DNA from: a virus
DNA: 64,000 nucleotides
Virus record (IMG/VR): IMGVR_UViG_3300035181_000471
Span: 1-64,000 of that record
Direction: 5' to 3' (one strand)
Positions within the stretch are counted from its first letter, which is position 1; every line of letters starts with the position of its first letter. The notes below the pieces were generated by a model. The model searched no databases and was not told where the DNA came from. It was given only the letters and a program-made list of their open reading frames with translations. Shown here in pieces: positions 1 to 64,000 of this stretch. A program made the position numbers and the translations under genes.

Positions 1-33
1 CTGGAAAAACGGGGTTCATTTAACATTTTCATG

Positions 34-438
34 TTACCCCCCTCCCCCCCCCCCATTGTCAGTAGAGGGATTTACTTTAACATTTTCTTTCATCCACTCC
101 GATAAAAGTGTATCGCACACGGCTAGATGGTTCACGAGCGCCAATCTAAGGGCTTCAATGGCTTCCTCTGAGTCCATCCCACGCTCTAAAAGCTTGGTGA
201 TAGATAGAGTAAAGCTATTATGAGAACGAATATGTTCATCTCTAGCCTTAGCAGGGTAGCTGATCTCATACATCAAGGTCTCTTCATGTTTGAAGTGATC
301 CAAGGCGTATTCCATCAGTGTAGATGCAATTCTCCCCAAGTTGGCCTTATCATTGGAGATCTGGAGCAAGAACATCATAATGTCTCTATGCTCATAGTCC
401 AGAGGGACCGTCAAATGAGGCAACTTGGGGAAATTCAT
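34..438 (-). CDS. Hemerythrin-like di-iron protein
   Basis: 134 residues from the ATG at 438, preferred over an upstream in-frame start because that ATG overlaps the stop of the preceding 47-residue gene as TAATG. All seven hemerythrin di-iron ligands are present in order: H17, H48, E52, H69, H73, H104, D109, with the HFxxEE and HxxxxD spacing of the family. Known hemerythrins bind O2, NO or store iron; which applies here is unknown. The C-terminus ends in six glycines encoded by a G11-A-G6 run just before TAA, so slippage or sequencing error could alter the end. A second hemerythrin lies at 7656-8018. Confident about the fold, not the role. Confidence 0.85.
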   Translation of the reverse strand: MNFPKLPHLTVPLDYEHRDIMMFLLQISNDKANLGRIASTLMEYALDHFKHEETLMYEISYPAKARDEHIRSHNSFTLSITKLLERGMDSEEAIEALRLALVNHLAVCDTLLSEWMKENVKVNPSTDNGGGGGG

Positions 439-581
439 TACACTAGTCTCCAACCGTAAAGAACAGCCATCTGAATGAGGTGAGCGGCCGTACCAGCGGC
501 AACGGAGTAAACTCCCACCCAGAAACAAAACTTAGCGGTCTTCCAGGCCATGTGGCCCACTTCGTAGAAAAAATACTTCAT
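438..581 (-). CDS. 47-residue membrane peptide
   Basis: Small gene lying exactly between the nucleotidyltransferase and hemerythrin genes. Its ATG overlaps the upstream TAA (TAATG at 581) and its own TAA overlaps the hemerythrin ATG (TAATG at 438), a sign of translational coupling. A GGAG sits about 5 nt before the start. The peptide has one hydrophobic stretch around residues 18-42 with several aromatic residues, consistent with a single membrane-spanning helix. No family recognised; a role beside the hemerythrin is only inferred from the coupling. Confidence 0.75.
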   Translation of the reverse strand: MKYFFYEVGHMAWKTAKFCFWVGVYSVAAGTAAHLIQMAVLYGWRLV

Positions 582-1537
582 TATAGCTCCTTTTCGATTG
601 CAAGAGTTTGAGCGCCGACATACCAGGATTCCAAAAACTCTGTGTCGGACTTCTCAGGGAGTTTGGAGGTTAGGAAGAGGGCGTCACCCTCTTCCATGAG
701 CTTATCAATGATACAGGAAATCTCCCCGTTGGTCAGTTTCCCCGTTCTGATATCCATCAGAAGTTCAGCTTCAGGACGAGGGTAGGTGATCGTCCCATCC
801 TTTAGAATCTCATTCATTTCGGAGCAAATACGAACGGCATGGTAGAGAGCCTTGAGGTCCATACCATTAGACTCCTTGGCCTCTAGAGCGCGAGATCCGT
901 AAGTCTTGCGGAGGTTGATGAGAGGCTCCAGCCAGTTTTTGATTGCGGTAGTTTCTCCGAAGGATCGACCACAGACTTCCATTAGGCGAGTGTCAACTCC
1001 ACCCTTGGTGTCAACCCAGAAACGAACTCCAGGCTTGCCGTCATAGTGCTGTACCATGTGGTCCCAGTAAGGAGACATGATATGGTTTGGAACCCTGTGA
1101 AGAGAGTGCTGTTCGAGGTACTGAAGATCCTGAATGATCATGTCTAGGGTGCTGAGCTTCTCACCCTTGATGGAGTACTTCTGAGCCTGGGAACGAGCGT
1201 AGCCAACAAAAGGCTTGAGCATCTTGGAGACTACTCGGTGCTTGTTAAGACGCAAAAATTCCCATGCGGCGGAAGTTTCCAGAATCATATTGTCAGGTGC
1301 AAATAGCATGGAGTAGGCCACCGTCTGACCACCAGACAGGAGGTCGATGTAACGCTTGGCGTAATACATCTCATGCTCTTCGTTCTTCTCTTCGTCCTTC
1401 CACTGAACATTGTCGGCCTTACGGCGAATCAGTTCATCCAGGGAGAACAGGAAAATACCCTTGTAGTCCTTGTCGGACTTAGGCGTGGCACAACCATAGA
1501 GATGGCTACCGTATAGGCATTTGAATAGTGTCTGCAT
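581..1537 (-). CDS. RlaP-type nucleotidyltransferase (DNA polymerase beta superfamily)
   Basis: 318 residues. The N-terminus carries the minimal nucleotidyltransferase signature: G10-S11 followed by the acidic pair D22 and D24 in SDKDYKG, as in the predicted nucleotidyltransferase family (RlaP, PF10127) linked to RNA repair. The rest is helical with no second motif that I recognise. Substrate unknown; the large tRNA array in the same genome makes tRNA end repair a reasonable but unproven guess. A strong promoter-like site (1555-1562) and GGAGG lie just upstream, so it probably heads the operon that includes the 47-residue peptide and the hemerythrin. Confidence 0.75.
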   Translation of the reverse strand: MQTLFKCLYGSHLYGCATPKSDKDYKGIFLFSLDELIRRKADNVQWKDEEKNEEHEMYYAKRYIDLLSGGQTVAYSMLFAPDNMILETSAAWEFLRLNKHRVVSKMLKPFVGYARSQAQKYSIKGEKLSTLDMIIQDLQYLEQHSLHRVPNHIMSPYWDHMVQHYDGKPGVRFWVDTKGGVDTRLMEVCGRSFGETTAIKNWLEPLINLRKTYGSRALEAKESNGMDLKALYHAVRICSEMNEILKDGTITYPRPEAELLMDIRTGKLTNGEISCIIDKLMEEGDALFLTSKLPEKSDTEFLESWYVGAQTLAIEKEL

Positions 1538-1554
1538 TATTAACCCTCCACTAC

Positions 1555-1582
1555 ATTATACTGGAGGTTGGCTGATTTTCTT
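1555..1582 (-). promoter_or_regulatory. Bipartite phage promoter candidate
   Basis: On the minus strand AGTAAGAAAA, then 13 nt, then AGTATAAT, ending about 17 nt before the start of the nucleotidyltransferase gene. The same upstream decamer and spacing recur unchanged at 59276-59306. The flanking CCTCCA and TGGAGG can also pair into a hairpin around the AT-rich core. Confidence 0.6.
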
Positions 1583-1583
1583 A

Positions 1584-1934
1584 CTACATCACCCAAGCTA
1601 GGGTCTGCTTGTCTTCAAGGCGGATCTCATATCCGAATAATTCAGCATCATTAGGCACATAGCCGTTATCTTTTAAGAATTCTAGAGTATCCCAGTAGGC
1701 TTCAGCCATGTCATATACTTTATCGGCTTTTAACAGTACTGATATAGACTCAACAAAATCACCCTCAAACCCAAAAGTACTAGCTAACAATAGCGAACTC
1801 AGATGTTTCGGTTTGTCCGTTTCATACCATAGTTCAACTTTAATTCGATCCCTCATATACACAGACTGTTGTAAAGTCTCGGCTACATTAAGGGTTACGG
1901 TTAGCTTTGGAGAGGTGAGTGTCGCAGTAGGCAT
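1584..1934 (-). CDS. Hypothetical protein, 116 residues
   Basis: Starts at an ATG two bases after the stop of the upstream gene and ends in TAG followed directly by an in-frame TAA. Beta-rich N-terminal third, mixed charge, no motif recognised. No function proposed. Confidence 0.7.
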   Translation of the reverse strand: MPTATLTSPKLTVTLNVAETLQQSVYMRDRIKVELWYETDKPKHLSSLLLASTFGFEGDFVESISVLLKADKVYDMAEAYWDTLEFLKDNGYVPNDAELFGYEIRLEDKQTLAWVM

Positions 1935-1935
1935 C

Positions 1936-2778
1936 TTAAGACCCCAATAGTCCTTCGATAGTTGTAGCGAGTTCGCGGCCCGTTAGACCCACACCCTCAC
2001 TGGCAACCTCTTGGGCATCAATGTTTAGTTTACTAGAAATAAGTCTAGCGGCGGCTCCTGTCCCACCGGATACTTGAATTAGGTAGCCACTTAGGTCAGA
2101 GGCAGACCATAGGAAGAATTCGGATTCTGGAGTGTCAGCGTGATCTTCGGCCAATCGGTGAAGAAGTTGCATTAGCTCTTCAACTGACCAGCTTTCAATA
2201 TTTGAATCGGCCCAGATCTTAATGATCTTGCCTGGAGGTAGCGATGAGGACTTAACCACTTCGGGTTCCTCGGATACTAAGCCGCCGTGTTCACTATCTT
2301 CTAAATTGTGTGCGTGTTCAACTGCATCTTCAGTTCTATCAACTTCCCCGCCCTTGTTCTCGTTGATGGCTTCAGGATTCTCTAGCTTGAAATAACGATC
2401 CATCCAAGAATCAGAGCTTGATAGGGCTAACTTGGTGAAGGAGCTTAGGGTTACCACTGGCTCTTGATCAGCTTCCCCAAATACTGAGGTTCTTAGCTCT
2501 CCACCAGAGGCATATAGGAAAGCTTCACGCTTCAAGGCATAACCGGACCCGGTTAAGTAGTAAAGTGCATCGGTGCTTATTGGGATGGCAACCACACCAG
2601 CGGTGACACTCTGCCCGGTTTCGGACTTCATTGCTGCAATTACAGGTGAATTCTGATCCACCATTCCGTATAGGAACAAGGCGTTCTGATCAATATCTTC
2701 GCCCCAGATTTGGAACAAAAGTTCGATAACAGGACGCATATCTTCTACTTGCTGGCGTGACACATTGACATAATACAC
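1936..2778 (-). CDS. Hypothetical protein, 280 residues
   Basis: GTG start at 2778 supported by an AAGGAG sequence about 7 nt upstream. The N-terminal half looks globular; residues 140-180 form an acidic, low-complexity linker rich in E, D and H; the C-terminal 90 residues look globular again. No family recognised. A degenerate AGTATTAT site lies at 2830-2837, but without the GAAA element. Confidence 0.75.
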   Translation of the reverse strand: MYYVNVSRQQVEDMRPVIELLFQIWGEDIDQNALFLYGMVDQNSPVIAAMKSETGQSVTAGVVAIPISTDALYYLTGSGYALKREAFLYASGGELRTSVFGEADQEPVVTLSSFTKLALSSSDSWMDRYFKLENPEAINENKGGEVDRTEDAVEHAHNLEDSEHGGLVSEEPEVVKSSSLPPGKIIKIWADSNIESWSVEELMQLLHRLAEDHADTPESEFFLWSASDLSGYLIQVSGGTGAAARLISSKLNIDAQEVASEGVGLTGRELATTIEGLLGS

Positions 2779-2842
2779 TGGGAACTCCTTACATATAAGA
2801 GAGGCTTATTCTGTTTTCTCTACCAGTAGATAATACTGAGTG

Positions 2843-3400
2843 TCAAGAGAGATTAGAGGAGTCCTGTGCCATCTCCTTGACTCTTTCATACTCACTTTTG
2901 ATGCCATCAACATGGTTATCAAGAACGATAACCTTTCTTAGCAGAGGAGCAAAGTGTGATGGAATCCTCATATCCGAGCCATTTTTTGACTTGGTGGTGA
3001 AGGCACACATAGAAATGGAGAACTTGTTCTTATACTTCAATAGGATGTCTTCGAAGCGGGTATTATGGAACCCAATCAAGACGATCTCTGATCCGGCTGG
3101 GAGTTCAGCAAAAATCTCATGCAGGTAAGTCGAGGGCTTATAGAAGACCCCTCCAATGTTCAATCTTGACTCAATGGGGGTCATTCTGATAACTTTGGTT
3201 CCAGTCTTTTCTACTGCGGCTGTATATTTTTCAGCCTGGAGGTCTTTTGTTGATCCGAATAAGACCCAACTTCCGCCTTTTTCTGCTCTAAATACTTCTC
3301 TATTCAAGTAGTTAATAACATCCACGACATACAGTTGAGCCGAAAAAATCTCCCCAGCACGAAACAGGTGTGAGGCTTCCACGATATAGTAGGTGATCAT
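2843..3400 (-). CDS. Hypothetical protein, 185 residues, in frame with thyX
   Basis: Alternating hydrophobic strands and helices suggest a Rossmann-like alpha/beta fold; a distant NYN/PIN-like domain is possible but no catalytic acid cluster can be assigned. It starts 63 bases after the thyX stop and in the same frame: the 21 codons after that stop contain four more stops, all TAG and none TAA or TGA. An AAGGAG motif precedes the ATG, so independent initiation is the default reading. Confidence 0.75.
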   Translation of the reverse strand: MITYYIVEASHLFRAGEIFSAQLYVVDVINYLNREVFRAEKGGSWVLFGSTKDLQAEKYTAAVEKTGTKVIRMTPIESRLNIGGVFYKPSTYLHEIFAELPAGSEIVLIGFHNTRFEDILLKYKNKFSISMCAFTTKSKNGSDMRIPSHFAPLLRKVIVLDNHVDGIKSEYERVKEMAQDSSNLS

Positions 3401-3463
3401 TCCCTAGCTCCTTAATACTTCAAAGAAAGAATCAAGAAGCTAGTTTAATGACTAGTTACGCTA

Positions 3464-4195
3464 CTAGTTACCGATAAAGACTCCTGGGTCCACTTTATCC
3501 TGAATATCCTGAAACAAAACTGGCACTAAGGTCATCATCAATCTGAGGATCTCTCTGGCGACCACTTGCATGTCTGGGTGAGCCGAAGAAGCCGTCCTCA
3601 AAAGTAAGAAATTTCTCAAAGTTCTGAGATTCATGGTCATGACGATCTCGGTCTTCAAGTCATTGGTCAGAAGACCCCTGGCGTCCTGAGGCTTCCACTT
3701 GTACTCGTCTAGAGCGGTAGCATAGTCAACGATGCTGCGCTCTTGAGAGTCAAACCAGAAGTTGATCTCATTGTCAGAGCGGTTGATTAGATGCCAAGGG
3801 AGGATGATCTTAGCTGGTTTCTTGCCGTAATTGACATAACGGGTGGATTCCTGGGTGTAGGAAGCGATACGATGCCTCACAAGCTCGTGGGTCACACCTC
3901 TGGAGGTGATGATTCTGAAGGAAATAGCCACATGCTCCAAAGTGCTTTCATGCTTCAAGCTTAGGATATGCTTCAGGATCTTAACATGACTTCCCTCCTT
4001 AATTGCGTCCTCGCTCTTGTAGGCTGTGCGGATTGCCTCCTCTAGATGACGCATGATGGTTTCACCATCTGGAATCATGCCGATCATCTCAACAGAAGGA
4101 GCTACAAGCTTGACTTTATGCCCTTGCCAGATGGGGTCTTTCATGCGGTTAGTCATGAATTCTAGGGGATTTTTATACTCGTATGGTTCAGCCAT
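3464..4195 (-). CDS. thyX: Flavin-dependent thymidylate synthase ThyX
   Basis: 243 residues, within the usual ThyX length. It converts dUMP to dTMP using methylene-tetrahydrofolate, FAD and NADPH. The ThyX signature RHRIASYTQESTRY lies at residues 107-120, a variant of RHRxxSxxxxSxRY, preceded by the conserved H-x5-H segment near residues 82-88. The ATG overlaps the upstream stop by one base. It ends in TAG TAG. With the deoxyribosyltransferase-like, Nudix and GMP reductase genes it forms the nucleotide-supply set of the phage. Confidence 0.95.
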   Translation of the reverse strand: MAEPYEYKNPLEFMTNRMKDPIWQGHKVKLVAPSVEMIGMIPDGETIMRHLEEAIRTAYKSEDAIKEGSHVKILKHILSLKHESTLEHVAISFRIITSRGVTHELVRHRIASYTQESTRYVNYGKKPAKIILPWHLINRSDNEINFWFDSQERSIVDYATALDEYKWKPQDARGLLTNDLKTEIVMTMNLRTLRNFLLLRTASSAHPDMQVVAREILRLMMTLVPVLFQDIQDKVDPGVFIGN

Positions 4196-4422
4196 TATTT
4201 TAACCTCATGAGAACATCTACATCTACTACATTGACGCCTTCGAACAGGAGGGAATCAACAACGCTTCTGGCCTTCTTAGGGTCTTTGCCACTTGACACA
4301 GAATCACATACCAGTGAAATAAAATCGGACTTAACTGAGTAATTCTCAGCACAAAGCTCTCTCCACCCACTTTCCTTGCGAGTGGAGAGTTTAGCTTGAA
4401 TTATTTCTTTAAGACTTGACAT
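4195..4422 (-). CDS. Hypothetical protein, 75 residues
   Basis: Compact, mostly helical protein between the 298-residue gene (14-base overlap) and thyX (1-base overlap). The overlaps and absence of a gap support it as a real operon member. No motif recognised. Confidence 0.65.
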   Translation of the reverse strand: MSSLKEIIQAKLSTRKESGWRELCAENYSVKSDFISLVCDSVSSGKDPKKARSVVDSLLFEGVNVVDVDVLMRLK

Positions 4423-5305
4423 AGGGGGTTAGCAGTTTCTTCTGGAGTAGAAGATCTAGAGCTTCACTATCTCCGTTCTTCATAATGAGGAGTGACTCGT
4501 AACGAGGAACGATGTGCTTGATCGCAGGCTCATCAATTAATACTGTAACCAGGTACCTAGCGGCTAGAGATTTGTTTAGTATATCTCCACCTGACTCAGA
4601 GTGAACAGGGTAGGACAACCCATCAGCAACAAACCCGCAGCCTCCCTCCAGGCTATCGGCCATTCTCAAACCAGTGTAGGCTCCGACAGTAGCATGATCA
4701 AACATGAATAGCTCCCCACCAGTCAGATATGGAGTCAAAGCAATGGGAGACATAGATGATAGGTTGTTCAGGTCTGCCAAAGCAGGTGTCTTACCAATGT
4801 GGGTCACACGGTAGGAATTCATCCCAGGTTGCATTTCAGATGCAAACTTTAAGTTCTTAACGAGGGCCAGTGCCGCGTTAAAAGCGGAGTCCTCATCGTT
4901 GCTGACCTGACGATACTTGGCTTTCTTAGCCAACGGCGAGTCACCCTCAGGGGGATACTTAGACTGGAGATCCTTGAAATCTTCCGCCATTTTACCCACA
5001 TTGAAAGATGGACAGCCTTCCTGTAGATTGAGGCGAATTTGACTGTAGATATTGAAATCACAGATTCCCTGTCTTGCGGCCTTAGCGGTCTCGATGCGGT
5101 CTTTCTGGATGATGGACCCTGAGTTGAATCCAGCGTGAACAAGTGCCTCATCCACCACTTTAGTCACCAGTCTTTTAGCCCTAGTAGTGCGATCAAGGTC
5201 AGTGTGTGCCTTCTCCTTGAACCAGGAGGCCATGTCTTCTTCACTGTTCCAAACTTCACGGACTAGGGTTGCTAGATGTTGCCCCGCTTTGGTGTAAACT
5301 TCCAT
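4409..5305 (-). CDS. Hypothetical protein, 298 residues
   Basis: No family recognised. Charged helical N-terminal 100 residues, then a glycine-rich middle (about 195-250). The ATG overlaps the stop of the upstream zincin-like gene by one base. Context is nucleotide metabolism and unknown genes only. Confidence 0.75.
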   Translation of the reverse strand: MEVYTKAGQHLATLVREVWNSEEDMASWFKEKAHTDLDRTTRAKRLVTKVVDEALVHAGFNSGSIIQKDRIETAKAARQGICDFNIYSQIRLNLQEGCPSFNVGKMAEDFKDLQSKYPPEGDSPLAKKAKYRQVSNDEDSAFNAALALVKNLKFASEMQPGMNSYRVTHIGKTPALADLNNLSSMSPIALTPYLTGGELFMFDHATVGAYTGLRMADSLEGGCGFVADGLSYPVHSESGGDILNKSLAARYLVTVLIDEPAIKHIVPRYESLLIMKNGDSEALDLLLQKKLLTPYVKS

Positions 5306-5985
5306 TACTTTCTCCCTAATGCGGCTTGTAGCCGAGCGCCCAGTTCGTTATGACAGACCTCAACCTCGTGAGGTAGAACATGCCAACGAAATCTCTGAGA
5401 CAATTTTGATAGAGTGTCTGTAGCTAAGTAGGCGTGAACCTCGTCCTCTACAACGCTTGGTCCGTAGCAACCCCAACTCAACAGGCGATCATGCACGGAT
5501 TGACGATACTTCTCTGGTAGTTTAGCGATGATCTCTCGCTGACCAGCCTTGTAATCTTCATCGAGATACCATAAGGCGTGAGCTAGCTCGTGGTCTCCGG
5601 CCTTCCAAGACGCCTTCTTAGCAGCCTTGTCAGCCGATCCAATAAGGTAGTAGCGGGAGGGTAGATCTAGACTCTTTAGGTGCTTCTGTACGGTTAGTTC
5701 TGCGGAGGTAATTGCGGGAAACTTTTCATAGAACCCATCGACATAATGACCAGGGATATTGAAGCCTGTGTAGGTCCAATAGGGGTTTGCTCTACCGTTC
5801 CTAGAGGTGGTGGATCTGAAGCACCTCATATACTTCTTGAGTCGGGAAGTAGTGAACACCTGATCCTGGAACTTTGGGGATTCAGCGTACTCCTGTGGGC
5901 GAATCAAAGCCTTACCTAAATTGGTGAAGGTGTCGAAGTCTATATGCACCAATCCGGGGACTGGTTGGGTAGAGGTGAAAGCCAT
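5305..5985 (-). CDS. Putative HExxH metallopeptidase-like protein
   Basis: 226 residues. Residues 132-136 read HELAH inside a predicted helix, the zinc-binding HExxH signature of zincins, and a later acidic helix (VVEDEVHAY, about 176-184) could supply the third ligand. This arrangement resembles small phage and bacterial zincins, but overall similarity to a named family is not visible by eye. No signal peptide, so it would act in the cytoplasm or be packaged. The function as a protease is inferred from the motif alone. Confidence 0.5.
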   Translation of the reverse strand: MAFTSTQPVPGLVHIDFDTFTNLGKALIRPQEYAESPKFQDQVFTTSRLKKYMRCFRSTTSRNGRANPYWTYTGFNIPGHYVDGFYEKFPAITSAELTVQKHLKSLDLPSRYYLIGSADKAAKKASWKAGDHELAHALWYLDEDYKAGQREIIAKLPEKYRQSVHDRLLSWGCYGPSVVEDEVHAYLATDTLSKLSQRFRWHVLPHEVEVCHNELGARLQAALGRK

Positions 5986-6176
5986 GTCTGTTCCTTTAAA
6001 GGTGCAGTGTTGGTGAGAACCACTGTATTTACTATTACTGGTTTATCACAGTTGCAGGATGGGGCTATGAACCAACCTAATTCGTTCCTCTTCAGGGTCT
6101 CAGGCATACCACACTTACCACAACGGCGATAAGCGTAGCTAGAGTAGGACGCACAGCCCAGGCTAGTCAGCGTCAT
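5940..6176 (-). CDS. Small zinc-ribbon-like protein, 78 residues
   Basis: Overlaps the gene before it by 14 bases and the gene after it by 46 bases. Contains CxxC (CGKC, residues 19-22) and CxC (CNC, about 41-43), a possible four-cysteine zinc ribbon. The C-terminal third has low complexity and may exist only because of the overlap. Moderate confidence that it is translated. Confidence 0.45.
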   Translation of the reverse strand: MTLTSLGCASYSSYAYRRCGKCGMPETLKRNELGWFIAPSCNCDKPVIVNTVVLTNTAPLKEQTWLSPLPNQSPDWCI

Positions 6177-6642
6177 ACAAACCCTCTTGCCAGAGAAGGA
6201 GCTTTAGGTCATTGATGAAATCGTCTAGATTGTCCCACACCGTAACACCGTTGCGCTCACAACAGATATCAACATTACCCTTACGGTAGAAGCCTTCAGG
6301 ACAACACACTAGAACATCGTCCTTCATATGCATCCCTAGCTCAAGGAAGGTAATTGGAGCCTTGGAGTCCTTGGTGAACACTACTAGAATTAGATCCGCG
6401 ATCTCAAGAGCATCCTGCTCCCAATTTACCTGTTCAGAAAACTGTGGATCGTCCTTCGTCTGCTTCCAGGAGGAGTCCCAGTCATCTCTGCGAGGATTGA
6501 GAATGAGAATATCAAACTCACTCAAAGCCTCGGAGATTTTAGTCTGCCAGTCCTCGGCTTCCCCCATATCAATAGCTCCAGCTAGGAAGATGGCGAACTT
6601 ATCCTTTGTGTATTTCGCGGGTGCCTTTACAATAGTTGCCAT
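6163..6642 (-). CDS. Nucleoside 2-deoxyribosyltransferase-like protein
   Basis: 159 residues. The N-terminal strand IFLAGAIDMGEAEDWQ and the later NPRRDDWD and WEQDALEIADLILV segments match the nucleoside 2-deoxyribosyltransferase-like family, which exchanges bases between deoxyribonucleosides or cleaves the N-glycosidic bond. The conserved E in ITFLELG would be the nucleophile. Ends in TAG. Sits in the phage nucleotide-metabolism group next to the Mre11-like gene (stop and start adjacent). Confidence 0.75.
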   Translation of the reverse strand: MATIVKAPAKYTKDKFAIFLAGAIDMGEAEDWQTKISEALSEFDILILNPRRDDWDSSWKQTKDDPQFSEQVNWEQDALEIADLILVVFTKDSKAPITFLELGMHMKDDVLVCCPEGFYRKGNVDICCERNGVTVWDNLDDFINDLKLLLWQEGLYDAD

Positions 6643-7650
6643 TTAATACTCACATAGTTCCTTGACCAATTCAGCCAGCTTGGGTTCTTCTAAGCACAAT
6701 GCTTCAATCACAGTAATGGGGTCACCACTGGAAATACCATCAACGGAATCCTGCATGTCATTGAAGAACTTCTTAACTTCAGCATTGTCCTTGACGGTTT
6801 CCACCTTTTTATCCTCGATTCTGAACACCTGTTCAATGGGGAGGACAGGGATCTCTACTTCTTTAATACGGGCTTTTTCGGCTCCCAGTGTAATTACTGT
6901 AGCCGCTACTTTTCTCTCCACTTCATCCATAGATAAGGCGGCTCTAGCAATTGACCCCAAGTTAATGTGGGTGACATTTCCAACCGTTTCAGTTTCAGTT
7001 CTTGAGTGGTCATGACCCCAAAGCAAGATGTCGAAGTCTATATTTTTCAACTGATTGTAGCCGATTAACCAATCATTAAAGAACTCCTTGGAGTTCCCTG
7101 ATACCCCAGATGCGTGGACTATGCCTATTCTGTAGTCAACCCCATCTTGGCGTTCGCCGGAGCCTAAGAGGGCGGCTTGAGTTTCCACCCCTGAGGCGAA
7201 ATCGAAAGTCTCTACAGACACATTTACGGAGCCATCTTCGTTAGTGAAGATGAGTGGCTCTCGATTAAGACAGTGGCACACACCAGCCTCCATCAGAACC
7301 CCAATGGGCTGAGAGGGGATTGTGTCCATACGGTCGAACTGGATATCGTGATTTCCTACTGCTGTATAGATCTTTCCAGTGGGGAACGACCCAAAGGTTC
7401 GAATGGCTTCATTGATCATATTCAAGGAATTGGCCTTGGAGTGGCTACCCTTGATATGAAAAATGTCCCCGCCACATAAACATACGCCATTGACTGTGTG
7501 AGTTAGCGCGTTGACAAACTGGAGCTTCTTAAAAATTTGGGAACGGTAGGCGTCAGATCTACGGCCTGGAGCAATGGCTGATAAATGGATGTCAGTCATC
7601 CATGTAAACACTACATCCTTGTTGGGGATCACTACTTTCCTGTAAGCCAT
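6643..7650 (-). CDS. Mre11/SbcD-like nuclease
   Basis: 335 residues from the ATG at 7650, with AAGGA about 9 nt upstream; a TTG one codon earlier is less likely. All calcineurin-like phosphoesterase motifs are visible: DIH near residue 20, GGDIF, GNHD, a mid-protein H in IVHASG, and GHDHS. This is the nuclease half of SbcCD/T4 gp46-gp47 complexes, which process DNA ends and hairpins. Its ATPase partner appears split between 9090-10376 and 32585-33238. The protein lacks a long capping extension, as in T4 gp47. Confidence 0.9.
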   Translation of the reverse strand: MAYRKVVIPNKDVVFTWMTDIHLSAIAPGRRSDAYRSQIFKKLQFVNALTHTVNGVCLCGGDIFHIKGSHSKANSLNMINEAIRTFGSFPTGKIYTAVGNHDIQFDRMDTIPSQPIGVLMEAGVCHCLNREPLIFTNEDGSVNVSVETFDFASGVETQAALLGSGERQDGVDYRIGIVHASGVSGNSKEFFNDWLIGYNQLKNIDFDILLWGHDHSRTETETVGNVTHINLGSIARAALSMDEVERKVAATVITLGAEKARIKEVEIPVLPIEQVFRIEDKKVETVKDNAEVKKFFNDMQDSVDGISSGDPITVIEALCLEEPKLAELVKELCEY

Positions 7651-7655
7651 CAATT

Positions 7656-8018
7656 TCAGTCCTTATCTTTTAAATACTCCATAAACTTCTCGTCCTCAAG
7701 AAGAATGTGGTCTAAAATGCGGTGTTTGAGTTCTTCAAGGGCTTCAAGTTGGTCCTCTATAGGGGTCATGGCAGTTAGCATACCAACTAGCTGGTCCTGG
7801 ATCTTTTCATGCATAACTTCATGGTTTTCAGTATTAGGATAGCCGTAAACTCTCATGCAAGATTCTTCATCTCTGAAGTGGGTGGTCAAATGTTCAATAA
7901 TGCCTGAAACTAGAGTCTCGTTACCAGCTTTTGTAGGGTGGGTTAGGAGTTCAAGATCCTTAACCATAGCCTTGTGGTCAAAATGGATCTTGCTGACCAT
8001 CTCCATTTTGCTCTTCAT
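7656..8018 (-). CDS. Second hemerythrin-like di-iron protein
   Basis: 120 residues, the length of a single hemerythrin domain. The ligand set is complete: H15, H47, E51 (HFRDEE), H66, H70, H104, D109. The start overlaps the upstream 100-residue gene by 41 bases; internal ATGs at codons 5 and 7 would shorten the overlap. The sequence differs strongly from the first hemerythrin outside the ligands, so the pair is not a recent duplication. Probably senses or buffers O2, NO or iron in the infected cell; this is inference. Confidence 0.85.
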   Translation of the reverse strand: MKSKMEMVSKIHFDHKAMVKDLELLTHPTKAGNETLVSGIIEHLTTHFRDEESCMRVYGYPNTENHEVMHEKIQDQLVGMLTAMTPIEDQLEALEELKHRILDHILLEDEKFMEYLKDKD

Positions 8019-8280
8019 GTTGCTTCTCCAACTCTTTGGTCGAACATCGAGATTTTCTCTCGACCTCCTTATAAGAAGAGTCCAAAATTGAGGTTCCCAT
8101 TTTGTTTAGAAGAAAGCGTAATTGAGCTACAATTTTGAGGAAATCGGCTTCGGATATAGGGTTTTTCCTGTCGAATCTGATCTCAAGGCCAGCGGTGTCG
8201 CTACTGACCTCTTCCTTTGAAGATACTAAGGTAATTTTTCTTTTTCCTCTACGGAAATCAAGAGCTAGTTTGGTTGTCAT
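7978..8280 (-). CDS. Hypothetical protein, 100 residues
   Basis: Basic N-terminus, short beta segments, then a charged C-terminal tail rich in K, E and Q. Its ATG lies inside the 3' end of the Nudix gene (23-base overlap). No family recognised. Confidence 0.6.
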   Translation of the reverse strand: MTTKLALDFRRGKRKITLVSSKEEVSSDTAGLEIRFDRKNPISEADFLKIVAQLRFLLNKMGTSILDSSYKEVERKSRCSTKELEKQHEEQNGDGQQDPF

Positions 8281-8737
8281 TTCGGGCCTCGCAGGAGTAG
8301 TATGCCTCCACTCTCAGTTGTCTATTACGCATATTTAAATCCTTTGCGAGAAACACCAGCCAGGGGACTGATGAAACAAAGTTCTCTGTAAAGACAAATC
8401 GGTCAATGCCGACATGGTGAATTTCTTCATCAGTGGCAGAAGTTACATCTGTGAAGGCATGTGGAGCCACGGTGAAGAAAGCGTGAAGATCGAAATCATC
8501 CCCCATAGAGTCCCTACCGTGCTGGAGAGCTAGAAACTGCCAGTCCTTTGCCTCAGTGGTGACTCCTGTTTCCTCCCAATACTCTCGCACTAGGGCCTGA
8601 ATGGGGGTTTCCTTCCCTTCAGCCTTTCCACCTACACCATTGTATAGACCAGCTTGCCACTTAGGACGGTTCTTCTGAATCAGAACTACCGACTTCATGT
8701 CCTCGCTGAAGGCGAACCCTACTACATATCGAATCAT
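8258..8737 (-). CDS. Nudix hydrolase
   Basis: 159 residues with a complete Nudix box: G37 x5 E43 x7 R51 E52 x2 E55 E56 x G58, the pyrophosphohydrolase catalytic loop. The N-terminal strand VGFAFSEDMKSVVLIQKN is typical of MutT-type enzymes. Substrates of phage Nudix proteins range from oxidised dNTPs to capped nucleotides; nothing here decides which. The C-terminal 40 residues continue beyond the fold core. Confidence 0.9.
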   Translation of the reverse strand: MIRYVVGFAFSEDMKSVVLIQKNRPKWQAGLYNGVGGKAEGKETPIQALVREYWEETGVTTEAKDWQFLALQHGRDSMGDDFDLHAFFTVAPHAFTDVTSATDEEIHHVGIDRFVFTENFVSSVPWLVFLAKDLNMRNRQLRVEAYYSCEARNDNQTSS

Positions 8738-8821
8738 TTTATCTCCAAAGATTTCAGTGTAAACAAGTAGCTGTCGGTGGTATGCCCCGACCTTCTTCAG
8801 CCCACCCCATAAAACTCTGGT

Positions 8822-9103
8822 TCACTTGATACCGTCAAACTTAGAGTACAGGGCCTCAGCTTTTTGGAGGTTTCCGGCAAGCTTGTCCTTGGCTGTCGCT
8901 AGGGTCTGTGTCAGAGTTTCAAGAAGATCAGTTAACTGATCTTCGTCCATTTTATCAACATCGTAACCATCGGCCTTTAGAGATGCGGTGAGTTCCCCAA
9001 CCTTATGCTCCTCTACAGCCAGAAGGCGCTTTAGGTCATCCTGCTTTTTGGTCAGCAGGGCGGCTTTTCTATTCAATTCATTTAGCTCTTCAGTGAGTCC
9101 CAT
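8822..9103 (-). CDS. Coiled-coil protein, possible separate Rad50-like coiled-coil segment
   Basis: 93 residues, almost entirely heptad-patterned helix rich in K, E, L and A. Its start overlaps the 3' end of the Rad50-like N-terminal gene by 14 bases, directly after that protein's CxxC hook. In intact Rad50/SbcC the descending coiled coil follows the hook, so this small protein could supply part of it. That reading is inference; as a free coiled-coil it could equally be an accessory protein. Confidence 0.6.
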   Translation of the reverse strand: MGLTEELNELNRKAALLTKKQDDLKRLLAVEEHKVGELTASLKADGYDVDKMDEDQLTDLLETLTQTLATAKDKLAGNLQKAEALYSKFDGIK

Positions 9104-10376
9104 GTTCTTCTCCTAGTTGAAAAAAGTGACCGCATTCAGGGCATTCAACCCCATCGGTCTTAAGTTCGCTAATACCTTCCGACACTGTTTTATACTCGTT
9201 TTTAATGGTTTTCAATTCGGACTTGATACGGGCTACTTCTTTTACTGCTTTATTATAACGATTTATGAGCTTTATCTTACTTGAGGCATCTTCGATAGCA
9301 ACTTCCAGGGTATTCCATGAGCCGATACTAAGATCTGGAATCGTTAATGATGTTACCTTGAGTTTTAGAGCAATATAAGCCCGGATATCAGCAATTGTTT
9401 TAGCTTGCTTAATGAGAGGTTCTACCTTGTCCACTACAACGGTGGTGAGACCTGACATAGCCGACACTTTAGACTTGGCCGCTATGAGGCTAGAGATGCT
9501 GTTAACAGCCTTTGACTGAGCAATCAGGGTATCCGCCTTACCAATCGGCAATCGTGTCGCCTGGGCTAAGGTAGACACGAATTCCTTGCGCTTACGGTAA
9601 GCTGACAACTGCTTACCTATGGCTAGCACCTTTTCTGCCTTAGCGGTAGACGGAATTGGTATAGAAATGACTGTGGTCAGTACACCAACGAATTCCCTGG
9701 AGGAAGCCAGAGCCTTTAGCTCCTGAATTTTTGAATCGTAACGAGCGATATTTTCACTGATAGCATCGACATCTTCTTCTAGCTCAGAGAACTCATCAGC
9801 GATGATGCGAATCTCCTCTACTTTGCTCTCAGCTTCTTGAATCTCAATGGCTAGGAACTTAGCATTGGAGTTGAATTCTACATTCTTTGCTGCTGCGGCT
9901 TTCTTGCCAGCGTTCAGCTTTTCAGTTGAAGAGAACAAACCGAAGATAGAATTGAGTTCAGAAGGACTCATCTTCAGCATGAATTGGTCATCAAACTGAT
10001 CAGCGAAAACGGGGTCCAGCTTAACCCCGTTGATGTCTACTTCATTGCATCGCATGTCAGCAATAACTGGAGGTAGACCACCATTGAGTTTAGAAAACTC
10101 CTCATCACCGATCTTGTAGTTGACGGTTTTGGCGTTCCTAGTTAACTCAATAGTTTCCTGTCCTTCTGGTTCCAGTGTTACAGAAGTTTCCTTGGACCAC
10201 CAGCTAATGTGGTTAGCTCCTACTTCGTTACGAAGGATACCACATAGAGCGCGAATAATGGCCGACTTACCTCGGTCAGAGGGTCCAACGATTACCGTGA
10301 ATCCTTTGACCGATAAATCTAGAGCCTTCCAAGACTGGAAGTTTCTAGCTGTTACCTTGAATACCTTACCCAGCAT
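9090..10376 (-). CDS. Rad50/SbcC-like protein, N-terminal ATPase half with zinc hook
   Basis: 428 residues. Walker A GPSDRGKS at 31-38, preceded by the Rad50-type N-terminal strand NFQSWKALDL. Residues about 170-400 are long helical coiled coil. The last 20 residues contain C412-P-E-C415, the CxxC zinc hook at which Rad50 dimers join, and the protein ends 13 residues later. There is no signature motif, Walker B or D-loop, so it cannot form an ATP site alone. Those parts are on a separate gene at 32585-33238. The Mre11-like partner is nearby at 6643-7650. Confidence 0.85.
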   Translation of the reverse strand: MLGKVFKVTARNFQSWKALDLSVKGFTVIVGPSDRGKSAIIRALCGILRNEVGANHISWWSKETSVTLEPEGQETIELTRNAKTVNYKIGDEEFSKLNGGLPPVIADMRCNEVDINGVKLDPVFADQFDDQFMLKMSPSELNSIFGLFSSTEKLNAGKKAAAAKNVEFNSNAKFLAIEIQEAESKVEEIRIIADEFSELEEDVDAISENIARYDSKIQELKALASSREFVGVLTTVISIPIPSTAKAEKVLAIGKQLSAYRKRKEFVSTLAQATRLPIGKADTLIAQSKAVNSISSLIAAKSKVSAMSGLTTVVVDKVEPLIKQAKTIADIRAYIALKLKVTSLTIPDLSIGSWNTLEVAIEDASSKIKLINRYNKAVKEVARIKSELKTIKNEYKTVSEGISELKTDGVECPECGHFFQLGEEHGTH

Positions 10377-11205
10377 CAGACACCTTTATCTTTTTAATTT
10401 TACTGGGATCTGCTTCAAGTTCTTTCGCTAGATCAAGTTTGTCCAACTGTAGAGCCAACTTTAGAACTGCTACCTTGGTCCAATAGTTAGGTCTCGCCAA
10501 GTTTAGGGCCATGAGTAAGTGAGTGAAGTCCTCAGCAGGATCTTCACTAAACTCAAATTGGATTGGACTATCGTAAAGAGTAGTTGGGAACACCGTGTCA
10601 ATTCCGTATGAACAACCGAATGGATCATTTAAAAATCCCTGACGGCCACTTGACCAAGTGTGAGATCGAATGCATTGACCACCTGGGAGAGCAAAGTAGA
10701 AATCGGTCTCTTTTTTATTGGAGTAGAATCTGAATGGTAGCTTGTTTTTGATTGGCTTCTTACCAGCCATTCTTTCAGCCATCCCAATCCACGCTGAGTC
10801 TTCTGGAACTAGAAGTTGCTGGCTACCGTCCATTACGAAGCGGAAGGTTCCGGGGATGCCACCACCGGGAGTGATGCCGATACGCTTAATGATGTCTAGC
10901 ATGACACGCTCTCGCAGATCATACATACATCCGTATTGATCAACAACCTTGTAGGCTCTACCACCCTCTTCTCTGGACTCCAGATCAATGATGGAGATTT
11001 TCAATCCGCCATTAGGTCTGGTGGTGGGTCTTGGGTTATTGTTGTTTCTAGTAGTGGCCCAGTCCCTAGCTCTTTCGTTCTGCTTAGCATTCCCCGACCC
11101 CACAGCAAAGCAGGATCGGAGAGTTAGCTTACCGCACACAGGAGAGTTATAAACTCGCTCTGGCTGTGCATAGACATTCAGTAGATCAGGGTTCTTGTCG
11201 CTCAT
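10366..11205 (-). CDS. Hypothetical protein in recombination operon, 279 residues
   Basis: Lies between the RecA-like and Rad50-like genes, overlapping the latter by 11 bases. The N-terminus (to about 75) is polar and N/R/T-rich, probably disordered; the middle is beta-rich and globular; the C-terminal 50 residues are lysine-rich and helical. The location suggests a recombination or replication partner, but no family is recognised. Confidence 0.7.
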   Translation of the reverse strand: MSDKNPDLLNVYAQPERVYNSPVCGKLTLRSCFAVGSGNAKQNERARDWATTRNNNNPRPTTRPNGGLKISIIDLESREEGGRAYKVVDQYGCMYDLRERVMLDIIKRIGITPGGGIPGTFRFVMDGSQQLLVPEDSAWIGMAERMAGKKPIKNKLPFRFYSNKKETDFYFALPGGQCIRSHTWSSGRQGFLNDPFGCSYGIDTVFPTTLYDSPIQFEFSEDPAEDFTHLLMALNLARPNYWTKVAVLKLALQLDKLDLAKELEADPSKIKKIKVSDAG

Positions 11206-11213
11206 AGCGATCC

Positions 11214-12452
11214 TTATAGGTCATCGTCATCGAAGTCGGTAATGCGAATGGCATCCCCACTCTCAAGGCTCTCAGAGTCGCCAGCGAGGAACTTCTCAGC
11301 CGGACTGATCTCAGCGGTGTAAGCGCCATGATCTTCGTTGACGGCATCAATCACTAGCAGACGAAGGCGACCTAGAATCTCATAATCTGGCTCAGTTACG
11401 AGGTTACGAATAGCCTCATCCTTGGAGTCAAACACGATAATAGGCTTCTCTTCATCACCGACGATATAACGCTTGCCCTTGTTAGTGATAAGGCCATACT
11501 TACGAGCTAGTTCACGAACAGAGATCCAGTCGTCAATTCCGAGACCGGGACGAAGCCAGAGGTGGAATTCACGATAACCACCAGTGGTGATCTTGTTCTT
11601 CAGAATACGAACCTTGACCTTCGTGGCAACATAGTCGCCCTTGTTATCCCCAGGCTCAAGAATGAAGGGATCATCAGCATATCCTCCAGCGCGGAAAGCC
11701 TTGGCAACATTGACTTCGATCATCTCAGAAGGGACGAAGCGAACACTGTTACCACCTGGGAGGGTGTAGTTAAGATTGGTGATAGAGGGGTACTTGGAAG
11801 CCATCATAGCTTCGTTGGTCATCTCGATTCTAGCACGAATCTGGTTAACCATCAGGAACAAGCAGTCGTACTTGATGGCGTAAGGAAGCGTGAGGTCAAA
11901 GAACTTCTGCATACCTCTGGCGTGTTCACCAACGGAAGCCTTGAAAGCAGCACCATTGAGAATTTCCTTTTCATCAACCATAGACTTCATGCGAGGGATG
12001 GAGTCGAATACGAACAGCTTGACGCCAGCCTTCATCAGAGTAATGGTCTGCTTGATTGCCTCTTCCACGGAGGAAGGACGGAAGACCACGAGAGAGCCAC
12101 GACTAGTGTCTACACCAATCTTACGGAGGTAGTCACCAGTTGCCGTGCCTTCAAAGTCGAAGATAGCCACAGGCTCGTCCTCAACTCTCTGATAGGACTT
12201 CACAGACGAATAGCAGATGGTGGATTTACCACCGTGTTCCTTGCCGTGAATGTGAATTACACGACCACCGCGAGGCATACCACGAAGACGGAGAACATCG
12301 TCAAGGACGATGGACCCGAATGGGGTAAACTTCTCTTCCGCATCACACTGTAACATTGTGGATTCGTCTAATACGCTGAGAGCTTCAAGGAAAGCGGCCT
12401 TCCTGTCTGAAGTGTTGAATTCGACATTCTTCATTGTTCTAGTTTTTGCCAT
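11214..12452 (-). CDS. RecA/UvsX-like recombinase
   Basis: 412 residues. Walker A GKEHGGKST near residues 70-78, a catalytic EGT motif (FDFEGTATGDYL), Walker B LFVFDSIPRM, and the L1/L2 region after NQIRARIE. The C-terminus is acidic (ends DDDDL), as in recombinases whose filaments are tuned by the tail. It would form filaments on ssDNA and drive strand exchange in recombination-dependent replication. Its ATG lies 12 bases after, and in the same frame as, the TAG that ends the RuvC-like gene. Confidence 0.9.
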   Translation of the reverse strand: MAKTRTMKNVEFNTSDRKAAFLEALSVLDESTMLQCDAEEKFTPFGSIVLDDVLRLRGMPRGGRVIHIHGKEHGGKSTICYSSVKSYQRVEDEPVAIFDFEGTATGDYLRKIGVDTSRGSLVVFRPSSVEEAIKQTITLMKAGVKLFVFDSIPRMKSMVDEKEILNGAAFKASVGEHARGMQKFFDLTLPYAIKYDCLFLMVNQIRARIEMTNEAMMASKYPSITNLNYTLPGGNSVRFVPSEMIEVNVAKAFRAGGYADDPFILEPGDNKGDYVATKVKVRILKNKITTGGYREFHLWLRPGLGIDDWISVRELARKYGLITNKGKRYIVGDEEKPIIVFDSKDEAIRNLVTEPDYEILGRLRLLVIDAVNEDHGAYTAEISPAEKFLAGDSESLESGDAIRITDFDDDDL

Positions 12453-12461
12453 GAGTGGCTC

Positions 12462-13259
12462 CTATATGTTAACTTCAAGTTTTTCAAGACGCTTCTTAGG
12501 GGGAATCCTGGCGTCCTTAATACTAATACTGTAGGTTTTGGTCTCGTACTTGAACCAGTAGTTAGGATTGTAAAGAATCCCCTTTTTGATGATCTTCTGG
12601 TTGCGTCCTTTACCCTTTACAACATCAGAGAAGTCACACAAAGCAAGCATAACTTTCTCCGGCATGGTCTTGATATCTTGGCCTAAGAATAGATCACTAG
12701 CATGACGGCCAAACTGACCCAATAAGACTGCATCGCAGGCGTCTGAATCAATCCCTGGATACTCAATTGCATTGGCGTATTCGTGCGCCTTACGGATGTT
12801 CTCGTGTTTATTATTACCCTTCTCCACTAGGCCAAGGCAAGAGCGCAGGGTCATAGCATTGATATGCATGACACACACTTCCTTGAAGGCGTGAGTGACT
12901 GAAGGTAGGACTTTGGATTGGATGATTTTGTTTACAATGTTGAGCCAGTCGTTGCCTGGAGTTGGAGCTTCAAGTGAAATAATCAGGCCCTTCTCAGAGT
13001 CAGCGTGAGCCAGGATAGAGGTGGTGATAAAATCAGCCATCATCACAGAACGAACCCACACGGGATAACTAGAATCGGCTGGCTTCAAGGATTTAATTAG
13101 TTCCCACTTAGGGCCATCAACGGTGTTTGTCATGACCGCTAGTCCTGTTCTGCTTAGCGAGGGGTCAATGCCGACAATCACCCATTCATTCATGTCTCTT
13201 GGAGTAGGGATTTTTACTTTGTCATCGAAGGTTAGTTTTGGTTTTGCTACTCTTGCCAT
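12462..13259 (-). CDS. RuvC-like nuclease (RNase H fold)
   Basis: 265 residues. Residues 26-43 carry the first RNase H-fold strand with catalytic D (VGIDPSLSRTGLA), followed by E in ISLEAP and the final acidic pair in DSDACDAVLL near 150-158, the spacing of RuvC-type resolvases. Probably resolves branched DNA during replication or packaging. Lysine-rich C-terminus. A strong GGAG precedes the ATG. Ends in TAG overlapping the ribosome site of the recA-like gene. Confidence 0.8.
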   Translation of the reverse strand: MARVAKPKLTFDDKVKIPTPRDMNEWVIVGIDPSLSRTGLAVMTNTVDGPKWELIKSLKPADSSYPVWVRSVMMADFITTSILAHADSEKGLIISLEAPTPGNDWLNIVNKIIQSKVLPSVTHAFKEVCVMHINAMTLRSCLGLVEKGNNKHENIRKAHEYANAIEYPGIDSDACDAVLLGQFGRHASDLFLGQDIKTMPEKVMLALCDFSDVVKGKGRNQKIIKKGILYNPNYWFKYETKTYSISIKDARIPPKKRLEKLEVNI

Positions 13260-13268
13260 GTCTACTCC

Positions 13269-13308
13269 AAAAAATTAGGAGCTACACGACAACTCATCGT
13301 GTAGCTCC
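13269..13308 (-). terminator. Rho-independent terminator
   Basis: Minus strand: perfect 12-bp stem GGAGCTACACGA / TCGTGTAGCTCC with a 7-nt loop, followed by TAATTTTTT. It lies 17 bases past the stop of the putative ssDNA-binding protein gene and probably limits read-through into the RuvC/RecA genes. Confidence 0.9.
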
Positions 13309-13324
13309 CGGTCTTACTGAGGGA

Positions 13325-14098
13325 TCATAGATCCCCGTTATCCTCATCATCCTCAGTGGAACCCATAGAGGCGATGAGTGCCTTCCACTCGATAGGCGTT
13401 AGACGCTTACCAAGCTTCTTTGTGAGGAGAGCGCCGTCTTCAAACTTGGCACAAGCCTCTTTCACAGCAGACTCTAGGCCCTTCTTCTGCCAGCGAGTCT
13501 CGCTTGACACACGGTTGAACTTATAACCGATGCCATTCTCACGATGGGTCATCACGATGTCGAAATCGGTGACCTTCTCATCTTCCTGGACTAGCGAAGA
13601 GATATCGCTGAAGTTTGCGCGGGAGAGGTTGACGAACTTGATTTCGAAGTCCGTATCAGTCACTTCCTTGGCATACTTACCAGTCTTGGGGTTGGCGTTG
13701 GTGTAGTGAACCACCACAGCCACGAAATGAATTGCGGCCTTGGCACCCTCAATTCCGTTGAGTGCCTTACAGCAGATGCCTTCACCCTCTTCGGTGGTTA
13801 GGCAACGGAAAGTGCCCTTCTTGTCAACATAGTGGTTGACGGCCTTCTTGGGTTTGAGGTAAGGCACGATGGCGAAGCGGGAAGCCTGACCCTTCTCAGG
13901 TCGCAGACGATCCAGACCGTCACCGCGATACATCAACTTCTGATCACCGAACTCGCAATCATCTTCATCACTGACTACGACAGCTTCAGTGGCCTTCTTA
14001 CCCTTAGGGTTGAAGTCATCTTCATCGTCTTCAGGCTTGGCACCCTTCTTGGGCTTCTTAACTTCTAGTTCATCATCATCTTCAAATTGCTTAGCCAT
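13325..14098 (-). CDS. Putative single-stranded DNA-binding protein
   Basis: 257 residues. Acidic/lysine low-complexity N-terminus (1-50), a globular core with two cysteines near 100-112 that may bind zinc, and an acidic C-terminal tail ending EDDEDNGDL as in phage SSBs, where the tail binds partner proteins. Its own strong terminator and place beside RecA/RuvC/helicase genes fit an abundant SSB of the T4 gp32 type. No OB-fold signature can be proved by eye, so this rests on architecture and context. Confidence 0.5.
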   Translation of the reverse strand: MAKQFEDDDELEVKKPKKGAKPEDDEDDFNPKGKKATEAVVVSDEDDCEFGDQKLMYRGDGLDRLRPEKGQASRFAIVPYLKPKKAVNHYVDKKGTFRCLTTEEGEGICCKALNGIEGAKAAIHFVAVVVHYTNANPKTGKYAKEVTDTDFEIKFVNLSRANFSDISSLVQEDEKVTDFDIVMTHRENGIGYKFNRVSSETRWQKKGLESAVKEACAKFEDGALLTKKLGKRLTPIEWKALIASMGSTEDDEDNGDL

Positions 14099-14125
14099 TG
14101 TCGGCCTCCTTGTGATTGTTATTAC

Positions 14126-15514
14126 TTAGAAAGCATCGTCTTCATCGAAGGAAATTACTTTCTTTTTCTTCTTGGTTTCAGGTTCTTTTGCAGGTTCTAT
14201 TGTTTCATCTTCGTCATCGTAATCGGTTTTCTTGGTAGGTTTGACAACGATTTCTGTATCGTCATCTTCGTCAAAGTCAATCTTCTTTTGCGGCTTTTTG
14301 GAAAGCGGGACTAGGGTTGCCTTCCCCTCCTTTACTAATACTGTCCCAGCAAAAGAATCTTCAAAGACTCCATCTTTTACTACTACGGTGGCTGTGGTGC
14401 CAGGGTCAAATCCGACATCCGTACCTACTACTGAGGGAGGCTCGACATTAACTGTCTCATCCTCATCTTCGAAGTGAGCTACCTCATCAACATGAGTGAA
14501 CTCTCTAGTGTGACCACGGAAATCTTCAATCTTAGCGGAGGGTTTAAAATACTCTTCTTCGGCTTCAGACTGAGGTAGCTCGGGTGGAACCTCTTGAACG
14601 AGGCTATTGCGGAATTTTGTGATACTCGCCGTTAGGTCTTCGGCGGAAACCTCTTCTTCTAAGACTGCTTCTTCTACACCACCACTGATAATCTTGTGAA
14701 TACCTTGAGGAACATCAATGTCAGTGGTCTGTCTACGCTGAATATAAGCTGGCTCTTCGAATTCTTCTCGTAGAGAAGCAATTTCCGGCAGATCTGGTGT
14801 CTCTTCTCCGAGGTCATCAAACTCTGTTGGGTCAACCTTTGGTTTTTCTTCGGTGACATTCCAGCGTTGCTTAAGCAGGGGGAAGGCATTGAGACTCTCA
14901 CCACCGTCCTTGTGACCATTGAAGGGTAGGTTGGTAAGTGAAGCATTGGCCTGATCAGTCCCTAGCTTGTATTTCTCTTGAGCTATCTTTCGCATGTCCT
15001 TGAGGTGAGTCACCATAACCTCGACAGCGGAAAGAAGCCCTTCAATGTTGATGTCCATATCCTCTAGCAGTCTGGAGAATTCGGACTCAGCTAGAGCTTT
15101 TTGGGTGGAAGCTGGGATCTTCAATTCAGCCTCTTTCAGCTTCTCAGCAATGGCTATTAGATACCAAGCGGAGAAGGTGGCTAGAAGATTGTCTTTGACA
15201 TGGAGAGCAGACTTCAGCTTACCCTGGAAATAGATGGCTCGGGTCTGTGCCATCTCAATTTTGTCTGTCACCATCTGGAGGGCCATTGATAGCTCTACTA
15301 GATAGGACTGTGCGCCTCCAGGTGGCACGGATGTTAGTAGCTCAATGCGCTCAATAGCCTTAATCTCGCTGTTAAGCACATGGAAATACTTTTCGAAATC
15401 GTGTGTGACACCATCAGTTTCGTATACAAGTAAGCCCTTGAGCTTCTGCACTTGGCTGAGAATATTAGTGTCTTTTAATATGACTTCAGCTTTCAGTTCG
15501 TCAAGAATTTTCAT
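14126..15514 (-). CDS. Acidic two-part protein, 462 residues
   Basis: Residues 1-200 are helical coiled coil; residues 230-462 are low-complexity and acidic, with clusters such as DFDEDDDTEIV, and end in FDEDDAF. The repeated FDEDD-type patches resemble acidic tails that mimic DNA or bind SSB-type surfaces. Adjacent SSB-like and RecA-like proteins carry similar acidic tails. No catalytic motif found; a scaffold or mediator is a guess. Confidence 0.7.
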   Translation of the reverse strand: MKILDELKAEVILKDTNILSQVQKLKGLLVYETDGVTHDFEKYFHVLNSEIKAIERIELLTSVPPGGAQSYLVELSMALQMVTDKIEMAQTRAIYFQGKLKSALHVKDNLLATFSAWYLIAIAEKLKEAELKIPASTQKALAESEFSRLLEDMDINIEGLLSAVEVMVTHLKDMRKIAQEKYKLGTDQANASLTNLPFNGHKDGGESLNAFPLLKQRWNVTEEKPKVDPTEFDDLGEETPDLPEIASLREEFEEPAYIQRRQTTDIDVPQGIHKIISGGVEEAVLEEEVSAEDLTASITKFRNSLVQEVPPELPQSEAEEEYFKPSAKIEDFRGHTREFTHVDEVAHFEDEDETVNVEPPSVVGTDVGFDPGTTATVVVKDGVFEDSFAGTVLVKEGKATLVPLSKKPQKKIDFDEDDDTEIVVKPTKKTDYDDEDETIEPAKEPETKKKKKVISFDEDDAF

Positions 15515-15855
15515 TCAATCTCCTTGTTATCATTACTCAATTTAGCCAAAGCCTCTCTCATCTTTTTTACACGAGTTCTGGCACGAGTAATTAGTTGCAT
15601 GGCATCTGGGCCTGACAGTTCCCCAGCGGCATACTTGGCTGTGGTCACTGATTCCCACATGGCTAAATGCATATCTAGGCTCTGGTCTACTAGTTTATCG
15701 AGGCAATTAAGTGGGATGCCTGAGGAACCCTCGGGTGTTTCTGCTTTGATGTTGAAAAATCGGCTCTGTCCAGCACCATAGGACAAATCCTTAACATCAA
15801 GACTCAGCGTCATCCCCGTTATCGCTAACCGCTGTGGCGCTTGCTCTTCGCTCAT
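15511..15855 (-). CDS. Hypothetical helical protein, 114 residues
   Basis: Start placed at 15855 because AAGGAAG sits 6 nt upstream; the longer in-frame extension has no such site. Overlaps the preceding gene by 59 bases and the following start by 4 (ATGA). Beta-rich N-terminus then two long helices. No family recognised. Confidence 0.65.
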   Translation of the reverse strand: MSEEQAPQRLAITGMTLSLDVKDLSYGAGQSRFFNIKAETPEGSSGIPLNCLDKLVDQSLDMHLAMWESVTTAKYAAGELSGPDAMQLITRARTRVKKMREALAKLSNDNKEIE

Positions 15856-16573
15856 GTAATCTTCCTTGTATGATTTTGATTCTGCTCTCAATTTCAGGCT
15901 GGATCACTAGGGCGGTCTCACTTAGACCACTCACTCCAACCCCCTGATTGAGACAAATGGAGGGTTTCTTTGATCGTTTAGTCAAACTCTGAGTCTCCAG
16001 GTATGACAGCTTGATAATCGGAAAGTTCTTCAACTGTTGCACGAAGGAGGGGGTCAGATTGTAGTTCTTATTCTCCAATACTGACTTCAGGGATCTAACG
16101 ATGATCCAGGTTGGTGTATTCCTGCCGTTTCGGGTGCTTATGACATACTCATGCTGGATGGCAGCTTTCTCATAGAAGGGAAAGGCCGGAGCGTTAATGA
16201 TGAGAAGGTCAGGCTCATAGAGTTTATTAGCCATAGCTGAGAAGTGAAGCTCCATCAACTCGTTTGGATACACCATCTTCCACGATTTAGTGATGTCTTT
16301 ACGCAGTATCAACGCAGATTTAATGTGGGCTCCGGCCACTCTAGGGTCTTCACATTCAATAATTATGCTCTGTCTGGACTTCAGAGGTCCAAGTAGCTTG
16401 GTCCCGGTCAGCATGTCGAATCTCTGAAACTCTCCTGCGTAAGCCTTAAGCTTGGCTACAATTAGGCAGGTACACTCCTCCATTACATTGTCTTTACCTT
16501 TTACTGGAACCAGCCCTTGATCGTTACACAGGGGGCACTTATCAACACTCAGGTTAAATACGGAAGGAATCAT
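15797..16573 (-). CDS. Possible helicase-loader-like protein with zinc motif
   Basis: 258 residues from the ATG at 16573, which overlaps the SNF2 stop as TGATG; a GTG four codons earlier is possible. The N-terminus has CPLC (CxxC) followed about 20 residues later by CTC, the cysteine pattern seen at the start of many DnaC/DnaI-type loaders. A hydrophobic strand PDLLIINAPA then R-x-x-TPTWIIV resembles the Walker B and sensor-1 strands of AAA+ loaders, but no Walker A is visible, so any ATPase would be degenerate. The assignment is tentative. Confidence 0.4.
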   Translation of the reverse strand: MIPSVFNLSVDKCPLCNDQGLVPVKGKDNVMEECTCLIVAKLKAYAGEFQRFDMLTGTKLLGPLKSRQSIIIECEDPRVAGAHIKSALILRKDITKSWKMVYPNELMELHFSAMANKLYEPDLLIINAPAFPFYEKAAIQHEYVISTRNGRNTPTWIIVRSLKSVLENKNYNLTPSFVQQLKNFPIIKLSYLETQSLTKRSKKPSICLNQGVGVSGLSETALVIQPEIESRIKIIQGRLHERRASATAVSDNGDDAES

Positions 16574-18543
16574 CAAAAGTCCCACTTGCCGAGATCGGCA
16601 TCACTTACTGATACTTTCTTTTTCTCTTTTTTCTCGGCCCCAACTTCGAATGCCATCTTGTAGTCCTTGTCGTTGGCGGCTTCTTTGACCTGAGAGCCGT
16701 CAATAAAGGCTCCCATTTTCATCACTTTAACATGAGCCTTTAGAAGTTTTCTGAACTCGGCATCATCATTGATTTTGTCCATGCCAGCGGCTAGATCCAA
16801 ATCGTTGGAGTCGTTGAGTAGACCAGAGGAGTAGGACTCACCCAGGATAATCTCAAATAGCTCTCCCTTACCCTTTAGCGTGTCAATGGCGTACTCGTCA
16901 ATGGTTCCCTTGGCTGGGAGGATATGAAGCGTACAGGCACTATGGGGGCTTGCCATTCGCACCATGCGTCCAACTAGCTGAATAAGGACTCCCCAGGACC
17001 AGGGGACATCTAGAAGAACCATGTGCGCGGCTTGCTGGAGGTTAACACCTTCAGCGGCGGCAGTATTAATGAACAGAAGGTTGTAGTCAGGGTCATTCTG
17101 GAACTTCTGCTTGTTCTCTTCTCTTTGCTTTTCACTCTCAGCACCAGTAATGCGGAGGAACTTACGATCTCCGTAGTGTCCAGCCTTGGACAAGCCTTCA
17201 AAGCGGTCAATCCAAGTGCGGAACTTGGTGAATACGATTACCTTCTCTCCGGCTAACTCACCGTCAAGAAGTTCCAGTAGGTCGTCTTCTTTAGGGGATA
17301 GGGTTTTGGAGAAGAACTTGGTTGGTTCATCCTTGAAGAGAAGATTGGGGTTGTTGGCGATCATCTGAGTGACGGCTAGCATGGTCATCATGTTGTCAGG
17401 ATCGCGCTCCTTCTCGTAGATCTCGCCTTCTGCGTTCTTCTTCATAATTGGAGGTAGAACGAACTTTTTAGCCTTGATATCTTCCAGCATCTTAGTCTGA
17501 ATTTTATCCAGATCAACGGGGTGATACTGTGTGGAAAGCTTAGGTAGGGGCTCCTTTACCTGGGCCTGCGATCTACCGTAATAGAAGGGTCTCATCTCAG
17601 TTTTGAACAGCTTGACATTCTTGTAGCCGATCAACTGTGGCATGTGCTTTCCCTTACCAACATGAACCATTTTATACTTACAGAAATTTTCTCTGAACTG
17701 TTTCATGGGGCCAAATGGACGCACACCAATAGCCACAGAAATGGAGTAAAATTCATCTAGGCTATTTTGAATAATCGTTGCAGTCATGGCCCAAATCACG
17801 GCGATATGAGGCTGAATTTTTAAAAGCATTCTGCGATTTTGAGAGGTCGTGGACTTGAACTTCTGGCATTCATCAAGAATCAGAATTACATTGTGTCCAT
17901 GTTTCTTCATGATAGCTTCAAGGAGAAGCACTTCAGGCGAATATTCCTCTTTTTGGCCCTCGCTGATGGGGTTACCATCTGCATCGAACTCTCCCTCAAG
18001 CGTCCTTCTTCGGCCTACAAGGGAGGTATACTTGGCGATAAGGACATCTCGGTCCTTGGACACCATAAAGTCTTCAATTTGCTTTAAACGAGCCTCAGAG
18101 CCTTTTAGCCCCTCATACTTATCTTGAAGAACTTGAGCGTTCAGTGTGGAGAAGTTTTCATACTCGGTTTTCCACTGATAGGTGGTGGATTTTGTGCCTA
18201 AGACGATCACCTTCATTCCCGGCTTTTTATTCATCAAGTAGGCTGAAGCTGTGATGGCGCAAATGGTCTTACCCAGACCCACCGCATGACCATCCATATA
18301 GCGATGCATCTTGATCATGTGGGCTATGGATTGAGTCTGGTAGTTTCTGGGGGCAAATGGCTTACCCGCCTTTGTGATCGTTCTGATCTGAGGCGGGATA
18401 GTCACTGGAATGGGGCCTTCTTCTGGATCATGCTCTCTGACTCGATAGAGTAGTTCCATAGTCTTGTCAGCAAGACCCAGTTTTCTCGTATAGTCTGTAA
18501 TTAGAGGACAAGGCTCTTCCTCTTCTTCTAGATAAGTTGTCAT
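16573..18543 (-). CDS. SNF2-family DNA helicase/translocase
   Basis: 656 residues with both RecA-like lobes. Motif I GHAVGLGKT near 79-87, Ia IVLGTKSTTYQW, II DECQ (DEAH-box variant) near 224-227, III WAMTATI, and in lobe two motif V NTAAAEGVNLQQA and VI QLVGRMVRM. This is the SWI2/SNF2 type common in large phages, where T4 UvsW is a functional counterpart that remodels branched DNA and R-loops. Lysine-rich C-terminus. AGGAAC precedes the ATG. Confidence 0.9.
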   Translation of the reverse strand: MTTYLEEEEEPCPLITDYTRKLGLADKTMELLYRVREHDPEEGPIPVTIPPQIRTITKAGKPFAPRNYQTQSIAHMIKMHRYMDGHAVGLGKTICAITASAYLMNKKPGMKVIVLGTKSTTYQWKTEYENFSTLNAQVLQDKYEGLKGSEARLKQIEDFMVSKDRDVLIAKYTSLVGRRRTLEGEFDADGNPISEGQKEEYSPEVLLLEAIMKKHGHNVILILDECQKFKSTTSQNRRMLLKIQPHIAVIWAMTATIIQNSLDEFYSISVAIGVRPFGPMKQFRENFCKYKMVHVGKGKHMPQLIGYKNVKLFKTEMRPFYYGRSQAQVKEPLPKLSTQYHPVDLDKIQTKMLEDIKAKKFVLPPIMKKNAEGEIYEKERDPDNMMTMLAVTQMIANNPNLLFKDEPTKFFSKTLSPKEDDLLELLDGELAGEKVIVFTKFRTWIDRFEGLSKAGHYGDRKFLRITGAESEKQREENKQKFQNDPDYNLLFINTAAAEGVNLQQAAHMVLLDVPWSWGVLIQLVGRMVRMASPHSACTLHILPAKGTIDEYAIDTLKGKGELFEIILGESYSSGLLNDSNDLDLAAGMDKINDDAEFRKLLKAHVKVMKMGAFIDGSQVKEAANDKDYKMAFEVGAEKKEKKKVSVSDADLGKWDF

Positions 18544-18548
18544 TGTTC

Positions 18549-19034
18549 CTACTTGGAGGGGGCAGTGTAGAGTTCCTGGTAAGACTTAGTTTCGAACTCG
18601 GTGTGGTACTCGTGGTAACGATCCCAGTCCTTGCTGTTATTCACTCGCATGATGCGAAGGTCGCCCTTGATGGTAAGGACATTACCCTGCTCATCCTGGA
18701 ACACTCCGCCCTCAACATAGACATTGCGAAGTTTCCAGACATCCATGATCTTGCCACCCGAATCGTTACGAATGATGTAATCACCCTTGTAGGTGCCGAT
18801 AATGCCGCCATCATGAGCTATCTGATTAGACCAGCCAGCGCAGCCGACACTCAAAAGAGCGACAGAGAGGGCAGTAACGCTAAGAATCTTCATCAGCCAA
18901 GTTCGTTCGGCTGTGGTGAAGGGGTGGCGCTTACAGCCTGCGGTAACAATCTCCACCCCTTCAGGCGGGATGGACGGTGGCTGTGTGGGTTTAAGCTCCC
19001 CGGCGATGGATTGGAAGCCTCCAGTGTGGTTCAT
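18549..19034 (-). CDS. Membrane protein or lipoprotein with alternative starts
   Basis: From the ATG at 19034, which has AAGGAGA 6 nt upstream, the protein is 161 residues with a 47-residue polar N-terminal segment before one hydrophobic helix. From an in-frame ATG at 18893 it becomes a 114-residue protein beginning with a short basic-hydrophobic signal and LSVGCAG, a plausible lipobox. The internal ATG has a weaker ribosome site. Both forms may be made, one anchored with its N-terminus inside and one lipidated outside. The remainder is beta-rich. Function unknown. Confidence 0.6.
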   Translation of the reverse strand: MNHTGGFQSIAGELKPTQPPSIPPEGVEIVTAGCKRHPFTTAERTWLMKILSVTALSVALLSVGCAGWSNQIAHDGGIIGTYKGDYIIRNDSGGKIMDVWKLRNVYVEGGVFQDEQGNVLTIKGDLRIMRVNNSKDWDRYHEYHTEFETKSYQELYTAPSK

Positions 19035-19184
19035 GCGGTTCTCCTTCAAAGCCAAATACCACCAATGTAGGTCGCTAGGGTCGGTGGTCGGTCCCCTATG
19101 TTAAATACTGATTAGTTGATGATCTTCGTGTCAACCATCACAATGACGATCTTCCATGTGCGCTGACCGAAACTCCGTTACAGC

Positions 19185-19212
19185 ATTATACTGGAGAGAG
19201 TCCTGTTTTTAC
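19185..19212 (-). promoter_or_regulatory. Bipartite phage promoter candidate
   Basis: CGAGTAAAAA, 13 nt, AGTATAAT, about 150 nt upstream of the lipoprotein start. The leader holds no convincing gene; an 8-codon ATG reading frame is present but unsupported. Confidence 0.5.
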
Positions 19213-19445
19213 TCGTAAACTTCCCTAGCTACAAGAAGTTGATTTATGAATGATCCCAATGAGATGCGCTTCCATCTACCCTGGTCCCTCATCTCCACAA
19301 GCATCTCACTAGTGACAGTGAAGGGTCCATAGACTCTATCGACCACCTCTAGATCGTACTTGTAGGCGTGAGCAAGCGGCACCTTCTTGACCTCAACCTT
19401 ATTAAACTCAATTCCGCAAACTCGGAGTTGGACAGGGGTAGCCAT
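19209..19445 (-). CDS. Hypothetical protein, 78 residues
   Basis: Start placed at the ATG one base after the TAA of the preceding gene, not at the longer upstream frame. Beta-rich, basic first half. The end overlaps a promoter-like element. No family recognised. Confidence 0.65.
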   Translation of the reverse strand: MATPVQLRVCGIEFNKVEVKKVPLAHAYKYDLEVVDRVYGPFTVTSEMLVEMRDQGRWKRISLGSFINQLLVAREVYE

Positions 19446-19446
19446 C

Positions 19447-19680
19447 TTAGTTCCAGGTACCTTTCTCAGCTTCCTCAGTCCCCTCTTTAGTGATTTCAAA
19501 GAGACATTCTCCAGTTTCTTCGACAACCCCAGTAACCTTAAGGAACCCACGCTGAGTTAGTCTGTGCATAACAAGCTGATCGTTATAAGGCAACTTCCCT
19601 TCTCGGATGCCTTGTGGGTGGAAGTCCCTAACACGCTCAAGGACTCGGATTGCTTTTGCCTCTATGGTCGTGTGGGCCAT
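19447..19680 (-). CDS. Winged-helix-like small protein, 77 residues
   Basis: The order helix, helix, basic helix (LVMHRLTQRGFL), beta hairpin (VVEETGECLFEIT) fits a winged-helix DNA-binding fold seen in small phage regulators. No closer family can be named by eye, so regulation is only a suggestion. Confidence 0.6.
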   Translation of the reverse strand: MAHTTIEAKAIRVLERVRDFHPQGIREGKLPYNDQLVMHRLTQRGFLKVTGVVEETGECLFEITKEGTEEAEKGTWN

Positions 19681-19755
19681 CTGTGCTACCTCTACTCAAG
19701 GCATCGGAACATAAGTCTCGTTAGAGACTTTAATGGATTAAAACCTTAGTAAATA

Positions 19756-19998
19756 CTAACTACGAGGGTCTAGCAACTTTTTGGCGGCACTAATGGAGCC
19801 GAAGTTAAAGTCCAGCATGTCTTTGATTGCCTGCTTTAATCTAAAGTTTTCCAACTCCAAATTAGTTATTTTAATTTGAGTCTCATTGGCCTCTTCATGG
19901 GCCTTGTCTCTATAGTCCTGGAAGGACTTTTCCATGCGCCTCAATTCATCACTCATGATGAGGCATTCGTTAAAAAGCTGCTGAGGGTCTTCGGTCAT
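19756..19998 (-). CDS. Coiled-coil protein, 80 residues
   Basis: Nearly continuous amphipathic helix (residues 5-60). The start lies 2 bases after the preceding stop. Ends in TAG. No function assignable. Confidence 0.6.
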   Translation of the reverse strand: MTEDPQQLFNECLIMSDELRRMEKSFQDYRDKAHEEANETQIKITNLELENFRLKQAIKDMLDFNFGSISAAKKLLDPRS

Positions 19999-20000
19999 GC

Positions 20001-20210
20001 CTACCTTGATTTCATAACGATAAAAGGCTTACGGATAGTGCCTAGTTTGTCTACTTCAGAGATCGCCACAGTAAACTTAGGCTTGGATAGCTCTGGGGTC
20101 ACATACATACTGATCCGGTAGGTGGGAGCATACTTATTGCCATGAATATAGGTCATTCTATCAGCGGTATAGATAAAAGCCACCTTCACCACAAGGGATG
20201 TCAAAATCAT
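20001..20210 (-). CDS. Hypothetical protein, 69 residues
   Basis: Beta-rich with several aromatic residues. Overlaps the preceding gene by 4 bases (ATGA type) and ends in TAG. No family recognised. Confidence 0.6.
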   Translation of the reverse strand: MILTSLVVKVAFIYTADRMTYIHGNKYAPTYRISMYVTPELSKPKFTVAISEVDKLGTIRKPFIVMKSR

Positions 20211-20554
20211 CGTAGCCCCACATAGTTGAGGTGAGGCTCAATTTCTCCAGTCTTAACTTTCTGAGCCTGATCTAGCCATAGTTTAGCGTTGTCCAGCCTT
20301 GCTTGGATGATACCAATTTGCTTGTTCTTTCTAATGATGTAGGAGTCGATGGCTAGCTCTTTAGTGGGATAGGCAAAACGCTTTTTCCCGCTATCGAGAA
20401 CAAACTTAGGTCTCATCCAGGGACATGCATTGTAAGGTTGAATCCAAGACCCGCACGGTGTCTGCTTAACCACTACAAATTCCTCCAGTAGCGGAGGGTA
20501 GAACCGGGGATTTGAGTTGTCCCTATACCTATACATGCTAGTCCCTATGATCAT
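20207..20554 (-). CDS. Hypothetical protein, 115 residues
   Basis: Basic, aromatic N-terminal half with scattered prolines, then one long helix. 4-base overlaps with both neighbours show it is part of a tight four-gene run. No family recognised. Confidence 0.65.
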   Translation of the reverse strand: MIIGTSMYRYRDNSNPRFYPPLLEEFVVVKQTPCGSWIQPYNACPWMRPKFVLDSGKKRFAYPTKELAIDSYIIRKNKQIGIIQARLDNAKLWLDQAQKVKTGEIEPHLNYVGLR

Positions 20555-20952
20555 ACTTTCCCCTTCTCCTGAAGATACTCATAAAGCTCCTTTAAATCCA
20601 CATACTTGACAGCGTAGCTGTAGTAGTTTCCGTAGTACTCGTTGTCACAGTAATCGGTGGACTTGATGAGGGTCTGAACCATGCGCTTGTAGGCCATGAA
20701 AGAGATCTCAGGGTAGAACTTCTCCAGGATGGTGTCTAGGGCCTCAAACTCAGGTTCAGGTGAAGAATCTATGGCATAGTGGCGGCCTTCCTTACCGTCA
20801 TTCCAACAGCTACCGCCAGTCTGACCTCCGGTACACCAAGAGATCTGAATGAAATCACCCTGAATGGTGTTACGGCGATACGAAGGTGCAAGGGCCTTGT
20901 CGATGTAAACATCACAATCCTCAACAGCCTTTAGAAATTCCGTGTAGTCCAT
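20551..20952 (-). CDS. Hypothetical protein, 133 residues
   Basis: Contains a Cys/Gly/Trp-rich segment, WCTGGQTGGSCW, near residues 39-50, then a tyrosine-rich C-terminus (NEYYGNYYSY). The pattern looks like a conserved phage protein, but I cannot name it. It heads the small-gene run and is preceded by a promoter-like site at 20994. Confidence 0.7.
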   Translation of the reverse strand: MDYTEFLKAVEDCDVYIDKALAPSYRRNTIQGDFIQISWCTGGQTGGSCWNDGKEGRHYAIDSSPEPEFEALDTILEKFYPEISFMAYKRMVQTLIKSTDYCDNEYYGNYYSYAVKYVDLKELYEYLQEKGKV

Positions 20953-20993
20953 GACAACCCCAAATGCAAAGAGCGAGGTTGCCCCCGCTCTCC

Positions 20994-21021
20994 ATTATAC
21001 TGAGTTGTATGAAGTTTTCTA
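20994..21021 (-). promoter_or_regulatory. Bipartite phage promoter candidate
   Basis: AAGTAGAAAA, 13 nt, AGTATAAT, 42 nt upstream of the 133-residue gene. The leader downstream can form a stem (AGAGCG with CGCTCT), which may protect the mRNA or regulate entry. Confidence 0.55.
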
Positions 21022-21022
21022 C

Positions 21023-21259
21023 TTAAGCAATTAGTTCAGAGAGGCCATGTAAGCATTGATTTGTGCGTAATCGTAGTAAGCTCTTGAAGTTAGATACCGG
21101 GACGGTTGACCAATTAAAAGTTCTCATGTCTTTCATCAGGACATCCCCATCTTTTTGATCAAATGGTTGAAGGTTGAACTGAGCATCTCTTAGTTCCACA
21201 TCTCCCTTGGGGGTTATAAAGGCTAGAAATTCTTTCTCATCCATTTTTACCATAAGCAT
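21023..21259 (-). CDS. Hypothetical protein, 78 residues
   Basis: AAAGGAA sits 10 nt before the ATG. Mixed alpha/beta, no motif recognised. Lies between the giant modular protein and the small-gene run; the two bases before its stop overlap the upstream part of the promoter candidate. Confidence 0.6.
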   Translation of the reverse strand: MLMVKMDEKEFLAFITPKGDVELRDAQFNLQPFDQKDGDVLMKDMRTFNWSTVPVSNFKSLLRLRTNQCLHGLSELIA

Positions 21260-21351
21260 ATTGAGTTCCTTTAGATTTACATAAAACCGAACTTCGTAAA
21301 TTGTACCAGATAGTTGATAAACATCACAGGTTTACTGTGGGTGATGATGAC

Positions 21352-24300
21352 CTACTCATCCTCTTTTTCTGACTGATCGTCAGCGTCATAGCAAGAATCA
21401 CTACAGAATACTTCCATATCTCCACTTCTGACTAGCACTTCAGAAGGATTTAGAATGGGTTTGTTACAATAATGGCAAGTTGGGTATTCATCCCTAGCCC
21501 ATTCCAAGGTGGGTTCAGATAGATCCTGCAAGGACCAAGTGTCTACGAGATCTTCGAATAGAGTTAGAGGATCGACATGGTTGGTGCGAGTAACATAATC
21601 CCAGCTAATCTGCTTTGGATCAGTGAAAATAATTCCTCTGGTTAGGACTTTTTCTAGTTTCGGGTCCACATTGGCTGTTTCCATCGCGTTAGTAAATTCT
21701 TTGTAGTTTTCTGGGGTCAGGTAAATGAGGCTGTCATATTGACGAGGTTCCAGCTTGAAAAGACGGAGGCTATGAGTTAGAAATTCAGAAGATGCGTAAC
21801 TATCATAGGCCCAAAGGCTATCTAGCCATGTTGGGCAGAGCTTAAAGGCATCAACTAGAGTGAACGAAGGCTTAGCTCTCTTTACATCTTCGATGAGGGT
21901 AGCTCCGAAAGAGGTCTTCCATACAGCTCTAGACATATCGTCAATTAGGTCTTTCACCTTATGGTAGATGAACCCGCCTTTAATAAGGCGATTAACCTCA
22001 GGGTCATGTTCTCCTACAAACTGCATGTATTCCCAGTAAGTATCGTTAGCAACCCAGTAGGCTTGAACATCTTCACCGTATTCCCCGACATAAATTCTAT
22101 CTCCGAGATCTCCGCTCTTGGTATTTTGGCACTCAATATAGTCAAGATCAGGGCAATAGATTTGAGCTAGTTTATCAGAAGTATCGTCTGCGGGTGCAGT
22201 AGGGTCAGCATCTTGGGTGATTACATAAAGAGGGCCGGATTCTAAGTAATTCCTGGAGGTTCTTTCACCTTGAGTACACCAATTGGTGCCTTGTGACATG
22301 ATAACAGAAGCCTCGGGAGTAGTGATTCTGTAGAGAATGAGATCCCCTCTGCGTCCGACTACTTCGCATCCTTCTCTAAAGTATTTATCCCTCTGTCTGT
22401 CGATCTCTTTTCTCTGCTCGTTCTTAGATAGATCAGATCTTGTAGCGGAGGCTACTGCGTTGACTAGAGACTCGTAGTGATACTGATTGATGTCCCCGGA
22501 ATTGAGTTCTCTAAATGGAGTGCCTGGACGCTTGAGCATCGAGAATCTCTCAAGGAGGGCCGTAACCTCCCCAGCATTAGGAGCGTTGGGGTTCACGATG
22601 GAGCGAAGGGCCAATCTCTTGTTTTTATACTCTCTGCATAGCCAATCAACATACTCTCCATTAGGAGATGAGTCGATGCTATCCATTGCACCAACAACGG
22701 ATTCAGGAATGCCATACTTCTTCACTAGGGCATCATGCTTAGCCTTAGAGATAGCGGCCATTTTCTTACGAGAGGTCTTTGCAGAAGTTACCTTGAATGT
22801 GAAATCGGGATTGAGGTACCCGCCACGAACTAGTGAAGCTTTGATGTCACGGATACCCCAGCTAGACTCAAATTCTCCCTGAACATAGTCAAAGGCCCCA
22901 TCACGGAAATCCGACTCACCATCCTGATTGATAGCTTCGACTAGTGGAGCCACAAGATCTCTGGCCTTTTCAAACAAGTCCAGTGGGACACCGGGGTATA
23001 GTGACTCTCTTCTTGCATCTCCAGCACGAATAGCGCCGTTGATTGAGCTAAGATGCCATCTGATGTCTACGGTATCGAGGTCGATAGGAGCTTCGGTGTG
23101 GCTTTCATTATAAATGTCCACAGCCCTTTTTGTCACTTCAAAATACTTCTTCAGCGGTGACCCAGGTGAAGTCTTCAACTTCTCCCACTCTTTTTGTGCT
23201 TTTTCAGCTTTATCCTTGAATTCCTTGCTTTCTTTAGCTTCTTCTTGTTCAATTACATCGGAGAACGGAGCGAAGATCTCATCAATAGACTCCTTAATGA
23301 ATTCATCTCTAACCTCATCCCAACAGCTATCGCAATAGGATTCTCCAGCAGCTTGTAAAAAGTGCATATCATCGGAATCATAGCTCTCGCCACAACGAGG
23401 GCAATACTCTCTCTGAGCATCATTATAGCAATCGTCACACAGCATCTCGCCATTGTACTCGTTTAGGTCACGAGCCTCAAATTCACCCCCACAGTTATCG
23501 CAAGTAGCCTCATCCCTAGGGATTTCATCTCTGTTCTGAGAGATGGTGTGATCACTAATGTAGTCATTGATTATCTCGTCATGATGCGATAAGAATTCAA
23601 AGAACTTCCAGTATTCTGGCTTGTTGACCCAGTATCCACCACCTACATTACGACCTACATCTCGGCCATCTACATCCTGAGCTTCAATGCGACTTGGCTC
23701 ATCAGGAACGAAAATCTGAAGGAACTTGTCATCGTTATAGCTATTTTTGGCTTCACTCCCAGGCAGAGTAAAGATGTAAAGCGGGGCCATAGCTAGGTAG
23801 CCTGGACCATAGGCGGTTCCTCGGGTACACCAGTGAGTGTTCTTGCCTAGAATTTCAGAGGCTTGCATGGTGGTAACCCTGAAACAAAGATACCCACCCT
23901 CTACTTCACCTAAATATTCGCTGCCTTCTGTCAGATATTTTTGCTTGTTCTTTTCTATGTCTTCTTTGCGCTTGCGCTCCTGTTCCTTCTTGGACATATC
24001 TTCATTCGTAGTGGCCTCCATAGCAGCCACAAGAGTTGAAACGGTGTAGGAGTTGATATCACCTGAATTGGTCTGTCTAAAGGGGGTTCCTGGCCTCTTT
24101 ACGATACTGAATCTCTGAAGAACGGAAGTGATGTAGTCCTCTCTCGCACCAGAGGATGCAATTTCACCCCTACTTTGGGCCTTGCAGAGCCAGTCGGTAT
24201 ACTCCCCATTGGGTGTTGGATCAATATTAGACAAGGTTTCAACCAGAACGGGGTCTAGCTTGTATTTTTTAGCCAGGGCGTCTTTCTTAGCCTGGGATGC

Positions 24301-26040
24301 GGCTGCGTCTTTGATCAGAAGTCCGTTGTTCCAGGAGGATTCCTTGAGATGAAAGGTTCCATCCTCATTTAGATAGTCATACAACACCAAGATAGATCTG
24401 ATGTCTCTGTTTTTAGAATCAAAATCTCTTTTCACATCATCAATGGCTTCATCAACTAGATGCTCAAAGTTTTCCTCAATTCGTGTATACAGGGGATTCA
24501 GGGTATCATAGACTTTGACAAATTCTTCTTCGGAGATTCCAGGGTAGATTCTAGCTCTGTTCTCATTTGATGTCCAGGACGCAGAACGAGCGGTGGCTAA
24601 TTGCCAACTAATTCGTGCCATAATTTCAGGTGAGATTTTATCATAGATAGCTCTACGACCATTTAGATCTTTAACTATATCTCTGATTTTCTGGAAGTAG
24701 CTAGCTAAGGGGGAGTCTGGGCTATTGTATAGATTATCCCACTCTTCTTCGGCCTCCTCGCTATCTGCGTTCACTTGTGGTTCAAAGGGGGATAGGAGAC
24801 TGACCACAGTCTCCTTAATATAATCGTAATTGGCGTCTTTGAAGCACTCTTCTGAGCAAAAAGTCTTATGAGTTCTACTGTCTGGGACTCCATCTTCCAG
24901 TCTAAAGGTACTATCACAATAGTCACATACTTTTCTCCCATCCCAGTAGTCTTCCTCTGTTTTACAGATGGTGTTGTCTTCGATGTAATTTTTGATGACT
25001 GGATCAAACTTAGCGATGAATTCAAAAAGTTCCCAGAATTCACTTCTGGACACTATATACCCATCGTCTAGGTGTTCACCCAAGTCATCGCCATTGATGT
25101 CCTGGCATTCAATTCTGTCAGGGTGATGGCTTGGTGCAAAGATCTGGCAGAACTTATCACTAGCATAGTCTTCGTTGTCTTCACCAGGAGTTGTGACTAC
25201 ATAAAGAGGACCGTACTTTAGATAGCTAGCGGCGTAGCCCTCCCCCTTTGTACACCAGTGGGTGTCCTTGGATAGCACCTGAGATGCTTCCACGGTGGTA
25301 ACCTTGTAAACTCGGAATGGTCCGGTATCACCTAGAAGCTGACTCCCTTCAAGTGCATATTTATCCTGGTTTTGGTTCAAGTCCCTTTCTTTTTCTTTCT
25401 TGGAAAGATCGGCTCTGGAGGCAAGATCCATCTGGCGAAGGAACTCAGCAATGCTGTAGCGGTTAATGTCGGTCTGGTTCCCTAGTCTCCACTGAGGACT
25501 GTTCTTTAGCTTTTCAAATAACTCTAGCTTGCCCCTCAAGTCAGCCTTGAGAGTATCTGGTGTCTCGTTGTGACTGATGTAGTATTTGTACGCCTTACAA
25601 ATCCATTCCGTATAAGCACCATTAGCTGTTGGATCAATGTCAGCGATGAAATCAAGCTCGTCTTTAGATAGCCTGTATTTTGTCATCAGGGCGTTCTTCT
25701 TGGCGTCTGAAGCGGCGGCTAGAATAATGTGAGAAGCGGTCTTCTCTACGAGCTTCCCAGCATTGGAGCCGACTCGGGTCATCTCAAAGTCGTATTCGGC
25801 TAGATTGGCTCCGATTTCAGCCACATCTCCAAGGGTCCTGTTGTAGAAAGGTAGAGTCTTAAGCTCTCTAATTGCGACACCTACAATAACTGAACTCCTG
25901 AAGATTCTAGGAATAGAGCCGTTATTATACAAGTGCTGAACCCAGTAATAAAGGAATTGGGGCAGCACACTGGGATCGGTAACTTTGAACTTAATCGTGT
26001 TTCCGATAGCCGTAGCTAGTTTTGATTCAAATTCTAACAT
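21352..26040 (-). CDS. Giant triplicated protein with WCT modules and zinc ribbons, 1562 residues
   Basis: Three tandem copies of a module of about 450-500 residues. Each contains, in order: an A-K-x-x-A-L-x-x-K-Y helix, a D-x-x-P/A-N-G-x-Y-x-x-W-L/I-C segment, an SKxE charged helix, a core reading VTTxEAS then TxWCT and GPLYV, and a DKxxQI strand followed by IExQD. After the first two copies and near the end come cysteine pairs of zinc ribbons, about five in all. Copies are diverged, so the triplication is old. WCT-type cores recur in large-phage proteins of unknown role. Ends in TAG, with 24 open codons to the next TAA. Confidence 0.8.
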   Translation of the reverse strand: MLEFESKLATAIGNTIKFKVTDPSVLPQFLYYWVQHLYNNGSIPRIFRSSVIVGVAIRELKTLPFYNRTLGDVAEIGANLAEYDFEMTRVGSNAGKLVEKTASHIILAAASDAKKNALMTKYRLSKDELDFIADIDPTANGAYTEWICKAYKYYISHNETPDTLKADLRGKLELFEKLKNSPQWRLGNQTDINRYSIAEFLRQMDLASRADLSKKEKERDLNQNQDKYALEGSQLLGDTGPFRVYKVTTVEASQVLSKDTHWCTKGEGYAASYLKYGPLYVVTTPGEDNEDYASDKFCQIFAPSHHPDRIECQDINGDDLGEHLDDGYIVSRSEFWELFEFIAKFDPVIKNYIEDNTICKTEEDYWDGRKVCDYCDSTFRLEDGVPDSRTHKTFCSEECFKDANYDYIKETVVSLLSPFEPQVNADSEEAEEEWDNLYNSPDSPLASYFQKIRDIVKDLNGRRAIYDKISPEIMARISWQLATARSASWTSNENRARIYPGISEEEFVKVYDTLNPLYTRIEENFEHLVDEAIDDVKRDFDSKNRDIRSILVLYDYLNEDGTFHLKESSWNNGLLIKDAAASQAKKDALAKKYKLDPVLVETLSNIDPTPNGEYTDWLCKAQSRGEIASSGAREDYITSVLQRFSIVKRPGTPFRQTNSGDINSYTVSTLVAAMEATTNEDMSKKEQERKRKEDIEKNKQKYLTEGSEYLGEVEGGYLCFRVTTMQASEILGKNTHWCTRGTAYGPGYLAMAPLYIFTLPGSEAKNSYNDDKFLQIFVPDEPSRIEAQDVDGRDVGRNVGGGYWVNKPEYWKFFEFLSHHDEIINDYISDHTISQNRDEIPRDEATCDNCGGEFEARDLNEYNGEMLCDDCYNDAQREYCPRCGESYDSDDMHFLQAAGESYCDSCWDEVRDEFIKESIDEIFAPFSDVIEQEEAKESKEFKDKAEKAQKEWEKLKTSPGSPLKKYFEVTKRAVDIYNESHTEAPIDLDTVDIRWHLSSINGAIRAGDARRESLYPGVPLDLFEKARDLVAPLVEAINQDGESDFRDGAFDYVQGEFESSWGIRDIKASLVRGGYLNPDFTFKVTSAKTSRKKMAAISKAKHDALVKKYGIPESVVGAMDSIDSSPNGEYVDWLCREYKNKRLALRSIVNPNAPNAGEVTALLERFSMLKRPGTPFRELNSGDINQYHYESLVNAVASATRSDLSKNEQRKEIDRQRDKYFREGCEVVGRRGDLILYRITTPEASVIMSQGTNWCTQGERTSRNYLESGPLYVITQDADPTAPADDTSDKLAQIYCPDLDYIECQNTKSGDLGDRIYVGEYGEDVQAYWVANDTYWEYMQFVGEHDPEVNRLIKGGFIYHKVKDLIDDMSRAVWKTSFGATLIEDVKRAKPSFTLVDAFKLCPTWLDSLWAYDSYASSEFLTHSLRLFKLEPRQYDSLIYLTPENYKEFTNAMETANVDPKLEKVLTRGIIFTDPKQISWDYVTRTNHVDPLTLFEDLVDTWSLQDLSEPTLEWARDEYPTCHYCNKPILNPSEVLVRSGDMEVFCSDSCYDADDQSEKEDE

Positions 26041-26050
26041 TCATCCACCT

Positions 26051-26079
26051 AAAAATTGGCCCCTCGTAAAAGGGGCCAA
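26051..26079 (-). terminator. Rho-independent terminator
   Basis: Minus strand: perfect 8-bp stem TTGGCCCC / GGGGCCAA with an 8-nt loop, followed by TTTTT. It lies 22 bases after the membrane coiled-coil gene and just before the giant modular gene. Confidence 0.9.
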
Positions 26080-26101
26080 TAGTCAATTTCCTGCAAGGGC
26101 G

Positions 26102-26863
26102 TTACTTGGCTACACCTTTGCCTACGAAGAACCCGAGGACCACAGCGGCTACAGCTTTAACATTTCCATTGAACTTCTCGCGCTTAACCTGTTTATCTGT
26201 CTCTTTTACGATGACTTCAAGGTTAGCCTCACGCTCTACATGCCTGGTGATTACAGTGCCTTGTTGAAGGATAATCTCGTTACCCTTGTCGCGCTCCAGC
26301 ACCAAACCCTTAACTTGCGTTGTTAGGCTAGTAGATAGGCCAAGCTGTGTGCTATAAGCGGTCTCAAGACCTGGGACTCTCTGACTTTCCTTATACCATG
26401 TCCAAATAGTAGGGGCATTCCCAGCAGGGGAAGCGATGGTTCCCAGCTTGTAGGGGTCATCCCCCAACTTAGGAACAGTGAGGGTGAATTTAACCCCGGA
26501 TTCTCCGATCTGATTGATGGCGTCGCCGATGTCTTTGGGAGGGTCCCCCACTGGCTTAGGGGGGGGATTTCTTAGGGCCTTCTCTTTCCAAACTTCAACT
26601 TCAGAGGCAAGGGTGTCGTTCTTAACGGCTAGCTCTGCCTTCTGCTTCTTAACCTCGTCTAACTGATCAGTGAGGATTCTTAGTTCGGTTTTGCGCTTGA
26701 TATCTTCTTCTTGTCTGGCATTGTTCTGATTGGTCTGGTACCTGTCATAAGCCTTCCAGCCCTGCCAACACACACCTAGAACAACTACAGCGATGATGAT
26801 ATTTAGGTATTTTTGGATGACATCCCCCACGCCACCTAAACTCTTAGTGAAGTTATCTAACAT
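26102..26863 (-). CDS. Membrane-anchored coiled-coil protein, 253 residues
   Basis: N-terminal hydrophobic helix (about 20-38), then a K/E-rich coiled coil to about 95, a proline-rich spacer, a globular middle, another coiled coil (about 170-235) and a second hydrophobic stretch at the C-terminus. It follows the actin-like gene with a 5-base gap. A membrane tether for the actin-like filament is an attractive inference; an inner-membrane spanin-like role is the alternative, though its length and second hydrophobic end are unusual for that. Confidence 0.7.
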   Translation of the reverse strand: MLDNFTKSLGGVGDVIQKYLNIIIAVVVLGVCWQGWKAYDRYQTNQNNARQEEDIKRKTELRILTDQLDEVKKQKAELAVKNDTLASEVEVWKEKALRNPPPKPVGDPPKDIGDAINQIGESGVKFTLTVPKLGDDPYKLGTIASPAGNAPTIWTWYKESQRVPGLETAYSTQLGLSTSLTTQVKGLVLERDKGNEIILQQGTVITRHVEREANLEVIVKETDKQVKREKFNGNVKAVAAVVLGFFVGKGVAK

Positions 26864-26868
26864 AGATC

Positions 26869-27954
26869 CTACTTTCTCTGTCCTAGAATTCGGACGAAGT
26901 TGAGACAGCCAGTGGCAGTAGAGTCAAGAGGAGTGGCTGACTGACGAGCCTCAGGATTGACTTTGAAGCGAACATCGAGATTAGACATGAAGACCTCATT
27001 GAAGAGTTTCATGAAGCCGGGAGCCTTAGTGGTGCCACCAGAGATAACAACTGGAATAGTTTCAGGAATCTCGGTGCGGTTACCATTCATGGCGAAGAAA
27101 GTATTGACTGCGGCAGTCAGCTTAGCTAGAAGCTCCTGATACATCATTCCAATGGCTTCGGCCTGACGATCAGTCTTGGTGTCATCGGAATCAGCCTTGG
27201 TAGTCACCTTACCAGTATAGGCATCAACACCACGCTCCTTCAGGAGAGTAATGTGAGACACCACGGAATCAGTGGCTTGTGCGGCAGAATTGTCGATAAA
27301 GTCACCACCAAAAGGTAGCGAGAACGAACGAACTGGTAGACCCTTGTAGAGTAAGCAGACATTCGTCATGCCAGCACCGAAAGAGATGAAAAGTCCGGTC
27401 AGCGGAATCTCACCCTTCTTAGGCGTGACGGTTTCAGCGTAGCCAATTGCGGCGGCTTCATTCAATGGCTTAGCGGTGAACCCTAGTTCAGTAATAAGGC
27501 TTTTGAAGAAGCTGGTGTGGAATGCTAGGCCAGTGTCGTTGCTTGGTTTCCAGCCCTCAGGCTTCTCGTAGTCAAAAATGGGGCCAGGAACGGAAAAGGC
27601 CACTAGTTCTTTATCCACTTCAGGCTTACCTAGAATCTGGGATAGGATAAGCTGTAGGATCTCCTTGCCGTCCTCTTCCTTGGGGCTAATGAAGCCCTTG
27701 GATAGTGGTCTACGGAGTTCACCACCCAGCACACCAACTAGGTTGATGGCATCGTTACCCACAACAAATAGCTCATTGGAGCCTTCGATGTATTCCACAC
27801 CGGAGATATCCAGGGTGGAGGAATGCTCTAGGGGGAGAGCAAGGAAGCAGTCTCTCACGGAAGACAGATTAACAGTCTTCTTCTGGTCAGACTTAGCGGA
27901 TACGATATAGGCAGTTCCGATATCGACACCACGACCATTAATTACTTCAGCCAT
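26869..27954 (-). CDS. Actin-like ATPase (ParM/MreB/Hsp70 superfamily)
   Basis: 361 residues. The phosphate-1 motif GVDIGTAYI (about 9-17), connect-1 NEAAAIGYA (about 161-169), phosphate-2 FISFGAGMTNV (about 185-195) and adenosine motif VISGGTTKAPGF (about 305-316) occur in the correct order for an actin-fold ATPase. Length and lack of a peptide-binding domain exclude a full Hsp70. Phage actin-like proteins position or segregate DNA or organise the membrane; which applies is unknown. Ends in TAG just before the membrane coiled-coil gene. Confidence 0.8.
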   Translation of the reverse strand: MAEVINGRGVDIGTAYIVSAKSDQKKTVNLSSVRDCFLALPLEHSSTLDISGVEYIEGSNELFVVGNDAINLVGVLGGELRRPLSKGFISPKEEDGKEILQLILSQILGKPEVDKELVAFSVPGPIFDYEKPEGWKPSNDTGLAFHTSFFKSLITELGFTAKPLNEAAAIGYAETVTPKKGEIPLTGLFISFGAGMTNVCLLYKGLPVRSFSLPFGGDFIDNSAAQATDSVVSHITLLKERGVDAYTGKVTTKADSDDTKTDRQAEAIGMMYQELLAKLTAAVNTFFAMNGNRTEIPETIPVVISGGTTKAPGFMKLFNEVFMSNLDVRFKVNPEARQSATPLDSTATGCLNFVRILGQRK

Positions 27955-27956
27955 TT

Positions 27957-29057
27957 TTATTTCTCCTTAGAAGGGCTCACTACACCATCTTTTACATCTA
28001 GTTTAATTACGGAATTGCGCTTGGATGCCTTAGGGTCACTCTCGGATTTGAGGGGGATCATATCATCCGTGTCTAGTTCTTTAATACTCTTTGGGGAGAT
28101 CCTCCATTGCTCACCATACAAAGAAATTACATCTTTATACGACTTGACCTTTGGGTCATCCTTAAATAAAGTCTCCATAATGATCTGTTTGAGAACGAAG
28201 TAGAGTATGAAAATACTTTTTGGCTTTTTGATGTTTTGGTTCTTAATCTCATCGAGTATGGCGAGGATCATGACCTTGGGGTCTTTCACACCATCATACA
28301 TCAGTCTCTTAGCAATGGCTGTGATGGTCTTTTGGCGACCATACTTGATCTTCTTTTCTTCAACATTGTCCTCTGTATCTTCTTCAAAGACAGGAACTTC
28401 CAACTTAAATTTAAGGTCTTGCTGAAGCATCAATAGGGCTTCTTCCTCGTATTCCTGAACATACTCTTTCACCACATCCGAGTAGTAGAACACTTGCTGT
28501 TCAGGTGGGACACTTGACAAATCCTTGAGATTGTGAATGGGGGTCTCAATGAGAAGCCTGCGGGTCTTTAGCTCCACCATAACAAGGGCGTAATCCCTTT
28601 CAAGACTAACGACCTTACCACAGAAGCCACGGTCTAAGCCGTCAAGGATACGGACGAATGATCCGACTGAGATGCCTGTTGGGGCCATTCTAAAGGAGTC
28701 TTCACACTCTTTGATGAGTCCCTGTACATACTCGTCATCCACGGTTAGGGCCTTATCAATCCTCTGTTGTTCCCCATCACACAGGATTCCAAGCACACCA
28801 GTAATGGTACGGAACTTGGTAAGCTCCTTCTTGGAGGTAGAACGAATGAAGATATAGCTGGAAGTCTTTAGGGTATACACACCTAAATCACGCTCACCAA
28901 CAGGAATGAACACCTCACAGGCACCATCTTTAATGATGTCCTGGAGGGAGTTACCTATTCGTCTAAGGATGTTTTCGGCGGTCTTTTCGGAGCGAATCTC
29001 CATTAAGTGCCATTTTTGGCCCTGTAACTTGCTAACATCGCCATAAGTTAAAATCAT
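27957..29057 (-). CDS. NusG-like transcription factor with C-terminal extension
   Basis: 366 residues. Residues 1-110 resemble a NusG N-terminal domain: a WHLMEIRSEKTAENIL strand-helix start, a hydrophobic strand SSYIFIRST and an RTITGVLGIL segment before a KOW domain. The KOW repeat is clear at about 131-175: VGSFVRILDGLDRGFCGKVV then LVMVEL. The remaining 190 residues, helical and charged with a basic end, have no counterpart in NusG. It probably binds RNA polymerase and alters pausing or termination of phage transcripts. Confidence 0.65.
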   Translation of the reverse strand: MILTYGDVSKLQGQKWHLMEIRSEKTAENILRRIGNSLQDIIKDGACEVFIPVGERDLGVYTLKTSSYIFIRSTSKKELTKFRTITGVLGILCDGEQQRIDKALTVDDEYVQGLIKECEDSFRMAPTGISVGSFVRILDGLDRGFCGKVVSLERDYALVMVELKTRRLLIETPIHNLKDLSSVPPEQQVFYYSDVVKEYVQEYEEEALLMLQQDLKFKLEVPVFEEDTEDNVEEKKIKYGRQKTITAIAKRLMYDGVKDPKVMILAILDEIKNQNIKKPKSIFILYFVLKQIIMETLFKDDPKVKSYKDVISLYGEQWRISPKSIKELDTDDMIPLKSESDPKASKRNSVIKLDVKDGVVSPSKEK

Positions 29058-29059
29058 TA

Positions 29060-30085
29060 TTACTCCACTACTTCAGCATTACATAGTCTAGCAAACTCCG
29101 ATGCTCCAACTTCCCATACGGGCTGTTGTTTTTTGGTTGCAACCTGAGTAGTTACACCAGTTTGACTGGACGCTACTACTTCATCAGATTCAGCTAGCTC
29201 CTTCAAAAGAAGGGGGAGACAGTTAGAAGGGAGGGAGACTCCGCTCTTCCATTTGAGGAATATGTCTGTCATCTTTCTATAATTACTCAGATTTGAACAA
29301 ATTCCTTCGAATATAGGGGAATCATTTCTATTGAAAACAGCATTTGAGTAAGCCGAAAGCAGACCATCAATGATGTCCGTAGTAGAGTAGGATAACTCTA
29401 GTTTGTCTAAGGCGTTGATGGCACCAGAGAAATTGGGGACCAATCTGGAAAGAATGGCGTTACACCCCGCCTCAAGTTCTACGGGAGCTACGGCGGAAAC
29501 TGACTCAGCGGTAATCGGACCCTGTAGGCTTACTGCCTGAAGAAATTTTATTCCCTCTTTAGGTACCCCTTTTGTCAACTTGGCAATGGCCCCTAACGCA
29601 CTCAACTCGTAAGAGATGTCGTGTTCAGCACAAATCCTAGACAAGAACCCCATCATCTCGTCCTGAGTCAGTTTGGATAACTGGACTCTATAAGCACGGG
29701 TTTTGATTTGAGGTGGAAGCTTGAAATAGTCTGAAGTGATGAAAACAAAAACAGGGTGAGGTTTAGTCCCATCGTGAATATTACAGATGGTGTCCCAGGA
29801 TTCTTTTGGAATACGAACCGCTTCTTCGAAAATGATTGGTGAAGATCCAAGATCTCCCCACTCTGGAATTTCACTATAAGCATTAGGATTGAATTTCTTT
29901 GGAGCCGTCCCAGTCAGTTCTTTCAGGAAGAACTTAGCCAGCGCAGTTTTACCCACGCCACTGGCACCTTCAAAAATATAAAGCTGGGGAGCCATGTCCT
30001 TCTTGTCAAGAATAGCCCTAAGTGTATTGAGGGCTACCTTGTTGCCGACCATATCACTTAGGGTTTTTGGTTCGAAAAAGCTCAT
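29060..30085 (-). CDS. Clamp-loader-type AAA+ ATPase
   Basis: 341 residues from the ATG at 30085, which overlaps the preceding stop by one base and has GGAG upstream. Walker A EGASGVGKT, then sensor 1 VFITSD and helical lid segments; the early phrase KTLSDMVGNKVALNTL is typical of RFC/gp44/DnaX-type loaders. The Walker B region (PIIFEEA) has a glutamate pair instead of DE, so activity could be altered. It would load a sliding clamp, none of which is recognised in the window. Confidence 0.75.
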   Translation of the reverse strand: MSFFEPKTLSDMVGNKVALNTLRAILDKKDMAPQLYIFEGASGVGKTALAKFFLKELTGTAPKKFNPNAYSEIPEWGDLGSSPIIFEEAVRIPKESWDTICNIHDGTKPHPVFVFITSDYFKLPPQIKTRAYRVQLSKLTQDEMMGFLSRICAEHDISYELSALGAIAKLTKGVPKEGIKFLQAVSLQGPITAESVSAVAPVELEAGCNAILSRLVPNFSGAINALDKLELSYSTTDIIDGLLSAYSNAVFNRNDSPIFEGICSNLSNYRKMTDIFLKWKSGVSLPSNCLPLLLKELAESDEVVASSQTGVTTQVATKKQQPVWEVGASEFARLCNAEVVE

Positions 30086-31386
30086 TAGCTCTCCATTACT
30101 TCCTTGACCAAGTTCAGATAGCGGAACAAGGAGGTGTTCATTCCGTAATACCACATTTGCCAGTAAGTCTTGATGTCAAGAGCTTCATCATTTTCCTTCA
30201 GGTATTGCTTGAGGGTGTGCTTGAAGTTTTCCAGATTAATACCCTTAACGATGAAGCCAGGACACTCAGAGATGTAGGTATTACTAGTAACTTCGATGGA
30301 GAAGTCCTTGACCAGCACTTGCTTGGTCCCAGTGGCCGTAGTCTTGTCAAACAAGCGGCAGAAGGTCATAGGCGCACTGGAAAGCAGTAGCTCCTGGTTG
30401 TCGTCGTTGAGAAGCTCAGTGGCCTCGTAGGGGGTTCTGAGGGTCACTGTGGAGGCTACGGTAGGGGCCAGACGAACTGCGAGAGGGCCACCAAAGGCTA
30501 GGAACTCCTCTGAGTTACCTTCATCCATAGGAGTGAAGGCAAAGAAGTTCTTGAGGATCTTCTCAAGAGCGGGGGACTCATTAGGCTCAACACCCTGGAC
30601 TCCGTGCATCTTGATCTCAGCGGCTCTGGCGTTAAATTCGTCCTGATAGATGGTCTTGTCTACCTGCTTGCGTAGGAAAGTCTCAGTCCACTGTGGCTGT
30701 TCAATGCCGTAGTCTTCTTCAGGACGATAGTCGAGGAGGGGGACATCCAGTGAAGCCAGGACCGCAATGAGGTCCACTACAGCGTTCTTAGAAGCGGAAT
30801 TGAACCACACACGCTTGAGGTTGAAGTCGATGATAACCTGATACTGCTTTCTGACGATAGTGTCAGGGTCTTCCACGGATTCTGAAATCTGTTTCTTGAC
30901 CTCGGCTGGCTGGAACTTAAATGGAGAACCATAGGAGTAAGCCTGGGCCTCACGCTTGGAATTCATGTCATGAACATCTTCCCAATCAAAGTTTACGAAC
31001 CAGAGAGCGTACACACCCTCAGCAATCTTCCAGTTGTCGGTGTTGCCATCCCACAATGCATTCTCAGTGAGATCCAGGCTACCATGAGTATCAGAGATGG
31101 TGTTGGTAGCTTCATCATAGAGCCACTCGCGGCTATGGAACGAAGTGAGTAGAGCCTCAATGGGAGTGGGGTCGGTGGACTTCTTGAAGAGGACTTCTTC
31201 GACATCACCAAGACGAGGAGAGTAGAAAGGTGCGATGCCGAGAGCATGGCCCTTAGTAATGCGGGATTCAGACTTAGCCATAGTAGGCATGAGTGCGAAG
31301 CCATCAGAAGCCAGCTTCTGCTTGAAGGCATCTTCCTCAGATTCGATATTGAACACCGTCCAGGTGCCTTTTGAAAACATAGTCAT
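30085..31386 (-). CDS. Hypothetical protein, possibly RdgC-like, 433 residues
   Basis: AAGGAG precedes the ATG. Mixed alpha/beta throughout, ending in an aromatic-rich helix (YWQMWYYGMNTSLFRYL). The stretch with VIIDFNLKRVWFNSASKNAVVDLIAVLASL and a later region of regular strands is loosely reminiscent of RdgC-type DNA-binding ring proteins, but no signature confirms it. The operon (primase Toprim, clamp loader) supports a replication role. Confidence 0.45.
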   Translation of the reverse strand: MTMFSKGTWTVFNIESEEDAFKQKLASDGFALMPTMAKSESRITKGHALGIAPFYSPRLGDVEEVLFKKSTDPTPIEALLTSFHSREWLYDEATNTISDTHGSLDLTENALWDGNTDNWKIAEGVYALWFVNFDWEDVHDMNSKREAQAYSYGSPFKFQPAEVKKQISESVEDPDTIVRKQYQVIIDFNLKRVWFNSASKNAVVDLIAVLASLDVPLLDYRPEEDYGIEQPQWTETFLRKQVDKTIYQDEFNARAAEIKMHGVQGVEPNESPALEKILKNFFAFTPMDEGNSEEFLAFGGPLAVRLAPTVASTVTLRTPYEATELLNDDNQELLLSSAPMTFCRLFDKTTATGTKQVLVKDFSIEVTSNTYISECPGFIVKGINLENFKHTLKQYLKENDEALDIKTYWQMWYYGMNTSLFRYLNLVKEVMES

Positions 31387-31421
31387 TTACTTCTCCTTAG
31401 ATGGTAGTGCGGGGGAGTGAC

Positions 31422-32135
31422 CTACTCCAGTCCTTCTAATACTCGTTGAAGGGCGTCTTTTTTCACTCTGGTTTGAAGACAGTCGGATGGATCAGAGGCA
31501 GGACACTCCAATGGGACTACCTGCATGGTCTTAATGATGTTAGACAATACACCCATAGATTTCTTGCCAGCTTCATCATTATCGTAAAGGAGATAAGTGG
31601 TCCTAACTCCAAGAATACGAAGGTATTCCTCATGCTTGCGGCCAATAGACTTAGTGAGAGAAGACATGATGGGAATGCCGGGTGCCACGGCTCTTGCGGC
31701 TAGGATATCAAACGGCCCTTCGACCAGAACGACATACCCCTTTTCAAGAATCAATTTCAAGGTTTCTTCATCGTTACCAAGCCAAATGGGTCCAGCGAAA
31801 TCTTCTCGCTTAGCTCCGATTGAATAGTATTTACCTGGACCAAACATTGTGTGAAGTGGCTTGGTCTGCGCTCTCAGAAGTCCGTCTACATCAACCTCTG
31901 GAAATAGGAACATAGGGCCGGGGAACATCTTTTTAGGAACATAAAGGACCCCTAAATCTTTGATCACCGGCATAAGCTGTTCGGGTTTGATCACCCAAGA
32001 CCTCTCTTCGATGATTCTGGTGGCGGTAATCAAAATGGGGTCTTTTTCCAGCTTGGTATAGATCGCCACTGTCTTCTCGATCAGCTTAGCGATATCCTGC
32101 CACCAACCTTCTTCAGCTTTAAGTTTTAGGGGCAT
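31422..32135 (-). CDS. Primase Toprim half (DnaG-type)
   Basis: 237 residues from the ATG at 32135. The Toprim core is clear: VLVEGPFDILAA (catalytic E) at about 136-147 and TYLLYDNDEAGKKS (the DxD motif) at about 186-199. The N-terminal half lacks a CHC2 zinc-binding domain; that is found on 42244-42924. In DnaG both lie in one chain. Ends in TAG. The presence of a complete RNA-polymerase-domain core in the N-terminal half is likely but hard to prove. Confidence 0.75.
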   Translation of the reverse strand: MPLKLKAEEGWWQDIAKLIEKTVAIYTKLEKDPILITATRIIEERSWVIKPEQLMPVIKDLGVLYVPKKMFPGPMFLFPEVDVDGLLRAQTKPLHTMFGPGKYYSIGAKREDFAGPIWLGNDEETLKLILEKGYVVLVEGPFDILAARAVAPGIPIMSSLTKSIGRKHEEYLRILGVRTTYLLYDNDEAGKKSMGVLSNIIKTMQVVPLECPASDPSDCLQTRVKKDALQRVLEGLE

Positions 32136-32184
32136 CAAATCCTCTCATTTTAATGAGACATTCCTTTAAACCCGATCTCTGTCA

Positions 32185-32619
32185 TTAAACACCTTCCAGT
32201 TGATCAGGAATATTTCGTTGCTCTACATTGGCGATTAGATTCTCTTTGGTGCTTTCGTATTCTGCTGGGTCGTCAAACTGACTTAACACCCATAGGAGCG
32301 TAGCGACATCACGGTATTCCCGGAGCATTCTCTGTGTGTTTCGGATGTCATCTGCGAAGTCCTGGGAAAGCTCTTCTTTCGTCCTGGAGGGGTGGAACAA
32401 GCTAGCATTGAGACAGTTGTCAGGGTCAGTAGTGCCACATTTAGTGCATTTGTAGCAATCAAGTTCTTCATTGTAGACCACATAGGCACAGTTCTCCCCT
32501 TTAGGTTTTAGCTTGTTTTTATAGAATCTCTTACGGTGGCGCGAGATTAGATCCTTCAATCTGGTTAGGATTTCCTTCGCGGTCTTAACCTTGATTCTTA
32601 TGGGTGGATTTGAGTTCAT
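32185..32619 (-). CDS. Zinc-finger-like protein, 144 residues
   Basis: A basic N-terminal helix, then a four-cysteine cluster, C43 and CYKCTKC plus a further C within about 30 residues, suggesting one zinc site, then an acidic helical C-terminus. Overlaps the Rad50-like C-terminal gene by 35 bases. Small zinc proteins in phage replication operons often bind nucleic acid; no family is recognised here. Confidence 0.6.
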   Translation of the reverse strand: MNSNPPIRIKVKTAKEILTRLKDLISRHRKRFYKNKLKPKGENCAYVVYNEELDCYKCTKCGTTDPDNCLNASLFHPSRTKEELSQDFADDIRNTQRMLREYRDVATLLWVLSQFDDPAEYESTKENLIANVEQRNIPDQLEGV

Positions 32620-33238
32620 CTAGTTCTTCCTGGCGAAGCTCTCTGAGGAGCGGCCCGTTTTCGACTACATAGACGCGATCTGCTGAGACAGCGAGTCCAT
32701 GCGCTTGTGTGATGGACATTACACAATACCCATAATCATCACAAAGCGTTTTGATCATTTCTGAAACTTTTGGTAGGAATTCCGGGCTTACATTGTTGAA
32801 TGATTCATCTAAGACGATGAGTTTAGCCAACTTAAATCGCTGGATCATGATCACACGGAGCAGAAAAGAAATTACATTAACGATTCCGCCACCCACGGTT
32901 CCGATTGGGGGAGCTACGAAGCCGTCCTTCTCCAACATGATTCTATAGGAATCTCCCTTAGCACCCTCTTTTCGTTCAATGATTAACTTGTAATCTGAGT
33001 CGAAAATGAGCTTAAGTCCGTCTGACACAACTGTTTCGATCTTTCCGATGCCGTTGGCAGAGATGATCTGAATGGCTTTATCCATTACTCCGATGGCCTT
33101 GACATGCGCCGCCTTACTAGCTTCTATACCTTTTATTTTGAGCCTGTTACGAGCAATGAGGGCTTCTTGGCTAGTCAGCATCGACAGCACTTCGGCCTTC
33201 CTAGCCTTAAATTCAGCTACTTCTTCCTTGCAATACAT
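32585..33238 (-). CDS. Rad50/SbcC-like protein, C-terminal ATPase half
   Basis: 217 residues. A coiled-coil start (1-60), then a signature-like GTVGGGIVNVISFLLRV at about 113-129, Walker B LIVLDES at 140-146 with catalytic D144-E145, a D-loop FNNVS, and an H-loop with H180 (SITQAHGLAV). No Walker A. It complements the N-terminal half at 9090-10376, which has Walker A and the hook but none of these. The two genes lie 22 kb apart. Confidence 0.8.
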   Translation of the reverse strand: MYCKEEVAEFKARKAEVLSMLTSQEALIARNRLKIKGIEASKAAHVKAIGVMDKAIQIISANGIGKIETVVSDGLKLIFDSDYKLIIERKEGAKGDSYRIMLEKDGFVAPPIGTVGGGIVNVISFLLRVIMIQRFKLAKLIVLDESFNNVSPEFLPKVSEMIKTLCDDYGYCVMSITQAHGLAVSADRVYVVENGPLLRELRQEELDELKSTHKNQG

Positions 33239-33246
33239 AGCTACCT

Positions 33247-33269
33247 CTAGTCTATAATACTCAGACTAG
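33247..33269 (-). promoter_or_regulatory. Hairpin enclosing AGTATTAT, before the Rad50 C-terminal half
   Basis: Perfect inverted repeat CTAGTCT / AGACTAG with a 9-nt centre carrying AGTATTAT on the minus strand; GAAA lies exactly 13 nt upstream of that octamer (33275-33278). It spans the stop of the 950-residue gene and ends 9 nt before the next start codon. No T-run follows, so it is more promoter- or operator-like than a terminator. Confidence 0.5.
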
Positions 33270-36113
33270 GGTGGTTTCCGCAGAATAAGGTGAGTAACCG
33301 TCTGGATTTAGGGAGCGCATACGAAGTCCGTAGGGCTTGGAGCTTGGAGATATTTGAGATAGCTCTGTGGATAGAATAACACCTGAATTGATGCGCTGAA
33401 TGACGGTCCAATCGGTGGCTCCGTTTGGCTTAGCCTCAATGTCATAGGAGGAGATAAGGTCAGGTCTTGTAACCGACCAAGACATAATGTATACTCCGTC
33501 AACTTCAGTTACGGTCACAACTGGGGTAGAGGGTAGGCCAGTGTACCCGACTGGCTTAGCGGTCAGGATTTCTCCAGTGGATACTACGGTGTTGATTCTG
33601 ACGGTCTTGTCCCAAACTCCGGTTACAGAGCGAACACTCAGATCAAACAGGGTTTCGTAGTATTCGTCACCTTGCAGGGTTCCGACTAGGACTTCGCCCT
33701 TGTGGAGACTCTCAACTCCAACAAATCTGACAAATTGAACATCATTTGCACCATACATGGTGAAGTCTTCAACCGATAGCTTGATGGTGGATTCAACCTG
33801 GAACGCAGACTCCTTGAACTGGAGAAGTAGCAGCCCCTCTGTAGTGTGAATTCCGATGACTCGTCTGTCCTTCACAACCCCATTGACTGTAATTCTCTTG
33901 ATGGAGTCCCCAGACACATAGTTATGCAGATTTATACTTCTCTGGGGAGCATCAGAGCAATTATCTGGGCCTGGAATCTCGTAGCGATACAGCATTCCAG
34001 TGTTGGTTAGAACTACGGTGAAATCGTTATCAGTATGCCAAGCATCCACGATACCAGGAGTGGCGTTAGGGAGAAGGCGTTTTCTGTAGAAGGTTGAATT
34101 CTCCCCGGTCACTAGGACTGAAGAGCTTGAAATCATAGTTTGTCTATCCCCGCCTAGACTGGAAGTGGAAGTTCTCATTCTGAAAAAGTCAGAGGACAAG
34201 GATCTATGGGGGTCAGTCCAGGCATTAGGCTGGTTCCTAAATACCAAAGTTTTGGGGGTAGAGACAGCCTGTGGATCACTAGTCCAGAACACTCTGGATA
34301 GACGATTGACATCCAAAAACTCCTGCTGAACGCTAGGAACCGATACATTGATGGAAGCTACAGTGGGGACATTGATGGAGTCGGAAACTGTAAGTTCGAA
34401 GGTTAGGACTTCGCCTAAAACCTTTGCTCCTACTAGGTTAACTTCAAGTGTAGCAGATTCAGTCCCTCCAATAACAGGCATATCAGTGCCAGAGGTTTGA
34501 CGCCAAGAGTAGGTCAACTCATTATTTTCGATGTCGGTAATTACTGGAGCAATCACTACTGAAGAATTTCTTGTCCCAACGATTAGGGGGATGGGCCAAG
34601 TTACCACTGGAGCAGCATTACTTGGAAGGGTGGCTACCGAAGTTACTACGCTCGGTGGGTTCAAGGGTGCTGATGTTGTGCTAAGATCCTGTACAGAAAC
34701 CTGAACAGTGATAGTCCTAGGTAGGGGTCCAATGGACTTGGATACCACTAATTCCGCAGTTTTACGCTCTGTGCCAAGTGGGGTGATAGTGTAGGGAGTT
34801 GGACCGAAAAATGGTGGAGAAATAGTGACTGACCAATTATAGGTCATGTCATCTAAGTCAGGATCAGAACTTGCGCTAGCGTCAAAAATGAATGGGACAC
34901 CACGCTGGATTACTGGAGCTTGTGGGGTCAGCTTGGCGATTGGAGCGGTGTTTAACTCAGAGATGTACAGTGGTGTAAATTGACCGGATATTGCCGTTGG
35001 AACTGAGCCAACAACTCCCCATTCTGTGTCATCATCAACTACATTTTTGGTGCCTCTGAGCCACTGAAAGCTGAGGGTATTGTAGTGTCCAGGTCTTTCC
35101 GTCAGATTTAAATTGGATTTGTCTATCTGGAAAACTCGGAGCTTTCCGGTTGCATCACTAACAAGGTCTTTGTCTAGGTAAGCTAAGTAGATGTCATCGT
35201 TAACTTTAACGGTTAGTGTCGGTTCTGAGATAGGGGAATCAATTTCTCTAAATGCCCAAATAGCACCATCAAAATAGCCTAAAACTAGAACGCTCTTTAG
35301 AGTTCTTTTGAATTTTTTGTAGTAGAGATGCGTAAATACTCTAGCTGTATTAATCCCAATAACTGTAAATTTATCATCAATAAAATCGCCAATGTAGGAA
35401 TAAACTGTAGTAGAACTGCTGTCCCAGACTCCGCCTACACTTCTAACACGCTTTTTAATAGAGTGTTGAGTGGGGGTGTCGGGTACAGATTTTGTGTGTG
35501 AAGTATAGTAAAGTTCTACAGACCCATCAGGGTTTCCGATTAAGCTGATACCACCATGGGTGTTACCAGAACGAAGGTTTGGACTGGAGGTAATTGGCAC
35601 AATAGCATAAACTTGCGTAAACTCTGCGCTTAGGTGAATACTCATCATTGTGTAGCCAGTGATGGAAGGGCTAGAGGAGTCTAGAACAGAGGATACGAGA
35701 ATATAGGAGCCATCGGGTAGCTCAATGAGATCGTAGGATGAGCGGATCTTAGAACCGGAAATAACGACAAAGGGTGAAGATAGAGTGAGGGTGTTGAGAT
35801 TGAAGGTGAATACTACAATGTCGAATAGAACGGAATTCAAAGGATTTACCTGAGATCCGATGATGTGGATACGACCCATAGTTGCATCGTAGTAAATAGC
35901 AGGGTCAAATCCGTTGTTTGGTGTTGGGAACTGGTAAGATTGCACAGTAACAAAGGACAACCCGTTATCAGCAGACCTGTACACATGGAAGGTGTTGTCA
36001 GTCTGCACATTGGAGACCACATAGATCTCCCCTGCTACCTGAACGAAGCAGGAGTTACCTGTCAAGTCAGATTTAGTCCAGGGCTGATTTGCTGGGGAAA
36101 TCCTTGTTATCAT
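33261..36113 (-). CDS. Virion adhesin-like protein with BNR, PKD/cadherin-like and FN3 domains, 950 residues
   Basis: The N-terminal third has a sialidase-like Asp-box, S-A-D-N-G-L-S-F (about 47-54), in a beta-propeller-like region. Two Ig-like repeats begin with NTAPIAKL and NAAPVVTW, each with DxDxDxxTYxWS-type strands of PKD/cadherin-like folds. After another beta region the C-terminal 90 residues fit a fibronectin III domain (ends PYSAETTLV). Such mosaics occur on phage fibres and capsid surfaces. The start overlaps the portal stop as TAATG, supporting a virion role. Confidence 0.65.
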   Translation of the reverse strand: MITRISPANQPWTKSDLTGNSCFVQVAGEIYVVSNVQTDNTFHVYRSADNGLSFVTVQSYQFPTPNNGFDPAIYYDATMGRIHIIGSQVNPLNSVLFDIVVFTFNLNTLTLSSPFVVISGSKIRSSYDLIELPDGSYILVSSVLDSSSPSITGYTMMSIHLSAEFTQVYAIVPITSSPNLRSGNTHGGISLIGNPDGSVELYYTSHTKSVPDTPTQHSIKKRVRSVGGVWDSSSTTVYSYIGDFIDDKFTVIGINTARVFTHLYYKKFKRTLKSVLVLGYFDGAIWAFREIDSPISEPTLTVKVNDDIYLAYLDKDLVSDATGKLRVFQIDKSNLNLTERPGHYNTLSFQWLRGTKNVVDDDTEWGVVGSVPTAISGQFTPLYISELNTAPIAKLTPQAPVIQRGVPFIFDASASSDPDLDDMTYNWSVTISPPFFGPTPYTITPLGTERKTAELVVSKSIGPLPRTITVQVSVQDLSTTSAPLNPPSVVTSVATLPSNAAPVVTWPIPLIVGTRNSSVVIAPVITDIENNELTYSWRQTSGTDMPVIGGTESATLEVNLVGAKVLGEVLTFELTVSDSINVPTVASINVSVPSVQQEFLDVNRLSRVFWTSDPQAVSTPKTLVFRNQPNAWTDPHRSLSSDFFRMRTSTSSLGGDRQTMISSSSVLVTGENSTFYRKRLLPNATPGIVDAWHTDNDFTVVLTNTGMLYRYEIPGPDNCSDAPQRSINLHNYVSGDSIKRITVNGVVKDRRVIGIHTTEGLLLLQFKESAFQVESTIKLSVEDFTMYGANDVQFVRFVGVESLHKGEVLVGTLQGDEYYETLFDLSVRSVTGVWDKTVRINTVVSTGEILTAKPVGYTGLPSTPVVTVTEVDGVYIMSWSVTRPDLISSYDIEAKPNGATDWTVIQRINSGVILSTELSQISPSSKPYGLRMRSLNPDGYSPYSAETTLV

Positions 36114-38404
36114 TACATTCCCTCGCCAGATCCCTCAATTTCACCCTCATTGGATTCCTTTTCCTTCAGACCTAGAGTAGTTCTAATACGGTCCATGAGG
36201 TCAGTGGCATTCTTAAGGTTTTCATCAGAGCCGATAGAAGCGTATAGGCTCTCCAAGAACGAATTGAACTTGGAATCATTAACTGAGAATAGGTCGGCTT
36301 CTAGGGCCTTCTTACAAGCCTCGGGATCAACATCCAAGAGTTCAAGGATGATGGACACAGGTAGCGAACCCTTCTGATAAAGATCGAATAACATCTGGTA
36401 AACATCGCCAGAATTTCTTAGGGCCATTCTTCCGAAGGTGACGGTGGGGTAGATCCAACGAGGACGGCCATATTTATCGGTCTCGTAGAAACCCTTCTTC
36501 ATTGCGATAGGCTTGAAAATCAATTCCTGAACAATGTAGGAGATCAAGTCACGATACTGAACATAGGTAGTGCTTAGGATTTCTAGCTGAATCTTGGTTC
36601 CAGAATACAGACCCTCACCATTTAGAATGTCTGGAGAGAATCCTAGGCCGATGGCTAGATCATTGGCGGTGTGTTGCCACTCATTGTCTAGAGATAGAAG
36701 TCTACCCTCAGACCCGATTTCGTCCCAACGAGCTTCGTAGCTGACTACGATAGTGTAATCTGGATCGCTCTTAGCTTCGTCAGCGTGTGCGCGAAGGGTT
36801 AGAACTTCATTAGGAGAAATGCCAGGAGCAACGATGAAAGTTTTAGGAGTCATGTTGCGGCTAGCTAGAGTGGTCTGCACCTGACGGAGTTTCTCACGAT
36901 AAATAATGGTTCTCATGCAACGCTGAAGAATAGAGCGTCCGTGATCTTCGAATGGGGCCTTCTTACGAGCGAAGTGAACACAGTAAGATCCCTTGAATGG
37001 GTCATCGTTTAGAGGAATGATGCCATCAGACTGTAGAGTCTCCTTGACCTCATCTGGAGTGTCAGGATTCTGAATGTAGCCAGCCTTCTGATCTTCAGGG
37101 GGCTTGTAGTAGATTGTGGAGTCCTGACCGAATACCTCAGACTTTCTGATTTCAATATTCTCAGGAGGTAGAAGCTGGATGCGGTCGAACCCAGTGTAAT
37201 TCTTGTTCTCAATGTGTTTGAAGAGTTCGAGGTCATTGGCTCTTGCCTCTCTGACATTTTTTAGCTCTTCAAGTAGTTCTTTCTTTTTCTTGAGCAAGGA
37301 TAGGTAACGCTTTAGGTCACGAGTTTCCTTGTCTTCTAGAAGAGCAGGATCGACTTCACCCATCTCATCCCCACCCATCATAGGTTCGGGAGGAGGTAGG
37401 AGGCCACCACCGCCTAGGCTAGAACCACCGGAGTCCCCTCCGATGCCTCCTAGAGGGTCAGACTCAAGAGATGGTCCAGCATCGTCACCAATAGGCTCTT
37501 CGGTGCCACCATCAGCGGGAGCGGAATCTCCAGCATCGGCACCAGCGTCAGGAGCAGGGGGTTCATCAGCAAACTTACGAGTAACTAGCTTGGCCTTCTT
37601 TAGAAGGGCTGCTACACGGCTAATCTCCCCCTTAATGGCGTCAATATCGTCCCAAGGCTCTTTGGAGAACCCGGAGATGGCATGAGCTAGCTTTGAGAGC
37701 TTGCCTAGAGAGGAACGCTTCTCTGGCACAAGGGAAGACATGATGCTGATTTCATCGCTACCCCAAGACTGGTTATAGGACTCAAATCCGCTCAAACCAG
37801 TTCCGGCGTTACGCTTTTCATCTTTGGTCTTTGCGTTAACAAAGTCTTGAGCCTTCTTGCATGGTCTGATATCTGGATCATCCTCGACATAAAGGAAGGC
37901 TTCCCCGATAGTCCAGTATTCTCTGGAGGCATGGAGAAGGGTCTCAAATAGACGGGAGTTGGTAACTAGAGACTGGAAGAAGTCAAATACATAGTCAGCG
38001 AATGCCTCGGAGGAACACTTAGGTCTCTCTAGGTTGATCTTAGACATGGGGATTTCGGTATGTAGGTCGATTCCTCTGCCTACAATGGGGTCACGATCAT
38101 AGGCTAGACGGTAGTAGCGTAGTTCCTGCGCTCTGGACTGAGGAAGCTCTAGGGAGTCAACAGGGAATTCATAGCTGTAATAGCCAATGTTGTTAGAATC
38201 CGAGATGTTAGCCATATTGTTGGTAGGGCCAGCGAAGAAGTCTGCCTTCTTCTGGATCTTGCCAGCTTGTCTAGCAAGTCTAATCTTTTCTTGGATTCGT
38301 AGATCTTCAGGCTTACCGCCTGCTTCGTTCATAGTGGTGTAACTACCTGCCGAAAACGCCTGATGCGCCTTCGGTCTCTGTCCTGGTCTGGTTCTATTTG
38401 CCAT
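36113..38404 (-). CDS. Portal vertex protein
   Basis: 764 residues from the ATG at 38404. N-terminal SYEFPVDSLELPQSRAQELRYY and DPIVGRGIDLHTEIPMSK segments, and the later SILQRCMRTIIYREKLRQ and LSLDNEWQHTANDLAIGLG segments, match portal proteins of T4-like and SPO1-like phages. A glycine/proline/aspartate-rich insertion at about 270-345 is unusual and probably a disordered loop. It forms the dodecameric ring through which terminase pumps DNA. Confidence 0.8.
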   Translation of the reverse strand: MANRTRPGQRPKAHQAFSAGSYTTMNEAGGKPEDLRIQEKIRLARQAGKIQKKADFFAGPTNNMANISDSNNIGYYSYEFPVDSLELPQSRAQELRYYRLAYDRDPIVGRGIDLHTEIPMSKINLERPKCSSEAFADYVFDFFQSLVTNSRLFETLLHASREYWTIGEAFLYVEDDPDIRPCKKAQDFVNAKTKDEKRNAGTGLSGFESYNQSWGSDEISIMSSLVPEKRSSLGKLSKLAHAISGFSKEPWDDIDAIKGEISRVAALLKKAKLVTRKFADEPPAPDAGADAGDSAPADGGTEEPIGDDAGPSLESDPLGGIGGDSGGSSLGGGGLLPPPEPMMGGDEMGEVDPALLEDKETRDLKRYLSLLKKKKELLEELKNVREARANDLELFKHIENKNYTGFDRIQLLPPENIEIRKSEVFGQDSTIYYKPPEDQKAGYIQNPDTPDEVKETLQSDGIIPLNDDPFKGSYCVHFARKKAPFEDHGRSILQRCMRTIIYREKLRQVQTTLASRNMTPKTFIVAPGISPNEVLTLRAHADEAKSDPDYTIVVSYEARWDEIGSEGRLLSLDNEWQHTANDLAIGLGFSPDILNGEGLYSGTKIQLEILSTTYVQYRDLISYIVQELIFKPIAMKKGFYETDKYGRPRWIYPTVTFGRMALRNSGDVYQMLFDLYQKGSLPVSIILELLDVDPEACKKALEADLFSVNDSKFNSFLESLYASIGSDENLKNATDLMDRIRTTLGLKEKESNEGEIEGSGEGM

Positions 38405-38406
38405 AA

Positions 38407-38910
38407 TCAACCTTCAAAAGAGGGTCTAAAAGTTTCATTTTGTGGGGGCTTAGCCATAATTGCGGCAGTTGCGGCTTCTAGCTTGGCTTTATCTAGTTTT
38501 GGCTTCTTTGGCTTGCCATGCTTCTCTTGTGCTTCTTCCTTCTTTTTATGCTCGGCTTCCAGGCTTTTCTGGTAGTCTTTTTCAGCTTTATCAAGCTCTT
38601 TCTCGTAATTATTAAGGTTTTTACCAGCTACCTCAATCTCCCTGCTCAATGCCTGGAAGATTAGAGCGGAAGATTTAGCCAACATCATCAAGGATTCCTT
38701 TTCTTGAGCCACGCTAGCTAGCACTTGTCTTGAGATACCCTTGCTGTCCTGCTCAAACTGATCATAAAATTCGATCAGATTATTAAGCTGGCTCAGCATA
38801 GCCGACATAGAAGCCCTTGATCTAGATAGCATAGTTAGCTGAGTGGTCGATTTATTGAGTAATCGACCAAGAGACACATGCTTCTTATTCCTTGAAATTA
38901 TAAGGGTCAT
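38407..38910 (-). CDS. Coiled-coil protein between polymerase and portal, 167 residues
   Basis: Long helices throughout; residues 105-150 are highly charged coiled coil (K, E, A), then a proline-rich end. ATGA overlap with the polymerase gene and tight spacing to the portal gene. Could be a small structural or chaperone protein; no family recognised. Confidence 0.65.
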   Translation of the reverse strand: MTLIISRNKKHVSLGRLLNKSTTQLTMLSRSRASMSAMLSQLNNLIEFYDQFEQDSKGISRQVLASVAQEKESLMMLAKSSALIFQALSREIEVAGKNLNNYEKELDKAEKDYQKSLEAEHKKKEEAQEKHGKPKKPKLDKAKLEAATAAIMAKPPQNETFRPSFEG

Positions 38911-41900
38911 AGTGTGTATTCTCTGGGGAGGGTGCTGATAGCCACTTTAGAGACCTTCATCACCTTACCTTTGTATTGAAAAGTCACGGTCTTATTGCCG
39001 ATCCCGAGGACCGCTATGAAGGCGTCCATTTCCAGGTTGGTGAGAGCCCTTAGATTCTGAATTACTGGATCGTGGACCTGGGTCACTGGAATTACAGATT
39101 TGGCTTCGACAACCGCTTCGGGAGTAGGTTCGGGTGCTGGCTCTTCTTTCTTTTCTTTCTTTTTGGGTGCATAGAAAACATCATCTTCGTCAAAATCTTC
39201 TTCAGCTTGGACTTGGGCAATGACTTCTTTTTCTTCTTCCTCTTCTGGCTCATTCACTTGAACCTCCTCTGTAATGGGTTGAGAAGTGTAGATTGGAGTA
39301 ACGGGAATCTCAAACCCATAGGCTGAGGCATACTCGGCTACTGATTCGTTTAAGGCGTCCTCTTCATCCTCATCAAGACGCCAGAACTCATCTAGCTGAA
39401 GCATGACGGTGATGTAACGCTTCCTACCTTCAGTGTCCGTGGACTCCTTCAAAGACTTGAGAATAGGATGAACTCTAGTGTGGAGATTTTCAGTCAGCCA
39501 CGAGACAACCTTTTCTTCCTTACCAGCCTCTAGAGATCGAATCAATTTGTCCACTAAATCAGCATCAAACCCACGAGGGATGTAGTTCTGCATCCCTGGG
39601 ACATCATACCAACCTGCGGCCTTGTGATCAGAATCTCCGGTAAGGTGATAATCAACATCCCAAGACTGACCGTATTCACAGTCTGTTTCAATAGGCACGG
39701 GCCAGTCTTTTGCCTCGTGAAGTTTTCTCAACTTCATAAACTTGTTCAGACGAGGGACAATGTAAGGGACGAACTCATTCTTAACACTGAAGTCGATTTC
39801 GTCATGAACGGTGCAATGGAGTTTGAACACTTCTTCAACACCTGGGGTGCTAGTGGCCCAAATTCTAATCTTGTTCAAAGCGGAGCGCATAAGATCACCA
39901 GCGGTCCCCTGTAGGGGGATGTTGATGCTGACTCGCTCGGCCTTACCCAAGAACCTATTGTATTCAGTGAAGTTCTTCACACCTGATTCACGATTATTAT
40001 AGATAGCATCAGCCTGTGCCTTTGTTGCAAGGAACTCTTCTTTCTGATTACTCTTTTTGAAGTTATCGGCTTGCTTAGACAGCTTCTTCCAAGTAAAGAA
40101 ATTGTCCTTATGCTTGGGAAGTGGATGATAAATGTTGAAGCCCTTCATAGCAGATTCAAAGCTGATGATTCTACCAGTTGGGGTTTTGCAAATTAGCTTG
40201 GTTCTAGCTAGCTCTCGCTTTGAGTTACAGAATGCGGAGAACACTGGAACGGAATCCCAGTATTTAGCTACGAGATCTTGGGCGTCTTCGAAGGTTACAT
40301 CGTGGCCCTCCTTGACCATGTTCTCGTAAATAGTGTAAGCTGTTCCACCGTAAAGCAAAGCGAAGTTAATGATCTTAGCCAGAGAACGGAGAGCCTTCTT
40401 TCGGCCCTTGTCTACGGTTGGGTCGGTGAATTCAGGAAACAATGCAGACGCAGTTAGCGAGTGGAAATCACCTGAACCAGTCATGAACTCTTCAATGAAA
40501 CGAGGTTCCTTTGAGCAGTTAGCGGCCACTCTCATTTCAATGTTGGAGTAGTCAGTAGTGAAGTAAGTCCACCCTGGTTTGGCGCAGAACAAGCTACGAA
40601 GGTTGATGATTTCGTTGGCGTCTACCTTACTCTTGGACCCGATGCAAGTCTTACAAGCTGGGACAACACAATATTTCTTACCGAAGTAAACGGCAATGTG
40701 ATTGTTGTGGATGTTTGGAGCCAGAGCCTTGTCTTTATTGAAGCAGGAGGGGTCCAGATCGGATGGTTGATATTTTTCAAGGGTTTCGATGTCTACATTT
40801 TGATCTTCTAAACGCTTGCCCTTGACCCACCAGTTACCACCAATCTTTTTGATGGCCTGGACATTCAATCCGCAACCACCATCCTTCTCGTAATCTCCAC
40901 CAGCGGCGGCTAGACGGCCACCAGCAACGACATTCTGCTTGAAGTAGAACCTAGCTGAATTGTCTCTGGGATCATATCTTAGATTGCCTGGGTGAAGCGC
41001 AGAGTATTCACGGAAATCAATCAGCTTGTTGAGGAAGTCATCATCGGGATAGAGCTTCTTCAACTCAGTCAGCACACCGATAGCGGTGGAGGCTTCACCA
41101 CTCTTCTCGGATACAGCAAGAGGAGTCATGCCACGCTTCTTGAATAGAACTTCACTAAGCTGTTTTGGTGATCCAGGATTAAAATCGGGAATGCCTGCTA
41201 GCTCGGCTAGTTCAACGGTGAGTTGTGCCACTCTACTGGCGTGGAATTCGATGGTAGCTCGTAGGAGATCAACATCAATGTTTACACGCTGACGCTCAAT
41301 CCAAGTTAGGGTGTCGATTAGAAGGTGGTCTACACGATGAACAGCAGCCATAGCTCTGGCCTTGTCCTTAACGAGATTCCAACCCAGCCAAGTAGTGATA
41401 GCGTCACCAGCGGCATACCACAACGCTAGTTCAATTGGGACCCAAGTGAAGGGGGCCATGACCGTTTTGATAGTGTCTTTCTGAAGCTCTTCATTCCAAA
41501 CCTTAGCCTTCACCTTAGCGAAGTCCCCCAGTTCAATTTGCTCGATGCCAAGACGAGTCTTAGCGAAATACTTCAAGCCGCCAGTCTGAAGCTGACCACC
41601 ACCCTTAGCACCAGAATCCACGCTAGCCTTTGGGTCTTCCAAATAGCTAAGAACCTGTAAATCCTCATAGTGGGGGTAGTCGCGGAAAGTCATTCCCAGT
41701 GTAATACGAAGGACTTCTCTGTCGAACTTGGCGTTAAAGAACACCAAATGTGACTTATCGAAAAGATCTTGTAGAACCCTAACTAACTCTGCTCTGTCAA
41801 TGTTTGGGCCTTGTTCGTGTCCAACTGGAATATAGATACCTTCGATGCCATCAGCAGATAAACAGATACCTGCCAGTTCAATACCTACTTTTCCATTCAC

Positions 41901-42257
41901 TACACGGGTATCTAGACCATTGGTTTCGGTGTCAACTGCGATTACAGGACAGATTGTGTCATGAAACTTGTGGTGGCGAGAGGTGTCAGCTAAGATCCCC
42001 TCAGCCCATTTGCGAAGCTCTGAGGCATCCGTAATGAGGCGGAAACTCTTCTCGGCCATCCAAGGCTTCTTAAGTGATTCAGGCGTAACTAAAGCGATAT
42101 GCTCAGTGAAGATGGTTTTCAAATCCTTCTTCACCTTAGGCTCTTTGGGAGCCTTTTCTTTTTTGGCCTTCTTAGGCTTCTTCTCTGAGAGATCTGCTAG
42201 TGTGACCTCCCCTCCCTCTAGGCTCTTGAGTTGTTCTAGTGTATCATCGTCTTTCAC
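38907..42257 (-). CDS. Family A DNA polymerase with 3'-5' exonuclease
   Basis: 1116 residues, GTG start preceded by GAAGGTG. Exonuclease motif VDTETNGLD and a later FFNAKFDREVL; polymerase motif A DYSNIEMRVAA, motif B RSLAKIINFALLYGG, motif C HDEID. Unusual parts: a lysine-rich N-terminal 50 residues, an inserted cysteine cluster (CVVPACKTC) before motif A, and a long acidic, proline-rich C-terminal tail that ends in a short globular segment. It is the likely replicative polymerase. Confidence 0.9.
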   Translation of the reverse strand: MKDDDTLEQLKSLEGGEVTLADLSEKKPKKAKKEKAPKEPKVKKDLKTIFTEHIALVTPESLKKPWMAEKSFRLITDASELRKWAEGILADTSRHHKFHDTICPVIAVDTETNGLDTRVVNGKVGIELAGICLSADGIEGIYIPVGHEQGPNIDRAELVRVLQDLFDKSHLVFFNAKFDREVLRITLGMTFRDYPHYEDLQVLSYLEDPKASVDSGAKGGGQLQTGGLKYFAKTRLGIEQIELGDFAKVKAKVWNEELQKDTIKTVMAPFTWVPIELALWYAAGDAITTWLGWNLVKDKARAMAAVHRVDHLLIDTLTWIERQRVNIDVDLLRATIEFHASRVAQLTVELAELAGIPDFNPGSPKQLSEVLFKKRGMTPLAVSEKSGEASTAIGVLTELKKLYPDDDFLNKLIDFREYSALHPGNLRYDPRDNSARFYFKQNVVAGGRLAAAGGDYEKDGGCGLNVQAIKKIGGNWWVKGKRLEDQNVDIETLEKYQPSDLDPSCFNKDKALAPNIHNNHIAVYFGKKYCVVPACKTCIGSKSKVDANEIINLRSLFCAKPGWTYFTTDYSNIEMRVAANCSKEPRFIEEFMTGSGDFHSLTASALFPEFTDPTVDKGRKKALRSLAKIINFALLYGGTAYTIYENMVKEGHDVTFEDAQDLVAKYWDSVPVFSAFCNSKRELARTKLICKTPTGRIISFESAMKGFNIYHPLPKHKDNFFTWKKLSKQADNFKKSNQKEEFLATKAQADAIYNNRESGVKNFTEYNRFLGKAERVSINIPLQGTAGDLMRSALNKIRIWATSTPGVEEVFKLHCTVHDEIDFSVKNEFVPYIVPRLNKFMKLRKLHEAKDWPVPIETDCEYGQSWDVDYHLTGDSDHKAAGWYDVPGMQNYIPRGFDADLVDKLIRSLEAGKEEKVVSWLTENLHTRVHPILKSLKESTDTEGRKRYITVMLQLDEFWRLDEDEEDALNESVAEYASAYGFEIPVTPIYTSQPITEEVQVNEPEEEEEKEVIAQVQAEEDFDEDDVFYAPKKKEKKEEPAPEPTPEAVVEAKSVIPVTQVHDPVIQNLRALTNLEMDAFIAVLGIGNKTVTFQYKGKVMKVSKVAISTLPREYTL

Positions 42258-42924
42258 TGTTCACCTTCTGCCTCAGAATACGGCTGATTCTATCCTTCCC
42301 AAGGAATTTGGCGAGAGGTAGTGGGTCTTCGGTCTGCTGAGCCTTAAAGAAGGCTTCTAGCATTGCGGTGGCCTTGTCAGCGTCCTTTACTAATACTGAA
42401 GCGTAGACCAGGAACGGCTCCCTGAGATCATCAAAAGTTAGAGAGACCACTTCCCCATCTTCATCATCGTCTTCTGTGTCTTGAGCCTTAACTTCTTCCT
42501 GCAAAACGGGTAGCTTGAACTTCTTTTCTAGCCACTTCAAGGCATCCCTACGAGAGATTCCGTAGAGGGCGGATACAAATCTAACATTGTCGTAGAACTG
42601 ATTGGTAGCTGGGGGTTCACAGCCGAAACAAAAGGCAGAATTAGACCCCTGGTAAAAGTTAAAGCTGGGGGTTGAGTCTGTGCCATGGAATGGACATGAG
42701 ATTTTGCCACCCTGGTTATTTCGGAGGAGCTTGCCCTCTTCTAGAAGCGTGATAGCGAGGTCGTGGAAGTCGATCTCCCACCTTACACGGTCCCATCGTT
42801 CCATAGAGATATCTGTCGAAGACTTGTAAATCTTCTCAATCTCTTCTTTGGCCCACTCAAAATCGTCTTCAGTTGATTGAGTAATCTGGGGGTTGGTTAC
42901 TAGCAATTTCTCTGTCTCTGGCAT
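42244..42924 (-). CDS. Primase zinc-binding half (CHC2-type)
   Basis: 226 residues from the ATG at 42924 with AAGGAG upstream. The zinc motif reads CPFH, then 20 residues, then CFGC, matching the CHC2 zinc finger at the N-terminus of DnaG primases, followed by the helical FVSALYGISRRDALKWLE. There is no Toprim domain; that is on 31422-32135, about 10 kb away. It would recognise the priming site. The C-terminal 90 residues are helical. Confidence 0.75.
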   Translation of the reverse strand: MPETEKLLVTNPQITQSTEDDFEWAKEEIEKIYKSSTDISMERWDRVRWEIDFHDLAITLLEEGKLLRNNQGGKISCPFHGTDSTPSFNFYQGSNSAFCFGCEPPATNQFYDNVRFVSALYGISRRDALKWLEKKFKLPVLQEEVKAQDTEDDDEDGEVVSLTFDDLREPFLVYASVLVKDADKATAMLEAFFKAQQTEDPLPLAKFLGKDRISRILRQKVNSERR

Positions 42925-43249
42925 CAAAGAACTCCTTGAGTTTCTGGTTCAGGCTGGCTAGGGCGGAAACCTTCTCAGGCGGCACCTCGTTCTTTAAATA
43001 CGCAAACATCGTGTCTCTAGAAGAGAACAAAAGTTTGAGGACCGTATTCACGGAGAAAGGCGGCTGAGGGTTCTCAAGAAGTACATTGGAGATGGAGTTA
43101 TGAGCTAGAAGCTCATTCCTGAGGGAATGGTCGTGAGGCCACTTCATCAGGAAGAGGAAATCTTGAATCTGGTGGTAATTCGTCCCCATATCGTAGGGAG
43201 TTAGATGGAAATGCACCTCCGGCTGGGTTCCGTGGACTAGGATTCGCAT
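42869..43249 (-). CDS. Hypothetical protein, 126 residues
   Basis: The start overlaps the upstream stop as TAATG; its end overlaps the primase zinc gene by 56 bases. Hydrophobic helices with two histidine-rich stretches in the first 45 residues. No family recognised. Confidence 0.6.
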   Translation of the reverse strand: MRILVHGTQPEVHFHLTPYDMGTNYHQIQDFLFLMKWPHDHSLRNELLAHNSISNVLLENPQPPFSVNTVLKLLFSSRDTMFAYLKNEVPPEKVSALASLNQKLKEFFDARDREIASNQPPDYSIN

Positions 43250-44061
43250 TAGGCCCCCAGGTACTGCTTTCCTAGGGTCACTAGTGCCCTACGATTGCGC
43301 TGGAACTCGGACACAGAGATGCTAAGGTGGTTCACCATGTCATCTACCTTGTCCTGGTACATGATGGCTTCTAGGGTGTCCATAAGCTCAGGGCGCTTGG
43401 CCTTGACAAAATTCAGGAACTTGTCAACGAACAACTGCTTGTATAGGTCTGATTGAACCTTGTCGCGGTTGTCGCGGAGCGGCTTGGAGTTGTCGTGGAT
43501 AAACGACTCCTTGGACTCCTGAGGTAGATTGGCATTTTCGCCAGCCTCTTCCTCAATTCCTAGAGAGAATGCGATATTGGCTAGCGCATCCTTCTTCTGC
43601 TTAGTTACGCCAGTCAGGAACTTGTTGTTGAGGCAGGTATTTACATACCCGAAGAACCTACGAGCCGATGCTCCATAAGCCCCCCAAGGGTTGAAGGCAT
43701 CAATGACATCCACGAACCCACGCTGACGCCACTTGGACTCTTGTGGAAGAGTTCGCATGTGGATGCTTAGCTCGGAGGTCCAATCCTCTACATTGGGGTC
43801 ATAGGGGTTGCTCTTGAGCTTCTTACACACCCAGTTACGAACATAGGTGGGGTAATCGCGCTCCAACTCCAGGAAGGAGTTTGGAACGACGAAACCGTCC
43901 TCCCCAACGAAGTGACCATCCTTGCTTACGAACGGCTCTCCGGTGTAGGAGGCAATTGCGGTGGAATCCCAGTTCTTGTGAAACTTCTGGTAATCCACAG
44001 ATTCCTTTGGGGTTACCACCAGAGATAGCTCTGGCTGTGCGTCTAGCTTTTCCTTTGACAT
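43249..44061 (-). CDS. Possible sigma-like transcription protein, 270 residues
   Basis: A segment near 120-150 (DVIDAFNPW then SARRFFGYVNTCLNNKF) resembles sigma region 2, where an F-x-x-Y helix binds polymerase. The C-terminal 45 residues read like a helix-turn-helix of region 4 (VDDMVNHLSISVSEFQRNRRAL). The match is by pattern only, and the linker is long. A phage sigma factor would fit the recurring promoter motif with a non-standard upstream element. Heads an operon behind its own AGTATCAT site. Confidence 0.4.
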   Translation of the reverse strand: MSKEKLDAQPELSLVVTPKESVDYQKFHKNWDSTAIASYTGEPFVSKDGHFVGEDGFVVPNSFLELERDYPTYVRNWVCKKLKSNPYDPNVEDWTSELSIHMRTLPQESKWRQRGFVDVIDAFNPWGAYGASARRFFGYVNTCLNNKFLTGVTKQKKDALANIAFSLGIEEEAGENANLPQESKESFIHDNSKPLRDNRDKVQSDLYKQLFVDKFLNFVKAKRPELMDTLEAIMYQDKVDDMVNHLSISVSEFQRNRRALVTLGKQYLGA

Positions 44062-44086
44062 ACGGCTCCTTTAGTCCCTCATATCT

Positions 44087-44114
44087 ATGATACTAAGGTT
44101 TTGTAGGTTTCATG
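44087..44114 (-). promoter_or_regulatory. Bipartite phage promoter candidate
   Basis: TGGCATGAAA, 13 nt, AGTATCAT, 26 nt before the sigma-like gene. The upstream decamer closely matches the TGGTATGAAA of the site at 48796. Confidence 0.5.
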
Positions 44115-44117
44115 CCA

Positions 44118-44765
44118 TTATTTCTTTTTGGTCGCCCTTTCCGTGGCTTCCAACTGCTCCTCTTGCTTCTGTAAGACTTCCTTGGTCTTGTCGATCAGTT
44201 CGATGACGGCCCTGCTCTTCTCAGCGGCAAGTTCTTCTCTTCCCTTGACAACTAGGTAGAAGACACCGGATAGAACTAGTGTGGTGATGAAGCTCCAGAA
44301 GGCGCTGTGTATAATTTTTGACCATCTTGAGAACTGCATGATGGCATCTGGTATTTTGTTACCCTTCTCGTCATAGCCGTTATTGGCATAAATGATCTTG
44401 ACAATACGATCAAAGTGTTCCTGTCTGGCGTCTTCCAGTTCCACTCTCTCCTTATTATACTCGCTCATGTCCACGGATGACTGCTTTAGAGTCTCCAAAG
44501 TTTCAAGTTTTTTGAACATGGCGTTGTGTTCTTGCTTGATGACCTCAAGACCCTTCATGATATCCTCAAGGTTCTTAGACACATCGTCATCACTCAGAGA
44601 ACCTTTAATGGTCTCAAGGTGTTTTAGAACGGTGTATACGGCGGCACCAATTTCTCGGTTTAGAGAAAAAATAGACTGCAAATCGTCTTTGACTGTGGCC
44701 TGTCCCGACAAATAGGACGCTCCATAGTCGGATACTCTTCTCCCAACTCTCTCTGAATTACTCAT
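44118..44765 (-). CDS. Membrane protein with coiled coils, 215 residues
   Basis: Coiled coil (about 25-115), a single hydrophobic helix near 158-175 (FWSFITTLVLSGVFYLVV), then another charged coiled coil. Follows the 60-residue gene by 2 bases. The topology suggests an inner-membrane tether or a lysis-related protein; no family recognised. Confidence 0.65.
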   Translation of the reverse strand: MSNSERVGRRVSDYGASYLSGQATVKDDLQSIFSLNREIGAAVYTVLKHLETIKGSLSDDDVSKNLEDIMKGLEVIKQEHNAMFKKLETLETLKQSSVDMSEYNKERVELEDARQEHFDRIVKIIYANNGYDEKGNKIPDAIMQFSRWSKIIHSAFWSFITTLVLSGVFYLVVKGREELAAEKSRAVIELIDKTKEVLQKQEEQLEATERATKKK

Positions 44766-44767
44766 AG

Positions 44768-44950
44768 TTACCCTATCTTATTTTTGATTTCATCCAGAGA
44801 GCTTGTTAGCTTTGATAAAGACACTTGCAAATCTGTGAAAACAGCATCTCGGTAGAGACCTGAGGATTTAACCGCACCTTCAATAGCGGTGAGGCGAGTC
44901 AAAATATCTCGCTTCAAATCTTCTAGCATTTTAAGAGCATTCGGGTCCAA
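44768..44950 (-). CDS. Small coiled-coil protein, 60 residues
   Basis: TTG start with GAGG upstream. Entirely heptad-patterned helix. Precedes the membrane coiled-coil gene by 2 bases; the two may form a hetero-coiled-coil. Confidence 0.5.
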   Translation of the reverse strand: MDPNALKMLEDLKRDILTRLTAIEGAVKSSGLYRDAVFTDLQVSLSKLTSSLDEIKNKIG

Positions 44951-44986
44951 AATAGCCTCACATAAGGGATACGCAAATTAACTTAG

Positions 44987-46843
44987 TTATCTTCTTCTAT
45001 AGGGGTTTTGAACCCCGCCATTAGCTCTCTGCATTATACGAGACTGACGATCCATAGCTCTCAATTCGTATAATGAAGCGGTCTGTAAATCTAACCCACC
45101 TTTAGGGAGTCCCATATAGAAATTATCGGGACTCCAACCGTTCATGATGTCAGCAAACTCTCTGGCACCTTCCCCGATTGACCACTGTTGAGCTACCCAG
45201 GAGGATAGAGCGGCGGCGTCACAGAGATCGTCATGAGCATTCTTTTCAGCCGGAGCTTGAACACGGATCTGGTATTTTCCAGTGTAGGAGGCTTCAACCA
45301 ACTTCAATTCTTCAATGAACACCTTTTCGTTAGGGAACTTGGTTTTCTTTTGTTCCATCAGACCTTTTAGCACTAGATACATTTGGGAGTTAATACCAGA
45401 GGTCAAGTGAACTAAGTCTAGGCCATTGATGCCGTAGCTCTGTAGAAGCTGGACTAGCATGGAGCCGCCGTGTTGGTCAGTTGCTCCCTTGTGGCATGGT
45501 AAAACTTGGTTCATCTGGAACAACCATTCAAGGATGTCCTCAAGGGGGAGTTGCTTGTGGTCTACATACTTCCCCTCCCCCACCATTAATCTGCCAATGT
45601 AGTCGTATACCAGCTTTGCTCCAGTAGCTCCCATGGGCTCCCAGTGGGAGATTGCAAGACCCGTTCCATCGTGCTGCATACCGAGATCGAGTCCCCAAAA
45701 GAACTTACGGCCAATGGATTTCTCACTGAAGGTTTCTAGATTGTATCTGTCGTGGTCAATGCAATCATCAATAGTGCTTAGACGAACATACGACTGAGCG
45801 GCCTCTAGGAAATCACCACCGTATTCAGTCATGAACACATCAGGATTTTCTCTGAATTCCTTCTTCAAGAAGCCCACATCAGAACGGGGATTCATCTCTG
45901 CGGTGGAGCAACGGAAGGCAAGGATGTCGGAGTCATTACCCATCTTCATGCCAGACTGGTAGAGGTCATAGTATTTACCGATCTTACCATTTGGTGATGT
46001 AATGATGAGAATCATGGACTCTCTTTTACCGTCACGAGTTCCACCAGCCTTGAACTGCATGGTGGCAGGAGCGGCGGCTTTGTAGATTTCGTCTGAATTG
46101 GACCCAATCTGCGCCCTGTAGAACGCAAACTCGTCTAGAGCTAGCAAGAGGGAGCTAGGACCACGGACAGCGTTAGTGGTACAAGGGAAAGACGCAACTT
46201 TAATAGATGGCGTGATGTCTCTCTTATGACGGTCAGCCTCAGATACGAAAGTCATTTCTTCTGTGTTCATGTTCTTCAAGAACGGAGCAAAGAAAGGGGC
46301 GCGGTTGACATCTTCCTTCATCTTATCGTATAGGCGCGAAGAGCCCTCGGAGTCCTGTGCCATGAAGGTGAAATCAATTGGCGATCCTGACACCAATCCA
46401 TAGTAATCCTGAGGAGATCTAATGTTCAAGAGCTTATAAAGTTTGTAGGTGGCGATAGCGGAAACCAACTGAGATTTCCCACCACGGCGACCTACAATGG
46501 CTACGATTTCGTTGTACCCATCTGGGTTGGCGTCTTGCCAACTAGAGATGTTTATTCTGCCTTTATCATGAACATACTTAATGTACTCAGTTTCTTTGAA
46601 GGTATAGAGGAGTTTTTCGCAGAAGACATCGTACACTGGAACTTCATGCTCATTTTTATCCATTGGAATGCCAAAAATGAGTTTGAGCAGGACACGCTGG
46701 ACTGGGTATAACTTGATGCCTAAACCTTGTGGGGATTCAACGAAGTCTAGTGCATCCAATAAGTTAGTGCTATCTGTAATGTGGTGTTGGATTAGCTCCC
46801 CAAAGATGGACTCTCTGGTTTTTAGATTGAATTTCTTTACCAT
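44987..46843 (-). CDS. Terminase large subunit
   Basis: 618 residues. ATPase: Walker A VGRRGGKS at 117-124, Walker B LLLALDEFAF, and coupling motif ITSPNGK. Nuclease: an RNase H-like GLDLGMQHDGTG with the first catalytic aspartate, plus late acidic residues in AHDDLCDA. This is the packaging motor and genome-cutting enzyme. It is followed upstream by two lysis-type genes. Confidence 0.93.
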   Translation of the reverse strand: MVKKFNLKTRESIFGELIQHHITDSTNLLDALDFVESPQGLGIKLYPVQRVLLKLIFGIPMDKNEHEVPVYDVFCEKLLYTFKETEYIKYVHDKGRINISSWQDANPDGYNEIVAIVGRRGGKSQLVSAIATYKLYKLLNIRSPQDYYGLVSGSPIDFTFMAQDSEGSSRLYDKMKEDVNRAPFFAPFLKNMNTEEMTFVSEADRHKRDITPSIKVASFPCTTNAVRGPSSLLLALDEFAFYRAQIGSNSDEIYKAAAPATMQFKAGGTRDGKRESMILIITSPNGKIGKYYDLYQSGMKMGNDSDILAFRCSTAEMNPRSDVGFLKKEFRENPDVFMTEYGGDFLEAAQSYVRLSTIDDCIDHDRYNLETFSEKSIGRKFFWGLDLGMQHDGTGLAISHWEPMGATGAKLVYDYIGRLMVGEGKYVDHKQLPLEDILEWLFQMNQVLPCHKGATDQHGGSMLVQLLQSYGINGLDLVHLTSGINSQMYLVLKGLMEQKKTKFPNEKVFIEELKLVEASYTGKYQIRVQAPAEKNAHDDLCDAAALSSWVAQQWSIGEGAREFADIMNGWSPDNFYMGLPKGGLDLQTASLYELRAMDRQSRIMQRANGGVQNPYRRR

Positions 46844-46855
46844 ACTGCTTATCCT

Positions 46856-47629
46856 TTAAGGTAGAACCTTTGTGAAATCAAACATCTTTCCGTGAACCAC
46901 GCCTGTTCTGCAAGCGATAGTCCCTCTTCTAGATAGAGCGTCCCACACATACTCAGGTTTGCTGAGTAAGGCTCTCTGGTATGCGTAATGAAGTAGCAGG
47001 TTGGCTAGGGGGTCATTAGCGATGATCGGACCCCAGGCGGCAGCAGTCTTAGCTGACTTGGTTTTAGCTAGCTCTACGGCCTGTTCTGAGACAATGGTGT
47101 CCCCCTCAGCATAAGGAGCAACACTACCTCTAGAGTTTTTCATCCCACCTGACTGAGTTACGATGTCAAAGAAGAAAGCAACGACACGAGCGTTTTCTGA
47201 ACCATTGCTCACATACTGATCAGCGTAGTTAATTGCCTTCGCTAGAACGCCTGACTCAGCTAACGCAACTTGAGCGTCAACCGATGGTTGGGAGCTTAAA
47301 AATGCCTTCCACTGAGCCGTAGCTTCAGGAGAGAGTTTCATACCATCAGGTAAGAAATTGTCCATTACAAATTGCTTCTGCTCTGCTCCGCTCATTTCAA
47401 TCATGGAGGACACGGGGACAGAGAAATTAGCATCAATATCCTCAACGGAGGATAGTTCAGCGATCTTAGCTAGTAAATGGCCGAGAGAGCCTTGTCCAGC
47501 GCACCACTGAAGCACACCAACACTCATTCCTTGACCATCAAAATTTCCTGTTAGACCATCATACGCAGGGCTTCCATTTTCATAAGAGCCAGTGATACGA
47601 AGGCATGTATCGAGTAATTCCTTAGACAT
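46856..47629 (-). CDS. Lysozyme-like peptidoglycan hydrolase candidate
   Basis: 257 residues. The N-terminal ITGSYENG and GNFDGQGMSVGVLQWCAGQGSLGHLL pattern matches a lysozyme/chitosanase-type fold, with E near residue 17 as likely catalytic acid. Similar domains occur in phage endolysins and toxin-delivery proteins. No signal peptide. It lies between terminase and a transglycosylase and could be the endolysin. Confidence 0.55.
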   Translation of the reverse strand: MSKELLDTCLRITGSYENGSPAYDGLTGNFDGQGMSVGVLQWCAGQGSLGHLLAKIAELSSVEDIDANFSVPVSSMIEMSGAEQKQFVMDNFLPDGMKLSPEATAQWKAFLSSQPSVDAQVALAESGVLAKAINYADQYVSNGSENARVVAFFFDIVTQSGGMKNSRGSVAPYAEGDTIVSEQAVELAKTKSAKTAAAWGPIIANDPLANLLLHYAYQRALLSKPEYVWDALSRRGTIACRTGVVHGKMFDFTKVLP

Positions 47630-47663
47630 AGCGTCACCTCACTAAAGGTGGCGAAAAGTCTAT

Positions 47664-47924
47664 TTATAGAAGTTTCTGGGCGTCTTCTGGTGAGATAGGA
47701 ATAGCCATATCACCATTTAAGGCGACCGAGACTGGCCCTTCAATGACCTGGACTTCCTTTTCAGGAGCAGGAGGAAGGTCGAATTTCTGTGGGTTGGAGA
47801 TAGCATCCCAAGTGGTGGCGGCGATCTTTAACTCGCTTGGGGGAAACATTCCGTTCTCGGAACACTTTTCAAATAGGTAGACTAGATACTCGTGCTGGGT
47901 TTCGGTGAGGATTACAGCGATCAT
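47664..47924 (-). CDS. Hypothetical protein, 86 residues
   Basis: Start at 47924 with GGAG 7 nt upstream. Helical first half, proline/valine-rich second half. No family recognised. Confidence 0.65.
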   Translation of the reverse strand: MIAVILTETQHEYLVYLFEKCSENGMFPPSELKIAATTWDAISNPQKFDLPPAPEKEVQVIEGPVSVALNGDMAIPISPEDAQKLL

Positions 47925-47933
47925 TAAATTCTC

Positions 47934-47970
47934 CAAAAAAATAAGGCTCCCCATATAATACTGGGGAGCC
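47934..47970 (-). terminator. Rho-independent terminator with promoter-like loop
   Basis: Minus strand: perfect 8-bp stem GGCTCCCC / GGGGAGCC followed by TTATTTTTTT. The 10-nt loop contains AGTATTAT, the octamer seen in promoter candidates, 31 nt before the next start codon; the GAAA element is absent here. Confidence 0.85.
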
Positions 47971-47989
47971 TCTTGTGCCGGAATTACTA

Positions 47990-48745
47990 TTACTTCTTTT
48001 TCTTGTCCTTTTCGGCCTCTACTTTGGCTTCTGTGGCGGTCTCTTCAACATCCTGACGCTTTCGTAGCATTTCCTGGAGTGGAGTGTCCAGACGCTTCTT
48101 GTAGCTGACGGTGCGAACCATTACCTCTCTGGCATAGGAGTCACCCTTACCACAGTAGTAATACAAGGCCCACATATAGTCGTTCTTGCTGGTCTTACCC
48201 TGAATCATGGCCGCTTCGTGCTTATCAGCCAAGATCTCGATACCGATGGCGATGTTCAGAACTGGATCAAGTAGTGACTCGGGGGTAAGGGTAATGCCTC
48301 TGGCCTTGTAATACTTGATGGCGGTGTCGTACATCAACTGCATGAAGCCTGTGGCACCAGAAGGGTTTTTAGCAACAGGATTCCAGTTGGACTCCTGCTC
48401 GATCAACCCCATGACCAGTTCTGGACGGATGTCATACTTTCGGCACCCACTGTATAGTTCGAAGGACATTCTAGACTTTACATCCGAAGAAAGCTTGTCC
48501 CCCACCTTCTCTTCGATGATGTCACGGATGACCTGTTGCTCGTTTATGACTCGGAGATTGGCAAGCATCATCTCCTGAGTATTCTTAAATTCGTTCTGGT
48601 TCTTGAGAAGCTGGTAGCCACCGACACTAGCAACTCCTACAACAGCCAACAAAGCCGCGACCACGAGTACGAAAGATGATCCTACCACCTTCGTAAGCCA
48701 AGTCGGGATTTGCCAATGTTTTACTGCGCTTTTTCCTTCTTCCAT
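47990..48745 (-). CDS. Membrane-anchored lytic transglycosylase (SLT)
   Basis: 251 residues from the ATG at 48745 with AAAGGAGA upstream. One transmembrane helix near 22-45, then an SLT domain with GLIEQESNWNP (catalytic glutamate) and GATGFMQLM, the goose-lysozyme-like signature of Slt70-type enzymes that cleave peptidoglycan. Lysine/glutamate-rich C-terminal tail. Its anchoring suggests it acts in the periplasm of a diderm host during lysis or DNA entry. Confidence 0.85.
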   Translation of the reverse strand: MEEGKSAVKHWQIPTWLTKVVGSSFVLVVAALLAVVGVASVGGYQLLKNQNEFKNTQEMMLANLRVINEQQVIRDIIEEKVGDKLSSDVKSRMSFELYSGCRKYDIRPELVMGLIEQESNWNPVAKNPSGATGFMQLMYDTAIKYYKARGITLTPESLLDPVLNIAIGIEILADKHEAAMIQGKTSKNDYMWALYYYCGKGDSYAREVMVRTVSYKKRLDTPLQEMLRKRQDVEETATEAKVEAEKDKKKK

Positions 48746-48795
48746 GATTTCTCCTTTAGAAAATAGGAATATGGCATGGGTTACCCCCACACCAT

Positions 48796-48823
48796 ATTAT
48801 ACTGGGTTGGCCCCAGTTTCATA
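48796..48823 (-). promoter_or_regulatory. Bipartite phage promoter candidate
   Basis: TGGTATGAAA, 13 nt, AGTATAAT, 50 nt before the transglycosylase start. CTGGG and CCCAG just upstream can also pair. Confidence 0.5.
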
Positions 48824-48879
48824 CCATTACAGCACTCCGCTCACTCGGCACTGGAGAGCAAATGCAGTAATAATAAATG

Positions 48880-49203
48880 TTAGATTTCGTCAAAATTAAG
48901 ATGCTCAACTAGCTGGGTAATGACCTCGTTCATGGTTTGAGTTCTGAGCTTGACATCATTCTCCAGAAGATTCTCAGACTTATCCATCTTACCGTCAATT
49001 AGGCCATTAATATGATCCTTGATTCTAGGATCAACCCCATCGTGGAATACATTGTTCATGAAAAAGGTGGATCTGTCCTCGCTAGATAGGTTGTTCCACT
49101 GAATCTTATTCATGTTTTTGAATTGCAAAGCTCCGTCTAGGTTGGTAAGCAGTTGCTTAGCCAAGTCCCTCGTTAGGAGATCTGATTTCTTTCTTGTTCT
49201 CAT
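48880..49203 (-). CDS. Hypothetical helical protein, 107 residues
   Basis: Basic N-terminus, otherwise helical and acidic. The ATG overlaps the Dps stop as TAATG, so it is coupled to the Dps gene. No family recognised. Confidence 0.65.
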   Translation of the reverse strand: MRTRKKSDLLTRDLAKQLLTNLDGALQFKNMNKIQWNNLSSEDRSTFFMNNVFHDGVDPRIKDHINGLIDGKMDKSENLLENDVKLRTQTMNEVITQLVEHLNFDEI

Positions 49204-49649
49204 TACCCCGCCTGGACGATTTTCTGAGTGTGGGCTTCAATCTTCCAAAGCCACTTCTCAGCCTCTCTCGCTAGTTCAATGCAAATATCATTAGTGGAGG
49301 GGTCTTCCTGACTAACCTGGACACCTGCTAAATACTGAGCGGCAACACCCTCACCCATTTCCATAATACTGATTAGAAGGGTCATTTCGTCACCTATCAT
49401 GGGACCGCCAGCGGGATTAGCTATGGCCTGACCATCAAGCTGAACAATTCTCTCGGCTATTAGGTCAGCGGCGTCAATAAGAAAGTCGTAAAAGCCTCCA
49501 AATAGCTCGTGTAGAGAGCCAAAGTTCTCCCCCTTGGCATTCCAGTGGGCTTCCTGAGTGCGATTAGCTAGAGATAGAGTAGAGGTCAAAGCAGCCTGAA
49601 GCGCCTGTAGGACGGCTGGGGTATTTGGAAATAGTTCAGATAAAGACAT
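49203..49649 (-). CDS. Dps/ferritin-like protein
   Basis: 148 residues, the usual Dps length, from the ATG at 49649 with AGGAGT upstream. The Dps motif AHWNAKGENFGSLHELF and then D-x3-ER (DLIAER) supply the inter-subunit ferroxidase ligands H, H, D and E. Host Dps proteins oxidise and store Fe2+, remove H2O2 and bind DNA. No basic N-terminal tail is seen, so DNA binding is uncertain. It is a third iron-related phage gene besides the two hemerythrins. Confidence 0.85.
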   Translation of the reverse strand: MSLSELFPNTPAVLQALQAALTSTLSLANRTQEAHWNAKGENFGSLHELFGGFYDFLIDAADLIAERIVQLDGQAIANPAGGPMIGDEMTLLISIMEMGEGVAAQYLAGVQVSQEDPSTNDICIELAREAEKWLWKIEAHTQKIVQAG

Positions 49650-49745
49650 AGTTACTCCTGTTCCTACTACAGAATCAGATATTTCGTTTTCGTACATGAC
49701 GCACGACCCCCATGAAGAGGGCCGTGCGTTTAAGGAGGGAGCTAA

Positions 49746-50162
49746 TTAGGCTCCGATGATTCCAGCGGCAGTTAGGTCTGCGATTAGGGCTAGAAGAGCA
49801 TTGTTGGTTGCGCCCTGAGTAGAGGCGGTGGAAGTCAATCCGGCTCTAGCAGAAGCGAACTGACCAGCGGTCCAACCAGTTATGGCGGTCCAACCAGCGG
49901 CAACACCCTTTCCACCGGGGACCCCAGAGAAAGTGGTATTGGCAGTTAGCCAGCCAGCGGTCACTAGGGCGGTAGCCTGTGCGGAGGTGAGGGGGAAAGA
50001 TGGACCAGTCTGGACGCCAGAACGGTATAGGGTTCCTACCTTGGAAACGGAGTCAAGAATGACTACATCATTGATGTCGCCAGCGATATCACCAGTAGAA
50101 TTGTCCTGTGGGGTAGCGGCGAAGTGAACTTTCTGAGCAAGAGTGTAAGCAGTAATAGCCAT
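49746..50162 (-). CDS. Hypothetical Ala/Gly/Thr-rich protein, 138 residues
   Basis: Low-charge, alanine- and threonine-rich with GW repeats in the middle, a composition typical of small virion decoration or fibre-tip proteins. Has its own promoter-like site 12 nt before the start. A structural role is inference only. Confidence 0.6.
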   Translation of the reverse strand: MAITAYTLAQKVHFAATPQDNSTGDIAGDINDVVILDSVSKVGTLYRSGVQTGPSFPLTSAQATALVTAGWLTANTTFSGVPGGKGVAAGWTAITGWTAGQFASARAGLTSTASTQGATNNALLALIADLTAAGIIGA

Positions 50163-50173
50163 GAATGGTCTCC

Positions 50174-50201
50174 CTTATACTATGGAGTATAGAAGTTTCT
50201 T
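50174..50201 (-). promoter_or_regulatory. Bipartite phage promoter candidate
   Basis: TAAAAGAAAC, 13 nt, AGTATAAG, 12 nt upstream of the Ala/Gly-rich gene. The core overlaps an inverted repeat TATACT-CCAT-AGTATA. Confidence 0.5.
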
Positions 50202-51101
50202 TTATTTTTTACTTAAGCTGATTTCCTTTTGCTTTTGAGCCACCGGATTACCCTCCGTCTTAAGGATGGCATCGAAACAAACTATGCTGTCTTCTACTCT
50301 ACCAAGATCTCGTAAGGCCATTCCAGCCGCCAAATAAATAACAGCCGGAGCCTCCCCCCCAGAGAGTTGAAGGTAGCTTTTTACGGCTTTCATTACTATT
50401 TGTGGTTCCCCGGCTATCAAAGCCTGCTGAGCCACATTATACCATGATCTAGTGCTTGGATTGAGTTCGCTCTCTTTTAGGGCTAAATCTAGGTAAAAGG
50501 CAGATTTAGCTATCTCTTTTTCAAACAGCATCTTGCCAGCATGATGAATAACTGCGTCTGTCTCCCCTATTCTCAACTTGTGAGCTAGGAAATAGTCATC
50601 CACTGTTTCGTGTATATGGCCGGAGTAAACGCCTTTGATGTTTCTGAATAGCCTGATGGCATTGTGAACACCGTAGAATTCGTAGCATCCTCCAATGATT
50701 TCCTTTCCAAAATTGGGGTTATCATGGATGGTCTTATCCATAAAAAGCATGTCTTTGGTAGGTAAGTAATTCCAAATTGGGATATTTAGAGCATCGTAAT
50801 CGGAGTTTATAGACTTCAAAATCTTAGCATGATCCGAAGAGTCAATAGCTTCATCAGCGTCCAATACCAAAACCCAGTCGGAAGTGCAATGATCTAGACT
50901 TTCATTTCTAGCCTTGGCGAAGTCATTACACCAGGGGAAGTCAAAAACCTTAGCTCCAACGCTCTTAGCAATAAGTTTGGTGTGGTCTATTGATCCTGTA
51001 TCTACTACGACTATTTCATCAACCAAACCTCGGACGGAGGTAAGGCAGTCCCCTATGATATGCTCCTCGTTCTTTGCAATCATAGCTAGGGATAGGGTCA
51101 T
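50202..51101 (-). CDS. Family 2 glycosyltransferase
   Basis: 299 residues from the ATG at 51101, which shares ATGA with the GMP reductase stop. N-terminal SLAMIAKNEEHIIGDCLTS, then VVVDTGSIDHT and the metal-binding D-A-D motif in VLVLDADEAI define a GT2 enzyme. The C-terminal 90 residues are TPR-like helices. Similar GT2-TPR proteins occur in Gram-positive and Gram-negative phages. It may modify the host surface or virion glycans. Confidence 0.85.
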   Translation of the reverse strand: MTLSLAMIAKNEEHIIGDCLTSVRGLVDEIVVVDTGSIDHTKLIAKSVGAKVFDFPWCNDFAKARNESLDHCTSDWVLVLDADEAIDSSDHAKILKSINSDYDALNIPIWNYLPTKDMLFMDKTIHDNPNFGKEIIGGCYEFYGVHNAIRLFRNIKGVYSGHIHETVDDYFLAHKLRIGETDAVIHHAGKMLFEKEIAKSAFYLDLALKESELNPSTRSWYNVAQQALIAGEPQIVMKAVKSYLQLSGGEAPAVIYLAAGMALRDLGRVEDSIVCFDAILKTEGNPVAQKQKEISLSKK

Positions 51102-52207
51102 AACTGGCCTACTCCGTGTAGGGTAGAGATCTGACGGTTCACCTTGACAAAGGTGGCGCACTTTGGTAGATCCTTCAGGGATAGAGCGCCGGAGTAGGTG
51201 CAGGCTGATCTGAGACCACCGAGAAGATCCTGAATGGTGGGTTCTACTGGCCCCTTATAGGGGACTCGTAGCACTCGGCCCTCACTGGCTCGATAGTTCT
51301 TTAGTGAACTACCGTGGGCCTCTTGAGCCTTCTTTGAACTCATGCCATAGAACTCTACGAACTGTTGCATATCAATTCTTTCATGATACTTCGGAGTGTC
51401 TAGGCCAGTTAATGAGCCAGTAACGGTGGTATTTCCGATGACATTGCTCTTAACTAATTCGTGAGTCACCTTCCCGCCACCTTCGGTGTGACCCGCAAAC
51501 ATAGTTCCGATCATAACAAAGTCAGCGCCAGCGGCGAATGCTTTAGCGGCATCCCCCGGAGAAGTAATTCCACCATCACCCACAATCCAACCACCGATTC
51601 CGTGAGCGGCGTCAGCGCATTCAATGATAGCCGATAGCTGAGGGTAGCCGACTCCGGTCTTGATGCGAGTTGAACAGGCATTCCCAGGTCCAATGCCCAC
51701 CTTAACAATGTCTGCACCGTCTAGGAGAAGTTGATTGGTCATGTCTGGAGTAGCTACATTTCCCGCCATTAAAATAATGTGGGGATACTTGTCTCTGAAT
51801 CTCTTAATGAAGTCCGAGAATTTGCTAGTGTAGCCGTTAGCTACATCTACACAGACAAAGTTAGCACGAACCTGATCATACTTTTCTACATCCTCAGCGG
51901 TCATCCCCATGCTGTAGATTGCGTAGTCTGAGGACGGAGTTTTATAGAATAGCTTCAGTTCATTTACATCATAGTGCTTGGTTAGGCAGGTAGAAATACA
52001 CTGGTTGCCTAGAGCTTCGGCCATTTCAAATGTTCCTACTCCGTCCATGTTGGCGGCAACAATAGGAATCCCACAGAAGCTCAAATCACTATGTTTGAAT
52101 TGGAAGGTGCGTTGGAGGACTACCTCAGATCTGGATTCTAGCTCGGATCTTTTTGGAACAAGTAAGACATCAGCAAAATCTAGCTTTACATCTTCAATAA
52201 TTCTCAT
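51098..52207 (-). CDS. guaC: GMP reductase
   Basis: 369 residues of IMPDH/GMPR TIM-barrel type. The assignment to GMP reductase rests on KVGIGPGNACSTR with catalytic C178, GVGYPQLSAIIECADAAHG, FYGMSS and GGLRSACTYSGA, which follow bacterial GuaC closely. It lacks the CBS pair of IMPDH. About 25 extra residues sit before FYGMSS. It converts GMP to IMP, shifting the purine pool from G toward A, which could raise dATP/ATP supply or drain ppGpp precursors. Confidence 0.9.
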   Translation of the reverse strand: MRIIEDVKLDFADVLLVPKRSELESRSEVVLQRTFQFKHSDLSFCGIPIVAANMDGVGTFEMAEALGNQCISTCLTKHYDVNELKLFYKTPSSDYAIYSMGMTAEDVEKYDQVRANFVCVDVANGYTSKFSDFIKRFRDKYPHIILMAGNVATPDMTNQLLLDGADIVKVGIGPGNACSTRIKTGVGYPQLSAIIECADAAHGIGGWIVGDGGITSPGDAAKAFAAGADFVMIGTMFAGHTEGGGKVTHELVKSNVIGNTTVTGSLTGLDTPKYHERIDMQQFVEFYGMSSKKAQEAHGSSLKNYRASEGRVLRVPYKGPVEPTIQDLLGGLRSACTYSGALSLKDLPKCATFVKVNRQISTLHGVGQL

Positions 52208-52698
52208 GAAAATTTCCCTTGATTACAGAGAGCAACAAGCTCGTTGATGGTGGTCATAGCGGATTTATGAAGTATACCATGGCCCCCTTTAGCCTTCCAT
52301 TGAGCAATGTTCTTTTCATTGTCATCAATGAGGATATCACCGGGGGTGCAATGCTTCTGTTTGTCAATAGCGTATGGTCCAATATTGAACTCTACCCACT
52401 CACCAAGATTAACCCTTACCCACTCAGCCTTATCTGCTTCTGCGGTAGGGATTGACACTCTACGAGGAATTCCTGTAAGGATTCGTGGCTCATAGCCATG
52501 AACAACGAGATAGCCCCATAATTCTCCGGCATCAGGCATGGGCTTAAGCTGACGGTAGAACCCGGCACCGTTGCTGTTCTTTATCAAAAGATCCCACATT
52601 TCCTGATCTGATACCTCATTTGGATAGCGTCCTGTTAGGTGTTTAAAGCCATTGTCATAATCTGCTACCACACCATCTAGGTCTACGAATGTTTTCAT
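52204..52698 (-). CDS. HAD-family 5'-nucleotidase-like phosphatase
   Basis: 164 residues. Motif I VDLDGVVADYD (D6, D8), a motif II serine/threonine at ILTGIP, and motif III/IV K then LIDDNEKN fit the small 5'(3')-deoxyribonucleotidase subgroup of HAD enzymes. It overlaps guaC by 4 bases and would dephosphorylate nucleotides in the same pathway. First gene of the operon; the divergent papain-like gene starts 95 bases away. Confidence 0.8.
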   Translation of the reverse strand: MKTFVDLDGVVADYDNGFKHLTGRYPNEVSDQEMWDLLIKNSNGAGFYRQLKPMPDAGELWGYLVVHGYEPRILTGIPRRVSIPTAEADKAEWVRVNLGEWVEFNIGPYAIDKQKHCTPGDILIDDNEKNIAQWKAKGGHGILHKSAMTTINELVALCNQGKFS

Positions 52699-52792
52699 TT
52701 CACTCTCCAGTTACTATTACTTGTTTTCAGTTACTTTCATTGAAGTAAAAAAATAGATGGACTACGAACATGAATTGTAAGGGAGATTTTCA
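52699..52792. promoter_or_regulatory. Divergent intergenic region
   Basis: Ninety-four bases between the minus-strand HAD gene and the only plus-strand gene. AT-rich, with AGTTACT twice 24 bases apart and an imperfect palindrome around TACTTTCATTGAAGTA (52733-52748). Promoters for both directions should lie here; no bipartite GAAA-N13-AGTATNAT site is visible, so control probably differs. Confidence 0.4.
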
Positions 52793-53536
52793 ATGAGAAA
52801 ATATACTTGGAAACCAGACATACCAGATTTTAGAGATCGTGCCTACAGCACAGTAGCTCCGACTGTTCTGCCGCCTTCGATAGACCTGAGGGCGTCATTT
52901 CCACCTTGTTATGATCAGGGTCAGCTAGGTTCATGCACAAGCAATGCTATCGCAGGAGATTGTGAATTTAATATGATTTTGCAGAAAGAGGACTCGTTTA
53001 CCCCTGCAAGACTGGGAATTTACTACTTAGAAAGAAGGCTAGAGGGGACTGTAAATCAGGATTCCGGGGCTCAGATCCGTGATGGAATTAAAGTTGTGGC
53101 TAAATATGGAGTATGGCCAGAAACGATGCAGCCCTACAATATTACCAAATTCAAAAAGGCACCCACAAATGCTATGTTGAAAATTGGGGCCACTCACCAA
53201 GCCCTCACTTACGAAAGATTAGATGGGAGTCTTCTTCAGATGAAGACTCGTTTGGCCTCGGGATTTCCTTTTGTCTTCGGGTTCACTGTATATGAGTCTT
53301 TTGAGTCTGCCACGGTTGCTAAGACAGGCATCGTCCCAATGCCCAAACCCACTGAAAGTGTTCTAGGAGGCCACGCTGTTTTGGCTGTTGGATATGATGA
53401 TTCCAAAAATGCGGTCCTGGTTAGAAATTCCTGGGGTTCTGGGTGGGGACTAAACGGCTATTTCTGGCTACCATATGATTACATCACTAATCCCAATTTA
53501 GCAGATGATATGTGGGCCATTTCCAGGATGAAGTAA
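52793..53536 (+). CDS. Papain-like cysteine protease (C1A)
   Basis: 247 residues, start supported by AAGGGAG upstream. Q42 and catalytic C48 in QGQLGSC, H194 in GGHAVLAVGYD and N212 in RNSWGSGWG give the full papain set. The N-terminal 25 residues resemble the short head of bacterial C1A proteins (KPDIPDFRD). No signal peptide or long propeptide, so it would work in the cytoplasm or be packaged. Opposite orientation and its own terminator suggest separate control or a later acquisition. Confidence 0.9.
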   Translation: MRKYTWKPDIPDFRDRAYSTVAPTVLPPSIDLRASFPPCYDQGQLGSCTSNAIAGDCEFNMILQKEDSFTPARLGIYYLERRLEGTVNQDSGAQIRDGIKVVAKYGVWPETMQPYNITKFKKAPTNAMLKIGATHQALTYERLDGSLLQMKTRLASGFPFVFGFTVYESFESATVAKTGIVPMPKPTESVLGGHAVLAVGYDDSKNAVLVRNSWGSGWGLNGYFWLPYDYITNPNLADDMWAISRMK

Positions 53537-53561
53537 TTACTTTATACAGCTTTGAATGGAC

Positions 53562-53616
53562 CAAGTGTCCCTGACTCGGGTGTCGGTTAATCTGGAGTCA
53601 GGGACACTTGATTTTT
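53562..53616 (+). terminator. Rho-independent terminator of the protease gene
   Basis: Perfect 16-bp stem CAAGTGTCCCTGACTC / GAGTCAGGGACACTTG with a 17-nt loop, then ATTTTT. One of the longest perfect stems in the window; it separates plus-strand transcription from the minus-strand tRNA array. Confidence 0.92.
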
Positions 53617-53654
53617 AGTTGAGAATTTCATGACGGCCCCACTATTTATAGAAT

Positions 53655-53729
53655 TGGCGGGGGATGAGAGATTCGAACTCCCAGGCGTGGATTTGGAGTC
53701 CACTCGTTTAGCCATTAACGGAATCCCCC
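53655..53729 (-). tRNA. tRNA-Trp(CCA)
   Basis: Seven-bp acceptor GGGGGAT/ATCCCCC, G discriminator, encoded CCA; anticodon loop CTCCAAA. Last gene of the array in transcription order. Confidence 0.93.
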
Positions 53730-53754
53730 GTAACTAAATAAGAATAACATGAAT

Positions 53755-53829
53755 TGGAGCCTAAGGAGGGAGTTGAACCCTCTTTCCATCCTTACCAAAG
53801 ATGTGTAATAGCCGTTATACTACAGAGGC
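53755..53829 (-). tRNA. tRNA-Thr(GGT)
   Basis: Loop TTGGTAA, encoded CCA. Two mismatches in the acceptor stem (positions 5 and 6). Confidence 0.85.
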
Positions 53830-53862
53830 ATTGAGGTGAGGGGACTGCCCCCTCACTAGGGA

Positions 53863-54474
53863 TTACAGAAGTTCGAAGTTTCTGTGGTACCAGAAACCGT
53901 CTTGGAAAGTGTTCATAATGGCAACAGCGGTAATCTTGTTGTCCATGTCTGGCTCTCTCCAAATTGTTTTGTATTCGCCAGGACCAGTCTTCCCAGAGAG
54001 ATCTTTGCTACTGGCGTAAGGACTAGTGTCCTTTTTAGGAGTCATTAGGATGAGAGTCCCATTGGTCCAAGGAGCGAGTGGATGCTCCTTTTGAAACTGT
54101 GCGGCGGCGTGACTAGCCTGGACAACCTTTTGTGAGGTCGAGAGACTTGGATCGACAACGATGTAAAGCTTTTTGGCTCCAGGGTTGTTGAGGTAGGTCT
54201 TGAAGTGTTGAATCCCGGCCTGCATTGGGGCTAGAAGGGCCTTGTATTCTCTTTGCTTGCCTTCGGTATAGGGTAGGGTCTCACAAGGGCCTTTAGCCTT
54301 GTGTCCCGCTAATCCGCGAATCAGAGCGCGATGCTCACTGAGAGCGATATGGAGCATTCTGATTTCGGTTCTAAGGCCACCTTGCTTCTTGTGCTTTTCG
54401 ATAAGCAGTCTGAGCAAGAGTCTAGCGTTGAAGTAAGCTTCTTTTTGTTCCTGAGTGTAAGTGACATAAGCCAT
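53863..54474 (-). CDS. PTH2-like protein, 203 residues
   Basis: Start at 54474 with AAAGGAGA upstream. Residues about 100-200 resemble peptidyl-tRNA hydrolase 2: KLYIVVDPSLSTSQKVVQAS followed by HAA and AAQF, a conserved dyad of that fold, then a strand with TLILM. The N-terminal 95 residues are helical and have no PTH2 counterpart. A peptidyl-tRNA or tRNA-binding role suits its place inside the tRNA array but is not proven. Confidence 0.55.
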   Translation of the reverse strand: MAYVTYTQEQKEAYFNARLLLRLLIEKHKKQGGLRTEIRMLHIALSEHRALIRGLAGHKAKGPCETLPYTEGKQREYKALLAPMQAGIQHFKTYLNNPGAKKLYIVVDPSLSTSQKVVQASHAAAQFQKEHPLAPWTNGTLILMTPKKDTSPYASSKDLSGKTGPGEYKTIWREPDMDNKITAVAIMNTFQDGFWYHRNFELL

Positions 54475-54575
54475 GTTTTTCTCCTTTAGAATGGTTGGCT
54501 GGTTTGTTAGCGGCAACTTCTAAGGATGGCTTATGGTGAGCGTGATGGCACCTAGAGGTGATTTCTCCCGGTCAT

Positions 54576-54583
54576 ATTATACT
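54576..54583 (-). promoter_or_regulatory. AGTATAAT box without GAAA element
   Basis: An octamer identical to the promoter core, about 100 nt upstream of the PTH2-like gene and downstream of the CUA tRNA. The upstream GAAA is missing, so it is a weaker candidate. Confidence 0.35.
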
Positions 54584-54602
54584 CCTTTATGGTTAAGTAA
54601 AA

Positions 54603-54680
54603 TGGTGCCCTCGGAGGAATTCGAATCCCCGATCAAGGTTTTAGAGACCCCAGCTTTAGGCCAGACTAAGCTACGAGGGC
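54603..54680 (-). tRNA. Amber suppressor tRNA (anticodon CUA)
   Basis: Full cloverleaf: acceptor GCCCTCG/CGAGGGC, D stem GCTT/AAGC, anticodon stem GGGGT/ACCTT with seven-base loop CTCTAAA (anticodon CTA), T arm GGGGA-TTCGAAT-TCCTC, A discriminator and encoded CCA. The loop differs by one base from the Trp loop CTCCAAA at 60592. Two pairs of the anticodon stem are G-U. The charged amino acid cannot be read from the sequence. It would decode UAG. Confidence 0.85.
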
Positions 54681-54687
54681 TAGTAAC

Positions 54688-55050
54688 CTAGACTTCTGGG
54701 ATGATTAGAGGCTCAATCTGGCTTAGATCATTGGGAGTCAACTTGACATCACCAAAGGCGGCAAGAGGGAGTGGTTCGAAGGGGACTTCAATCTCAGTGG
54801 TTAGAAGCTCGGTCATTGCGGCGGTAAAACCAGGACCATCTTCAGGTGAAAAGACGAACTGGGTCTTGTCATCATTCAACACACCGTTGAACTTCTCAAT
54901 GAGCTTCTGTCTTTCCGTGTCGAAAGTAGCCATCTCAGCGATCAGCACCTTGGCTAAACGAGAGATCTGGTATGATGTCTTAGTAGGGAACACCTTGTCG
55001 TAAATGGTTGAACCTAGAATGGACTGAATTTCTTGAATCTTTAGCTTCAT
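54688..55050 (-). CDS. Hypothetical helical protein, 120 residues
   Basis: AGGAG upstream of the ATG and a GAAA-N13-AGTATCAT site 16 nt before it. Helical first half. Ends in TAG directly before the CUA tRNA. No family recognised. Confidence 0.65.
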   Translation of the reverse strand: MKLKIQEIQSILGSTIYDKVFPTKTSYQISRLAKVLIAEMATFDTERQKLIEKFNGVLNDDKTQFVFSPEDGPGFTAAMTELLTTEIEVPFEPLPLAAFGDVKLTPNDLSQIEPLIIPEV

Positions 55051-55065
55051 GTTAACTCCTAAAAT

Positions 55066-55093
55066 ATGATACTGCTTAAACTGGTCTTTCTGG
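55066..55093 (-). promoter_or_regulatory. Bipartite phage promoter candidate
   Basis: AGACCAGAAA, 13 nt, AGTATCAT, 16 nt upstream of the 120-residue gene, overlapping the end of the metallopeptidase-like gene. Confidence 0.45.
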
Positions 55094-55573
55094 TCTCATA
55101 CCTTTAAATTTCTCTGGGTATGTTTTCAAAAGGAATTTTCTGGTTTCGGCTTCTTGCTTAAGCGCGCTTTTTTCAAGAGTTCGATCTTTCCAAGGAAGGT
55201 CTTTCTCTTCGTCTACAATGGAGATAAATCTATCAACTCCAAAAACTATATATGCATCGAAGGCGTGGTCTAGTTCGTGAGCGATAATTGGTTCAAGTTT
55301 TTCACGCTTCAAATTGATCTCGTTCCAGTCGAAAGTAATCTCGGCTCTATCATGGAAAATGGCGGTCTGGGCTAGTGTGTTACCCTTTAAATCCCCGATC
55401 TTCCAAGTGATAGGCACGGGAATGGCCTTTAATCTGGCGTTATCAGCGGGTGATAGCTGAAGTAGAGTTTCTAAAGCGGTCTGAATTTGTTGCTGTGGAG
55501 TAGGCTGAGGCTTACAAGTCACTAAAAGAAGGACCGTAAGGGTCGCCAGACATAGCTTGCTGAGTGTGTGCAT
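55076..55573 (-). CDS. Putative lipoprotein zinc metallopeptidase, 165 residues
   Basis: N-terminal signal with a hydrophobic stretch ending LLLVTC20, an imperfect lipobox. Residues 99-103 read HELDH, the HExxH zinc motif, in a region with a further E about 40 residues later. A secreted, membrane-anchored peptidase is plausible. A second HExxH protein lies at 5305-5985; they are not similar otherwise. Confidence 0.6.
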   Translation of the reverse strand: MHTLSKLCLATLTVLLLVTCKPQPTPQQQIQTALETLLQLSPADNARLKAIPVPITWKIGDLKGNTLAQTAIFHDRAEITFDWNEINLKREKLEPIIAHELDHAFDAYIVFGVDRFISIVDEEKDLPWKDRTLEKSALKQEAETRKFLLKTYPEKFKGMRPERPV

Positions 55574-55613
55574 ATGAGCCTCAACATAGAAATAGAAATT
55601 AGTTATTTTTTTT

Positions 55614-55699
55614 TGGCGGAAGCGATAGGAATTGAACCTACAACCCTGTTACGGGCGACAGTTTTCGAGACTGCTTGTCATGCCAGTGACCACGCTTCC
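55614..55699 (-). tRNA. tRNA-Ser(CGA)
   Basis: Class II fold with long variable arm, loop CTCGAAA, G discriminator, encoded CCA. Confidence 0.9.
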
Positions 55700-55734
55700 G
55701 TGATATTGTGACTCCACCGGACACGGTATTTCGC

Positions 55735-55807
55735 GCCAACCTAGTCCGAATCGAACGGATTATAGCCCCGAAAAGCTCTTTGGTTCTCCCGTAAGGAGTC
55801 AAGGCGT
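55735..55807 (-). tRNA. Degenerate tRNA-like remnant
   Basis: A T-loop sequence (TTCGATT) and a D-arm-like CTCC/GGAG hairpin are present but acceptor strands do not pair. The rest of 55700-55890 shows no gene. Probably a decayed tRNA. Confidence 0.3.
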
Positions 55808-55890
55808 GAATGGACTTAGGAGGTCTGAATCGCATCTTATAGCCGTCTGCTAAACTGCATCTATTCAGTTCGTTCGTTCAGGTCACAAAT

Positions 55891-55964
55891 TGGAGCGGGA
55901 TAGGGGGCTTGAACCCCTGACACTAGCTCGGCAAGCTAAAGTTTTACCACTAAACTAATCCCGC
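55891..55964 (-). tRNA. tRNA-Gly(GCC)
   Basis: Acceptor GCGGGAT/ATCCCGC, loop TTGCCGA, encoded CCA. Confidence 0.93.
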
Positions 55965-55966
55965 AA

Positions 55967-56054
55967 TGGCGGAAGATAAGGGAATCGAACCCTTTAGGCT
56001 GTTATACCTTCACTTTAGCAAAGTGACGCACCTCTCCAACTGTGCCGATCTTCC
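55967..56054 (-). tRNA. tRNA-Ser(GCT)
   Basis: Class II, loop TTGCTAA, G discriminator, encoded CCA; two bases from the Gly tRNA. Confidence 0.92.
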
Positions 56055-56060
56055 ATGATT

Positions 56061-56138
56061 TGGTAATCCCAGCGGGATTTGAACCCGCATTCTCACCTTG
56101 AGAGGGTGGCGTCCTGGCCTGAGTTAGACGATGGGACT
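56061..56138 (-). tRNA. tRNA-Glu(CTC)
   Basis: Resembles bacterial tRNA-Glu (TCGTCTA D arm); loop CTCTCAA; one mismatch at the base of the anticodon stem; encoded CCA. Confidence 0.85.
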
Positions 56139-56142
56139 GTCG

Positions 56143-56964
56143 TTACTGGTGTATCTTGTGTCGCCTATCATTAAAGGAGAACTCAATATACTCTACTTTC
56201 TGGTTACCAGTGAATTTAGTCTTGAATTGTTCAATATATTTATTAGCTTTGCCCTTTTTGACATATGCTATTGTAGTATGAGGCGCATAGTCAGGGAATG
56301 AATTGGCGTTATCTGGGTAGACTTCATTGCAATAATCGAATAAATCCTGGAGTTCTGGACTCTTTTCAACCTTTATAATGAGAACATCGTATGGTGCATC
56401 AGCGGGAGTGAACTGGCTTAAACCTAACCACTCAACCGACTTGACTTCTAGGCTTGGGTTGAACTTGTCTGGTGTTTGGTCCTTAATTCCGTAGAGACAA
56501 GTAATGTGGGGGTAGTCCTCTTTTCCCTTGATCTCTCCATCGGTGTAGACATCCTCTGGATCAACACTTTCAACGAACTCTAGAATTTTCTTAGTGACCT
56601 CTGGAGCGTAAGTCAACTGCACTGTGCTGTAGTCGTAAGCGGCTTGCTTTGTAAGGAGTCTGGCGAAAAAGGTTAGGAACCCCTTTTTACCACCTTGGCC
56701 GTAAGCTCTATCGTGATCGCCTTGAACACTAAGAATGAACAAAACTCCTTCATCAACCTTACACACGGCTCTTATTCCTTGGGATACTCGGATGGAAAGG
56801 AAGCCTGGGTTAGACTTAATTGGTTCTAAGTGGGTTCCTGCCCCATCTCTTAGCTGTTGTTCAGTGGCCTCAGTGACTTTAATCCTCAGAGCATCAAGAA
56901 GACGCTTTATATTCGGATTCTTTTTTGCCTGTTTAGTAGCGTCTTTTCCAAGTTCCATTTGCAT
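56143..56964 (-). CDS. RelE/ParE-like toxin domain fused to a 2H phosphoesterase
   Basis: 273 residues. Residues 25-90 resemble RelE/ParE-type mRNA interferases: LEPIKSNPGFLSIRV, IRAVCKVD, VLFILSVQGDHDRAY. Residues 115-273 form a 2H phosphoesterase, with both catalytic motifs H153-I-T155 and H229-T-T231. 2H enzymes cleave 2'-5' or cyclic phosphodiesters; phage members include anti-CBASS nucleases, and others act in RNA repair. The combination in one chain, inside a tRNA array, is unusual. AGAGGG precedes the ATG. Confidence 0.75.
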   Translation of the reverse strand: MQMELGKDATKQAKKNPNIKRLLDALRIKVTEATEQQLRDGAGTHLEPIKSNPGFLSIRVSQGIRAVCKVDEGVLFILSVQGDHDRAYGQGGKKGFLTFFARLLTKQAAYDYSTVQLTYAPEVTKKILEFVESVDPEDVYTDGEIKGKEDYPHITCLYGIKDQTPDKFNPSLEVKSVEWLGLSQFTPADAPYDVLIIKVEKSPELQDLFDYCNEVYPDNANSFPDYAPHTTIAYVKKGKANKYIEQFKTKFTGNQKVEYIEFSFNDRRHKIHQ

Positions 56965-56975
56965 GTAAAGCCCTC

Positions 56976-57131
56976 TTATTCAGCGATGTAGCCAGCCTTG
57001 CGAAGAGCCTGCTTACCGCCAGCCTTGCGAAGAGCCTTGTAATCTTCGATTTCCTTGTTGTAACGAGCAACCTGCTCAGCGGTCAGAACGATCTCAGGCT
57101 CAGCGGTCTTCTTGTTCTTTTCGTTGGTCAT
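56976..57131 (-). CDS. Small basic protein with internal repeat, 51 residues
   Basis: GGAGGG sits 8 nt before the ATG, and a bipartite promoter candidate lies at 57148. The C-terminal half contains two copies of ALRKAG, encoded by an identical 18-base repeat. Charged helix otherwise. It ends 11 bases before the RelE-2H gene and could be its partner or antitoxin; that is inference from position only. Confidence 0.7.
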   Translation of the reverse strand: MTNEKNKKTAEPEIVLTAEQVARYNKEIEDYKALRKAGGKQALRKAGYIAE

Positions 57132-57147
57132 GTGTCCCTCCACTATT

Positions 57148-57175
57148 ATTATACCAGAGTTAAGTTGATTCTCTT
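57148..57175 (-). promoter_or_regulatory. Bipartite phage promoter candidate
   Basis: AGTAAGAGAA, 13 nt, GGTATAAT, 17 nt upstream of the 51-residue gene; probably drives it and the RelE-2H gene. Confidence 0.55.
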
Positions 57176-57190
57176 ACTAGAATTGAGAAG

Positions 57191-57358
57191 TTATTTGTTC
57201 CTGTGGGTCTTTTTCTTTCTGACCCCATGCCTAGGTTTGCGGGAAGCATTTTCATTGCGATGCCACTTGCAGTAGGGGCAACTGGCTTCTAGTTCTTTAT
57301 GCCTTTTGGCCCAGACCGTAGAGTTTTCGGTAGTGTCTAGTTCATTTTTGGCTTTCAT
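57191..57358 (-). CDS. Small cysteine-pair protein, 55 residues
   Basis: Start at 57358 with AGGAG upstream. Contains CPYCKWHRNEN, a CxxC zinc-like knuckle, and a strongly basic C-terminus. Nucleic-acid binding is likely; no family named. A longer in-frame extension runs through a tRNA and is rejected. Confidence 0.65.
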   Translation of the reverse strand: MKAKNELDTTENSTVWAKRHKELEASCPYCKWHRNENASRKPRHGVRKKKTHRNK

Positions 57359-57378
57359 AAAGCTCCTGGAATAATGGG

Positions 57379-57464
57379 TCCGTCCTAGGGGAGTCGAACC
57401 CCTTGTGCGTAAAATTACGCTGTGGTTTAAAAGACCACGGCCTGAACCGTGCGGCAAAGGACGG
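57379..57464 (-). tRNA. Class II tRNA with anticodon TTT
   Basis: Acceptor CCGTCCT/AGGACGG, anticodon stem GTGGT/ACCAC, loop CTTTTAA. The variable region forms a 5-bp stem (GCGTA/TACGC), as in Leu/Ser/Tyr tRNAs, although TTT is a Lys anticodon. The 3' end reads ACCCA, not ACCA. Confidence 0.75.
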
Positions 57465-57486
57465 ATAATGGTGCTATTTGTGTTTT

Positions 57487-57560
57487 TGGTAGCCACTTGC
57501 AGAATCGAACTGCAAACTCTTCCATGTCGAAGAAGCGGTATCCCACTTACCTAAGCGGCT
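57487..57560 (-). tRNA. tRNA-Val(GAC) with C33
   Basis: Loop TCGACAT between stem CTTCT/GGAAG puts C at position 33 instead of the near-universal U. Encoded CCA. Confidence 0.85.
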
Positions 57561-57573
57561 ATTTTAATTCACT

Positions 57574-57634
57574 GGGTAGTTGCATTCACCCATCCGGTAG
57601 GGACACCTGTTTTCAAAATCCCGGCTTGTCAAGC
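57574..57634 (-). ncRNA. Structured spacer RNA candidate
   Basis: Fills the gap between two tRNAs. Hairpins GCTTGACAAGC, GGGA/TCCC and GGGT/ACCC; no T-loop or CCA, so not a standard tRNA. Confidence 0.4.
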
Positions 57635-57645
57635 TCCTTTAATAG

Positions 57646-57730
57646 TGGTGCGGATAGAGGGAGTCGAACCCCCATGCCGTTAGGCGCTGGCTTCTAAGAC
57701 CAGTTTGTCTACCAATTCCAACATACCCGC
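57646..57730 (-). tRNA. tRNA-Leu(TAG)
   Basis: Normal class II fold, loop CTTAGAA, encoded CCA. Confidence 0.92.
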
Positions 57731-57736
57731 ATCGAA

Positions 57737-57811
57737 TGGAGCCTCTAAGGGGAATCGAACCCCTATCGTCTGATTACGAAACAGACATAATTGCCATTAT
57801 ACTACAGAGGC
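57737..57811 (-). tRNA. tRNA-Thr(CGT)
   Basis: Loop TTCGTAA; T-T mismatch closing the loop; acceptor GCCTCTG shared with tRNA-Thr(GGT). Confidence 0.88.
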
Positions 57812-57841
57812 AAGAAGTAATTTAGTTGTCCAGTTAAATGT

Positions 57842-57916
57842 TGGTGTGACATGGGGGTTATGATCCCCCTCCGCGACTTTCACAGAGTCGTGTGCATCCG
57901 ATTACACCTATGTCAC
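57842..57916 (-). tRNA. tRNA-His(GTG)
   Basis: Loop CTGTGAA, encoded CCA. The base 5' of the acceptor is G, fitting G-1, but the discriminator is A instead of C. Confidence 0.9.
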
Positions 57917-57959
57917 CGTCTGGGGAATGAAGGACCACCTGTCCTAAATTCCGATTCTA

Positions 57960-58038
57960 TGGCGGTTCGTACGGGATTTGAACCCGTGATCTTTTGCGTG
58001 ACAGGCAAATGGGGACGGCCAGACTCCCCTAACGAACC
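57960..58038 (-). tRNA. tRNA-Asp(GTC)
   Basis: Loop CTGTCAC, G discriminator, encoded CCA. A hairpin-rich 43-base spacer precedes it. Confidence 0.93.
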
Positions 58039-58040
58039 AT

Positions 58041-58117
58041 TGGTACCCCCGGTAGGACTCAAACCTACATAATTCACCGTGTAAAGATGATGCCTAATCT
58101 CTCGGCGTCACAGGGGC
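58041..58117 (-). tRNA. tRNA-Val(TAC)
   Basis: Loop TTTACAC, T arm GTAGG/CCTAC, encoded CCA; first acceptor pair G-U. Confidence 0.88.
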
Positions 58118-58125
58118 ATTGATGT

Positions 58126-58201
58126 TGGAGCCGAATATCAGAATTGAACTGATCTCTCTGCGTTACAAGGGCAGAATAATTATCCACTATACTAATCCGG
58201 C
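58126..58201 (-). tRNA. tRNA-Thr(TGT)
   Basis: Loop CTTGTAA with a C-C mismatch closing it; encoded CCA. Confidence 0.85.
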
Positions 58202-58208
58202 ATGATAT

Positions 58209-58279
58209 TGGAAGGGCTGTAGGGAATCGAACCCTATCTGTTCGCTTCAAAGGCGAATCTGTCATCCTGTCTCAACCCT
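58209..58279 (-). tRNA. tRNA-Gln(TTG)
   Basis: Stem TTCGC/GCGAA, loop CTTTGAA, encoded CCA; short D arm (71 nt total). Confidence 0.88.
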
Positions 58280-58280
58280 A

Positions 58281-58378
58281 TGGTTTCACACCTGAGCCGT
58301 CAAGCCCCAATCTCCCTAGCCCATCAAGCCGTATGGAAGACAATCGCTAGACTGATGAGATCCGTGCGATAGTGTGAA
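58281..58378 (-). ncRNA. 98-nt tRNA-like RNA with CCA end
   Basis: Perfect 7-bp acceptor-like stem TTCACAC/GTGTGAA, A, then encoded CCA, abutting tRNA-Asn on one side and tRNA-Gln on the other. Inside there is no TTCRA T-loop; GGCTTGAYGG occurs twice. A loop CTTCCAT (TCC) can be drawn but on a weak stem. May be a degenerate tRNA or a distinct stable RNA. Confidence 0.5.
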
Positions 58379-58460
58379 TGGCTCTCCATGTAGGAATCGA
58401 ACCTACTTAGCTTGCGCGACTGGTTAACAGCCAGTTACCGACCCGGACAGTATATGGAGA
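58379..58460 (-). tRNA. tRNA-Asn(GTT), first copy
   Basis: Stem ACTGG/CCAGT, loop CTGTTAA, G discriminator, encoded CCA. The variable loop is 12 nt, long for Asn. Confidence 0.88.
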
Positions 58461-58471
58461 ATGAATTTCTT

Positions 58472-58522
58472 AGATAGTGGCCGTTGATCCACTTACGCTC
58501 TGTCGCTCAGTGCAGAGTATCT
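58472..58522 (-). ncRNA. Structured spacer RNA candidate
   Basis: Closing helix AGATA/TATCT around two arms, CTCTG/CAGAG and AGTGG/CCACT. It starts 3 nt after a tRNA CCA end. No anticodon or T-loop. Confidence 0.4.
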
Positions 58523-58525
58523 GTT

Positions 58526-58601
58526 TGGTGCCTCAGATGGGAGTCGAACCCACAACCAATAGAGTAAGAGTCTACTGCTCGACCAATTGAGCTTCTGAAG
58601 C
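58526..58601 (-). tRNA. tRNA-Lys(CTT)
   Basis: Class I fold, loop CTCTTAC, encoded CCA. Confidence 0.92.
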
Positions 58602-58607
58602 ATAAAT

Positions 58608-58666
58608 ACAGCACCCGGCACACTGGCTCTTTTACGCATACGCGACCTGTAGCCTGACGGTGTTGT
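58608..58666 (-). ncRNA. Structured spacer RNA candidate
   Basis: Closing helix of 8 bp (ACAACACC/GGTGCTGT, one G-U) with inner GGCT/AGCC and CGC/GCG hairpins. Not a tRNA. Confidence 0.4.
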
Positions 58667-58671
58667 GATTT

Positions 58672-58733
58672 TGGTGGATACAGTGGGTATTGAACCCACC
58701 TAGGGAGCTACCCTACTCGCCTTGAGTGTACCC
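58672..58733 (-). tRNA. Truncated tRNA lacking a D arm
   Basis: Acceptor GGGTACA/TGTATCC, T arm GTGGG-TTCAATA-CCCAC, A discriminator and CCA are intact, but only 27 nt lie between acceptor and T arm, too few for a D arm. Anticodon unresolved. Probably non-functional. Confidence 0.45.
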
Positions 58734-58740
58734 ATGATCG

Positions 58741-58825
58741 GTGATCCCAAGGGGAGTCGAACCCCTACAGTCGAGGACGCCTGGGTAAGAGCCAGGGGTG
58801 GTAGCCAGTTGCCACTATTGGGACC
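58741..58825 (-). tRNA. tRNA with Lys anticodon CTT and long variable arm
   Basis: Stem CCTGG/CCAGG, loop CTCTTAC; variable region with a GTC/GAC stem; 3' end ACCG, not ACCA. Second CTT tRNA in the array. Confidence 0.75.
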
Positions 58826-58902
58826 GTAATTTGCGGCTCTAGGAACCCATCTTCCTAAATTTGATCCTGTCATGCAGGAACCGCCTATTTTTAAAGTTGC
58901 CA

Positions 58903-59259
58903 CTATTTCCAGAGTTTAAAGTTGGTAATTTCATCTTCCGCATTGGAAAGAGCATCCTCAAGGGAGGAGACTTCGGTTTCAAGATGAGAGATACGGCCTT
59001 CAAGAACTGAGAGAACTATTGCAAGACGCTCGGAAACCGTTCCATTCCAAATACCTGGAGTGTCGGGGAACATCCCACAGAGGGGGAGAATCAAGTCACT
59101 GCACTTGGTAAAGTCAGCGTAGACGGCATCTACTTCGTCCAGGGCGACCATTGCTTCCTTGGTGAAGAGTAGCATCTCGTTGGACTCAGGGTCAAAACGA
59201 GTGAGATCCTTGATGTTCTCATCAAGAGCTTCTCGGATCAGTGCAAGCTTTTCGGACAT
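58903..59259 (-). CDS. Helical protein in tRNA array, 118 residues
   Basis: Start at 59259 with GGAGG 6 nt upstream; an exact bipartite promoter copy lies at 59276. Two helical regions, the C-terminal one a coiled coil (about 80-115). Ends in TAG. No family recognised. Confidence 0.7.
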   Translation of the reverse strand: MSEKLALIREALDENIKDLTRFDPESNEMLLFTKEAMVALDEVDAVYADFTKCSDLILPLCGMFPDTPGIWNGTVSERLAIVLSVLEGRISHLETEVSSLEDALSNAEDEITNFKLWK

Positions 59260-59275
59260 GAGTGCCTCCATAGTT

Positions 59276-59303
59276 ATTATACTCGGAAGCTTCGTGTTTT
59301 CTT
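59276..59303 (-). promoter_or_regulatory. Bipartite phage promoter candidate
   Basis: AGTAAGAAAA, 13 nt, AGTATAAT, 17 nt before the 118-residue gene. Upstream decamer, spacing and octamer are identical to the site at 1555. Confidence 0.62.
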
Positions 59304-59313
59304 ACTGTTTATT

Positions 59314-59387
59314 TGGTGGAGCCGGGGAGAATCGAACTCCCGATATCTGGATGCAAACCAGAGGTTATCCCTCTTAACTACGACCCC
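59314..59387 (-). tRNA. tRNA-Ala(TGC), first copy
   Basis: Stem TCTGG/CCAGA, loop TTTGCAT, encoded CCA. Confidence 0.92.
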
Positions 59388-59392
59388 AAAGC

Positions 59393-59473
59393 TAGACACA
59401 TTGTTGGCATTCTTTGAAGAGGAACACGCCAAGACTCTTGTTCAGGGGTTATGGGTTGCTGTTGATGTGTCTA
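59393..59473 (-). ncRNA. Structured spacer RNA with ACAGCAAC
   Basis: Perfect 9-bp closing helix TAGACACAT/ATGTGTCTA, with ACAGCAACC just inside the 5' strand and an inner TTGGC/GCCAA hairpin. The same motif after the 5' strand of a closing helix occurs at 61619 and 63841. Confidence 0.5.
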
Positions 59474-59499
59474 AGGGCTTAAGCACTACACTTAGGCTT

Positions 59500-59573
59500 T
59501 GGAGCGGGTTACGAGATTCGAACTCGTTTCGACAGCTTGGAAGGCTGAGGCACAACCCATATACCAAACCCGC
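59500..59573 (-). tRNA. tRNA-Gly(TCC), first copy
   Basis: Acceptor GCGGGTT/AACCCGC, loop CTTCCAA, encoded CCA. Confidence 0.92.
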
Positions 59574-59583
59574 TTAGGCTACT

Positions 59584-60282
59584 TCACTTCTTAATACTCA
59601 ACTTATCAAGCTCTCGATGAAGAGCTTTCAACTTTTTTGCGACTGCTGGAGCTTCCTCTTCCATAGTGTGTTCATGCCACTCTTGGCTAGGACTACTGTG
59701 TGAGTTAGTATTAAGATCCCACCACTTCTCAAGCTCGTCGATTTTAGCTTTAATTTTTTCGATCTTGTCTTTTCGAACCTCAGGGAATTCTTGGAAGGTG
59801 ATGGCGTAATCGTCCTTGTCACCCACATAGGTTCTTCCAAAGTTTACCCAGTTCTCAACATTTCTGAGTTCTTTGTAGTGTTGACCCCAGATGTAGTCTA
59901 CACCCAGCTTCTCAGGGATGGATCTTAGTTGTCTTCCTGCTCCGTAAGCACGGTATTCAGGTAGAACAAAGATTGCAACACCTTTGATACCAGTCTTGTT
60001 TTCCAAGCCGTGGACGCCTAGCTCAACTAAATCAGAGGCGGGTTTCTTCTCTTTCTTCAAGAAGTAGCCACCAATAATCTGTCCATCAGCAAGCGCAACA
60101 TAACAATTACTGAAGTTATTGCCCATTTCTTCTTTGATTTCAGTCTTTACATCCTCTTCTGATAGCCCTAAGGACTCTTTAAAGGACTTAAAACAGACAT
60201 TTAAAGCTTCAGCTACTTCGCTACGCTTCATCTTTCTGATCTGGATATCAAAGGCTGTCTTGGTGAGTAAGGTGGAAATCAT
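59584..60282 (-). CDS. GNAT-family acetyltransferase-like protein, 232 residues
   Basis: Start at 60282, since a longer frame would run through a tRNA. Motif A of the GNAT fold is visible as VAIFVLPEYRAYGAGRQL (about 105-122), where the G-A-G turn binds acetyl-CoA. The C-terminal 60 residues are charged coiled coil. In a tRNA array an aminoacyl-tRNA or ribosomal target is conceivable, as for toxin GNATs, but no partner is seen. Confidence 0.7.
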   Translation of the reverse strand: MISTLLTKTAFDIQIRKMKRSEVAEALNVCFKSFKESLGLSEEDVKTEIKEEMGNNFSNCYVALADGQIIGGYFLKKEKKPASDLVELGVHGLENKTGIKGVAIFVLPEYRAYGAGRQLRSIPEKLGVDYIWGQHYKELRNVENWVNFGRTYVGDKDDYAITFQEFPEVRKDKIEKIKAKIDELEKWWDLNTNSHSSPSQEWHEHTMEEEAPAVAKKLKALHRELDKLSIKK

Positions 60283-60319
60283 TGTGTTCTCTCTATTGAG
60301 AAATAGAAAGTTAAAAGAT

Positions 60320-60396
60320 TGGTAGTCCCAACGGGATTCGAACCCGTGATAGCCACATTGAAAGTGTGGTGCCTTAAGCCGCTTGGCTATGAGACT
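60320..60396 (-). tRNA. tRNA-Glu(TTC)
   Basis: Stem CCACA/TGTGG, loop CTTTCAA, encoded CCA. Confidence 0.9.
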
Positions 60397-60403
60397 ACGA
60401 ATT

Positions 60404-60507
60404 TGATCATCTGGATGGAGTCGAACCATCGGCCACCCGGAGTCCCCTGCAATTTGGTCCTTAACCGTGAGAGGTGGTGCGCTCTGACCGCTGAGCTACA
60501 AATGATT
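60404..60507 (-). tRNA. tRNA-like gene with insertion in the anticodon region
   Basis: Acceptor TCATTTG/CAGATGA, a classic D arm (GCTC/GAGC) and T arm GATGG-TTCGACT-CCATC are intact, but 49 nt replace the usual anticodon arm plus variable loop. CCACC/GGTGG can enclose most of it. 3' end CAA, no encoded CCA. Anticodon unresolved. Confidence 0.5.
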
Positions 60508-60508
60508 G

Positions 60509-60586
60509 GTGTCCGTGGTCGGATTCGAACCGACAGTCACGACCTTCTGAGGATCGTTGCGTTGCCAGAGATTAGCATACACGGAC
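60509..60586 (-). tRNA. Class I tRNA with Leu anticodon CAG
   Basis: Stem CGATC/GGTCG, loop CTCAGAA, encoded CCA. The variable loop is only 5 nt, whereas bacterial Leu tRNAs have long arms. Confidence 0.75.
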
Positions 60587-60591
60587 ATGAT

Positions 60592-60665
60592 TGGCGAGAG
60601 TGCCAGGGGTCAAACCGGGGCCAAAGATTTTGGAGACCTTCATGCTATCGTAACACCTCACTCCC
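60592..60665 (-). tRNA. tRNA-Trp(CCA), second copy, divergent T arm
   Basis: Acceptor GGGAGTG/CACTCTC, loop CTCCAAA, G discriminator, CCA. T loop TTTGACC is non-standard with a stem mismatch. Confidence 0.65.
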
Positions 60666-60676
60666 ATGAGTAAATT

Positions 60677-60740
60677 TTGCAGAGTTATTGGCATATCTGC
60701 AACCTCCTTATGCAAAACCTACTGCGATCCCTACTGGGAT
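60677..60740 (-). ncRNA. Spacer with two perfect hairpins
   Basis: TTGCAGA/TCTGCAA (7 bp) and ATCCC/GGGAT (5 bp) between tRNA-Pro and the second tRNA-Trp. No gene seen. Confidence 0.35.
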
Positions 60741-60754
60741 TCTAGGTGGAGTAT

Positions 60755-60831
60755 TGGTCGGCCACAAGTGATTCGAACACTTGACCCCTTGCTCCCGAAG
60801 CAAGTGCGCTACCAGACTGCGCCAGTGGCCG
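60755..60831 (-). tRNA. tRNA-Pro(CGG)
   Basis: Stem CTTGC/GCAAG, loop TTCGGGA, encoded CCA. Confidence 0.93.
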
Positions 60832-60841
60832 TTAATTTTAT

Positions 60842-60928
60842 TGGTCGGTGTGACAGGAATCGAACCTGCGTTTGTCCCTAATGGACCTAGCACCCCAAGC
60901 TAGTGGTCAACCATTGACCCACACACCG
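60842..60928 (-). tRNA. tRNA-Pro(GGG) with long variable arm
   Basis: Stem CTAGC/GCTAG, loop TTGGGGT, encoded CCA. A 17-nt variable region forms GTCC/GGAC, unusual for Pro. Confidence 0.85.
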
Positions 60929-60957
60929 AATTTCGTAACTCTGAATGAAATTTGAAT

Positions 60958-61032
60958 TGGTCGGGGTGAGAGGAATTGAACCTCCTACTACTCCCATCCA
61001 AAGAGAGGCGTCTACCGATGACTTACACCCCG
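60958..61032 (-). tRNA. tRNA-Pro(TGG)
   Basis: Loop TTTGGAT, acceptor CGGGGTG/CACCCCG, encoded CCA. Confidence 0.92.
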
Positions 61033-61144
61033 GTATTTTTAAGATGAATGGGGACTTTTTAGTCTTTGGATTAGTTTTAGACCATCCACATTCACAACAC
61101 ACTGGCCCATGTTTTTTAATGAGCAAAGTTCTTTCATAGTTCAA
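61033..61144 (-). pseudogene. Truncated HNH endonuclease remnant
   Basis: About 35 codons from 61144 read like the start of an HNH endonuclease: YERTLLIKKHG, a CxxCGW knuckle (CCECGW) and SKTNPKTKKSP, then the frame runs into tRNA-Pro without the H-N-H core. Indicates a lost mobile endonuclease gene between tRNAs. Confidence 0.55.
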
Positions 61145-61154
61145 CCTACTTTAT

Positions 61155-61229
61155 TGGTAGCCCTACCTGGGATCGAACCAGAATCTAACGATTATCGGTC
61201 GTTTGCACTAGCCATTGTGCTATAGGGCC
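61155..61229 (-). tRNA. tRNA-Ile(GAT) with C33
   Basis: Stem AACGA/TCGTT, loop CCGATAA, so position 33 is C. Encoded CCA. Confidence 0.87.
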
Positions 61230-61278
61230 AATTTGGAGGCGGTCCCTCCAGCAAAGAGGGCGCTTATCCGGCGTTGGC

Positions 61279-61354
61279 TGGTGGAGCCATCGGGAGTTCA
61301 ACCCGATCCACTAGACTGCGAAACTAGTATGCCACGCCTCAACACTTTGGCCCC
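61279..61354 (-). tRNA. tRNA-Ala(CGC)
   Basis: Acceptor GGGGCCA/TGGCTCC, loop TTCGCAG with a T-T closing mismatch, encoded CCA. The 49-base gap after it holds GGAGG and CCCTC hairpins only. Confidence 0.8.
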
Positions 61355-61356
61355 AT

Positions 61357-61432
61357 TGGAGCGTCTGACCGGACTTGAACCGGCTCCCTGAGTTTGGAAG
61401 ACTCTAGTGCTACCATTAAACACCACAGACGC
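61357..61432 (-). tRNA. tRNA-Gly(TCC), second copy
   Basis: Acceptor GCGTCTG/CAGACGC, loop CTTCCAA, encoded CCA. Confidence 0.92.
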
Positions 61433-61440
61433 ATTGAAAT

Positions 61441-61516
61441 TGGTGGATCTGACAGGGATCGAACCTGCCACCTACTGGATGCAAACCAGTCGCTCTCCCA
61501 AATGAGCTACAGACCC
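61441..61516 (-). tRNA. tRNA-Ala(TGC), second copy
   Basis: Stem ACTGG/CCAGT, loop TTTGCAT, encoded CCA. Confidence 0.92.
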
Positions 61517-61531
61517 GTGTTTGTCTCTTAT

Positions 61532-61610
61532 TGGTGCAGGTAACGGGAGTCGAACCCGCAAAAACACAGCCTTCTCAGAACTGCCGCAATACCAAATAGC
61601 GTATACCTGC
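61532..61610 (-). tRNA. Class I tRNA with Leu anticodon GAG
   Basis: Stem CAGTT/GGCTG, loop CTGAGAA, 7-nt variable loop, encoded CCA. Like the CAG tRNA it lacks the class II arm expected for Leu. Confidence 0.75.
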
Positions 61611-61618
61611 ATAGATAC

Positions 61619-61694
61619 AAGACTCTCTTTTTTCAAGGCAGGATTACCTGCGGCATCCCCATTAACAGGAGAATTTTGGTTGCTGTAAGAGTCT
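61619..61694 (-). ncRNA. Structured spacer RNA with ACAGCAAC
   Basis: Closing helix AAGACTCT/AGAGTCTT starting at the CCA end of tRNA-Phe; ACAGCAACCAAAA inside; arms TCTCC/GGGGA (loop TGTTAAT) and GCAGG/CCTGC. No T-loop. Closest relative is 63841-63898. Confidence 0.5.
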
Positions 61695-61770
61695 TGGTGC
61701 CTTAGGTTGGAGTTGAACCAACCACACAAGGATTTTCAGTCCTTTGCTCTACCACCTGAGCTACTAAGGC
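61695..61770 (-). tRNA. tRNA-Phe(GAA), first copy
   Basis: Stem AAGGA/TCCTT, loop CTGAAAA, encoded CCA. Confidence 0.93.
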
Positions 61771-61787
61771 ATGATAAAAATTTGCGA

Positions 61788-61828
61788 GTGTGACTTACAT
61801 TGACTCCCAAGGTCACACAGACTGTAAG
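61788..61828 (-). ncRNA. Spacer hairpin region
   Basis: Mutually exclusive helices GTGTGAC/GTCACAC and CTTACA/TGTAAG between the two Phe tRNAs. No gene seen. Confidence 0.3.
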
Positions 61829-61848
61829 CCTACCTTTTTTCACAAAAT

Positions 61849-61927
61849 TGGTGGAGGATACCGGAATCGAACCGATTTCTATTCCTTTTCAGGGAATCGC
61901 TGGAATGACCACACTAGCTCACCCTCC
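61849..61927 (-). tRNA. tRNA-Phe(GAA), second copy
   Basis: Stem ATTCC/GGAAT, loop CTGAAAA, encoded CCA. Sequence differs from the first Phe tRNA throughout, so not a recent duplicate. Confidence 0.87.
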
Positions 61928-61944
61928 ATGATATTTAGATGAAT

Positions 61945-62029
61945 TGGTGGAACATGATGGGAATCGAACCCATAACCTCTGCACGGCATTGCGCCCAAAC
62001 AGTGTGCTTACCAAAGCCACTTCAGCCCC
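61945..62029 (-). tRNA. Atypical tRNA, anticodon unresolved
   Basis: Good T arm (ATGGG-TTCGATT-CCCAT), A discriminator and CCA, but only five acceptor pairs and no clean anticodon stem. Cys (GCA) or Pro readings can be drawn; neither is convincing. Cys is otherwise missing from the array. Confidence 0.5.
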
Positions 62030-62035
62030 ATATAT

Positions 62036-62110
62036 TGGTGGAGCTACGGGGAGTCGAACCCCGAACTTTTGGATGCCGTCCAAATGTGTTCCCGCTAGCA
62101 CTATAGCCCC
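62036..62110 (-). tRNA. tRNA-Ala(GGC) with C33
   Basis: Stem TTTGG/CCAAA, loop ACGGCAT, so position 33 is C. Encoded CCA. Confidence 0.87.
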
Positions 62111-62117
62111 ATGATGC

Positions 62118-62191
62118 TGGCTCCAAAAAGGGGAATCGAACCCCTGTCTCTGACTTAACAGGTCAGCATCCTACCATTGGATGATTTTGGA
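62118..62191 (-). tRNA. tRNA-Asn(GTT), second copy
   Basis: Stem CTGAC/GTCAG, loop CTGTTAA, G discriminator, encoded CCA. Confidence 0.92.
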
Positions 62192-62270
62192 ATAGTAAGG
62201 TCTCTCCCTTGTCAAGCCTGGATGATTAGCGGCTTTCCCTCCGAGGTTGGGTTGGACAGTGAATCGTTTT

Positions 62271-62981
62271 TTAGATTGCCTTCACTATCTCATTCGCCTG
62301 ATTTTTACAAACCCAGGTGTCCAACTTTTTAAGGACTAATTGTCCATGATCAAATTCCCAATGACAGTTGGGGCAAAGACCAACCAGATTATCGGGGGCA
62401 TTGATTTCTTTCAGTGTAGCGGAATCTGGGAAACTCATTACTGCTTGAATATGGCAGACCTCCACATGCTTACTATACCCACAATTAAAACAAGAATCGG
62501 TCTTGTGGCAAACACTAGCTATTCTTTGAGCGTGTTTTGTTATAACAGACCTAGCTCTCTGCCAATTAGTGCCACCGGATTCAGATTTCCCAAATAACTC
62601 TAACTTTGTTACATGGTCTCTTTTCCCTTTTAGGGGGTCTTTCTCTGCTTTAATCTTAACTACTTTTTCCTTTTTAGGTCTAAGTTTGTTATTGTAAGAG
62701 GCCGCGCAAGAGGTGGAACAGAAAATCCCGCTTTTAGTCTGAGATGGGACTCTGTGAAACTGCTTGGAACAGTTAAAACAAGAGACCTCTAATCGAGTTA
62801 TGTTATGATCGTGAAAGCATCGTTGGGAGCAGAATAATTTGATTTGCCCTCGTCTTTTCGATATAATTAAGTTGGCCTTAGATTGAGTGGTCTCTTTCCC
62901 ACACTGCTCACAAACTACAGGAATGCGATCTTTGTATTTCTTGTCCTTATATTCGATCAGCAGCGTTTCTAGTTGAGTCAT
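62271..62981 (-). CDS. HNH homing-type endonuclease with zinc knuckles
   Basis: 236 residues from the ATG at 62981 with GGGAGA upstream. Three N-terminal CxxC knuckles (CEQC, CFNC and CSQRC types) precede a C-terminal HNH domain: CFNCGYSKHVEVCHI (first H), APDNLVGLCPNCH (N and H). Free-standing HNH genes of this form spread between phages and often sit near tRNAs. The short helical N-terminus resembles an intron-type DNA-binding segment. The remnant at 61033-61144 suggests repeated invasion of the array. Confidence 0.88.
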   Translation of the reverse strand: MTQLETLLIEYKDKKYKDRIPVVCEQCGKETTQSKANLIISKRRGQIKLFCSQRCFHDHNITRLEVSCFNCSKQFHRVPSQTKSGIFCSTSCAASYNNKLRPKKEKVVKIKAEKDPLKGKRDHVTKLELFGKSESGGTNWQRARSVITKHAQRIASVCHKTDSCFNCGYSKHVEVCHIQAVMSFPDSATLKEINAPDNLVGLCPNCHWEFDHGQLVLKKLDTWVCKNQANEIVKAI

Positions 62982-63020
62982 AATTTCTCCCTCTATAATC
63001 AAGAGTTAGAAAGTCGATTT

Positions 63021-63095
63021 TGGTTGCGGGAGGTGGAATCGAACCACGCTTTCACTATGAGCTTATGAGACTCTAGGCCAACCTCTGGCCCCGCT
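63021..63095 (-). tRNA. Initiator-like tRNA-Met(CAT)
   Basis: 3' end CCCGCAACCA and an unpaired first acceptor position (A1-A72) match bacterial initiator tRNA; loop CTCATAA. The three G-C pairs usual in the initiator anticodon stem are absent, and the variable loop is long. Confidence 0.72.
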
Positions 63096-63105
63096 ATAAT
63101 TTTAT

Positions 63106-63180
63106 TGGTCCTCCAGGCAGGAATTGAACCCGCACTTCATGGTTCGAAGCCATGTGTTCTATCCGTTATACTACTGGAAG
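63106..63180 (-). tRNA. tRNA-Arg(TCG)
   Basis: Stem CATGG/CCATG, loop CTTCGAA, encoded CCA. Confidence 0.92.
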
Positions 63181-63205
63181 ATAATTTCTCGGCCTTGGGG
63201 TTGTG

Positions 63206-63294
63206 GCCCCTCGCTTGCGTCTGACTCCCTGCCATCAGTCAGAACCGTGTATAGAGCCGCTAAGTCTTCCTACCTACTCCATACGGAGAGGGGC
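63206..63294 (-). ncRNA. Multi-helix structured RNA candidate
   Basis: Perfect closing helix GCCCCTC/GAGGGGC around a CTCC/GGAG tetraloop hairpin and a 7-bp TCTGACT/AGTCAGA hairpin, in the 128-base gap between tRNA-Arg and tRNA-Ser. No tRNA features; the strongest non-tRNA fold in the array. Confidence 0.5.
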
Positions 63295-63308
63295 TCTCTT
63301 GTGCGGCA

Positions 63309-63396
63309 TGGCGGAAGATACAGGAATCGAACCTGCTTGCCTTTGACAGCCCATGCTTTCCAGGCATGTGTGACGCTCCTACTTCACCGATCTTCC
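63309..63396 (-). tRNA. tRNA-Ser(GGA)
   Basis: Class II, stem CATGC/GCATG, loop CTGGAAA, G discriminator, encoded CCA. The preceding 129 bases (63397-63525) hold an AGTATAGA-N13-GAAA-like site but no gene. Confidence 0.92.
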
Positions 63397-63525
63397 ATTC
63401 TATACTAGATACTGAAAGTTTTTCAATATCGTTTGGTGGTAATTTTAGAATTATTTTTTGTAAACAACTCAGACCTTTGCTCTTATTATCGGGCGGTCCG
63501 GCGAGAACCAATCTTCGTCTTTATG

Positions 63526-63603
63526 TGGCGAGGCATAGGGGATTCGAACCCCTGATCTCTTCGTAGACAGCGAAGCGGGAACTCCGGACTTCCCCAATAC
63601 CCC
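63526..63603 (-). tRNA. tRNA-Asp(GTC), second copy
   Basis: Stem CTTCG/CGAAG, loop CTGTCTA, G discriminator, encoded CCA. Confidence 0.9.
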
Positions 63604-63611
63604 ATGATAAT

Positions 63612-63686
63612 TGGTGCCAACAAAGGGATTCGAACCCTTGACAAGAAGCTTATGAGACTTCCCCCTCACCTTTCGGGCTTGCTGGC
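63612..63686 (-). tRNA. tRNA-Met(CAT), elongator-type or Ile2
   Basis: Stem GAAGT/GCTTC, loop CTCATAA, A discriminator, encoded CCA. CAT could also be a lysidine-modified Ile tRNA. Confidence 0.88.
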
Positions 63687-63689
63687 AAA

Positions 63690-63721
63690 GTGAGAGTTTT
63701 TAACTACCCAGTGGCTCTCAC
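63690..63721 (-). ncRNA. Spacer hairpin
   Basis: 7-bp GTGAGAG/CTCTCAC hairpin with an 18-nt loop between two tRNAs. No T-run. Confidence 0.3.
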
Positions 63722-63745
63722 ACTGGTCCTGGCCGTCCAAGTCAT

Positions 63746-63832
63746 TGGTACTCCTGACAGGATTCGAACCTGCGTTGGGCTTTCGCCGCACGGTTTCGTA
63801 GACCGTTACTAATCCATCTCAGTTACAGGAGC
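63746..63832 (-). tRNA. tRNA-Arg(ACG) with long variable arm
   Basis: Stem ACGGT/ACCGT, loop CTACGAA, encoded CCA. Variable region of 16 nt with GGC-GAAA-GCC hairpin, unusual for Arg. Confidence 0.85.
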
Positions 63833-63840
63833 ATAGAATC

Positions 63841-63898
63841 AAGACTCGTCTTTTAGTTTCATCTTAAGTGAAAGGTTTTTAGTTGCTGTGAGAGTCTT
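63841..63898 (-). ncRNA. Structured spacer RNA with ACAGCAAC
   Basis: Closing helix AAGACTC/GAGTCTT starting at the CCA end of tRNA-Tyr; ACAGCAACTAAAA inside; perfect arm TTTCA/TGAAA with the 7-base loop CTTAAGA, which would read as a Leu TAA anticodon. No T arm. Confidence 0.5.
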
Positions 63899-63992
63899 TG
63901 GTGACGCATGTAGGAATCGAACCTACTCAGGGCTTACTTGTGTGCCAACGGTTTTACAGACCGCCTCCGCTCTCCTACTCGGACGATGCGCC
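63899..63992 (-). tRNA. tRNA-Tyr(GTA)
   Basis: Class II with long variable arm, as expected for bacterial Tyr; loop CTGTAAA, encoded CCA. Confidence 0.92.
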
Positions 63993-64000
63993 ATAGACGA

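What the first reader, a model, noticed from the sequence alone, without database searches (positions are those of the whole stretch)
54603..54680. Amber suppressor tRNA in a genome that still uses TAG stops
A complete cloverleaf carries loop CTCTAAA, giving anticodon CUA. Yet TAG ends at least 13 genes here (for example 1584, 3464, 6163, 12462, 18549, 21352, 26869, 31422, 54688 and 58903), so the window is not fully recoded. Suppression may act late in infection or produce extended proteins. The anticodon arm is one base from the Trp loop at 60592.
Basis: partly seen in the sequence, partly recalled or inferred. Interest (0 to 1): 0.68.

Follow-up and report, generated by a model that had tools for sequence, protein, structure and literature searches.

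The report
Phage amber tRNA paired with peptidyl-tRNA hydrolase
A large bacterial virus that still ends genes with the stop codon UAG also carries a tRNA that reads UAG, and this tRNA sits beside a gene for an enzyme that strips proteins off tRNAs, a pairing repeated across dozens of unrelated phages, which suggests a shared and apparently unreported two-part device acting where translation ends.

Summary
Window 54603-54680(-) is a sound tRNA with anticodon CUA, in a 221-kb phage related to Tunturiibacter (Acidobacteriota) phage Tunturi_5. TAG ends 28 of 169 ORFs of at least 100 aa. No gene is read through: none of 3381 homology alignments crosses an in-frame TAG in genuine coding sequence. 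Orthologues swap TAG for TAA or TGA, back-up stops are not enriched, and reading TAG as sense adds nothing. So this is neither recoding nor visible programmed extension.

Amber tRNAs in standard-code phages are known (XacN1). What appears new is the neighbour. The next gene (53863-54516) encodes a PTH2-like peptidyl-tRNA hydrolase domain. Searching IMG/VR by this protein alone gave 49 non-redundant phage loci; 40 have a nonsense tRNA (38 CUA, 2 UUA) within 3 kb, all on the same strand. Conversely, 9 of 10 phages picked by amber tRNA alone carry the enzyme, within about 2.7 kb; the exception is TAG-recoded. The tRNA body and discriminator base vary, while the nonsense anticodon and the partner persist.

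Likely role (inferred): an auxiliary system for ribosomes at UAG, in which the tRNA decodes UAG and the hydrolase frees the peptidyl-tRNA. Experiments are needed.

The parts
54603..54680 (-). tRNA with anticodon CUA (amber-decoding), discriminator A73, G1-C72, CCA encoded
   Evidence: ARAGORN; Rfam RF00005 55.4 bits; structure
53863..54516 (-). gene for a protein of about 203 aa (likely start at 54474, MAYVTYTQEQ...), helical N-terminal region plus C-terminal PTH2-like (peptidyl-tRNA hydrolase 2) domain; directly downstream of the amber tRNA, gap about 130 nt
   Evidence: conserved next to amber tRNA in relatives; weak Pfam PTH2 in homologues; Foldseek hits to archaeal and human PTH2
53655..64000 (-). 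tRNA array of about 44 tRNA genes in which the cassette lies (one further, Gln(CUG), just beyond the window edge)
   Evidence: Rfam 35.7 bits; sequence

Best explanation
The amber tRNA is one half of a conserved phage cassette: a nonsense-decoding tRNA (usually CUA) encoded beside, and on the same strand as, a PTH2-like peptidyl-tRNA hydrolase. SHOWN by sequence: the tRNA, the linkage, its recurrence in many phages, and the absence of recoding. INFERRED: UAG remains the phage's ordinary stop codon, and the cassette helps ribosomes that wait at UAG, for instance when RF1 is limiting or damaged during infection. The charged tRNA-CUA enters the A site and takes the peptide; translation either runs on to the next in-frame stop (median 12 codons in this genome) or the peptidyl-tRNA drops off, and the PTH2-like enzyme cleaves it so that peptide and tRNA are released. 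Which amino acid is used would matter little, which fits the variable discriminator bases. In this phage A73 with U35 argues against Gln or Trp charging and makes Lys the first guess.
For: Real tRNA. Standard code. Cassette in this phage lineage: amber tRNA directly upstream of homologous PTH2-like genes (39-45% identity) in G000, G020/G019, G022 and L411; both absent from Tunturi_5 (308.7 kb) and from fragments G002 and G018. In G020 the tRNA body differs, yet anticodon CUA and partner are kept. PTH2-first search: 49 clusters at 70% identity, 40 with a CTA or TTA tRNA within 3 kb, nearest tRNA nonsense in 36 of 42, all same strand; P about 2e-48 if CTA were placed at its usual share of about 2.3% of phage tRNAs (phylogeny not corrected). 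Amber-first: 9 of 10 phages have the gene, within about 2.7 kb. Control: of 18 other tRNA-bearing phages 3 have the gene, and all 3 have a CTA tRNA within 0.9 kb. Cultured cases: Acinetobacter phage ME3, Mycobacterium phage Cane17, Salmonella phage Arash.
Against: PTH2 assignment is remote for the window protein itself: no Pfam hit of its own; homologues E=0.043 and 0.18; best E 1.8e-5 among seven relatives; the AlphaFold model is only moderate (pLDDT 62.7) and Foldseek E-values are above 0.01 although the hit types are consistent. Cellular peptidyl-tRNA hydrolases act on peptidyl-tRNA off the ribosome, so release at UAG needs drop-off or an unusual enzyme. In XacN1 and RAS14 the gene and the amber tRNA co-occur but are not adjacent (PMC5852040). 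G038 has an amber tRNA without the gene (a fragment), and 9 of 49 PTH2-like clusters show no nonsense tRNA within 3 kb (7 of them show no tRNA at all). No expression data.
Confidence: 0.6

Rival explanations
1. Programmed readthrough: the amber tRNA makes C-terminally extended versions of some phage proteins, perhaps late in infection; the hydrolase only cleans up drop-off products.
For: Two TAG-ended genes run in frame into the next gene: RuvC-like 12462-13259 into RecA 11214-12452, and 135882-137249 into 137262-138701.
Against: In-frame adjacency is expected for about a third of neighbours; in Tunturi_5 RuvC and RecA are out of frame (annotation); the RuvC orthologues in G020, G022 and G018 end in TAA; no alignment crosses a TAG; no regional bias. 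XacN1 in-silico readthrough likewise found nothing (PMC5852040).
Confidence: 0.15
2. Attack on host translation: amber readthrough of host UAG stops disturbs the host proteome, while the phage protects itself with the hydrolase and, in some phages, its own tmRNA.
For: tmRNA genes lie close to the cassette in some phages (G011; G015 locus L058; G041).
Against: Most of these phages themselves keep TAG stops without back-up stop enrichment in G000, so they would harm themselves too; G000 pieces show no tmRNA.
Confidence: 0.1
3. Control or decoy pair: the PTH2-like enzyme deacylates or destroys charged amber tRNA (or another substrate), so the cassette is a regulated switch or counter-defence against ribosome-dependent toxins or anticodon nucleases rather than a decoding device.
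For: Tight linkage and same strand; variable discriminators mean the amino acid is not the conserved feature; PTH2 in jumbo phages has been proposed to act in ribosome rescue after tRNA cleavage (PMC7824862).
Against: Does not by itself explain why the anticodon is specifically CUA (rarely UUA).
Confidence: 0.15
4. TAG recoding (genetic code 15) in part of the genome.
For: Recoded phages often carry Sup-CTA tRNAs (52.4% of code-15 phages, PMC11210395).
Against: Coverage and ORF lengths do not improve with TAG as sense; no homologous gene is interrupted by TAG.
Confidence: 0.02
5. Passenger: a non-functional or incidental tRNA carried along in a large array.
For: Large phage arrays carry decayed tRNAs (e.g. 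60595-60665).
Against: Intact fold and CCA; nonsense anticodon and partner gene retained while the tRNA body is replaced; repeated in about 40 phage clusters.
Confidence: 0.03

Closest known systems
Sup-CTA tRNAs of standard-code jumbo phages (Xanthomonas phage XacN1; PMC5852040)
   Same: CUA tRNA(s) in a large tRNA set, TAG still used as stop (18 cases reported), no readthrough target found
   Different: The authors report a peptidyl-tRNA hydrolase (ORF295) separately and draw no link; the PTH2-like match found here is ORF364, fused to an HD-like domain and not next to tRNAs
Sup-CTA tRNAs of code-15 phages (Crassvirales, Lak megaphages)
   Same: tRNA with anticodon CUA; in Lak-B5 a UUA tRNA lies 0.6 kb from a PTH2-like gene
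   Different: There TAG is sense inside genes; here TAG is only a stop. The recoded phage G012 tested here has no PTH2-like gene
PTH2 of jumbo phages (Iyer et al. 2021, PMC7824862; phrog_3668, phrog_1866)
   Same: Same domain family; ribosome-rescue role already proposed for it
   Different: Link to a nonsense-suppressor tRNA is not mentioned in the passages found
tRNA-Pyl / PylRS system
   Same: CUA anticodon; ARAGORN label
   Different: Two bases 8-9 and an 11-nt D-loop with GG, unlike tRNA-Pyl; normal body related to phage Trp/Gln tRNAs

Membership tests
Canonical tRNA (Rfam RF00005) | covariance-model match above gathering score with complete cloverleaf | tested here: met
   55.4 bits vs 29, model 1-71 of 71
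Amber suppressor tRNA | CUA at positions 34-36 in a 7-nt anticodon loop | tested here: met
   loop CTCTAAA
Amber suppressor tRNA | charged in vivo and inserts an amino acid at UAG | not testable with these tools
   needs experiment
Code-15 (TAG-recoded) phage | TAG inside genes; coverage and ORF length rise when TAG is sense | tested here: not met
   0.916 to 0.931, mean ORF 360 to 368 aa; recoded control G012 0.588 to 0.903, 161 to 356 aa
Code-15 (TAG-recoded) phage | phage release factor 2 (seen in some recoded phages) | tested here: not met
   no PF00472 hit in G000
tRNA-Pyl | single base between acceptor and D-stem, short D-loop | tested here: not met
   two bases (UA), 11-nt D-loop
tRNA-Pyl | pyrrolysyl-tRNA synthetase encoded | not tested
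   no search made
PTH2 (PF01981), neighbour gene | significant profile match over the domain | tested here: inconclusive
   window protein none; homologues E 0.043 and 0.18, below cut-off; relatives best E 1.8e-5; relatives in Cane17 and Arash are annotated peptidyl-tRNA hydrolase
PTH2 (PF01981), neighbour gene | PTH2 fold | tested here: inconclusive
   Foldseek top plausible hits are PTH2: 3erj prob 0.95, 1wn2 0.85, 2zv3 0.77, human bit1 1q7s 0.35, but E above 0.01
PTH2 (PF01981), neighbour gene | peptidyl-tRNA hydrolase activity | not testable with these tools
   needs enzyme assay

The most novel reading that the evidence does not exclude
Phages across many lineages carry a two-component, release-factor-independent way of ending translation at UAG: a nonsense-decoding tRNA accepts the finished peptide and a dedicated PTH2-like hydrolase cuts it off, so proteins end at UAG without RF1.
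Probability: 0.15. Interest if true: 0.95.

Novelty: new variant of a known kind. Interest (0 to 1): 0.78.

Why it matters
Suppressor tRNAs in phages that do not recode their genomes have had no explanation: XacN1's authors looked for readthrough targets and found none. A near-constant partnership with a peptidyl-tRNA hydrolase turns the puzzle into a testable hypothesis about translation termination, ribosome rescue and phage-host conflict, with cultured phages (Cane17, ME3, Arash) at hand. It also warns that a Sup-CTA tRNA is not evidence of code 15.

Tried and rejected
1) TAG recoding: rejected. 2) Extended proteins from individual TAG genes, including RuvC-RecA: frame not conserved, orthologues use TAA (annotation). 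3) Avoidance of TAG in late genes or tandem back-up stops: not found; TGA, not TAG, is depleted in the late half, p=0.0005. 4) 'The body is a Trp tRNA': first inferred from a biased pattern; an anticodon-free scan showed the same D-arm in Gln, Trp, Asp, Ile, Met and Pro tRNAs. What survives is that all 18 distinct Trp members have G73 and none of 6 amber members does (5 A, 1 U). Naive-Bayes isotype calling was only 75% accurate and is not relied on. 5) Conserved amino-acid identity: discriminators of PTH2-linked amber tRNAs vary. 6) Phage-encoded RF: none. 7) Relatives through the upstream gene 54688-55050: none. 8) A second structure model with a deeper alignment was not completed.

Full report
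WHAT IS THERE. The window is bases 1-64000 of a 221,217-bp virus record. ARAGORN and Rfam both find a complete tRNA at 54603-54680 on the minus strand with anticodon CUA, an encoded CCA and discriminator A73. It lies in an array of about 44 tRNA genes. The nearest cultured relative is Tunturiibacter (Acidobacteriota) phage Tunturi_5 (terminase 45.5% identity over the whole protein, DNA polymerase 42.6%), so an acidobacterial host is likely but inferred. More distant uncultured relatives were found through terminase and RecA.

TAG IS AN ORDINARY STOP. In the whole record 28 of 169 ORFs of at least 100 aa end in TAG. Treating TAG as sense barely changes coding coverage (0.916 to 0.931), whereas phage G012, also found by its amber tRNA, jumps from 0.588 to 0.903 and is clearly recoded. 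Protein-versus-DNA comparison among six related genomes (3381 alignments) gave no alignment in genuine coding frame that crosses a TAG in this genome; the hits that crossed stops were low-complexity or opposite-strand matches. Orthologues of TAG-ended genes end freely in TAA, TGA or TAG. Distances to the next in-frame stop are the same after TAG as after other stops (p=0.97), and TAG is equally common in both halves of the genome (p=0.83). There is no phage release factor gene. Tunturi_5, without an amber tRNA, uses TAG even more often (93 of 284 counted).

ORIGIN AND CHARGING. The closest sequences are phage tRNA-Trp genes. The same D-arm also occurs in Gln and other phage tRNAs. Among members with this D-arm all 18 distinct Trp genes and all Gln genes have G73, while none of the six amber members does. 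Bacterial TrpRS and GlnRS need G73, whereas LysRS uses A73 and U35, and several amber suppressors with U35 insert Lys (PMC9976931). Lys is therefore my first guess for this tRNA, with low confidence.

THE PARTNER GENE. Comparison with relatives G020, G019 and G022 (RecA 54-57% identical) showed that each also has a CUA tRNA and that the next gene on the same strand is homologous (39-43% identity) to window 53863-54516. Tunturi_5, G002 and G018 have neither. In G020 the tRNA body is unrelated to that of the window, yet anticodon and neighbour are kept, which points to selection on the pair. The protein has the sequence pattern of PTH2 peptidyl-tRNA hydrolases (LYIxVRxDLSxSQKAVQASHAAAxF ... EPDxxNxITA); Pfam PTH2 hits are weak for close homologues and significant for more distant phage relatives (E 1.8e-5), and the AlphaFold model, although moderate, matches archaeal and human PTH2 structures.

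HOW GENERAL IT IS. (i) Protein-first: a search of IMG/VR with the PTH2-like alignment returned 80 loci in 49 clusters; 40 clusters have a nonsense tRNA within 3 kb (38 CUA, 2 UUA), typically within a few tens to hundreds of bases, every one on the strand of the gene; it is the nearest tRNA in 36 of the 42 clusters with any tRNA. CUA makes up 40 of 140 tRNAs in these flanks; the next commonest anticodon has 7. Only 1 of 40 loci shows a clear rise in mean ORF length when TAG is sense (short loci, so weak evidence). (ii) tRNA-first: of ten phages chosen only for an amber tRNA, nine have a PTH2-like gene, with separations of roughly 30 nt to 2.7 kb (those for G007, G015 and G016 are approximate, from overlapping loci). 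The one without it is the recoded G012. (iii) Control: of 18 large tRNA-bearing phages chosen for an unrelated tRNA feature three have the gene, and those three, but not by design, have a CUA tRNA within 0.9 kb on the same strand. (iv) Cultured phages: ME3 (CUA tRNA about 450 nt upstream), Cane17 (250 nt downstream, annotated 'tRNA-OTHER'), Arash (about 1 kb downstream, annotated tRNA-Phe by the depositors); LR756500 (0.8 kb) and LR756501 (about 2.2 kb); Lak-B5 has a UUA tRNA 0.6 kb upstream. RAS14 and XacN1 have both elements but apart (PMC5852040). Exceptions: amber tRNA without the gene in fragment G038 and in recoded G012; 9 of 49 gene clusters without a nonsense tRNA nearby.

INTERPRETATION. 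Because discriminator base and tRNA body vary between cassettes while the nonsense anticodon and the hydrolase persist, the amino acid is probably not the point; decoding UAG, together with hydrolysis of peptidyl-tRNA, is. The simplest model is a helper for ribosomes at UAG: the tRNA rescues ribosomes waiting for RF1 and the hydrolase releases peptidyl-tRNA that drops off. A bolder version is RF1-independent termination. A regulatory or counter-defence pair is the main rival. None of these steps has been tested experimentally.

LITERATURE. Amber tRNAs in non-recoded phages are documented (XacN1, PMC5852040; an apparently inactive Sup-CTA in phage Lera, PMC12386605). PTH2 in jumbo phages is documented, with a proposed ribosome-rescue role (PMC7824862). 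Atu_ph07 reports an opal suppressor and two putative peptidyl-tRNA hydrolases in the same section, without a link (PMC6102473). In the open-access library searched I found no paper that connects the two; subscription papers were not searchable, so novelty is provisional.

Noticed in passing
window 57375-57465, 58379-58460, 58740-58825, 60842-60928, 63746-63832: tRNAs of class I isotypes (Lys UUU, Asn GUU, Lys CUU, Pro GGG, Arg ACG) carry long, class II-like variable arms; relatives G020, G022, G019, G002 and Tunturi_5 also have such tRNAs (Lys, Thr, Asn, Arg, Ile, Gln, Cys). Could protect against tRNA-cutting defences; untested.
   Followed up: partly
window 60406-60505: tRNA with an insertion of about 27 nt in the anticodon region (ARAGORN intron mode: Val CAC with a 41-nt intron); Rfam tRNA hits of 100 nt occur in relatives at G001:48148-48247 and G002:63139-63238.
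   Followed up: no
window 26869-27954: Phage protein matching Pfam Volactin (haloarchaeal actin) with 157 bits.
   Followed up: no
L413:11557-12396 and L414:11611-12396: In XacN1 and RAS14 the PTH2-like domain is fused to an N-terminal HD-like domain.
   Followed up: no
L477, L570, L058: tmRNA genes lie within about 0.1-1.0 kb of the amber tRNA or of the PTH2-like gene in several phages, hinting at a larger ribosome-rescue cluster.
   Followed up: no
L416:11347-11419 and RAS14 (L414 record): tRNAs with anticodon UUA (would read UAA and, by wobble, UAG) in Lak-B5 beside the PTH2-like gene and in RAS14.
   Followed up: no
G000 109000-221217 versus 1-109000: TGA stops are depleted in the late/structural half (6 of 72 versus 29 of 97 ORFs, p=0.0005).
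   Followed up: no
window 11214-13259: RuvC-like gene ends in TAG with RecA starting in frame a few codons later; one readthrough would fuse them. Orthologues in G020, G022 and G018 end in TAA.
   Followed up: yes
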